Shown here: positions 1 to 32,491 of the stretch, piece after piece
Numbering within the stretch: the stretch's first letter is position 1
Layout: each line of letters begins with the position of its first letter
Translations under genes and position numbers: made by a program
NCBI GenBank assembly: GCA_946480485.1
Contig: CAMLJW010000003.1
Location: 1 to 32,491 of the forward strand
Length of the DNA stretch: 32,491 bases
Source: an uncultured Streptomyces sp.
GTDB lineage: Bacteria > Actinomycetota > Actinomycetes > Streptomycetales > Streptomycetaceae
Direction: 5' to 3'
Notes under the pieces: generated by a model
Told to the model about the DNA's origin: nothing
Database searches by the model: none
The model's input: only the letters and a program-made list of their open reading frames with translations

Positions 1-113
1 CGCCGATGTCCCGACCTCCCGGCGTTGCCGGCAGAGGGGATGGGGGGCGGGTTAAGCGCCTGTGGGCCGGGCTGATCCGGACAGTTACCGGTTACCGGCC
101 ATCTCGAGCGGTG

Positions 114-527
114 TCAGCCAGCCGTGTTCACCATCGACGCCGCCGCGTACGTCAGGTAGTTCCACAGCGTGCGCTCGTGCTCCTCGGAGAGGCCGAGTTG
201 GTCGACGGCGACCCGCATGTGCTTCAGCCAGGCGTCGTGCGCCGCGCGGTCGACGGCGAAGGGGACGTGGCGCATCCGCAGCCGAGGGTGGCCGCGGTTC
301 TCGCTGTACGTGGTCGGGCCGCCCCAGTACTGGATCAGGAACAGGGTGAGACGCTCCTCGGCCGGGCCCAGATCCTCCTCGGGATACATGGGCCGCAGCA
401 GCGGGTCCTCGGCGACACCCTTGTAGAAATTGTGCACGAGGCGCCGGAAGGTCTCCTCCCCGCCGACCTGCTCGTAGAAGGTCTGCTCCTGAAGCGTGCC
501 GCGCCGAATCTCATTCACGCTGTCCAT
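114..527 (-). CDS. glbO: Truncated haemoglobin, group II (GlbO type)
   Basis: Small haem protein of 137 residues that binds O2 and takes part in redox or NO chemistry in the cytoplasm. The sequence matches the group II truncated globin pattern: FYKGVAEDP near residues 34-42 with Tyr35 as the likely B10 residue, MYPEE (Tyr48, CD1 position), QYWGGP at 66-71, RGHPRLRMRH with His87 as the proximal F8 ligand, and DAW with Trp100 at the G8 position diagnostic of groups II and III. The reading frame is open further upstream, but I place the start at the ATG at 527 because homologues begin about here and the upstream extension is Pro/Gly/Arg-rich with no family similarity. It is divergent from the methyltransferase at 724. 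Ligand and physiological role are inferred from the family only. Confidence 0.93.
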   Translation of the reverse strand: MDSVNEIRRGTLQEQTFYEQVGGEETFRRLVHNFYKGVAEDPLLRPMYPEEDLGPAEERLTLFLIQYWGGPTTYSENRGHPRLRMRHVPFAVDRAAHDAWLKHMRVAVDQLGLSEEHERTLWNYLTYAAASMVNTAG

Positions 528-599
528 GGTCTCAGACGCGCGACCGACGACCCGAGGCTGGGACCACCCCCGCCCGCGGGCCCGGAAGCGATGAGGCTC

Positions 600-651
600 G
601 GTCGGTTCCGGTCCGGCCGATCCCGCCCTGGTCGGCTCCGGTACGGCCGAC
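600..651. repeat. Degenerate 30-bp tandem repeat in the divergent globin/methyltransferase spacer
   Basis: The 196-bp spacer 528-723 holds no convincing gene. Inside it a 22-bp core, GGTCGGTTCCGGTCCGGCCG followed by AT, starts at 600 and recurs at 630 with three mismatches, so the period is exactly 30 bp. More CCGGT/GGCCGGTTCCGG variants continue to about 690. Similar CCGG-rich degenerate repeats occur at 4500-4631. Function unknown; it could be inert simple sequence. Confidence 0.6.
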
Positions 652-723
652 CTGGTCCGGTTGCCGGCGGTCTGGCCGGTTCCGGCGCTCGCCCGGTGGG
701 CCGTTGGGCAGCACAGTGGAGGT

Positions 724-1704
724 ATGAGCGCGCATGCCATCGACCACGGGCCGGCCGACCTCGCGGCCATCGCGCGGGCGGAGCTCGTACGCGAGATCGA
801 CGCGAGCGGGGCCTGGGACGCCGACCCGGTCTGGCGGGAGGCGTTCGAGAGCGTCCCGCGCCACCTCTTCGTGCCGTACTACTACGTCGGCGCACAGGGA
901 GGCTACGAACGCCTGTGGGGCGAGGACCGCGACCCACGCAGGCATGAGCGCTGGCTGCGCGGCGCGTACTCCGACTCCCCGCTGGCCACGCGGGTGCGCA
1001 ACGGTGAGCTGCTCTCGTCCAGCAGTCAGCCGTCCCTGATGGCGAAGATGCTGACGGAGCTGGAGGTGAGGGAGGGGAACGCGGTCCTGGAGGTCGGCGC
1101 GGGCACCGGCTACAACGCGGCCCTGCTCGCCCACCGGCTGGGTGACGGCCTGGTCACCACGATCGACCTGGACCCGGAGATCACCGAGTCGGCCCGGCAG
1201 CACCTGGCCGTCGCCGGGTACCACCCGGCCGTCGTCACCGGTGACGGCTCCCGCGGCTGCCCCGAGCGCTCCCCGTACGACCGGATCATCGTGACCTGCA
1301 CGGTGACCTCGATCCCGCGCTCCTGGCTCGCCCAGTGCCACCCCGGCGCCCACATCCTCGCGCCGTTCGCGACCGGCCTGATCGACCTGCGTGTACGCGG
1401 GGCAGAGCACGCCGAGGGACGTTTCCTGGACACACCCGCCTACTTCGTGCCGCTGCGCGGCGCCGACCGGCCCGAGCCCCAGCCCCCGGCCGGCGGCGGA
1501 CTGCCGCGCCGGGCCATCCAGGACGAGCTCTTCCGCTTCCTGCTTGCCCTCACCGCGGGTGTCCTCGACCCGCACGAGGCCCTGGCCCTGTGGGAGCGCG
1601 CGGAGCACCCGGTCCGCGAGCGGTACGGGATCACGGTCCGCGGCGGCCGCGAGTGGGCCTGGCTGGACGACCCGGAAGGGCCGTACGCATGGCCGCTCGC
1701 GTGA
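724..1704 (+). CDS. PCMT-like SAM-dependent methyltransferase
   Basis: Predicted 326-residue methyltransferase of the protein-L-isoaspartate O-methyltransferase superfamily. The SAM-binding motif I is clear (VLEVGAGTGYN, residues 121-131), preceded by a Ser-rich SSSSQPSLMAKML segment (98-110), which in this family sits at the substrate/SAM site. An acidic post-I strand follows (TTIDLDPE). The N-terminal SVPRHLFVP motif is typical of PCMT-like proteins. The protein is longer than the roughly 210-residue repair enzyme, with an added C-terminal region of unknown role, as seen in actinobacterial relatives, some of which modify RiPP peptides. The start at 724 follows a GTGGAGGT Shine-Dalgarno site. 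It converges on the FHA gene with a 17-bp gap. Substrate unknown; no RiPP precursor lies beside it. Confidence 0.85.
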   Translation: MSAHAIDHGPADLAAIARAELVREIDASGAWDADPVWREAFESVPRHLFVPYYYVGAQGGYERLWGEDRDPRRHERWLRGAYSDSPLATRVRNGELLSSSSQPSLMAKMLTELEVREGNAVLEVGAGTGYNAALLAHRLGDGLVTTIDLDPEITESARQHLAVAGYHPAVVTGDGSRGCPERSPYDRIIVTCTVTSIPRSWLAQCHPGAHILAPFATGLIDLRVRGAEHAEGRFLDTPAYFVPLRGADRPEPQPPAGGGLPRRAIQDELFRFLLALTAGVLDPHEALALWERAEHPVRERYGITVRGGREWAWLDDPEGPYAWPLA

Positions 1705-1721
1705 CGTGGGTGGCTCGCGCC

Positions 1722-2996
1722 TCAGCCCCGGTGGATCGTGATCGTCGTCCACGCACCCACATGCACCCGGTCGCCGTCCCGCAGCGGTACGGGGACGAAG
1801 GGCTGGATGGGCTCCTCGGCGCCGTTGACGGTGGTGCCGTTGGTGGAATTCTGGTCGACGACCGCCCAGGTGCCGTCGGGCTGCTGGACGAGGACCGCGT
1901 GCTGGTGCGAGACGCCCGGGTCCTCCGGCGGCACCGACAGGTCGATGTCCGGGGTGTCACCCGTGGAGTGGCGACGGCGGCCGATCGTGATCTGGTTGCC
2001 GGTGAGCGGGCGCTGCTGCTCCGGCGAGTACGCGGGCAGGTTCAGGCCCGTGGCCTCCGGACCGGAGCGCTGCATCATCGCCATGAAGTACTCGCGGTCG
2101 GGCCCGATCGTCATGCTCCAGGACATCGGCTGCTGCTGGTACCCGGGCGGCGCCTGGGTCGGGCCTGGCTGCGGGTAGCCGTACCCGCCCTGACCGGAAG
2201 CGCGGCCACCCGGACCGGAAGCGGGTCCACCCGGACCGGCGGGCGCACCGCCCGCGGGACCAGACGGCGGCGAGAGGACCCAGTCGTCGCCACCGCCCCC
2301 GAAGGACGGCCCGCCCGGACCCTGCGGGTGCCCGGTCTCCTGTCGATACGGAGGCGGCGGCGGCCCGCCGGGCTGCTGGAAGGCCTGCGGCGCACCGGGC
2401 ACACCTGGACCGCCCTGCCCGCCCCCGGCCGGCGGGGGAACCGGACGCGAGGGATCGCCGGGGAAGCCCGACGGCACTGCTGGACCCGACGGCTCCCCGC
2501 CGAACGGCGGGATCGGCTCCGCGGGCCGGTTCATCTGAGAGGGCCGTGAGCTCTGGTAGTCGTACGGATCATGGTCGGAACCGGGTGGTCCGGGCGGCTG
2601 GTGCTGGAACCGGAGCGCCGGGTTCGGGCCGTTCGGTCCGCGGGGGCCGGGCCCTGCCCCGGGTGCCGACGGTGGCGGCGCGGCCGGGGTGTACGAGGTC
2701 GCCGTGTTCGTCAGGAAGTTCCACCGGCACTCCTCGCAGAACGGCGCCCCGCCCTCGCGCGGGGTGCGGCACTGCGGGCAGAGCCCCTGCCCGGGAGCCA
2801 GGTCGGGAACGGCGGACAGATGCGGGCGACCGCCCTGGCCGGGCGGCGGCGGGGGCGAACCGGGCGGCGGATAGCCGTAGCCGGCCGCCGGTGGCGGGAG
2901 CGGCGGGGGTGGGGGTACGGCTCCGGCCACGCGGTGACCGCAGACCTCGCACCAGTCGTCGGAACCCGACTGGTGTCCGTTCGGGCAGGTCGGCAT
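1722..2996 (-). CDS. Zinc-ribbon FHA-domain protein, last gene of the PknG-type operon
   Basis: Cytoplasmic phosphothreonine-binding protein of 424 residues. The N-terminus carries two zinc-binding knuckles: Cys4/His8/Cys16/Cys19 and Cys73/76/87/90. A long Pro/Gly-rich low-complexity linker (about 100-290) follows, including repeated PGGPASGPGG-like units. The C-terminal FHA domain (about 336-424) keeps the core residues: GRRR at 339-342, Ser363-x-x-His366 in VSHQH, and NSTNG with Asn386, so phosphothreonine binding is expected. A DREYFMAMM segment ahead of the domain is common in actinobacterial FHA proteins. The start follows a GGAGAGGGGGAAG Shine-Dalgarno stretch. It is the promoter-distal gene of the operon and a candidate reader, or GarA/OdhI-like effector, of the kinase three genes upstream. 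It lacks the compact GarA architecture, so equivalence is inference. Confidence 0.9.
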   Translation of the reverse strand: MPTCPNGHQSGSDDWCEVCGHRVAGAVPPPPPLPPPAAGYGYPPPGSPPPPPGQGGRPHLSAVPDLAPGQGLCPQCRTPREGGAPFCEECRWNFLTNTATSYTPAAPPPSAPGAGPGPRGPNGPNPALRFQHQPPGPPGSDHDPYDYQSSRPSQMNRPAEPIPPFGGEPSGPAVPSGFPGDPSRPVPPPAGGGQGGPGVPGAPQAFQQPGGPPPPPYRQETGHPQGPGGPSFGGGGDDWVLSPPSGPAGGAPAGPGGPASGPGGRASGQGGYGYPQPGPTQAPPGYQQQPMSWSMTIGPDREYFMAMMQRSGPEATGLNLPAYSPEQQRPLTGNQITIGRRRHSTGDTPDIDLSVPPEDPGVSHQHAVLVQQPDGTWAVVDQNSTNGTTVNGAEEPIQPFVPVPLRDGDRVHVGAWTTITIHRG

Positions 2997-3105
2997 GTCG
3001 GCGCTTCCCCCTCTCCTGTCCGGCCCTGGGGGCCGAAGTTCTCCGTCCCCCTCGGTACAGGGGCCGGGCTCGTTGCTCCGGCACCCCGGGGAGGGGCCGG
3101 ACCGC

Positions 3106-4452
3106 CTACTTCTTCACACGAACAGTCTTTGTGGACCGCGTCTCGAGCGTCATCTCGTCGGCGTTTTCGACCTTCGCCTTCAGTCGCACAGTACCTGCCG
3201 GAGCGTCGACCACGTCCACCACCTTCGCAAGCAGTCTCGCCGTATCGGCGTTTCCGGAGATGCTGGCGAGCTGAACGGCGCGGCCCAGCTTGGCCGTTGC
3301 TCCATCGACATCTCCCGCTTTACGGGCATCCAGTCCCTGTTGGATGACGTGTGCCAGTTCGGCCTGGCCCGTGTAGTGGGCGACCTGCGGGTTGATCGAC
3401 GTGGAGGCCGCCATGTCGTCGGTCCACACGGCCCGTACGAGGCCCTGTGCCCCCAAGGTCTGGGTGGTGCCGTCGGGTTGCGGGATCACCAGGGAGACCC
3501 GGGCCGCGAGCATCTCCTGGCCGATGCCGGCCTCGGGTACCTGGACGCACACGTGGTAGTCACGGGACTCGTCGCCCCAGGAGCCGGTCGGATAGTCCCC
3601 GGCGCGCGGGCCGGCCTCCGTACGGCGGTCGGTCAACTCCTCGACCGTGGGCGCGACCTGTTTGACGAACTTGATGGATGTGCCCACCGGCGTCCACAGC
3701 CGCAGGGCGACGTCCGCGACCTCCTTGCCCATGGCCGTCTCCATCATCCGCCTGAAGTCGGCGGACAGGCCCGCCGGGTCGGCGACGATGTCGGCGGTGC
3801 CGAGCAGCGCGGAGGCGATCCCGGTGACCTCCTTGACCTCCCAGTCGGTGCCCACGCCCCGCGCGTCACAGGTGAAGCGGCCATCGCAGGTGTCAAGGGC
3901 CGCTTTCAGGTCCTTGGCCGACTCGTGTTCGTTGCGGCCGTCGGTGAGCAGGATGCCGTGCCGGATCGCGACGTCCGCCGAGGAGAGCAGTCGGTCGGCC
4001 AGTCGCAGCCAGGTGCCGATCGCGGTGCCGCCGGCCGCGCTCAGCCTACGCAGCGCTTGCTTGGCCTGGTCGCGGGTCCCCGCGTCGGCGACCGCGAGCC
4101 GTCCGCCGCCCGGGTAGACCTCCTTGGCCACGTGCGTACCGCCGATCACCGCGAAGTGCACGCCGTCGCGCAGGGCGTCGATCGCGGCTGCCGTCGCGTC
4201 CCGGGCGCCGCGCATCTTCGCCGGCGGGTAGTCCATCGAGCCCGAACAGTCGACCATGATCGCCACGGCCGCTTCCGGGCCCTGCCCCGGCGTATGGCGA
4301 GGCGGCGCGGCGACCGTGCCGCATCGGGTGCCGCCGCCGGTCGAGGTCACCGTCGCGATCGCGTTGACCTCGCGGCCGCCTTCCGGCAGGTACTCGTTCT
4401 GGTACACGTCCACCGAGAACTGCGGCACGTTCGACTTCGAGAGATTGGCCAT
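3106..4452 (-). CDS. VWA-domain protein of the PknG-type operon
   Basis: Protein of 448 residues with a von Willebrand factor A domain beginning near residue 61. The metal-ion-dependent adhesion site is complete: Asp68-x-Ser70-x-Ser72 (DCSGS), Thr143 in the GGTAIGTWL loop, and Asp171 in LLTDGRN. No signal peptide or membrane segment is visible, so a cytoplasmic Mg2+-dependent protein-protein interaction role is likely. The C-terminal half has beta-rich segments and a helical TPR-like stretch (GLDARKAGDVDGATAKLGRAVQLA). The start at 4452 is preferred to the one ten codons upstream because it begins the conserved-looking MANLSKSNVPQFSVD segment and has AGAAGAGG just before it. It lies 177 bp after the PP2C gene and 109 bp before the FHA gene. 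Partner unknown; probably an adaptor in the phospho-signalling module. Confidence 0.88.
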   Translation of the reverse strand: MANLSKSNVPQFSVDVYQNEYLPEGGREVNAIATVTSTGGGTRCGTVAAPPRHTPGQGPEAAVAIMVDCSGSMDYPPAKMRGARDATAAAIDALRDGVHFAVIGGTHVAKEVYPGGGRLAVADAGTRDQAKQALRRLSAAGGTAIGTWLRLADRLLSSADVAIRHGILLTDGRNEHESAKDLKAALDTCDGRFTCDARGVGTDWEVKEVTGIASALLGTADIVADPAGLSADFRRMMETAMGKEVADVALRLWTPVGTSIKFVKQVAPTVEELTDRRTEAGPRAGDYPTGSWGDESRDYHVCVQVPEAGIGQEMLAARVSLVIPQPDGTTQTLGAQGLVRAVWTDDMAASTSINPQVAHYTGQAELAHVIQQGLDARKAGDVDGATAKLGRAVQLASISGNADTARLLAKVVDVVDAPAGTVRLKAKVENADEMTLETRSTKTVRVKK

Positions 4453-4585
4453 GCCTCTTCTGCTCCCCCTCAGGACTCTCACGAACTGTGGGACATGTCG
4501 GTGAGCGGACCGGTCCCCTCCGGCCCGGGACCGTTCCCGACCGGCCCATGCGGCCGGGATTACGCACCGGCCCCTGGGATTGGTC

Positions 4586-4631
4586 TCCGTCCGGCCTCTG
4601 AGACCGGTTTCCGTCCGGTCCGTCCGGCCTC
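4586..4631. repeat. 13-bp direct repeats in the PP2C-VWA spacer
   Basis: TCCGTCCGGCCTC occurs at 4586-4598 and again, perfectly, at 4619-4631; the second copy overlaps the PP2C stop codon. The rest of the 177-bp spacer (4453-4629) is filled with related CCGG/ACCGGT variants and no gene. The composition resembles the repeats near 600-690. It may form RNA structure between the two operon genes, but no function can be read from it. Confidence 0.6.
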
Positions 4632-5892
4632 AGGCCGATCCTGCCCCCGGTGGTGGCGCCGGGAACGGCAGGACGGCCACTGTTACGTTGTCGTGGCCCC
4701 CGCCGTCCAGGGCGTGGCCGACCAGAACCTGGGCGCCGTGCAGCGGCCGGACGGCGGCGTCGGGTGGGATGACCTGGGCCATCTCCTCGGCCGCCTCCGC
4801 GTAGTTCCACAGCCCGTCGGTGCACACCACCACCACACCCGGCCGGTCCGGTTTGAAGGAAGCGGTGTGCGGCTCCAGTTCGTACGCGTCCGCCCCGAGC
4901 CAGCCTGTGATGGCATGGGCGCGCTCGTCGGCGTATGCCTCGGCCTCGTTCATCAGGCCCGCGGCGACCATCTGCGCGGCCCACGAGTCGTCCTCCGTGA
5001 GCCGGGCCGCGGGTGAACCCCGGTCCAGGGGAACCCAGTAGGCGCGGCTGTCGCCCACCCAGCCGACGATCAGCAGGCTGGGGGTGACGACGGCGCCGAC
5101 GAAGGTGCAGGCCGGCGCGTTCTCGTGCGGCGCGTCCTCCTTCGGCGGGGCGGCCCCCGCCAGGGAGTTGACCGCCCCCGAGGCGGCGACGATCGCGTCG
5201 TGCATGGCCTGCTGCGGGTGCGTACCCCGTGGCAGGGCCTCCAGGAGCGCTTCGTTGGCGGCGTGGGACGCGGCCAGGGAGGCCTCGTCGGGGCGGGTCG
5301 CCGATGACACGCCGTCGCAGACGACCGCGACGACAGCGGGGGAGCCGTCGGGCAACGCGGTCGACGACACGGCGAAGGCGTCCTCGTTGCGGTGGTGGCG
5401 CAGCCCCCGGTCACTGACCGCGGCGACAGCCCCCAACTCCTGCTCCATGTGGTCCCGTTCGCGTGGCTGGGCGTGTCCGCAGTTCTCGCAGTAGCCGTCG
5501 CGGTCGACCTGGCCCGCGCGGCAGGCCACGCACAGTTTGGTGCCCGCCAAGGGTGTCGCGAAGTCGGCCGTCCGTGGATCGGGTGCCTGCAAGGGGTACT
5601 CGTCCGGCTCCGGATGCCCGTCGAACCGTACTCCCGGTTCACATGGTCCAGCCGGTCCAGCCGACTCCGGTCCGGCCGGCCCGGGTACGACCGGGACGTC
5701 CGCCGGGTTCACGGGCGCGACGGCCGACGGGGGCGTCGGCACCCTGCGGTTCACGGTCATCGTGGGGCTGTCGTCCGGCGACGCGGGCGCGGCCGACAGG
5801 TCGTACCCGCACGCACCGCAGAAGCGGTCGCCCGACTCCAGCGGCTCCTCGCAGCCGGGGCACTTCGACAACGCCGGGGGGATGTGCGACAT
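4630..5892 (-). CDS. PP2C-family Ser/Thr protein phosphatase with two N-terminal zinc ribbons
   Basis: Predicted Mn2+/Mg2+-dependent phosphoprotein phosphatase of 420 residues. Two zinc ribbons precede the catalytic domain: Cys11/14/25/28 and Cys121/124/135/138, separated by a Pro-rich linker. The PP2C domain starts near residue 155 and has the expected motifs: SDRGLRHHRNED (Glu170, Asp171), VVCDGV (Asp193, metal ligand), GWVGDSRAYW, VVCTDGLWNY (Asp359) and GGHDNVTV (Asp401). All metal ligands appear intact, so it should be active. No membrane segment is seen. The ATG at 5892 lies three bases after the kinase stop codon, giving tight co-expression. It is the obvious candidate to reverse the neighbouring kinase's phosphorylations. 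Substrates are inferred from context only. Confidence 0.94.
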   Translation of the reverse strand: MSHIPPALSKCPGCEEPLESGDRFCGACGYDLSAAPASPDDSPTMTVNRRVPTPPSAVAPVNPADVPVVPGPAGPESAGPAGPCEPGVRFDGHPEPDEYPLQAPDPRTADFATPLAGTKLCVACRAGQVDRDGYCENCGHAQPRERDHMEQELGAVAAVSDRGLRHHRNEDAFAVSSTALPDGSPAVVAVVCDGVSSATRPDEASLAASHAANEALLEALPRGTHPQQAMHDAIVAASGAVNSLAGAAPPKEDAPHENAPACTFVGAVVTPSLLIVGWVGDSRAYWVPLDRGSPAARLTEDDSWAAQMVAAGLMNEAEAYADERAHAITGWLGADAYELEPHTASFKPDRPGVVVVCTDGLWNYAEAAEEMAQVIPPDAAVRPLHGAQVLVGHALDGGGHDNVTVAVLPFPAPPPGAGSA

Positions 5893-5895
5893 GAA

Positions 5896-8463
5896 TTACA
5901 CCCACGTCCGGGGGCGGTAACGGTTTGCGCGCTCCACCAGTTCGATCCTCTCCTCGCCACTCTGGGCGAGACGGGCCAGTGTCCGGTAGGAGCGCTCCAG
6001 ACCGAAGCGGAGGCCTCGCTCATCCAGTTCACTGCCGAGCAGTACGGTCCGTGCACCGGTGTTCGGCGGCACGGAACCCTGGCTACCGGAGAGTACCCAG
6101 TCCAGGGCGCAGCCAAGGACCTCTGTGGACAACTGCTCGCGGCGGACCGCGTCGAGTCCGTATCCGCCCAGCGCCTCGATCTGTCCCGCCGCCGCGGTGA
6201 GGTCCTCCAGGAACGGCGCGTCGGGCGCCTCGTTCCTACGGTGCCGCAGGCGCGCCCGTACGGCGGCGACGCGGGCCGCCGTGTAGTGGATCGACGCCTC
6301 CGGCACCGACTCCAGGGTCCGTACGGCACCGCGGCGGTCGCCCGCCGCGAGCTGTACGCGGGCCAGCCCGAACGCGGCGCTCACATGGCTGGGGTCGGTC
6401 GTCCACACGAGGCGGTAGTACTCGGCGGCGTTGTCCAGCTGCCCGAGGACCTCCGCGCACAGGCCGAGGGCCAGCTTGGGGGCGGGCTCGCCGGGGAACG
6501 CGTCGTAGATGGCGTCGAAGGACAGCGCCGCGGTTTCGTACGCGGCGGTCGCGAGGGCCGCGACACCCCGGTACCAGACCACCCGCCAGTCGTCGGGGTG
6601 GTCCGCCTCCAGGGCCGCGAGCGTTCTGGAGGCACTGTCGAGTTCACCCGTCTCCAGGCGGGCCCGCAGCTCGCGCAGCCGCAGCTCCGGCGAGCCGGTG
6701 GGCGCCGCGTGCAGCGCGGCGATCAGCTCCACGGGCGCGGACGCCAGAAGGCCCGCCAGGAATCCCGCGTTCGGGTCGCCGGGGTCGACCCGGGGGACCG
6801 GCATCGCGAGCGCGGCGGCGGCCGTGCTGAGCGGCTTCACCAGCGCGGCCGAAGGGGGCGCGAGAGGCGGCGCGCCGTTCGCCCCCGGTGTCTGTGCGCC
6901 GGGCGGCAGTTCGGGCGCGCCCTTCTTCCGGCGACCGCGACCTTGACCGCGACCGGGGATGACCCGCGCCCCCAGCCGCGACACGTCCCCGTCCAGCTGC
7001 TCGAACAACTCCGTGTCCGTGACCCTGAGTTCTGGCCCGAAGAGTGTGGACAGCGAGGGACGAGGACGGCCCGTCCGGAGCGCCACGACCTCGCGCAGCA
7101 CGCCCGTCAGCTGCTCCGACATCTCCCGCGCGGACGCGAACCGGCGGGCCGGGTCGGGGTCGGTGGCGCGCACCAGCAGCCGGTAGAAGGACTCGTACGT
7201 GCGGAAGACCTCGATGTTGTCCGGGTCGGGCAGGGAGTCCACGAAGACGTGCGTGTAGCCCTGGAAGTCGAACGTCAGCACGGCGAGCGTACGGGCGACG
7301 GTGTAGAGGTCGGAGGCGACCGACGGGCCGGCCTCGGCGACCTCCGGCGCCTGGTAGCCGACCGTGCCGTAGATGGCCGACTCGTCGTCATCCATCCTGC
7401 GCACCGCGCCCATGTCGATCAGCTTGAGCTGGTCCTCGGTCTGGATCGCGTTGTCGACCTTGAAGTCGCAGTACAGGAGGTTGCGGCTGTGCAGGTGCCC
7501 GAGGGCTTCGAGCGCCTCGATGCCATACGCGCAGGCCTGTCCCACCGGCAGCGGATCGCGCCTCCCCGCCGCTGTACGACGCCCGTTGGCGATCTCCTTG
7601 AGGGACTTGCCGCCGACGTACTCCATGACGATGTAGCCGTCCAGGGAGCCCGTGCGCTGGTCGAGGTGCTCGACGAAGTTGTAGATGCGCACGATGTTGG
7701 CGTGCTCGATCTCGGCGAGGAAGCGGCGCTCGGAGATCGCGGCCGCCATCGCGTCCTGGTCGCCCGTGTCGAGCAGGCCCTTGAGGACCACCCAGCGGTC
7801 GGACACCGCGTGGTCCACGGCGAGGTAGATCCAGCCGAGCCCACCGTGCGCGAGGCAGCCCACCACCTCGTACTGACCGTGCACGATGTCACCCGCGCGC
7901 AGCTTCGGCACGAACGAGTACGGGTGTCCGCACTTGGTGCAGAAGCCCTCCGTACGCCCTGGCCGGTCGTCGCGCGCCCGCCCGACCGGCGCCCCGCAGT
8001 CGGAGCGCGAGCAGAACCGCTTCCGCTCGGGCACCTCGGGGTTCTCCTGGACCATCTCGCGCGGATCGGGGCGCGGCACGTCCGGCACCGTGACGAGTCC
8101 GACGCCCAGCCGGCCGCGACCGGAGGACCCGGCCGTCGAACCGGAGCTGCGCACCGACACCGAGCGGCCCGTCGCGCGCCCCGACAGCGAGCGCGACAGA
8201 CGGCCCGACACCGAGCGCCGCGACTGCGAGGCGCGGGACGAGGCGCGGGAGCCGGAGCGCGAACTGCCGGTGTCGGAGCCGCGCGAGCCCATGCCGCCCG
8301 CCGTGATCCCGGTAGGCGGGGAACCCACCATGCCGCTTGCCGACACGACCGGCGCCAGACCGCACGTGTCGCAGTACAACTCGCCGCCGCCCACGTCCTC
8401 GTACGACCCGGAACAACCGGGGCGCTGGCACTGCTTGCGCTCGCTCACATCCTGCTCACTCAC
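5896..8463 (-). CDS. pknG: PknG-like Ser/Thr protein kinase with zinc ribbons and TPR domain
   Basis: Soluble kinase of 855 residues. Order: two zinc ribbons (Cys12/17/31/34 and Cys151/156/175/178) separated by a Ser/Arg/Gly-rich linker (about 58-118), kinase domain (about 197-480), helical TPR region to the C-terminus. PknG hallmarks include the unusual ATP loop AHGGLGWIY (205-213), Lys228 in VVLKGL, a YCDFK catalytic loop (Asp333, Lys335) in place of HRD, Asn338, and IDMG (Asp350) in place of DFG. In mycobacterial PknG a rubredoxin-like domain occupies the N-terminal position; here paired ribbons with CxxxxC...CxxC spacing do. The GTG at 8463 overlaps the upstream stop (GTGA) and follows a GGAGGGGGG site, which decides the start. 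Mycobacterial PknG controls 2-oxoglutarate metabolism through GarA; the same role here is inferred. Confidence 0.95.
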   Translation of the reverse strand: MSEQDVSERKQCQRPGCSGSYEDVGGGELYCDTCGLAPVVSASGMVGSPPTGITAGGMGSRGSDTGSSRSGSRASSRASQSRRSVSGRLSRSLSGRATGRSVSVRSSGSTAGSSGRGRLGVGLVTVPDVPRPDPREMVQENPEVPERKRFCSRSDCGAPVGRARDDRPGRTEGFCTKCGHPYSFVPKLRAGDIVHGQYEVVGCLAHGGLGWIYLAVDHAVSDRWVVLKGLLDTGDQDAMAAAISERRFLAEIEHANIVRIYNFVEHLDQRTGSLDGYIVMEYVGGKSLKEIANGRRTAAGRRDPLPVGQACAYGIEALEALGHLHSRNLLYCDFKVDNAIQTEDQLKLIDMGAVRRMDDDESAIYGTVGYQAPEVAEAGPSVASDLYTVARTLAVLTFDFQGYTHVFVDSLPDPDNIEVFRTYESFYRLLVRATDPDPARRFASAREMSEQLTGVLREVVALRTGRPRPSLSTLFGPELRVTDTELFEQLDGDVSRLGARVIPGRGQGRGRRKKGAPELPPGAQTPGANGAPPLAPPSAALVKPLSTAAAALAMPVPRVDPGDPNAGFLAGLLASAPVELIAALHAAPTGSPELRLRELRARLETGELDSASRTLAALEADHPDDWRVVWYRGVAALATAAYETAALSFDAIYDAFPGEPAPKLALGLCAEVLGQLDNAAEYYRLVWTTDPSHVSAAFGLARVQLAAGDRRGAVRTLESVPEASIHYTAARVAAVRARLRHRRNEAPDAPFLEDLTAAAGQIEALGGYGLDAVRREQLSTEVLGCALDWVLSGSQGSVPPNTGARTVLLGSELDERGLRFGLERSYRTLARLAQSGEERIELVERANRYRPRTWV

Positions 8464-9779
8464 GATTCCCCCCTCCGGTCCTGCGGTTCCCCTTGGCCGG
8501 GGACCTTGGGCACCAGCAAGTCGACGGCCGCCCGCTGGTAGCGCAGCACCGCCTGTTCCGCCACGCGCAGATCGCACGGTGCGCTCCACAGCATGCGGCG
8601 CGCCGTGTCGTAGTGCTCCACCAGCAGCGGGTCCTCCGCGAGGCCGTGCCGGGCGACCTTCGCCCTGTACGCGTCGAGGCGGCCGCGCAGCTCCGCGCGG
8701 ACCGCCAGCGGAGCGGTGACGGCCGACAACGACTCGCGTGCTCTGAGGAGTTCGTCCTCGGCCTTCTCCTCCAGGGCCTCCAGCAGCGGCGAGAGGCGGT
8801 GCCACTGCGCGTGTCTGCGGTACTCGGCGGCCGTCGCCAGCTGCTCCCGCAGCGCGGTCGGCGGGCCGCTGACCGCGGGCACCTCCGACGCGGCGATCTT
8901 CGCCAGCACCTCTCCGCGCGCGGACCGCGCCTCGGACAGCGTGCGTTCCGCGCGCGAGAGCACGTCCCGCAGCTTCACCAGCCGCGCCTCCGCGTCCTGC
9001 CGGACACCGAGCACCGCGTCGATCTCCCGGCGCACCTCCTCCAGGGCGCGCGCCTGCCGGTCGTAGCGCGTGGTGCCGGGGCGGCCGCCGCCCGGCGCCG
9101 AACTGCCCTGCCCGGGCAGCCAGAACGCCAGCGGATCGGACACCACCTGCTCGCGCAGGGCCGTGAGCGTGCGGGTGATCCGCTCCAGGTCGTCGCCCGC
9201 CGGATGCTCACCGGGCCGTACTCCTACGGAGTGCGCGAGCCGGCGGGTGCGCTGCAACTCCGCGGCCAGCAGATCGATCCGGGCGGGCAGCGCCGACCAC
9301 ACGGCGTCGGCCGCCACGACCATGTCGAGCGACTGGGCGTACAACTGGTTCATGCGCTCGACGAGTTGGGCGAGGGTGAACTGTTCGCTGAGCTTCCCGG
9401 TGCCGGAGACGGTGGGCGCGCAGGCCGCGGCGGCGGAGCCGGCCACCGTGACGCTCTCGCCGCGCAGCAGCTCCGTCAGCTCCGCCAGGTCGTCGCGGTT
9501 CGGCCAACGTCTGCGGGAGCGCACCGCTCGCGCGGAGCGCAGGGCGCCGGTGTACGCGTCGAAGTACGTCCACAGCAGCGTGATCGACGCCTCGGCGGCC
9601 GCCCAGCGCTCCCGGGTCGTGCCCGTGAGCTCGGCGCCTTCGAGGAGTCTGCGGCCCGCGTGGTCCTGCAGCGCGAGGAGTGAGGTCTCCATGGCCTCGT
9701 GCTCCGCGCCGAGCCGCGCCAGCGCACGGTCCACCTCGTCCCGGTCCATCACCGGCCCGGAGGGTACCGCGGCGCCCAT
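8460..9779 (-). CDS. Helical/coiled-coil protein of unknown function between glnH-like and pknG-like genes
   Basis: I do not recognise a named family. The 439-residue product is almost entirely alpha-helical by composition (Ala, Leu, Glu, Arg) with heptad-like stretches, for example around residues 240-320 (DRQARALEEVRREIDAVL, SRAERTLSEARSARGEVL). No signal peptide, membrane helix or catalytic motif is visible. It starts at ATG 9779 or possibly at the internal ATG at 9749 (MDRDEVDRALARL); 9779 is kept as the longest. It is translationally coupled to the kinase through a GTGA overlap and follows the solute-binding-protein gene by 78 bp. Its fixed place between sensor and kinase suggests a scaffold or adaptor linking membrane sensor to kinase. 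That is inference from position. Confidence 0.85.
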   Translation of the reverse strand: MGAAVPSGPVMDRDEVDRALARLGAEHEAMETSLLALQDHAGRRLLEGAELTGTTRERWAAAEASITLLWTYFDAYTGALRSARAVRSRRRWPNRDDLAELTELLRGESVTVAGSAAAACAPTVSGTGKLSEQFTLAQLVERMNQLYAQSLDMVVAADAVWSALPARIDLLAAELQRTRRLAHSVGVRPGEHPAGDDLERITRTLTALREQVVSDPLAFWLPGQGSSAPGGGRPGTTRYDRQARALEEVRREIDAVLGVRQDAEARLVKLRDVLSRAERTLSEARSARGEVLAKIAASEVPAVSGPPTALREQLATAAEYRRHAQWHRLSPLLEALEEKAEDELLRARESLSAVTAPLAVRAELRGRLDAYRAKVARHGLAEDPLLVEHYDTARRMLWSAPCDLRVAEQAVLRYQRAAVDLLVPKVPGQGEPQDRRGES

Positions 9780-9857
9780 CGATCACCTCTCACTCTTGGT
9801 CGTTCCCGGCACGCGTCCCCCCGCGCCCGGGTAACTCTCCAGTCGTATCAGGTCGGT

Positions 9858-10865
9858 TTATCGGTACTGGACCGGGGGCGGTCCCGACGATGCGCCGAGG
9901 CTCGCCGCGAGCCACTTGTCGTACGACTGTTCCCAGCCGTCCTTGCGGTAGTCCACCAGGACCTGATTGACCCGGCGTACCAGATCGTCGGCGCCCAACT
10001 TCATCGCCACGCCGTAGTACTCGTCGGTGAACCGCTCGCCCTTGAGCTCGACCGTCGGGTCCTGTGCGGCCTGGCTCGCGGCGAGCGCGCCGTCGGTCAC
10101 CACGGCGTCGACCTCGCCGAGCTGAAGCCTCACCAGGCAGTCGAGTTGGTTGGGCACGGTGGTGTCGATGTCGGCGGAGGCGACGAGGTGGCCGTCCTTC
10201 TTGTCCGCCTCCAGGTTCTGGTGGGCGGTGGAGCCCGCCGCCGAGCAGATCTTCTTGTCCGCGAGCGACTCGTCGTACCCCGTGATGTCCGAGTTCTTCG
10301 GAGCCAGCACCTGCTGGCCCGTCTCGAAGTAGGGGGACGAGAAGGACACCTCCTCCAGCCGGTCGCAGGTGATCGTCATCGTGCGGACCACCATGTCGAC
10401 GTCGCCGTGCTGGATCGCCGGGACACGCTGGTTGGTCGGGATGGCGCGGAAGCGGATGGCGTCCGGGTCGCCGAGGACCTCCTTGGCGATCCGGTGCGCC
10501 AGATCGATGTCGAAGCCCTCCAGCTCGGCCTTCTTCGAGGTGCTGTTCGGGTCGCGGTAGCCCCAGCGGAAGCTGTTCTGGTCGATACCGACGGACAGGT
10601 ACCCGCGGTCCTTGATGGCCTGGACCGTCGTGCCGTTCTGCTCGCCGGACGGCGACAGGCTCTGGTCCTGCGGGGCGGGGCACTCCTCGTCGGCCTGGAT
10701 CTGCCGGCCCTTGGCCGTGCCCTGGCCGCCCACGCCCGTGCTGCCGTCCCCGCGGGACTGGGCCAGCGGCAGCACCAGTGCGAAGACCGCCGTCAGGGCG
10801 CAGACGACCGCCATCGCGCCCACGCCGCCCCAGCCCTTCAGACAGGAACGTACTTGCCGTTTCAC
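9858..10865 (-). CDS. glnH: GlnH-like extracytoplasmic solute-binding protein (family 3), membrane-anchored
   Basis: Predicted amino-acid-binding protein of 335 residues. One hydrophobic segment near residues 10-37 would export and probably anchor it; the only Cys there follows AVV, not a good lipobox, so it is likely a signal anchor rather than a lipoprotein, unlike classical GlnH. The mature part has the family 3 pattern: LSVGIDQN, FRWGYRDPN, EGFDIDLAHRIAKEV, the IPTNQRVPAIQHGDVDMVV segment and FSSPYFETGQQVL. No ABC permease or ATPase accompanies it, which argues for sensing rather than transport. The GTG at 10865 is chosen over the one at 10871 because the GAGGGGG site is seven bases upstream of it and only one base from the other. 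It lies 14 bp after the glnX-like stop. Ligand (Asp/Glu by analogy) is inferred. Confidence 0.9.
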   Translation of the reverse strand: MKRQVRSCLKGWGGVGAMAVVCALTAVFALVLPLAQSRGDGSTGVGGQGTAKGRQIQADEECPAPQDQSLSPSGEQNGTTVQAIKDRGYLSVGIDQNSFRWGYRDPNSTSKKAELEGFDIDLAHRIAKEVLGDPDAIRFRAIPTNQRVPAIQHGDVDMVVRTMTITCDRLEEVSFSSPYFETGQQVLAPKNSDITGYDESLADKKICSAAGSTAHQNLEADKKDGHLVASADIDTTVPNQLDCLVRLQLGEVDAVVTDGALAASQAAQDPTVELKGERFTDEYYGVAMKLGADDLVRRVNQVLVDYRKDGWEQSYDKWLAASLGASSGPPPVQYR

Positions 10866-10879
10866 CGTCACGCCCCCTC

Positions 10880-12352
10880 TCACCGGTACTCCGACAGACG
10901 GCGCCCGATGCCGAGCACGGCACCCGAGGCGCCCAGGACGGCGAGCACCGCGGCGCCCGCCGGCAGGCCGGCCATCGCGCCCCGGCCGTCGTCGGCCGTC
11001 AGCTCGAACTCGGTCTGCTCGTGGGTGAGTGCCTTCCGCAGGTCGGTGTCCACGTTGTCGAAGCACTCGCCCGTCGGTTTGTTCTCCTTGGAGCCGATCA
11101 CCTTGTCGAGCGCGCCCTGATAGTCGCCGGAGTCGTCCGCGGCGCGGGCTTGCTCGTGCCGGTCCTGCCAGACCTTCATGTTGCTTGTCGCGTCCTGCAC
11201 AGGTGTCTCGCCCGCGCCGTCGTCGGCGAGGTCCTCGGCCTCACCCAGCTTCACGGCGAGTTCCTTCATCTGCGCCTTGTAGTCGTAGTCATACGCGTCC
11301 ACGGTCACGTCGCCGACCACCTTGGTCTGGGCGCCGCGGCTGACCAGCGTCAGGTTCTCGTTGCCGCGGGCCTTGAGGGAGGCGATGCGGGCGTCGTTCA
11401 GCACGTTCAACGACCGTACTCCGTCGTCGTACGACTCGTTCAGCCCGGACCGGGCGACGCTGTGGCCGACGACCAGCCAGAGCAGCACCACCGTGGAGGC
11501 GGCGGTGGCTGCGACCATGCCGTGGTTCAGCACCCGGTTCGTACGCCGGTAGTCGCGCCGCTGGGCCCAGACGAGCCCGCCGATCGCGAGGACGCCGACG
11601 CCGATCGCGATCCACGGGTAGGGCGTCGCGGTGTCGTAGTCGGAGCGCAGCCGCTGGTTTTCCATCGTGTAGAGATCCTCGGCGTCCTTGAGCATCTCGT
11701 TCTGCATCTTCTCGTTGGCGTACCGCAGATAGGCGCCGCCGAGCGGGTAGCCCTGCCGGTTGTTGGCCCGGGCGCGCTCGATGAGGCCCTTGTACTCGGG
11801 CAGCAGCTTGTTCAGCCGGGCGATGGTCTTCGCCGACGGGGAACCGGGCTTGGAGTTGGCCGCCGCGTTGACCAGCTTGTCCGCGGCCGTCCTCATGCCC
11901 TCCTCGTACCGTTTGCGGGAATCGGCCGTCTCCTGGCCGCCCGCCAGGAAGCCGCTGGAGGCCGCCGTGTTGGCGTCGGCGAGTGAGCGGTAGATGAGTG
12001 CCGCGTCGGCACTCAGCGGCTGGCTGCCGTGCAGCACGTCGTCGGCGGCGGCCGAGCGGTCCGTCATCTGCCAGGCGGTGAGTGTGCCGAACGCCACGAC
12101 GAGGAGGGCCAGCAGAGCGCCGATGACGCGCAGCCGCCCAGCCTCGGTCGTCGCGGCGGCACGCAACTGGTCGACGCCTTCAACCCAGGCCCTACGGCGT
12201 GCGGGCGCGGCGTCGGGCAGGGTCGGCCGGCCCTGCGACGTGGGCGCCCCCGACCGCGCCATGGCCGGCGGCCCGGTCTGCGGCGGCACGACCGGCATCG
12301 TGGGCGGGCCCGCTCCCGGTGGCGCCGGACTGCCATTCGGCGTGTATGTCAC
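10880..12352 (-). CDS. glnX: GlnX-like four-helix transmembrane sensor
   Basis: Integral membrane protein of 490 residues. A Pro-rich cytoplasmic N-terminus (1-50) is followed by a membrane helix at about 75-96, a helical extracytoplasmic domain (about 97-243), two central helices (about 245-263 and 278-299), a second helical extracytoplasmic domain rich in Asp/Glu, and a final helix (about 459-482) with a very short RRLSEYR tail. Two periplasmic four-helix-type sensor domains between four membrane spans match mycobacterial GlnX, which relays amino-acid binding by GlnH to PknG. The GTG at 12352 follows GGGGAAGG with a short spacer; upstream in-frame sequence is non-conserved in character. It is the first gene of the seven-gene operon. 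Without a kinase or HAMP domain of its own it must signal by contact, presumably with downstream gene products. Confidence 0.85.
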   Translation of the reverse strand: MTYTPNGSPAPPGAGPPTMPVVPPQTGPPAMARSGAPTSQGRPTLPDAAPARRRAWVEGVDQLRAAATTEAGRLRVIGALLALLVVAFGTLTAWQMTDRSAAADDVLHGSQPLSADAALIYRSLADANTAASSGFLAGGQETADSRKRYEEGMRTAADKLVNAAANSKPGSPSAKTIARLNKLLPEYKGLIERARANNRQGYPLGGAYLRYANEKMQNEMLKDAEDLYTMENQRLRSDYDTATPYPWIAIGVGVLAIGGLVWAQRRDYRRTNRVLNHGMVAATAASTVVLLWLVVGHSVARSGLNESYDDGVRSLNVLNDARIASLKARGNENLTLVSRGAQTKVVGDVTVDAYDYDYKAQMKELAVKLGEAEDLADDGAGETPVQDATSNMKVWQDRHEQARAADDSGDYQGALDKVIGSKENKPTGECFDNVDTDLRKALTHEQTEFELTADDGRGAMAGLPAGAAVLAVLGASGAVLGIGRRLSEYR

Positions 12353-12817
12353 TTGACCTTCCCCATGGTCATCCTCGGCCACGTCCGCCCGCACGTCTGG
12401 ACGCACCGGCAGAAGTGCAGGGCCGCAAGTATCGCCGCCGGGACTGACATCCGCACAGGCCTTGACTGGATCTTGTTCGTATCGCACTGCAATTCGTGTC
12501 GCGGCGCAAGGAGATCCCGAATCCACGCGCCATCAGCATCCCGACAGCGGCGGAAGATCCCCGCACCACCTGCTCATGAATACGCCATCCACAACCGTGC
12601 GGTTCAACGGATTCCTCCCGGGTTCCCGGCGAGTTTCGCAGGGAGCGGGCGCTCAGCGTCCGCCCTCGTCTGCCAGGCGGCCCCCTGGTCAGCGACCGTT
12701 GACGCGCCCGGGCGGAGGCGGGTGAATCGGCCGTTTGGAGGTCATAAATACCAGATCAAACCATGAAATGTCGTACAGTGCGCGGTGGGGACAGCAGCGG
12801 CGTCGGAGGAGCGCGCA
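12353..12817. other. Divergent intergenic region between glnX-like and gtrB-like genes
   Basis: This 465-bp region separates two divergent operons and must hold the promoters of both. I see no gene with codon bias or start signals in it. For the plus strand, TTGACG at 12699-12704 is a reasonable -35, with a weak GTGAAT at 12722-12727 after a 17-bp spacer; a TACAGT -10-like hexamer sits at 12774-12779. An AT-richer patch at about 12722-12779 stands out from the surroundings. No clear minus-strand promoter can be picked by eye. Confidence 0.6.
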
Positions 12818-13828
12818 GTGTTGTCAGTGGTGGTGCCGTGTTTCAACGAGGAACAGGTGCTTGAGGCGTTCAACGACGAACTCCACGCGCGGCTCGACGA
12901 ACTCCAGGAGCCGTACGAGGTGGTGTTCGTCGACGACGGTTCCACCGACGGCACGCTGTCCCTGCTGCGCGCCTTCGCCGTCCGCGACCAGCACGTCCGC
13001 TATCTGTCCCTCTCGCGGAACTTCGGCAAGGAGGCCGGCCTGCTGGCGGGCCTGCGCGAGTCCACCGGGGACCATGTCGCCCTCATGGACGCCGACCTCC
13101 AGCACCCGCCCTCCTTACTCGGCCGGATGCTCGACCTCCGGCGCGAGGGCTTCGACCAAGTCGTGGCTCGCCGCTCCCGGGATCATGACGGCCCGCTGCG
13201 GACCCTTATGAGCCGCGGTTACTACCGGCTCGTCAACCACTGCGCCGACGTGGAGCTGGTCGACGGCGCCGGGGACTTCCGTCTGCTGTCGCGCCGTGCC
13301 GTGGACGCGCTGCTGGACGTGGGCGAGCGCAACCGCTTCTCCAAAGGCCTGTTCTCGTGGATCGGCTTCAGCACCGTCTTCTTCGACTACCCCGACACGC
13401 CGCGCGCCGGCGGCGTCAGCAAGTGGAGCTACCGCAAGCTCCTCAACTACGCGGTGGACGGCGTGGTGTCCTTCAACAGCCGTCCCCTGCGCGTGGCCAT
13501 CCACGTCGGGCTCGTGCTCTCCGGTCTGGCCCTCGCCTACGCCGCCTGGACGGTCGGCGCCGTGCTCATAGGTGGCGTCACCGCACCCGGGTACGTCACC
13601 CTGCTCGTCGCGATCACCGGCTTCGGCGGGATGCAGATGGTGATGCTCGGCCTCATCGGCGAGTACGTCGGCCGGGTTTACAACGAGTGCAAGCAGCGGC
13701 CGCACTACCTGGTCAGCGAGCGCATGCCCTCGGGCTCCTCGGAGCCTTCGGAGTCGTCGGGCCCTTCGGAATCCGCTGAGCCCTCAGACGCCGCCCGTCC
13801 GCCCGCGCTGCGGACACGCTCCTCGTGA
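12818..13828 (+). CDS. GtrB/CsbB-type polyprenyl-phosphate glycosyltransferase (GT2)
   Basis: Membrane-bound family 2 glycosyltransferase of 336 residues that would load a sugar from a nucleotide donor onto polyprenyl phosphate at the cytoplasmic face. Motifs: VVVPCFNEE at the N-terminus, FVDDGSTDGT (37-46), SLSRNFGKEAGL, the DAD metal motif in MDADLQHPP (about 90-98), and two C-terminal membrane helices typical of DPMS/GtrB/CsbB proteins. The tail is a Ser/Pro/Glu-rich low-complexity stretch. GTG at 12818 is chosen because GGAGGA stands seven bases upstream; GTG at 12785 is the alternative. Codon 100 (13115-13117) is TTA, rare in Streptomyces and read by the developmentally controlled bldA tRNA. 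The stop overlaps the next gene's GTG start, so its translation probably governs the whole operon. Sugar unknown. Confidence 0.92.
   Translation: MLSVVVPCFNEEQVLEAFNDELHARLDELQEPYEVVFVDDGSTDGTLSLLRAFAVRDQHVRYLSLSRNFGKEAGLLAGLRESTGDHVALMDADLQHPPSLLGRMLDLRREGFDQVVARRSRDHDGPLRTLMSRGYYRLVNHCADVELVDGAGDFRLLSRRAVDALLDVGERNRFSKGLFSWIGFSTVFFDYPDTPRAGGVSKWSYRKLLNYAVDGVVSFNSRPLRVAIHVGLVLSGLALAYAAWTVGAVLIGGVTAPGYVTLLVAITGFGGMQMVMLGLIGEYVGRVYNECKQRPHYLVSERMPSGSSEPSESSGPSESAEPSDAARPPALRTRSS
13115..13117 (+). promoter_or_regulatory. In-frame TTA leucine codon in the gtrB-like gene
   Basis: Reading from 12818, codon 100 is TTA within the DADLQHPPSLL segment. In Streptomyces UUA codons depend on the bldA leucyl-tRNA and often mark developmentally timed expression. 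I found no other in-frame TTA among the genes of this window. The regulatory consequence is inference. Confidence 0.75.
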
Positions 13829-14196
13829 AGGGGCAGATCGTGCGCTTCGCGCTCGTCGGGGCCGTCAACACCGGGACGTACTACGTCATCTACCGGCTGC
13901 TGTGCCTATGGCTGCCGTATCTGGCCGGGCACATCCTGGCGACCCTGTTGAGCATGATCGGTTCCTTCTTCATGAACGTACGCTTCACCTACCACACCAG
14001 CCCCAGCTGGCGGAAGTTCCTGCTGTTCCCGCTGACGAACGCCACGAACCTCGTCCTGACCACGGCCGGGGTCTACGCGATGGTCTCCGTCCTCGGCATG
14101 GATCCGCGCATCGCCCCGCTGATCGCCGCCATCGGCGCGATCCCGATCACCTTCCTGGTCGCCCGCCGCATCCTGGTGCCGGCAGGAAGTCCGTGA
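13825..14196 (+). CDS. GtrA-family membrane protein (lipid-linked sugar flippase)
   Basis: Small integral membrane protein of 123 residues with four predicted helices, the hallmark size and topology of the GtrA/GtcA family. The N-terminal IVRFALVGAVNTGTYYV matches the conserved FxxVGxxxT start of the family, and the SMIGSFFMNVRFTY segment matches its second conserved region. The accepted role is flipping or aiding translocation of polyprenyl-phosphate-sugar made by a GtrB/CsbB partner. Its GTG start overlaps the gtrB-like stop in a GTGA junction, and its own stop overlaps the next gene's start in the same way, so the three genes should be made in fixed ratio. Confidence 0.92.
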   Translation: MKGQIVRFALVGAVNTGTYYVIYRLLCLWLPYLAGHILATLLSMIGSFFMNVRFTYHTSPSWRKFLLFPLTNATNLVLTTAGVYAMVSVLGMDPRIAPLIAAIGAIPITFLVARRILVPAGSP

Positions 14197-14228
14197 AGAC
14201 CGTGAAGACGGTGAAGACGGTGAAGACG
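14193..14228 (+). repeat. Four 9-bp tandem repeats at the start of the yfhO-like gene
   Basis: GTGAAGACC followed by three GTGAAGACG units gives four head-to-tail copies in 36 bp. Each unit encodes Val-Lys-Thr and starts with an in-frame GTG, so four alternative start codons exist. Copy changes would be in frame and would only lengthen or shorten a basic N-terminus. Confidence 0.9.
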
Positions 14229-16904
14229 GGGAGGGCCGGAAGGGCCGGGAGGACCTCGAGGGCCGGCCATGGGCGGGGCGCGGACCTGGGAGCCGGCCTC
14301 GGCGCGGGCCTGGGCGCCGCCGTCGCCATGGCGGCCTTCCTGACGTCGGGCGTGGTGCGCGGCACGTATCCCTTCGGGGAGCGTTCGCGCGCCGTGAACG
14401 ACCTCGGCAACCAGTTCGTGCCCTTCCACGCCCACCTGTGGGACCTGCTGCACGGCACCTCGTCCGGTGATCTCCTCTTCAACTGGAACAGCGCCTTCGG
14501 CGTGCCGTACTGGGCGGAGTTCGTCAGCTTCCTCGGCAACCCGTTCTCGCTGCTCGTCGCGGTCTTCCCGCGGCGCCTGGTCGACCTGGGCGTCTATACG
14601 GGGCAATGCCTGAGCATCGGGCTGGGCGCGGCGGTCATGGCACTGTGGCTGCGGCGGCTGCGGCCCGGCCCCTGGTGGCAGGCGGGCCTGCTCGGTGCCG
14701 CGTACGGACTGTCGGGCTGGACGCTCAACGACGGCGCGTTCGACCCGATGTGGCTGTGGGGCCTGACGGCGTTCCCGCTGATGCTGCTGGCCCTCGACCG
14801 CTGCACCCGCGAGCGCGGCTGGCTGTGGGCCGCTCCGATGGTGGGCCTGGCCTGGGCCGGCAACTTCTACACCGCGCTGATGGCCGCCGTCGGCACGGCC
14901 GTCGTAGGCGTGGTGCTCCTGGCCACCCGGGAGTGGAGCCGGACCGGGCTGCTGCGGTTCGCCGGTCGTGCCGCCCTCACCTTCACGCTCGGTACGGCAC
15001 TCGCCGCGCCCGTGATCTGGCCCACGTACCTGGCCGCCGCCAACGCCCAGCCGCTTCCCGCCCTGCCCTACAGCCCTCCGCCCCTACTGGAGTACCTGCT
15101 CCAGCTGCTGCCCGCGCAGCGAGCCTTCGGCAGCCTGCCCCGGTTCTTCGTGGGCATGCTCGCCCTGCTGCTGGTGCTCGCCTTCCCGCTCAGCACGCAC
15201 ATCCCCGCGCGCACGCGGGCCGCGTGGTGTGTGGCGCTGGTCGCGGTCGCCGCCTCCTTCTGCCGGCTGCCCACGGTCAAGGTCTGGTACGGCCTCAACC
15301 TGCCCAACGGCAGTCCGTACCGAGCCACGCTCGTCCTCACCGGTGTGCTGGTGTCCGTCGCCTGGCTCTGCCTCGCCCACCGGCCACGGCCCGGGCCGCT
15401 GCTCGCCGCCGGTGCGGTCACCTGTGTCATCGCCGCCGTCTCGGTACGGAACGGGAACGGCGTGAGTCACCTCACCTGGCTCGTGGTCCTCGGCTCGGGC
15501 AGCCTCACCCTCGCGCTCCTGCTGCTGCTCGCCCGCCGGCGCGGCGGCCGGGGCGCCCGGCCCCTCGGGCTGTCGGGCGGCCCTTCGGCCGAGCCGCTGA
15601 TCGCCGCCGCGCTCGCCGCGGTGGTACTCGCCGAGTCCGCGGCCGGCGCCGTCGCCGTCGACGAACAACGCGACAAACTGGCCTTCTTCACCCCCAAGCC
15701 CACGTGGGACGCCCGGCACGACGCCGTACGCGAGGCCGTCGCCCGGGTCGGCGGCTGGCCGGCCCATCGCACCGACACCGGGCCGCCCGAGATCGTCGAC
15801 AACGACCCGCAGCTTTTGGGCAGCGAGGGCCCGTCCTACTACAGCAGTTACGTGCCGAAGCAGACCGCACGCCTCATGCGGCGCCTCGGATACTCCTGGA
15901 CCATGCACGGCCGCCACCTGATTCCCCAGGACAACCCCGTCGCCGACGCGATCTTCTCCGTCGGCGCCCGGGTCCGGCACGCCGACGGCCCGGGTCAGGT
16001 GCGCGTCGAACGGTTTCCCGCGCCACCGCTGGTGACCGTCCAGCCGCGCGTGACACCCCGCCCGCCGGCCGATTCCTCGACGTTCGTCCACCAGCAGGCC
16101 GTGCTGGGGCACGAGGTGTACGAGCTGCCGCGGATCTCCTTCAGCGAACCGGACGGCTCGGCCTCCGGCGACGGCCCGATCCCGCTGCGCGCGGCGGGCC
16201 CGTACCGGCTGACCCCCTCGGGCGCCCCGTACCGGATCAGCGCGCGGTGCCGCCCCGGCAGCCGTCTCTACATCGACGGCCCCTGGACCGATGCCATGCT
16301 CTCGGGACCCGGTGGGAAGTCCGTACGGCTGTGGGGCGACCACCCCGAGAAGGCGGTGGCCACCAAGCCGCTCGGCACCGTCCCGGCGGACGGCCGCGTC
16401 ACCGTCACCATCGGAACCGTCTTCCAGGACACCGAGCTGCCGCGCTCGCCCCTGGGCTGCCTGGACACCGGCAAGCTACGGCGGGCGATCACGCAGCTGC
16501 GGGCCCGGGGCGCCACGCGGGTCGCGGCGGGTGGCCACAGCGTGCGGGCCACGCTCCCGGCCGGTTCCTCGGCCGGTTCTCCGGGAACGGCCGTCGTCGC
16601 CACCGCGCGTACGCCGGGCTGGCGTTGTGCGGTGGACGGCGGTCCGCTGCGCCGCCCGCAGAACCGCCTGGGTCTGCCGGCGGTACCGCTCCCGGACGCG
16701 TCCGGGCACGAACTCCGCTGCGTCTTCCGGCCGCCCGGCCTGCGCCTGGCGACGGCCGTGAGCGCGGCGACCGCGGCGTTGCTGCTGTTGCTGACCGCGT
16801 TGCGATGGGCCTACAGGCGCCGCCCGGTGGACGGCGGGGGTGGGGGCGGAGGCCGGCGCACGCGTGGCGGCCTGCTGCCGGGTCATGCCCGCCGCATGGC
16901 GTAG
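14193..16904 (+). CDS. YfhO-family polytopic membrane protein (GT-C type glycosyltransferase)
   Basis: Large membrane protein of 903 residues. After a basic N-terminus there are about a dozen hydrophobic helices (residues about 35-490), then a long extracytoplasmic domain (about 500-860) and a last helix (RLATAVSAATAALLLLLTAL). The first loop, with GERSRAVNDLGNQFVPFHAHLWDLL, matches the YfhO pattern in which acidic residues after helix 1 form the GT-C active site. In Bacillus, CsbB, GtcA and YfhO together glycosylate lipoteichoic acid; the same division of labour is proposed here for an unknown cell-envelope glycopolymer. The start is the GTG overlapping the gtrA-like stop, though three more GTG codons follow at 9-bp steps. 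A perfect hairpin 100 bp downstream ends the operon. Acceptor and sugar unknown. Confidence 0.88.
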   Translation: MKTVKTVKTVKTGRAGRAGRTSRAGHGRGADLGAGLGAGLGAAVAMAAFLTSGVVRGTYPFGERSRAVNDLGNQFVPFHAHLWDLLHGTSSGDLLFNWNSAFGVPYWAEFVSFLGNPFSLLVAVFPRRLVDLGVYTGQCLSIGLGAAVMALWLRRLRPGPWWQAGLLGAAYGLSGWTLNDGAFDPMWLWGLTAFPLMLLALDRCTRERGWLWAAPMVGLAWAGNFYTALMAAVGTAVVGVVLLATREWSRTGLLRFAGRAALTFTLGTALAAPVIWPTYLAAANAQPLPALPYSPPPLLEYLLQLLPAQRAFGSLPRFFVGMLALLLVLAFPLSTHIPARTRAAWCVALVAVAASFCRLPTVKVWYGLNLPNGSPYRATLVLTGVLVSVAWLCLAHRPRPGPLLAAGAVTCVIAAVSVRNGNGVSHLTWLVVLGSGSLTLALLLLLARRRGGRGARPLGLSGGPSAEPLIAAALAAVVLAESAAGAVAVDEQRDKLAFFTPKPTWDARHDAVREAVARVGGWPAHRTDTGPPEIVDNDPQLLGSEGPSYYSSYVPKQTARLMRRLGYSWTMHGRHLIPQDNPVADAIFSVGARVRHADGPGQVRVERFPAPPLVTVQPRVTPRPPADSSTFVHQQAVLGHEVYELPRISFSEPDGSASGDGPIPLRAAGPYRLTPSGAPYRISARCRPGSRLYIDGPWTDAMLSGPGGKSVRLWGDHPEKAVATKPLGTVPADGRVTVTIGTVFQDTELPRSPLGCLDTGKLRRAITQLRARGATRVAAGGHSVRATLPAGSSAGSPGTAVVATARTPGWRCAVDGGPLRRPQNRLGLPAVPLPDASGHELRCVFRPPGLRLATAVSAATAALLLLLTALRWAYRRRPVDGGGGGGGRRTRGGLLPGHARRMA

Positions 16905-17004
16905 ACGCAGCAGCTCTCTGCTCCCCGACCCGGTGGGCATCACCTGGACATCGAGCCGCTGAAGGGGCTGGGTGCGCTGAACGTATCTCGGATCTCGGAC
17001 AACG

Positions 17005-17035
17005 AGGCGGCGCCCGGATCCCAGGCGCCGCCTCA
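17005..17035. terminator. Bidirectional hairpin between yfhO-like and mscS genes
   Basis: A perfect 11-bp stem, GAGGCGGCGCC and GGCGCCGCCTC, encloses a 9-base loop. It lies between convergent genes, 100 bp past the yfhO-like stop and 20 bp past the mscS stop, without a long U-tract, as is usual for Streptomyces terminators. Confidence 0.85.
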
Positions 17036-17055
17036 CTACCAGCCCGTACCAGTCG

Positions 17056-18135
17056 CTACTTCGACACGTTCGTCGGCGGCGTGACCGGTGCCAGCGGCGT
17101 GGCTGCCTGGGCCTGGGGGGACGACGAGTTCGCGTAGGCCGAGGGCGGGGCCATGTCGGTCGTCGGGTCGGTGGTCGCCTCGCCCTCCGGCTGGGCCGGG
17201 AGGCCGCCGACGATACGGATATCGGCCTGGTCGAAGGCGCGCTTGATGCGCCAGCGCAGCTCGCGCTCGACGCCGATCGCCCTGCCGGGCATCGTCTTCG
17301 CCGAGACGTGGACCACCATCGAGTCCAGCAGCACGCTGTCCAGGCCGAGGACCTCGACCGGGCCCCACAGCATCTCGTTCCACGGCTCGTTCTTCGCGAG
17401 GGCTTCGCCGACCTCGGTGAGGATCGACCGGACCTGGTCCAGGTCCTCCTCCGGGCGCACCGTGACGTCCACGCGCGCCGTCGACCAGCCCTGGCTGAGG
17501 TTGCCGACCCGCTTGACCTCACCGTTGCGTACGTACCAGATCGCGCCGTTTTCGCCGCGCAGTTTGGTCACCCGCAGTCCCACCTCGATCACCTCGCCGG
17601 AGGCAACCCCGACGTCGATGCTGTCCCCGACGCCGTACTGGTCCTCAAGGATCATGAAGACGCCGGAGAGGAAGTCGGTGACCAGGTTGCGCGCGCCGAA
17701 ACCGATCGCGACGCCCGCCACACCCGCCGAGGCCAGCAGCGGTGCCAGGTTGATCTCGAACGTGCCGAGGATCATCAGCGCGGCCGTGCCCATGATCAGG
17801 AAGGACGCGATCGAGCGCAGTACCGAGCCGATGGCCTGGGAGCGCTGGCGGCGGCGCTCGACGTTGACGAGGAGGCCGCCGAGAGCGGTGCCGTCGACCG
17901 CCTGGGCCGTGCGGTTCATACGGTCGATCAGCTTGGTGATGGCTCGCCGGATCACCACTCTCAGGACGCCGGCGATCACCAGGATCAGCAGGACCCGCAG
18001 GCCGATGCCGAGCCACGTCGACCAGTTCTGCTCCACCCAGCTCGCGGTGTTGGTCGCGCTCTCCTGGGCGTCCTGGAGTGAAGGTGCCGTCGGATCCGCA
18101 GTGGAATCGGCGGTCGGCAGGACGGACAAGAACAC
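17056..18135 (-). CDS. MscS-family small-conductance mechanosensitive channel
   Basis: Inner-membrane channel of 359 residues that would open under membrane tension to release solutes. Three hydrophobic helices are visible (about 42-62, 107-127 and 131-163). The third has the Gly/Ala-rich pore-lining pattern GVAGVAIGFGARN, followed by the diagnostic LVTDFLSGVFMILEDQYGVGD and the cytoplasmic beta domain (GENGAIWYVRNGEVKRVGNLSQGW). The C-terminal tail (about 310-359) is Pro/Ala/Thr-rich and unlike the core family. The GTG at 18135 is chosen because GGAGGT precedes it by eight bases; sequence further upstream has no family character. Single gene, closed by the hairpin at 17005. Confidence 0.92.
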   Translation of the reverse strand: MFLSVLPTADSTADPTAPSLQDAQESATNTASWVEQNWSTWLGIGLRVLLILVIAGVLRVVIRRAITKLIDRMNRTAQAVDGTALGGLLVNVERRRQRSQAIGSVLRSIASFLIMGTAALMILGTFEINLAPLLASAGVAGVAIGFGARNLVTDFLSGVFMILEDQYGVGDSIDVGVASGEVIEVGLRVTKLRGENGAIWYVRNGEVKRVGNLSQGWSTARVDVTVRPEEDLDQVRSILTEVGEALAKNEPWNEMLWGPVEVLGLDSVLLDSMVVHVSAKTMPGRAIGVERELRWRIKRAFDQADIRIVGGLPAQPEGEATTDPTTDMAPPSAYANSSSPQAQAATPLAPVTPPTNVSK

Positions 18136-18423
18136 GGCAGGTACCTCCAGGCGTAGCGGTCTGCCCGCGGCCGGGGGGGCACAAGCGGGTCGCCGAACGG
18201 GCAGACTCAACACACTATCGGGGCACCATGTGTGGATCGCCGCAATGTTCGAGGGAGAGACTGTGCTCACCCGGGAATGAAGGCGGGAATGAAAAACGGT
18301 GTGGTCGAAAACACTCCCAGCCCGTTACCGGGACATGGTGGCGCTTCCACCAGGCATGAGGGGAGACTGGCTGCAGATCGTCCCGGCGCGAGCCACGCGT
18401 CGCCGGCGTACAAGGAGGCATCC

Positions 18424-18960
18424 GTGCCGCATGTCCTGGTCCTCAACGCGTCGTACGAGCCACTGGGCGTCGTACCGCTCCGCCGCGCGCTCGTACTGGT
18501 CCTCGAGAACAAGGCCGTCTGCCTCGAGGAATCCGGCGCCTTGATGCATAGTGCAACCGTTACTGTCCCCGCACCCAGCGTGGTCCGGCTGAAGAGGTTC
18601 GTACGGGTCCCTTACCGGGGGCCTGTTCCGCTGACCCGTCGGGCGCTGTTCGCCCGCGACGGCGGCCGGTGCATGTACTGCGGTGGCGTCGCAACCAGCG
18701 TCGACCACGTCATCCCGCGCTCCCGCGGAGGGCAGCACGTCTGGGACAACGTGGTGGCGTCCTGCCGCCGCTGCAACCACGTCAAGGCCGACCGCCATCT
18801 CTTCGAGATCGGCTGGCGGCTGCGCCACAAACCCGCCCCGCCCACCGGCCTGGCCTGGCGCATCATCGGGACCGGGCATAGGGATCCGCGCTGGCTGCCC
18901 TACCTGCAGCCGTACGGCGCGGATGACGCGATGGCCCGGATCGACGGCATTTCCGCCTGA
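18424..18960 (+). CDS. HNH endonuclease family protein
   Basis: Protein of 178 residues with a central HNH nuclease fold. The zinc knuckle Cys83-x-x-Cys86 (CMYC) and Cys114-x-x-Cys117 (CRRC) frame the catalytic SVDHVIPRSRGG (Asp94-His95), WDNVV (Asn109) and CNHVKADR (His119). The N-terminal LVLNASYEPLGVVPLRRALVLVL segment is typical of the chromosomal actinobacterial and cyanobacterial HNH proteins. It starts at GTG 18424 after AAGGAGG. No phage or restriction genes are near, so a housekeeping DNA repair or processing role is possible but unproven. The 288-bp spacer upstream (18136-18423) carries no evident gene and should hold its promoter and that of mscS. Confidence 0.9.
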   Translation: MPHVLVLNASYEPLGVVPLRRALVLVLENKAVCLEESGALMHSATVTVPAPSVVRLKRFVRVPYRGPVPLTRRALFARDGGRCMYCGGVATSVDHVIPRSRGGQHVWDNVVASCRRCNHVKADRHLFEIGWRLRHKPAPPTGLAWRIIGTGHRDPRWLPYLQPYGADDAMARIDGISA

Positions 18961-18970
18961 CGATCCGGGC

Positions 18971-19033
18971 CTTCGTCTTGCCTCTTGCCTCGTGCTTCGT
19001 GCTTTGTGCCTCTTGCCCCGTGCCTCTTGCCCC
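18971..19033. repeat. Low-complexity repeat of CTTGCCTC / CGTGC units
   Basis: About 63 bp made of short imperfect units (CTTGCCTCTTGCCTCGTGC, TTCGTGCTTTGTGCC, TCTTGCCCCGTGCC, TCTTGCCCC), strongly pyrimidine-biased on the plus strand with TGC every few bases. It lies directly after the HNH stop and before the terminator hairpin, and is unlike the surrounding coding sequence. Function unknown; slippage-derived simple repeat is the plain explanation. Confidence 0.75.
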
Positions 19034-19048
19034 ATACCGCTTTCCTCC

Positions 19049-19085
19049 GGCTCTCCGGGAGGCCCCTCGCGCCTCCCGGAGAGCC
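19049..19085. terminator. Strong bidirectional hairpin between HNH and ABC permease genes
   Basis: A perfect 15-bp stem, GGCTCTCCGGGAGGC and GCCTCCCGGAGAGCC, with a 7-base loop. It is placed between convergent genes and can serve both. Confidence 0.9.
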
Positions 19086-19114
19086 GAGTAGTCATGGCGG
19101 CCCTGTGCCCGTTC

Positions 19115-20467
19115 TCACACGTAGCGCAGCTCCGTCGGGTGGATCGAGCGCCGCAGTAGGGGAAGCGAAGTCGTCGCGGCGAGCAGACAGGCGGCGTACA
19201 CGGCCACCGGCACGAACAGCGGCACCAGTATCGGGATCGTCGCGGCGTCCACCAGCAGCCCGTACGCGATGTACACCACCGTGCCGCCGATGCCCGCGAG
19301 CAGCATCGCCGGGGCAAGCGGCAGCGCCGTCTCGAGCAGCAGCGCCCGGCCGAGCACCTGCTGCGGTACTCCGGCTGCGGCCTGCGCGGCGAGGCCCCGG
19401 CGCCGGGTGGCGAGCGACTCGGCGGTACCGACGGCGAGGCCGGCCAGGCTGATCACCAGCGCGACCAGGACGGCGGCGCCCGCGACGTTGACACCGGTGG
19501 TGTAGAAGGCCATGTCCTCGGGGCTGTAGGGGAGGCCCACCTGCGGGTGGTGCACGGCGTCGAGGAACATCTCCCGTACGCCCGTGAAGCCCACTCCCAC
19601 GACGGCCACCAGGAGCACGGCGGCGTGGGTGCGCGCGGCGGCCCAGGGGTCGCTCTGGAGGCGTTCGGCCGCGATCAGCACCGCCGGGTTCCCGGTCCGG
19701 GCGGCGAGCCGCCGGCCGGTGATCCGGGCCGTGGCCCCGGCGAGCGCCACGGCGCCCGCGCCGGTCAGCGCGATCGCGGCGAACACCTCCAGGGGGAACG
19801 TGGTGGCCCCCGGACCGGTGTTCTGCATGACGATCAGCAGTGCGGCCAGGCCCACCAGTCCCGCCAGCACCACCAGGGCGAGGGTGGTGACCCGGCCGTG
19901 GCCCGGCCGCACCCGGCGCACCCAGCCGAGCGGCGAGGCCACCACCCGGCGAAGCGCGACCACACTCACCAGCGCGGCGAGGAGCGGCACAGCGAGCGCC
20001 ACCAGGGCGAAGCCGCCCCAGACCAGGAGCGGCGGCCGCTGCCACACGCTCAGCAGGAGCGCAGCGGACAACACCAGGGCGACTGCCGACCCCAGCAGAC
20101 AGGCGAGGCCCGCCTCCAGGGCCGCGATGCGCCGCACCTGCTTCGGCATCGCGCCGGCGAGGCGCAAGCCGGCCAGCCGCCGGTCCCGGTGCACGGCGCC
20201 GATCCGGGCGCACTGCCCGAAAAAGCCGAGCACCGGCACCCACAGGAGCAGCAGGGTGACGACCACCCCGGCGCGCTGCGCCGGCTGGTTCAGGAGGCCG
20301 TGAAGGAGCGGAATGGACACCTGCCCACGCACCGAGGCGACCGCCACCGCCGCGACCGCGAAGCCGGTGGCGAGCGCAGCCCCCACCGCCGTCAACGCCA
20401 CCCGCCACCACTCCCGCCGGTCGGACCCCCGTGTCAGCAGCCAGGCCAGCCGGAGGTCCCTCATCAC
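19115..20467 (-). CDS. ABC transporter permease (FtsX/MacB-like)
   Basis: Polytopic membrane protein of 450 residues, permease half of an exporter paired with the ATPase just upstream. Two FtsX-like halves can be seen: an N-terminal set of helices with the RDRRLAGLRLAGAMPKQVRR coupling region, and a second set ending with AESLATRRRGLAAQAAAGVPQQVLGR, the equivalent coupling region of the other half, followed by three more helices. Extracytoplasmic loops are short, so a large MacB-type periplasmic domain is absent. The start is GTG 20467, in a GTGA overlap with the ATPase stop; ATG 20464 directly follows and is an alternative. Substrate unknown; antimicrobial peptide or lipid export is common for PadR-linked systems. 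Confidence 0.9.
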   Translation of the reverse strand: MMRDLRLAWLLTRGSDRREWWRVALTAVGAALATGFAVAAVAVASVRGQVSIPLLHGLLNQPAQRAGVVVTLLLLWVPVLGFFGQCARIGAVHRDRRLAGLRLAGAMPKQVRRIAALEAGLACLLGSAVALVLSAALLLSVWQRPPLLVWGGFALVALAVPLLAALVSVVALRRVVASPLGWVRRVRPGHGRVTTLALVVLAGLVGLAALLIVMQNTGPGATTFPLEVFAAIALTGAGAVALAGATARITGRRLAARTGNPAVLIAAERLQSDPWAAARTHAAVLLVAVVGVGFTGVREMFLDAVHHPQVGLPYSPEDMAFYTTGVNVAGAAVLVALVISLAGLAVGTAESLATRRRGLAAQAAAGVPQQVLGRALLLETALPLAPAMLLAGIGGTVVYIAYGLLVDAATIPILVPLFVPVAVYAACLLAATTSLPLLRRSIHPTELRYV

Positions 20468-21162
20468 TGAGCCACCTCCATTGCCGCGGCGTCCTCGAAG
20501 ACGACCCCGTCCCTCAGCGACACCGCACGGTCCGCGTACGCCGCCACCTGGGCGTCGTGCGTGATGAGCAGCACGGCCGTGCCGGACTCGCGGGCCGTGT
20601 GCACCAGCGCCGTCATCATCTGCTCGCTCGCGAGGGAGTCGAGGGCGCCGGTCGGCTCGTCGGCGAAGACGACCTTCGGGCCGGTCACCAACGCCCGAGC
20701 CATCGAAACCCGTTGGGACTGGCCACCGCTCATCTCACCGGGCCGCAGCGTCTCCTGGCCCCGAACGCCGAACCGCTCCAGCCACTCGCCCGCACGCTCG
20801 TGGGCCCTGCCCCGCCGCATTCCCGCGAGCAGCAGCGGCAGCGCCACGTTGTCGACTGCCGTCAGCTCGGGGATCAGTTGCCCGAACTGGAACACCACCC
20901 CGAACTCCGTACGCCGCAGCTCGCTCAGCCGCTTCTCACGAAGCTGGTCGAGGCGCTGCTCGGCGTAGACCACCGAGCCCTCGTCGGGTCGGACGATCCC
21001 GGCCAGGCAGTGCAGCAGCGTGGACTTTCCGCTGCCACTGGCGCCGGTGACGGCGAGGATCTCGCCCGCGCTCAGCTCGAGCGAGGCGCCTCGCAGCGCC
21101 TTCGTTCTGCCGTGCGACTTGGCGAGGCCATGGGCCGCCAGGAGCGGCACTCGGTTGCTCAT
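20464..21162 (-). CDS. ABC transporter ATP-binding protein
   Basis: Cytoplasmic ATPase of 232 residues driving the neighbouring permease. All motifs are present: Walker A GASGSGKST (40-48), Q-loop Gln92 in FQFGQLIPELT, signature MSGGQSQR (144-151), Walker B VVFADEPTGALD (about 164-175), and switch His202. The LIPELTAVDNVALPL and GALDSLASE segments are typical of the MacB/LolD-type group. The ATG at 21162 overlaps the padR stop in an ATGA junction, and its own stop overlaps the permease start, so the three genes form one coupled operon. Confidence 0.96.
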   Translation of the reverse strand: MSNRVPLLAAHGLAKSHGRTKALRGASLELSAGEILAVTGASGSGKSTLLHCLAGIVRPDEGSVVYAEQRLDQLREKRLSELRRTEFGVVFQFGQLIPELTAVDNVALPLLLAGMRRGRAHERAGEWLERFGVRGQETLRPGEMSGGQSQRVSMARALVTGPKVVFADEPTGALDSLASEQMMTALVHTARESGTAVLLITHDAQVAAYADRAVSLRDGVVFEDAAAMEVAQ

Positions 21163-21692
21163 GTTGCGTCGACCTCCGCGGTCAGAGTGGTGAGCCGGGC
21201 AGCGGTGATGGTCATCCAGCGCAGATCGGCGTCGAGATGGGTCAGGGCGTAGTCCGCCGAGAGGACGGTCGTGAGATCGGCGCTCTTGGCGGTCTTGACC
21301 GCGGTGAGCTCTCGCATTCGGTCCATGTGCGCGGCGCGTTGGGCGCGCAGATAGACGGCCGGGTCCGCCTGGGTGAGGATCGCGCACACGACCTTGGCGA
21401 AGATCTCGTTCGCCACGAAGGGCGCGGGCGGAGTGATCTCGCCGGTCCACCGGGCGAGTTCACGCGTGCCGTCGTCGGTCGGCCGGTACAGCGTCCGCTC
21501 CGGGCCGCCGTCGGAGTCGGTCCCGTCGACCTCGGCGAGACCGTCGCGCACCAGGCGTTGCAGGGTCGTGTAGACCTGCCCGTAGGCCAGCGGCCGGGCC
21601 TGTGGAAAGCGTTCGTCGTGCCGTCGCTTGAGGTCGTAGCCATGGCTCGGCCCTCCGGCGAGCAGCCCCAGCAGGATGTGGCGGGTGCTCAT
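21159..21692 (-). CDS. PadR-family transcriptional regulator
   Basis: DNA-binding regulator of 177 residues. The N-terminal winged helix matches PadR: MSTRHILLGLLAGGPSHGYDLKRR, then QVYTTLQRLVRDGLAEV as recognition helix and wing, then the C-terminal helical dimerisation region (about 100-177, PadR C-terminal/Vir type). It is the first gene of the exporter operon and likely represses it, with derepression by an exporter substrate. ATG 21692 has no Shine-Dalgarno site, yet a good promoter ends seven bases before it, suggesting a leaderless message. The frame stays open upstream to 21869 (GTG start), including the segment LYGYPLGSVEAYAVAERAG, but family alignment supports 21692. Confidence 0.93.
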   Translation of the reverse strand: MSTRHILLGLLAGGPSHGYDLKRRHDERFPQARPLAYGQVYTTLQRLVRDGLAEVDGTDSDGGPERTLYRPTDDGTRELARWTGEITPPAPFVANEIFAKVVCAILTQADPAVYLRAQRAAHMDRMRELTAVKTAKSADLTTVLSADYALTHLDADLRWMTITAARLTTLTAEVDAT

Positions 21693-21699
21693 GGCGCTT

Positions 21700-21729
21700 A
21701 TTATGCACTCGATATATGTAGCAAGTGAA
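21700..21729 (-). promoter_or_regulatory. Candidate sigma-70-type promoter of the padR-ABC operon (leaderless)
   Basis: On the minus strand TTCACT (21724-21729, four of six to TTGACA), an 18-bp spacer and CATAAT (21700-21705, five of six to TATAAT) are followed by seven bases and then the padR ATG, putting the transcription start at or next to the A of the start codon. The AT-rich spacer ACATATATCG is also a plausible place for PadR binding. Confidence 0.6.
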
Positions 21730-21766
21730 TAGTGGTCTAAAAAATGAGAGGGACTGGAGGGGTGGG

Positions 21767-21806
21767 ACCCGCTCGTTCCGCGACGGGTACCCGCTCGTTC
21801 GGCGAC
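21767..21806. repeat. 18-bp direct repeat, 22-bp period
   Basis: ACCCGCTCGTTCCGCGAC at 21767-21784 recurs at 21789-21806 with one mismatch. It lies in the 358-bp gap between padR and the small ORF at 22051. Apart from the padR promoter and this repeat I see nothing definite in 21693-22050. Confidence 0.85.
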
Positions 21807-22050
21807 CGCGTACGCCTCCACCGACCCCAGCGGATACCCGTACAGCGTCGCTTCCTTGACCCCCTGCACGCGGATGCAGCGCCGCTGTGCGAACGCGTAG
21901 TGTCGCTCTGTGGATACGCTTGGTCACTGCCTTGTTCGGGTGAGAGTGTGAGCAGGGACATGATGTCCGCTCGATTACGTCTGTGGCCGCGCCGGCTGGG
22001 TAGGCGCTGCCCCGACCCTCAGTACGACGACTTCCCCCAAGGAGATCACC

Positions 22051-22296
22051 GTGGCGGCACAGCTTCTGCTCTCGGCCCCTTCGAAACGCCCGGCGGAGCA
22101 GCCCGCCGACCTCGACCTGCACCTCTGTGTCTTCACCGCCGAGGGCGCGTGCGCCGATGCGCCGCTGACGAGCGAACCCCCGCTGCCCGACGCCGAACCC
22201 CTCACCAGCGAACCCCCGATCGCCGACGCCGCCCCACTGACGAGCGAGCCCACCTCCACGGGCGCCGCCGTGGGCCAGGACTACCCGGGGATCTGA
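22051..22296 (+). CDS. Small repeat-containing protein, 81 residues, unknown
   Basis: I do not recognise a family. GTG at 22051 follows AAGGAG with a six-base spacer, which supports translation. The N-terminal half is VAAQLLLSAPSKRPAEQPADLDLHL in character with two Cys (LHLCVF, EGACAD). The second half is three 12-residue repeats with the core PLTSEPP: DAPLTSEPPLPD, AEPLTSEPPIAD and AAPLTSEPTSTG, ending in GQDYPGI. It is acidic, Pro/Thr/Ser/Glu-rich and without membrane segments. The repeated Thr/Ser/Glu cores recall modified-peptide precursors, but no modifying enzyme is adjacent, so this is only a thought. A degraded malQ follows 20 bp downstream, so the ORF may itself be a relic. Confidence 0.55.
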   Translation: MAAQLLLSAPSKRPAEQPADLDLHLCVFTAEGACADAPLTSEPPLPDAEPLTSEPPIADAAPLTSEPTSTGAAVGQDYPGI

Positions 22297-22316
22297 TCTC
22301 GCTCGGAGCGCGCCGT

Positions 22317-22651
22317 GACGCCGGCGAGGCGGAGCTGCGGGAGCGGCTGCCGCCGACGGTGGTGTGCTGGAGCTGGGGCGGACGCGGCGGTGAAACCGCG
22401 AGCGCCCACCACGCGCCCGCGCCGAACGAACCCGCGGCGCCCGTCCTCGCGGCGCCCGCATGCTCGTGCAGCTCTACCGTTGGGGGCCTGGGCGACCTCG
22501 GTACCTCGGGTACCTCGAGGACCTCTCCGAGCCGACGGCCTGGGCGGGCCGGGCGCTCGGTGCTGGATTCGTGCAGGTCAACCCACTGCCCGCGGCCTAC
22601 CCGGCGCGCCCACCCCCTTCCCCGTACCGGCCCTACCTCCCCCCTCCCCGT
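22317..22651 (+). pseudogene. malQ: Degraded 4-alpha-glucanotransferase (malQ) remnant
   Basis: Two pieces in different frames read like parts of an actinobacterial MalQ. In the frame starting at 22317 is ELRERLPPTVVCW (to 22370), resembling the end of the MalQ N-terminal segment. In the frame starting at 22460 is MLVQLY, then LGYLEDLSEPTAWAG, RALGAGFVQVNPL and PSPYRP (to about 22651), resembling the conserved vQLYslRS, GDLGDL..lawag, lGAgFvlvNPLhA and SPYlPsSRR block of the catalytic domain. Only about 30 residues separate the pieces where a full enzyme has well over 100, and the catalytic Asp/Glu region is absent. So the gene has a large internal deletion, at least one frameshift and loss of both ends. 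Recognition is from memory of the family. Confidence 0.6.
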
Positions 22652-22758
22652 CTGCACGCCCTGCTCGGCGTGGTACGCGGGCGGGCCGCCGGGGGCTCGG
22701 CACCCCGTACGGCACCCCCGGGCGCGCGACCGGATCAGGGGTTCGCTACGTTTGCATC

Positions 22759-23007
22759 GTGGACAAGAAGAACGCCCTGCGCGCCGGCGCCCTGGCCGCC
22801 GGTACGACGCTGATGATGCTGCTCATGTCGTCCCCCGCGGCCGCGCTGATCCCCGACAACGGCGACGACCCCGGCCCGGGCCTGAGCGTCGCGGAGACGC
22901 TGGGCCTCTATGTCGTGGCGCCGCTCGCGCTGTTCGCGGTCATCGCCGGCCTGGTCATGGTCTTGGACAAGTCGACGGACCGGCAGCCGAAGACCAAGCG
23001 GGGCTGA
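22759..23007 (+). CDS. Small membrane protein, 82 residues, unknown
   Basis: Short protein with a basic start (MDKKNALRAG), a hydrophobic segment (ALAAGTTLMMLLMSSPAAA) that could be a signal peptide ending near ALI, an acidic Gly/Asp/Pro loop (PDNGDDPGPG), and a second hydrophobic helix (GLYVVAPLALFAVIAGLVMVL) with a charged cytoplasmic tail DKSTDRQPKTKRG. Either a small two-helix protein or a cleaved single-span protein. The GTG at 22759 has no Shine-Dalgarno site; a -10-like TACGTT lies six bases before it, so a leaderless message is possible. Similar small proteins occur near pepN in other streptomycetes as I recall. No function known. Confidence 0.75.
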   Translation: MDKKNALRAGALAAGTTLMMLLMSSPAAALIPDNGDDPGPGLSVAETLGLYVVAPLALFAVIAGLVMVLDKSTDRQPKTKRG

Positions 23008-23069
23008 CGCCAGCGGGGCTGACGCCAGGGCCCAGGGCTCCAGCGCTCCAGCGCTTCAGGGGTTTCTTT

Positions 23070-23135
23070 CCGAGGGCGCCGTCCTTGTGTCCGTACGCGG
23101 GTTCCGCGGTACGTGGACGAGGACGGCGCCCTCGG
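23070..23135. terminator. Large compound hairpin between convergent genes
   Basis: Outer stem CCGAGGGCGCCGTCCT with AGGACGGCGCCCTCGG is a perfect 16 bp; inside it GTCCGTACGCGG pairs imperfectly with CCGCGGTACGTGGAC, making a hairpin of about 66 nt. It sits 63 bp after the small membrane protein and 174 bp after the pepN stop, so it can terminate both. A 12-bp perfect palindrome of the same core, GAGGGCGCCCTC, follows at 23148-23159. The rest of 23008-23308 holds no gene. Confidence 0.8.
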
Positions 23136-23308
23136 CGTGTTCTCAGCGAGGGCGCCCTCTCCGTACTTTCAGCCCATGGGCGTGCCGGGATGCGGGACGG
23201 TCAGCCGGCGCCGGATGGCCGGCGCCGGCCAGGCCACGATCTCCTCGCGGCCAGATCGACGGCCAGGCGGCAACCGCGGGACGTTCCTACTCCTACTCCT
23301 GCCCCCTC

Positions 23309-25912
23309 CTACTCCTGCGCCGCCGCGTCCGCCGCCTGTGCCTTCAGCGCGCGCTCGACACCGGAACGGGACTCTGAGACGAGCCGGCGCAGCGCCGCGT
23401 TCGGCTCGGCCAAGGCCAGCCAGGCGTCCGTCTTCTCCAGGGTGTCCTGGGACACCTGCACGGACGGGTAGAGGCCGACCGCGATCTGCTGGGCCATCTC
23501 GTGCGAGCGGGACTCCCAGACGTCCTTGACCGCGGCGAAGTACTTCTCCGTGTACGGGGCCAGCAGTTCGCGCTGGTCGGTCTGGACGAAGCCGCCGATC
23601 ACCGCTTCCTGTACGGCGTTCGGGAGCTTGTCGGACTCGACGACCGAGGCCCAGGCCTGCGCCTTCGCCTCCTCGGTCGGGCGGGCGGCCCGGGCGGTCG
23701 CCGCGTGGCGCTTGCCGGCGGCCGTCCTGTCCCGCTCGTACTCGCCCGCGATCTCCGCCTCGTCGAACCGGCCCACCGCCGCGAGCCGCTGTACGAACGT
23801 CCACCGGAGCTCGGTGTCGACGGCCAGCCCCTCGATGGTCTCCCGGCCGTCGAGCAGGCTCTCCAGGAGGTCCAGCTGGTCCGGTGTACGGGCGGTCGCG
23901 GCGAAGGCGCGCGCCCAGGCCAGCTGGTGGTCGCTGCCCGGCGCGGCCGAGCTCAGGTGTGCGAGGGTGGCCTCGGTCCAGCGGGTCAGGCCGGTCTCGC
24001 GCCAGGCCGGGTCCGCGTACAGCTCGAGGGCCAGCTTCGCCTGGCGGTGCAGCGACTGTACGACGCCGATGTCCGACTCCTTGCCGATGCCGGACAGCAC
24101 GAGGGACAGGTAGTCGCGGGTGGCGAGCTCCGCGTCGCGCGTCATGTCCCAGGCCGAGGCCCAGCACAGGGCACGGGGGAGGGACGCCTCGAAGTCGCCC
24201 AGGTGCCGCGTCACGAAGGCCAGCGACCGCTCGTCGAGGCGGACCTTCGCGTAGGAGAGGTCGTCGTCGTTGAGGAGCACGACCGCCGGGCGGCGCTTGC
24301 CCACCAGCCCGGGTACGGCGGTCAGTTCGCCGTCGACGTCCAGTTCGATGCGCTGGTCCCGCAGGAGCTTGCCGCTGTCATCGTCCAGGTCGTAGAGGCC
24401 GATGGCGATGCGGTGCGGGCGCAGCGTCCCACGCGGCGGAGCCGCGTCATCGGATGCGGCCCCCTTCGCGCCGGCGGGGAGGGCCGGGGCCTCCTGGCGG
24501 ACCGCGAACGACGTCATGACGCCGTTCGGGTCCGTCTCGATTTCCGGGCGGAGAATGTTGATGCCGGCGGTCTGGAGCCATTTCTCCGACCAGTTCCCCA
24601 GGTCACGCCCGCTGGTCTCCTCCAGCGCGCCAAGGAGGTCGGACAGGCGCGTGTTCCCGTACGCGTGCGTCTTGAAGTACGCCTGGACGCCCTGGAAGAA
24701 CTCGTCCATGCCGACGTACGCGACGAGCTGCTTGAGTACGCTCGCGCCCTTCGCGTAGGTGATGCCGTCGAAGTTGACGAGGACGTCGTCGAGATCGCGG
24801 ATCTCGGCCATGATCGGGTGGGTCGAGGGAAGCTGGTCCTGGCGGTACGCCCAGGTCTTCATCTGGTTCGCGAAGGTGGTCCACGCGTGCGGCCACCGCG
24901 ACTCGGGGGAGTACGCCTGGCAGGCGATGGAGGTGTAGGTGGCGAACGACTCGTTCAGCCACAGGTCGTTCCACCACTCCATGGTCACGAGATCGCCGAA
25001 CCACATGTGGGCCAGCTCGTGCAGGATGGTCTCGGCGCGCGTCTCGTACGCGGCGTCCGTCACCTTCGACCGGAAGACGTACTGGTCGCGAATGGTGACC
25101 GCGCCCGCGTTCTCCATCGCGCCCGCGTTGAACTCCGGCACGAAGAGCTGGTCGTACTTCTTGAACGGGTACGCGTAGTCGAACTTCTCCTGGAACCACT
25201 CGAAGCCCTGCCGCGTGACCTCGAAGATCGCGTCCGAGTCGAGGAACTCGGCGAGGGAGGGGCGGCAGTAGATGCCGAGCGGGACGGACTGCCCGTTCTT
25301 CTCGTACATGCTGTGGACGCAGTGGTACGGCCCGACGACGAGCGCGGTGATGTACGTGGAGATCCGAGGCGTCGGCTCGAAGACCCAGATACCGTCCTTG
25401 GGTCCGGGCGTCGGCGAGTTGGAAATGACCGTCCAGCCGGTGGGCGCCTTCACGGTGAACTGGAAGGTGGCCTTCAGGTCGGGCTGCTCGAAGGACGCGA
25501 ACACGCGGCGGGCGTCCGGCACCTCGAACTGCGTGTAGAGGTACGCCTGTTGGTCGACGGGGTCGACGAACCGGTGCAGCCCCTCACCGGTGTTGGTGTA
25601 CGCGCAGTCGGCCACGACCCGCAGGACATTGCGCCCCTCCAGGATGCCCGGGAGCGTGATCCGCGAGTCCTTGAAGACCTCGGCGGGGTCGAGCTGGTCG
25701 CCGTTGAGGGTGACCTCGTGGACGGTCGGGGCCACCAGATCGATGAAGGACTCGGCGCCGTTCTCGGCCGAGTCGAACCGCACCGTGGTCACGGACCGGT
25801 AGGTTCCGCCCTCCTGCGCGCCGGAGAGGTCGAGATCGATCTCGTACGAGTCAACGCTGAGCAGCTTCGCCCGCTGCTGAGCCTCTTCGCGGGTCAGGTT
25901 TGTGCCAGGCAC
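23309..25912 (-). CDS. pepN: Aminopeptidase N (M1 family), copy 1
   Basis: Zinc metallopeptidase of 867 residues, cytoplasmic, removing N-terminal residues from peptides. The exopeptidase motif GAMEN is at 264-268 and the zinc site is HELAH (His298, Glu299, His302) with Glu321 as third ligand in WLNESF. Length and the long helical C-terminal domain fit the four-domain actinobacterial PepN. GTG 25912 follows GAGGAG with an eight-base spacer, and the first residues MPGTNLTREEA match the start of the paralogue at 27347-29929. No signal peptide. It is separated from asd by a terminator and its own upstream region (25913-26058), so it is probably transcribed alone. Confidence 0.97.
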   Translation of the reverse strand: MPGTNLTREEAQQRAKLLSVDSYEIDLDLSGAQEGGTYRSVTTVRFDSAENGAESFIDLVAPTVHEVTLNGDQLDPAEVFKDSRITLPGILEGRNVLRVVADCAYTNTGEGLHRFVDPVDQQAYLYTQFEVPDARRVFASFEQPDLKATFQFTVKAPTGWTVISNSPTPGPKDGIWVFEPTPRISTYITALVVGPYHCVHSMYEKNGQSVPLGIYCRPSLAEFLDSDAIFEVTRQGFEWFQEKFDYAYPFKKYDQLFVPEFNAGAMENAGAVTIRDQYVFRSKVTDAAYETRAETILHELAHMWFGDLVTMEWWNDLWLNESFATYTSIACQAYSPESRWPHAWTTFANQMKTWAYRQDQLPSTHPIMAEIRDLDDVLVNFDGITYAKGASVLKQLVAYVGMDEFFQGVQAYFKTHAYGNTRLSDLLGALEETSGRDLGNWSEKWLQTAGINILRPEIETDPNGVMTSFAVRQEAPALPAGAKGAASDDAAPPRGTLRPHRIAIGLYDLDDDSGKLLRDQRIELDVDGELTAVPGLVGKRRPAVVLLNDDDLSYAKVRLDERSLAFVTRHLGDFEASLPRALCWASAWDMTRDAELATRDYLSLVLSGIGKESDIGVVQSLHRQAKLALELYADPAWRETGLTRWTEATLAHLSSAAPGSDHQLAWARAFAATARTPDQLDLLESLLDGRETIEGLAVDTELRWTFVQRLAAVGRFDEAEIAGEYERDRTAAGKRHAATARAARPTEEAKAQAWASVVESDKLPNAVQEAVIGGFVQTDQRELLAPYTEKYFAAVKDVWESRSHEMAQQIAVGLYPSVQVSQDTLEKTDAWLALAEPNAALRRLVSESRSGVERALKAQAADAAAQE

Positions 25913-26058
25913 GCGGTCATCTCCTCGTTATGTGTCGGTTGTGTCATCCTTCCACGGGAGCTTCCCGCGATGCGATGTCCGTTTCCCGCCGGTGACCGAA
26001 CCCCCGCGGGCCCCCCGTGTGTGCATGTACATGACGTATACGCATCGCCCCATCACAA

Positions 26059-26088
26059 GGGGGCGGTCACCGTACGGTGACCGCCCCC
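26059..26088. terminator. Perfect 30-bp palindrome downstream of asd
   Basis: GGGGGCGGTCACCGT is followed at once by its exact complement ACGGTGACCGCCCCC. It begins 18 bp beyond the asd stop and should end asd transcription before the pepN promoter region. A stem this regular with no dedicated loop would fold with a GTAC tip. Confidence 0.9.
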
Positions 26089-26106
26089 TGCGCGTACGGG
26101 AAGGCG

Positions 26107-27180
<1,074 letters not shown>

Positions 27181-27262
27181 TGCGTCTGTCCCCGGTCCGG
27201 CTGTCCAATCCGTCGCCGTGTTGCCCGAGGAGTGGGACGGTGCGCCCCGCCGGATGTGACGT

Positions 27263-27328
27263 ACGTCTCGGTCGGACGTCTCGGTCCGAACCGGCGTCCT
27301 GGAGAATCCGCACCGGCGTCCCGGAGAA
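27263..27328. repeat. Further tandem duplications in the asd/pepN2 spacer
   Basis: ACGTCTCGGTCGG at 27263-27275 is followed at once by ACGTCTCGGTCCG at 27276-27288. Then ACCGGCGTCCTGGAGAA at 27290-27306 recurs at 27312-27328 with one mismatch, a 22-bp period. The spacer 27124-27346 has no gene. Confidence 0.85.
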
Positions 27329-27346
27329 GACGCGGCGAGCGGGCCC

Positions 27347-29929
27347 TCACTCGCCGGCGCCCGCGGCGTCACACGCCTGCCCCCGCAGCGTGCGGGCGAG
27401 GTCGTCCCTCGCTTCCAGGACGAGCCGGCGCAGGGCCGGTGCCGCGGTCTTGTGCGAGGCCAGCCACGCGTCCGTCGCGTCCAGGGTCTGCTGCGAGTCC
27501 TGGAGGAACGGGAACAGTCCCTTGACCACGTCCATGGCGATCTGGATGGACCGCTCGTCCCATACGCGCTCGATCGCCTCGAAGTACTTGGCGGTGTACG
27601 GAGCGCCGAGCTCCCGCTGAGACGGCTGTGCGAAGCCCGCGATCGTCGCCTCGACCAGTGCGTTGGACAGCGTGTCCGACTCGACGACGGCCGCCCACGC
27701 CTGGTCCTTGACCGCGGCGGAGGGCCGGGCGGCGAGGCAGCGGACCTGGTGGCGCTTGCCCGACGCCGTGTCGTCGCGCGCCAGCTCGGCGTCGAGCACG
27801 GCCTCGTCGGCGGCGCCGTGCGCGGCGAGCGGCTCGAGGAACGCCCAGCGCAACTCCTGGTCCACCTCCAGCCCGTCGATCTCGGCCGTGCCGTCCAGCA
27901 GGCCCCGCAGCAGCTGCAGATCGCCCTCGTTCGAAGCGACCGCTGCGACGAACCGCGCCCACGTCAGCTGGTGCTGACTGCCGGGCTCGGCCAGCCGCAG
28001 CTCCCGCAGGGCGCCGTCGGCGAGCAGCGGTCCGCCTGTGTCCCGCCACTCGGGCGCCGCGTAGCGCGTGAGCGCGGAGTTCGCCCATGCCTGCAGCATC
28101 AGGAGTACACCGATGTCGGTCTCGCGGCCCGCGAAGCGCAGGACGAGATCGATGAAGTCACGGGCCGGCATCAGGGCGTCACGGGTCAGGTTCCACAGCG
28201 CCGACCAGCACAGCGCACGGGCGAGCGGGTCGGTGATGTCCCCGAGCCGCTCCCGCAGCGTAGCCAGCGAGCCCGCGTCGAAACGGATCTTGCAGTACGT
28301 CAGGTCGTCGTCGTTGACCAGCACCAGCTCGGGGGCGTCGGCACCGGCCAGCTCGGCCACCACCGTGCGCGGGCCGTCGACGTCCACCTCGGCGAGCGCG
28401 AACCGCTCCAGGGGGCCATCCGTGCCGGCTCGCCGGTAGAGGCCCACCGCCACCCGGTGCGGCCGCAGCTCGGGGTGTGACTCGGCGGCCTCCTGGAGGA
28501 CCGCGAGCTCGGCGATCCGCCCGTCGGAGCCCAACACCACTTGTGGGGTAAGTGAGTTGACGCCGGCCGTCTGCAGCCAGGCCCGCGACCACGCCGCCAT
28601 GTCGCGCCCGCTCGTCTCCTCCAGTACGGAGAGGAGGTCTTGGAGGCGCGTGTTGCCGTAGGCGTGCCGCTTGAAGTAGCGGCGGGCGCCCTCCAGGAAG
28701 GCGTCCCGTCCGACGTAGGCCACCAGCTGCTTGAGAACAGAGGCGCCCTTGGCGTACGTGATCCCGTCGAAGTTCAGCTTGGCGTCCTCCAGGTCACGGA
28801 TGTCGGCCGTGATCGGGTGCGTGGAGGGCAGTTGGTCCGCGCGGTACGCCCATGCCTTGCGGTTGTTGGCGAAAGTGATCCAGGCGTTGGTGAAGCGCGT
28901 CGCCTCGGCCGCCGAGAAGGTTCCCATGAAGTCGGCGAAGGACTCCTTGAGCCACAGGTCGTCCCACCACTCCATGGTGACGAGGTCACCGAACCACATG
29001 TGCGCCATCTCGTGCAGGATGACATTCGCCCGGCGCTCGTACGACGCCTGTGTCACCTTGCCGCGGAAGATGAACTCCTCGCGGAAGGTCACACAGCCCG
29101 GGTTCTCCATCGCGCCGAGGTTGTACTCCGGCACGAAGGCCTGGTCGTACTTCCCGAACGGGTACGGGTAGTCGAAGTGGTCGTGGAAGAAGTCCAGCCC
29201 CTGCTTGGTCACCAGGAACACGTCGTCGGCGTCGAAGTGCCGGGCCAGGCCCTTGCGGCACAGGGCGCCGAGGGGGATCTCCAGCGTCGTACCGTCCTCG
29301 AAGGTGCGGGAGTAGCGGTCCGTCACGTAGTGGTACGGGCCCGCGACGAACGCCGTGATGTACGTCGGGATGGGTTTGGTCTCGGCGAACCGCCATACCC
29401 CGTCGTGCTGTTCACCGACGCCGTTGCTCCACACCACCCAGCCCTCGGGGGCGCGGACCTCGAACCGGAAGGGCGCCTTGAGGTCCGGCTGCTCGAAGCC
29501 CGCGAAAACGCGGCGGGAGTCGGCCGGCTCGTACTGCGTGTAGAGGTAGACCTCGCCGTCCTCGGGGTCCACGAAGCGGTGCATGCCCTCGCCGGTGCGG
29601 CTGTAGGCGCACTGGGCGTCGACCATGAGTTCGTTGTCGTCGCCGAGGTCCTCCAGGAGGATGCGGGAGCCGTCGAAGACGGCGCCCGGGTCCAGGTCCT
29701 TGCCGTTCAGGGAGACGGCGGTGACGCTCGGCGCGATCAGGTCCGCGAAGCTGGTGGCGCCCGGCTCGGCGCAGCGGAAGCGGATGGTCGTCACCGACCG
29801 GAACGTCGGCGGCTCGGTGTCCGTGCCGCCCAGGGCGGAGCGCAGGTCGAGGGACACCTCGTACCCGTCGACGGACAGCAGGGCGGCCCGCTCGCGGGCC
29901 TCGTCGCGGGACAGATTCTCACCGGGCAC
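27347..29929 (-). CDS. Aminopeptidase N (M1 family), copy 2
   Basis: Second full-length M1 aminopeptidase, 860 residues, with the same domain plan as copy 1. GAMEN is at 272-276, HEMAH at 306-310 and the third zinc ligand Glu329 in WLKESF, so it should be active. By eye it shares long stretches with copy 1, including its start (MPGENLSRDEARERAALLSVDGYE against MPGTNLTREEAQQRAKLLSVDSYE), yet differs enough through the C-terminal domain that it is an old rather than recent duplication. GTG 29929 is chosen because GAGGGAG lies eight bases upstream and because it aligns with copy 1; in-frame codons farther upstream look non-coding. It is divergent from the DsbA-like gene. Different substrate preference is likely but unknown. 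Confidence 0.95.
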   Translation of the reverse strand: MPGENLSRDEARERAALLSVDGYEVSLDLRSALGGTDTEPPTFRSVTTIRFRCAEPGATSFADLIAPSVTAVSLNGKDLDPGAVFDGSRILLEDLGDDNELMVDAQCAYSRTGEGMHRFVDPEDGEVYLYTQYEPADSRRVFAGFEQPDLKAPFRFEVRAPEGWVVWSNGVGEQHDGVWRFAETKPIPTYITAFVAGPYHYVTDRYSRTFEDGTTLEIPLGALCRKGLARHFDADDVFLVTKQGLDFFHDHFDYPYPFGKYDQAFVPEYNLGAMENPGCVTFREEFIFRGKVTQASYERRANVILHEMAHMWFGDLVTMEWWDDLWLKESFADFMGTFSAAEATRFTNAWITFANNRKAWAYRADQLPSTHPITADIRDLEDAKLNFDGITYAKGASVLKQLVAYVGRDAFLEGARRYFKRHAYGNTRLQDLLSVLEETSGRDMAAWSRAWLQTAGVNSLTPQVVLGSDGRIAELAVLQEAAESHPELRPHRVAVGLYRRAGTDGPLERFALAEVDVDGPRTVVAELAGADAPELVLVNDDDLTYCKIRFDAGSLATLRERLGDITDPLARALCWSALWNLTRDALMPARDFIDLVLRFAGRETDIGVLLMLQAWANSALTRYAAPEWRDTGGPLLADGALRELRLAEPGSQHQLTWARFVAAVASNEGDLQLLRGLLDGTAEIDGLEVDQELRWAFLEPLAAHGAADEAVLDAELARDDTASGKRHQVRCLAARPSAAVKDQAWAAVVESDTLSNALVEATIAGFAQPSQRELGAPYTAKYFEAIERVWDERSIQIAMDVVKGLFPFLQDSQQTLDATDAWLASHKTAAPALRRLVLEARDDLARTLRGQACDAAGAGE

Positions 29930-30148
29930 GGGCGGCACTCCCTCGTGGCTGCATGCTGGTTGATGACTGGTACGGGGCTGGTTGTGTGGCTGGCTGGGCG
30001 ACTCCTTCGACCAGCACCGATCCTGCCATGTGCCACTGACACCTGACACCTGGGAATGGACCGCGTGACCGACGGTGTTGGCGCTGATAGACAGCACCCG
30101 AGTCCCTCACCGCGCTCAGCGCCCGTACCGCCGTCACGTAGGAGAGCC

Positions 30149-30805
30149 ATGTCCGAGCAGACCTGCGGCAAGACCCCCGTCGACTTCTGGTTCGACCCGC
30201 TGTGTCCTTGGGCGTGGATCACCTCGCGCTGGGTCCTGGAGGTGGAGAAGGTCCGCGACATCGAGGTCCGCTGGCACATCATGAGCCTCGCCGTGCTGAA
30301 CGAGCCGAAGCTGGACGAGCTGCCCGAGGGGTACCGTGAGCTGCTGTCCACCAAGGCCTGGGCTCCGGTCCGCGTGGTGACCGCCGCCTGGCAGAAGCAC
30401 GGCGCCGAGGTCCTCGGCCCGCTCTACACGGCGATGGGCATCCGCTTCCACAACCAGGGCGAGGGCCCGACCCGCGAGGCGATAGCGGCCGCCCTCGACG
30501 AAGCCGGCCTCCCGGCGGACCTGATCGAGTACGTGGACCAGGAGGACTTCGAGTACGACGCCGAACTGCGCGCCTCCCACAAGGAAGGCATCGACAAGGT
30601 CGGTCAGGACGTCGGCACCCCGGTCATCGCCGTCCCCGGCTCCGACGGCGAACAGCTCGCCTTCTTCGGCCCGGTCGTCACCCCGGCCCCCAAGGGTGAG
30701 GAGGCCGCCAGGCTCTGGGACGGCACACTGATGGTCGCCTCGATCCCGGGCTTCTACGAGATCAAGCGCACGCGGACGGGCGGCCCGGACTTCAGCAACC
30801 TGTGA
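30149..30805 (+). CDS. DsbA-family protein resembling mycothiol-dependent nitroreductase (Rv2466c type)
   Basis: Cytoplasmic thioredoxin-fold protein of 218 residues. It follows the Rv2466c pattern closely: VDFWFDPLCPWAWITSRW at the start, LEVEKVRDIEVRWHIMSLAVLNE, LYTAMGIRFHNQG, DVGTPVIAVPG (the cis-Pro loop), and a C-terminal FYEIKRTRTGGPDF. Rv2466c uses mycothiol with a CPWC active site. Here the motif is Cys19-Pro-Trp-Ala22, so the resolving Cys is absent and a monothiol mechanism via mycothiol mixed disulfide would be needed. ATG 30149 follows GTAGGAG. Single gene, divergent from pepN2 with a 219-bp spacer; no clear terminator, only a short GCGCCC-AGC-GGGCGC hairpin at 30875-30889. Confidence 0.92.
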   Translation: MSEQTCGKTPVDFWFDPLCPWAWITSRWVLEVEKVRDIEVRWHIMSLAVLNEPKLDELPEGYRELLSTKAWAPVRVVTAAWQKHGAEVLGPLYTAMGIRFHNQGEGPTREAIAAALDEAGLPADLIEYVDQEDFEYDAELRASHKEGIDKVGQDVGTPVIAVPGSDGEQLAFFGPVVTPAPKGEEAARLWDGTLMVASIPGFYEIKRTRTGGPDFSNL

Positions 30806-30959
30806 GCTCCCGCGTCGGCTGCCGCCCCGCCCCGTCTCGACCCGCCGGCGCCGCCCGCCCTGCCTGCCCGCGAGGCGCCCAGCGGGCGCGTGGCGCGTCG
30901 CGCGCAGGAGCACGCGCACGCCGTGAGCGAATGGTACCGGGCCTTATCTTGCGTTTGGG

Positions 30960-32306
30960 CTATCTGGCGGGCAACAGAGATGGCGGAGCGATCAGCCGTG
31001 CCCGTTCATAGAGTTCCCTCGCTGTTGGGTTAGCCAGGTGGGGACGAATCAGCTTAAACATGTTCTGCACTCGCTGATCTGCACGCCCGGATTGGACAAG
31101 TGGGTAATCATCGAGTGCGAGATTCCACGTTGCGCATGCGGCTTCCAAATGCCCAATGGAAAGTTGGCGCTCCGCAAGGATGGTGCGATGGTGGACGCGC
31201 GTACGGCGGTAAACGTTGTACCGCAACTTATCGGCCTGCTGCATTGCCTCAACGGCGCCCGTAACGTCGCCCAGTTCGTACCGCACTTGACTCGTATGGT
31301 AATTCAAGGCGGCAGGGTCGTACGAACCAAAGATCTTTGCTCGGGATTCTGCCTTGTCCATTGCACCTTCGGCTTCCCGAAGGTGCATAAGAGCCTTATT
31401 GCGTTCACCGATTTGAGCGGCAGCGTGCGCCTGTTGGCCAGCAAGGAAAGCGCGCATACGGGGGCCCGCATTCGGGGAGGCGGCAGCGGCAGCATCGGCT
31501 AGGCGCATTGCCTCTCGTCCATGCCCTAGGTCTACGGCTTGAACGCTCATTCCTCGCAGCGTTGTGCAGTACGTCAGATGGTCCTCTGACGCTCCGGCCA
31601 GCTCCAACGCTTTCAGATAGTATTGCTGGGCCATCCCTTGAACGCCCTCATCCACGGCCATATAACCGGTGAGATAGCAGAGATCAGAAGCCGCCGCCAT
31701 CATCGCCTTGCGAACGTGGTCGGGAGCGTCCGCCCGAAGATAGGGGGCCACTGTATTCACGAGGAATGCGGCGGCCATGGGGCGCGCATGTCGTCCGCCG
31801 AATTGGTCGTCAAGGTCGGATACTCGTTCGGTCATGGCAATGACCATGTCCACCTCGGCCATTCCCACCCGCTGTGTCTGGCCTTTCTGAACGGCTTCCA
31901 TACGACCAATGACGTCCGGCCAATTAGGCACGGTGAGGGCAACGGAGAAAAGACCTGCGCCTAGCACGCTACGGCGGGACGGGTCCATATCGTGTCTCCC
32001 AAGATCCATGAGCCCTTCCACCGTACTCGGATGGGCTTTCGGCTGATACTGGGGTGTAGGAAATCCAGCTTGGGCGTGCGTGATAGGGCGATGCAGTCGG
32101 CGGGACAAGGCTTCCACGACCAACGGCCGCACAGCCTCTTTCGGCATGTGCCCCTTGAGCCATTGATGAACAGACGGTTCCCGGTAGTTGAGTGGCGTTC
32201 CGCGTTCCGTGCCTACACGGTTCACGTCCTGGGCGAACTGGCGCAGCGTCCACCCGGTCTCGCGGTACAGCCGCTCAAGATCGGTGTTCGGTTCCTGCGT
32301 GCTCAC
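30960..32306 (-). CDS. HTH regulator with TPR-like domain, probably of accessory origin
   Basis: Protein of 448 residues. Residues about 8-80 resemble an XRE-like helix-turn-helix (LYRETGWTLRQFAQDVNR ... EPSVHQWLKGHMPKEAVRP). Then comes DPSRRSVLGAGLFSVAL (109-123), which mimics a twin-arginine signal but lies internally, so true export is unlikely. Residues about 150-448 are helical repeats of TPR type (MAQQYYLKALELAGASEDH, GHGREAMRLADAAAAA, GDVTGAVEAMQQADK). Such proteins are common Streptomyces regulators, often near integrated elements or peptide-signalling genes. GTG 32306 follows GAGGAG by 11 bases, with AAGG nearer. Codon use is clearly AT-richer than the neighbours (many GAT, AAT, CTT, TTT codons), which suggests transfer. 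Target unknown. Confidence 0.8.
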   Translation of the reverse strand: MSTQEPNTDLERLYRETGWTLRQFAQDVNRVGTERGTPLNYREPSVHQWLKGHMPKEAVRPLVVEALSRRLHRPITHAQAGFPTPQYQPKAHPSTVEGLMDLGRHDMDPSRRSVLGAGLFSVALTVPNWPDVIGRMEAVQKGQTQRVGMAEVDMVIAMTERVSDLDDQFGGRHARPMAAAFLVNTVAPYLRADAPDHVRKAMMAAASDLCYLTGYMAVDEGVQGMAQQYYLKALELAGASEDHLTYCTTLRGMSVQAVDLGHGREAMRLADAAAAASPNAGPRMRAFLAGQQAHAAAQIGERNKALMHLREAEGAMDKAESRAKIFGSYDPAALNYHTSQVRYELGDVTGAVEAMQQADKLRYNVYRRTRVHHRTILAERQLSIGHLEAACATWNLALDDYPLVQSGRADQRVQNMFKLIRPHLANPTARELYERARLIAPPSLLPAR

Positions 32307-32337
32307 TGGGCCTTCAACTCCTCGTGCTGGCGTGGCA

Positions 32338-32352
32338 CTTAAAGCTCTTAAA
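32338..32352. promoter_or_regulatory. Direct repeat CTTAAA-gct-CTTAAA upstream of the HTH/TPR gene
   Basis: CTTAAA occurs twice with a 9-bp period, 31 bp upstream of the regulator start, in an AT-rich patch. On the gene's own strand it reads TTTAAG twice. Candidate autoregulatory operator or promoter element; too short to be certain. Confidence 0.4.
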
Positions 32353-32414
32353 TCCTGCTGCCGCTTCAACGGTACCGCCGTGTGTAGCGGTGAGGTTGCT
32401 TAGAGCAGCAAGGA

Positions 32415-32441
32415 CCCCCGCACCGCTGGAACGGCCGGGGG
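32415..32441 (+). promoter_or_regulatory. Leader hairpin before the truncated 3'-end gene
   Basis: CCCCCG (32415-32420) pairs with CGGGGG (32436-32441) around a 15-base loop that can itself pair partly (CCG/CGG). It lies about 30 bases upstream of the ATG at 32471, so it may be an attenuator or mRNA-stabilising stem of that gene's leader. Confidence 0.45.
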
Positions 32442-32470
32442 CATGGCCAACGCTGCAGAGGAGCGCCGAC

Positions 32471-32491
32471 ATGCCACAACTACCACGAACC
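32471..32491 (+). CDS. Start of a gene cut by the window edge
   Basis: ATG at 32471 follows AGAGGAG with a spacer of about eight bases and reads MPQLPRT before the window ends. Divergent from the HTH/TPR regulator. Product cannot be told from seven residues. Confidence 0.4.

Follow-up and report, generated by a model that had tools for sequence, protein, structure and literature searches.

To our knowledge, the PknG operon of mycobacteria and corynebacteria, where this kinase is studied, carries no phosphatase gene. In an uncultured Streptomyces, which we take to be a soil bacterium, a PknG-type kinase gene lies next to genes for a phosphatase and three further proteins, besides the sensor genes glnX and glnH. 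This raises the question of whether the seven genes are an enlarged version of the three-gene module, as a first-pass annotation proposed, or an older form of it, and whether their products could work as a single circuit. We addressed it by analysing a stretch of 32,491 nucleotides, hereafter the window, together with PknG loci from other genomes.

Gene content and organization of the locus

Translation, sequence and profiles agreed on seven genes, all on the minus strand, with the following features (ribbon positions derive from the translations).

10880..12352, minus strand: glnX, GTG start at 12352; membrane signal transducer of the GlnX family (NF058618, 494.2 bits, cut-off 250)
9858..10865, minus strand: glnH, GTG start at 10865; family-3 solute-binding protein (SBP_bac_3), aligned to 6h1u
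8460..9779, minus strand: helical protein gene, 439 aa, mostly long helices
8511..8882, minus strand: C-terminal domain of the helical protein, approximately residues 300-423
5896..8463, minus strand: PknG-type kinase gene, GTG start at 8463, 855 aa; extra zinc ribbon, Ser/Arg/Thr-rich linker, rubredoxin, kinase and TPR
8359..8430, minus strand: N-terminal zinc ribbon of the kinase (C12, C17, C31, C34), counted in relatives
4630..5892, minus strand: PP2C phosphatase gene; two N-terminal zinc ribbons, PP2C_2, NF033484, metal-site residues intact
5809..5862, minus strand: PP2C zinc ribbon 1 (CPGC...CGAC)
5479..5532, minus strand: PP2C zinc ribbon 2 (CVAC...DGYCENC)
3106..4452, minus strand: VWA protein gene; VWA_3 and VWA_3_C, intact MIDAS, PDB 4fx5 at 458 bits over residues 6-448
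3124..3144, minus strand: C-terminal Thr/Ser motif of the VWA protein, ETRSTKT (residues 437-443), a candidate phospho-acceptor tail
1722..2996, minus strand: FHA protein gene; two N-terminal zinc ribbons, Pro/Gly-rich linker, C-terminal FHA domain (PF00498, 61 bits)
2940..2987, minus strand: FHA protein zinc ribbon 1 (CPNGH...CEVC)
2727..2780, minus strand: FHA protein zinc ribbon 2 (CPQC...CEEC)

The junctions had been described as tight, and three of them are exactly so: 14 bp between glnX and glnH, a GTGA overlap into the kinase gene and 3 bp from kinase to PP2C. The other three are loose (glnH to helical gene, 78 bp; PP2C to VWA, 177 bp; VWA to FHA, 109 bp), so internal promoters are possible. 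Across Streptomyces loci whose gene start could be placed, the corresponding median gaps are 68.5 bp (n=76), 102 bp (n=76) and 73 bp (n=54).

The kinase has the PknG_rubred, Pkinase and PknG_TPR architecture (PF16919, 101.8 bits; PF00069, 85.7 bits; PF16918, 290.8 bits; each above its cut-off), and its best PDB hit is MtPknG (2pzi, 9e-168). Its active site is conserved, with Asp333 found in 95/95 sequences and Lys228 in 93/95. The same holds for the PP2C, in which Asp171, Asp281, Asp359 and Asp401 are each present in 59/59 sequences and Asp193 in 58/59, and for the phosphothreonine-binding residues of the FHA protein (Ser363 and Asn386, 60/60; Arg340, 58/60). A writer, an eraser and a reader of phosphothreonine, all with intact motifs, are indeed packaged with the sensor, as the first-pass annotation had it. 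The FHA protein scored 35.6 bits against the VI_FHA model TIGR03354 (cut-off 120.25) and is therefore not recognized as a type VI secretion TagH protein.

N-terminal ribbons, predicted from sequence to bind zinc, are common to the kinase, the PP2C and the FHA protein and are also found in GarA, except in the three-gene line; their counts are lower bounds, because the search pattern misses degenerate or distant ribbons.

Conservation of the seven-gene block

Of 80 Streptomyces loci, 72 carry all seven genes in the same order and on the same strand, and the remaining eight are cut by contig ends; such agreement far exceeds chance. Among 98 genomes that matched PknG strongly, 90 were examined, the other 8 standing outside the counts. 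An adjacent PP2C was found in 65/90, all seven families in 46/90, and six families, with the helical protein not required, in 54/90. These are counts of profile hits in stop-to-stop frames, with VWA proteins accepted at scores above 400 (L115-L214) or above 300 (L348-L367), limits that leave out the partial VWAs of L137, L168, L205, L349 and L355. The order kinase-PP2C-VWA-FHA on the kinase's strand was found in 56/56 loci spanning deep clades, while the glnX-glnH pair precedes this core in 44 and follows it in 15. The helical gene lies upstream of the kinase in 52/52 loci, and glnX precedes glnH in 82/82; two loci, L115 and L117, are cut shortly past the kinase and show only that the helical gene is absent between glnH and the kinase. 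Since conservation reaches far outside close relatives, the restricted neighbourhood that the first-pass annotation had named as fatal to its reading did not appear.

The VWA protein is dispensable in places. No VWA was detected by tblastn in L144 and L165, though both loci retain the helical, PP2C and FHA genes; L137 and L168 gave only weak, partial tblastn matches. L186 keeps the PP2C and glnXH without the helical, VWA and FHA genes. In L359, a Frankia-type second module without glnXH, the kinase has no PknG_TPR domain, as expected if this domain serves GlnX.

The three-gene operon as a probable reduced form

Relationships among the kinases were assessed with two trees, the first containing 94 of 100 regions and the window and the second thinned to 75 rows, rooted with a long-branched outgroup. 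In both, the main three-gene clade is nested inside the extended forms. Because of this nesting, the three-gene operon is probably a reduced state, and describing the seven genes as an extension of it had the direction wrong. The helical, PP2C, VWA and FHA genes were lost as a block in the nested clade and again in L170. This suggests that the tuberculosis-type version is a stripped-down descendant of a fuller system. If so, the extra parts (a dedicated phosphatase, an FHA reader, an adaptor and a VWA protein whose tail is a candidate phospho-acceptor) indicate the partners that the kinase evolved to act with.

Sensor and ligand

Genes of the GlnX family and of family-3 solute-binding proteins adjoin the kinase gene. 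Against the narrower equivalog NF041460 (kinase G-activating GlnX), the window GlnX scored 174 bits, with a cut-off of 780. At the positions of MtGlnH R147, K161, T162, S164, R169, W232 and D250, whose roles in the aspartate pocket are taken from PMC6069109, the window GlnH has R, R, T, T, R, Q and D. R147, T162, R169 and D250 are kept, whereas K161 is replaced by R, S164 by T and W232 by Q. The alignment therefore does not show an Asp-specific pocket in the window, W232 and K161 both being changed. At the W232 site, Trp is found in 19/19 three-gene loci (L170, L176 and L190 apart), Tyr in 15/15 rearranged loci and Gln in 22/45 colinear ones. The Asp/Glu ligand that had been carried over from mycobacteria cannot be transferred to Streptomyces, because these side-chain contacts differ, and the changed pocket warns against assuming it. 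The link from GlnH through GlnX to the kinase has genetic support in mycobacteria and Corynebacterium glutamicum, with physical contacts undemonstrated in the work cited (PMC6069109, PMC9769921, PMC8546545).

The VWA protein and the helical protein

Both proteins had been left unassigned, which holds in part. For the VWA family a structure has been solved (4FX5), and the five MIDAS positions are conserved in 58/58 sequences. The tail Thr/Ser motif is present in 59/59 VWA proteins encoded beside a PP2C, the window's included, and in 0/11 encoded without one. On the VWA tree, which holds 52 of 70 rows, this match comes down to three changes, giving two to three independent pairs (sign test p 0.5).

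Neither Pfam nor NCBIfam has a family that the helical protein matches above its cut-off; the AlphaFold2 model of this protein has a pLDDT of 90.5 and a pTM of 0.73. Among 296 genomes its family was found in 64, namely in 62 of the 98 with PknG against 2 of the 198 others. The C-terminal domain recurs in a trypsin-like protein (L214) and an EAD1 protein (L210), each encoded directly upstream of a PknG-family kinase and VWA pair, and is thus common to proteins beside paralogous kinase-VWA pairs.

A proposed circuit and its alternatives

The reading that we prefer, held tentatively at a little under an even chance, is that the block is a complete module leading from an extracytoplasmic nutrient to phosphothreonine, in its ancestral form. 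It starts from observations (the set of genes and their intact motifs, the conservation of the block, the nested position of the three-gene clade and the co-occurrence of the tail motif with PP2C), and from sequence we infer each of its interactions, its substrate and its direction of signalling. An amino-acid-like ligand would bind GlnH, and the kinase would receive the state of GlnH at its TPR domain, relayed through the membrane by GlnX. The kinase would then phosphorylate another member of the module, with the conserved Thr/Ser tail at the VWA C-terminus as the likeliest target; the FHA protein with its zinc ribbons would dock on the phosphorylated form, and the PP2C would reset it. The helical protein may hold kinase and VWA together via its C-terminal domain, the ribbons of kinase, phosphatase and FHA protein may help assembly, and GarA, whose gene lies outside the block, may serve as a further output. 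Such a circuit would offer a first guess at the role of a VWA protein of known structure, 4FX5.

PknG has a phosphothreonine docking segment. A rather unlikely elaboration is that the ribbons form an assembly code, their similarity bringing kinase, PP2C, FHA protein and GarA to a single platform of VWA and helical proteins, and that the mycobacterial line dropped the platform along with these extra ribbons, the docking segment taking their place. In that case textbook PknG biology would describe a stripped-down remnant, and the ancestral circuit would have had at least one output besides GarA.

The operon's FHA protein does not stand in for GarA, as the first-pass annotation implied, since GarA orthologues with a Thr-Ser-Thr (TST) motif are encoded elsewhere in related, extended-module genomes. 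We consider it doubtful, but still the foremost alternative, that GarA is the output, as it is in mycobacteria: the kinase would phosphorylate the TST motif of zinc-ribbon GarA and so control 2-oxoglutarate dehydrogenase, the FHA, VWA and helical proteins would do no more than scaffold or tune the reaction, and the PP2C would reset GarA. For C. glutamicum and mycobacteria such control by way of GarA is established, and GarA phosphorylation has been seen in S. erythraea (PMC9769921, PMC6069109, PMC12321487); GarA also shares its zinc ribbon, found in nearly all extended-module genomes, with the kinase and the PP2C. However, the ribbon is present in 42/44 PknG-less genomes, mostly with a TST-like motif, and ribbon and motif, being equally common there, are not marks of PknG. 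The conserved VWA tail and the FHA domain within the operon would also be left unexplained.

Considerably less probable is a switch for regulated assembly or of conflict type, in which a triad of kinase, VWA and helical adaptor received a grafted sensor and what it controls is how a protein complex assembles rather than metabolism. The recurrence of the helical C-terminal domain in the trypsin-like and EAD1 proteins is in line with it, as are the triads of kinase (often with a zinc ribbon), PP2C and vWA in actinobacterial GAP1-N2 conflict systems (PMC7159879). Yet only the kinase, of the seven proteins, matches PADLOC models, and these are generic kinase models, which sets aside a known anti-phage defence system; moreover, the effectors of conflict systems are variable, whereas this locus is stable, highly conserved and equipped with a sensor.

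That two or three units (glnXH-helical-kinase-PP2C, VWA and FHA) lie together for expression or descent only is very improbable: the gaps of 78, 177 and 109 bp might accommodate promoters, the glnXH pair lies on either side of the core and some loci lack the VWA or more, but the invariant core order across deep clades, the loss of the four genes as a block at least twice, the shared ribbons and the tie between tail motif and PP2C argue against it.

Comparison with known systems

By their description, the actinobacterial GAP1-N2 triads resemble the block in combining an active kinase, which often bears a zinc ribbon, with a neighbouring active PP2C and a standalone vWA; unlike it, they accompany GTPase and GAP1 genes (PMC7159879). 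PknG has no occurrence in the main text of that report.

The archaeal ArnA-ArnB motility module likewise has a zinc-finger FHA and vWA pair with kinases and a phosphatase, and its binding is nutrient-dependent (PMC6509490). In Sulfolobus, ArnA (zinc finger and FHA) binds ArnB (vWA) via the ArnB C-terminus, the site of known phosphosites, and binding fades on starvation (PMC6509490). This precedent is not proven to be driven by phosphorylation, because single Thr mutants of ArnB kept their binding to ArnA, and the loss of binding was not accompanied by a drop in any phosphopeptide (PMC6509490). The structure of vWA2, an ArnB homologue, was superposed on 4FX5, the relative of the window VWA (PMC6509490), and our VWA profile reached the ArnB homologue 5a8j at no better than E 0.24 over 43 positions, which gives no clear sign of kinship in sequence. 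The window FHA protein shares the Arn-type feature of ribbons preceding the FHA domain, in its case two of Cys type. The archaeal module differs in its kinases, phosphatase type (PP2A), sensor, zinc-finger type and output, the archaellum genes (PMC6509490).

The GlnX-GlnH-PknG-GarA/OdhI pathway of Mycobacterium and Corynebacterium shares with the Streptomyces block the GlnX family, the adjacent family-3 solute-binding protein, a PknG with TPR and (in mycobacteria) rubredoxin, and the order glnX-glnH-pknG (PMC6069109, PMC9769921, PMC8546545). Unlike that pathway, the Streptomyces block adds the helical, PP2C, VWA and FHA genes, its kinase bears an extra N-terminal zinc ribbon, the side-chain pocket of its GlnH is changed, and the GarA of its relatives has a zinc ribbon.

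Gene block and its conservation in Streptomyces

The G+C content of the window was 64–74% in 2-kb windows, and a search of relatives placed its closest DNA relatives in Streptomyces. The seven genes of the block were assigned from translation, sequence and profiles:

12352 to 1722, minus strand: glnX, glnH, helical protein (439 aa), PknG-type kinase (855 aa), PP2C, VWA and FHA genes
721–1704, plus strand: methyltransferase-like gene, convergent, after the FHA gene (named by eye)
about 114–545, minus strand: globin-like gene, past the FHA gene (named by eye)
23309–25912 and 27347–30097, minus strand: two long, related aminopeptidase-like genes (named by eye from translations)

A dehydrogenase-like gene, also named by eye from translations, separates the aminopeptidase-like genes. 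The first-pass annotation described the junctions of the block as tight, and its three figures are exact (14 bp between glnX and glnH, a GTGA overlap into the kinase and 3 bp from kinase to PP2C). However, 78 bp separate glnH from the helical gene, 177 bp PP2C from VWA and 109 bp VWA from FHA, so the junctions are not all tight.

The search gave at least 576 relatives. In the 80 best, all Streptomyces loci, all seven genes occurred in identical order and strand in 72, and the remaining eight hit contig ends. Mean identity to the window in these relatives was highest for VWA (87%), the helical protein (83%) and the kinase (80%), followed by the FHA protein (76%) and PP2C (73%), and lowest for GlnX (68%) and GlnH (65%). 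As in the window, methyltransferase-like and globin-like genes lie past the FHA gene in many of these loci; the globin gene was present in 59 out of 80, mostly with the convergent methyltransferase gene between it and the block. None of the 80 gave a tblastn hit (E 1e-10) to the divergent glycosyltransferase gene that lies upstream of glnX in the window.

Two submodules across the class

Profile searches detected PknG_TPR over the cut-off in 99 out of 296 Actinomycetes-class genomes. We typed the neighbours of PknG with profiles in 100 regions from 90 of the 98 strong-PknG genomes. There were 45 colinear regions (glnX-glnH ahead of the kinase), 15 rearranged ones (helical-kinase-PP2C-VWA-FHA-glnX-glnH), 22 with glnX and glnH only, seven lone kinases and 11 with extended genes present and no glnXH on the kinase strand. 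Two of the 22 (L176, L190) are contig-cut and one, L170, is a separate case, leaving a three-gene group of 19, in which L115 and L117 are cut shortly past the kinase. PP2C adjoins the kinase in 65 of the 90 genomes, and all seven families occur in 46 of them. The proposed packaging of writer, eraser, reader and sensor is widely conserved, and the original seven-gene observation was correct and understated.

For genes on the kinase strand, the kinase-PP2C-VWA-FHA order was kept in 56/56 loci, the helical gene lay upstream of the kinase in 52/52 and glnX preceded glnH in 82/82, while the glnX-glnH pair was upstream of this core in 44 loci and downstream in 15. The block therefore consists of two submodules, the glnX-glnH pair and a five-gene core.

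Partial blocks also occur. Three loci (L138, L186, L198) keep PP2C beside the kinase; tblastn found no VWA or FHA gene in them, nor a helical gene in L186 and L198, and L138 is truncated on the upstream side of its kinase. Frankia-type genomes carry a second helical-kinase-PP2C-VWA-FHA block without glnX/glnH (L359, L360), or such a second block with no kinase recognised (L358, L363). In L348 (G280:C1:1826001-1846000), helical, PP2C and FHA frames are still in order; kinase, VWA, glnX and glnH were unrecognised there and PknG was not found in its genome, so that it looks like a decaying copy.

The extended block as the likely ancestral form

Kinase phylogenies were built from 95 rows and 676 columns, and from 75 rows rooted on three paralogues. 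As cautions, the outgroup branches are long, the support values are SH-aLRT from a quick search, and a wider phylum search gave a single strong PknG match outside the class sample, on a 3.9-kb stretch showing kinase, PP2C and VWA (L332). Both trees nest the main clade of three-gene loci, which includes two lone kinases, inside extended forms (support 100, starred). Its sister was L143, colinear and zinc-ribboned (support 99, starred), although this record is possibly a mixed assembly. Other deep clades also hold extended forms. Because of this nesting, the extended block is most likely the ancestral state, and the first-pass view of it as an extension of the three-gene module has the direction reversed. 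A second loss of the helical, PP2C, VWA and FHA genes occurred within the rearranged clade, in L170, where glnX comes directly after the kinase. In a third three-gene case, L145, the loss is perhaps common with the main clade (support 88, not starred). Genome G285 holds three-gene-type and extended loci (L121, L143, L365) on different contigs, and may be a mixed assembly.

Active sites, zinc ribbons and GarA

In the class sample, the kinase catalytic Asp was conserved in 95/95 sequences, Lys228 and Asn338 in 93/95 each and Asp350 in 94/95. The PP2C Asp residues were kept in 59/59 (one position in 58/59), the five VWA MIDAS positions in 58/58, and, in the FHA protein, Ser363 and Asn386 in 60/60, Arg340 in 58/60 and His366 in 59/60. 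Judged by these residues, kinase, phosphatase and reader look active.

A zinc-ribbon pattern ahead of the kinase rubredoxin domain was detected, as lower bounds, in 37/45 colinear and 12/15 rearranged loci, 5/11 without glnXH, 0/7 lone kinases and 0/19 of the three-gene group, with one each in L170 and L176. At least one N-terminal ribbon-like pattern precedes the PP2C domain in 63/66 loci and the FHA domain in 55/60, often with a DGYC-x-x-C core. Zinc binding is predicted throughout from cysteine patterns.

GarA, which is encoded outside the block, was checked in 110 genomes. Its ribbon was found in none of the 25 genomes whose GarA carries an ETTSVF/ERTSVF motif (19 with a typed three-gene locus, six untyped), in 40/41 other PknG genomes and, as a control, in 42/44 PknG-less genomes. 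A ribbon is therefore the usual condition of GarA, and the three-gene line has lost it. This loss coincides with that of the other ribbons and genes in the same line, and all may reflect one single event.

The VWA tail

The window VWA is related over its full length to PDB 4fx5 (458 bits), whose source is given as Catenulispora acidiphila in PMC6509490. Its C-terminal tail holds a [DE][TAS]xS[TV]xT motif (ETRSTKT in the window). In a set of 70 VWAs that neighbour PknG-family kinases, the window's among them, the motif was present in 59/59 with an adjacent PP2C and 0/11 without, none discordant; the narrower [DE][TA]xS[TV]xT was absent from the rest of the 26,116 residues of those frames. On the VWA tree, this match amounts to three changes and two to three independent pairs (p 0.5), so the association is suggestive, not significant. 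Counting against it, tblastn found no VWA in L144 and L165, though these keep helical, PP2C and FHA genes.

The helical protein

An AlphaFold2 model of the helical protein showed long helices with confidence (pLDDT 90.5, pTM 0.73), and gave no reliable structural match. Among the 296 genomes, 64 carry the family, including 62 of the 98 with strong PknG (Fisher p 2e-35, kinship ignored); the copies in the other two, L348 and L349, look degraded or poorly assembled. The C-terminal domain of the helical protein is also the last part of a trypsin-like protein in L214 (29 bits), of proteins in a similar position in L351-L354 (30-36 bits; of these loci the trypsin scan covered L214) and of an EAD1 protein (PF19955; L210:7336-8193, 66 bits), all upstream of a PknG-family kinase followed by a VWA gene, in L210 directly so. 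The paralogous VWA of L214 and L351-L354, from Streptomyces-type genomes, ends in a zinc ribbon, not a Thr/Ser tail. Of 156 domain matches in 37,112 frames of PknG loci, 118 lay upstream of the kinase frame under a strict distance rule, 33 overlapped a long kinase frame and five were in loci without a recognised kinase (L348, L358, L361-L363). This recurrence upstream of kinase-VWA pairs suggests an adaptor to the pair.

The sensor

The window GlnX scored over the family cut-off. Its GlnH aligns with the mycobacterial protein (MtGlnH) at R169, D250 and S/T164, reported in PMC6069109 to hold the amino-acid backbone, and also keeps R147 and T162; W232 is replaced by Gln and K161 by Arg. Position 232 is Trp in 19/19 of the three-gene group, Tyr in 15/15 rearranged loci and variable in colinear ones (Gln in 22/45). 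An amino acid is the probable ligand; given the two substitutions, the Asp/Glu analogy with mycobacteria does not carry over. A lipobox-like motif precedes the binding domain in 19/22 three-gene-typed, 27/45 colinear and 10/15 rearranged loci (L115-L214). By eye, the window GlnH has no clear lipobox, so its anchoring may differ. In the Frankia-type second module L359, glnX and glnH are absent and the kinase has no PknG_TPR match, in line with the proposal in PMC8546545 that the TPR serves GlnX.

Proposed circuit

Following the published pathway, a ligand would signal through GlnH, GlnX and the TPR to the kinase. The kinase would then place a mark on the tail of the VWA; the ribboned FHA protein would read this mark and PP2C remove it, and the helical protein would serve as adaptor. 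The in-operon target is the new part of this proposed model, its main rival being that GarA is still the chief kinase target. FHA-VWA binding has a precedent in Sulfolobus ArnA-ArnB, where single Thr mutants still bound and phosphorylation dependence was proposed, not proven (PMC6509490).

The earlier interpretation was right in outline and wrong in direction, and neither its ligand analogy nor its likening of the block's FHA protein to GarA, which lies outside the block, can be transferred here.
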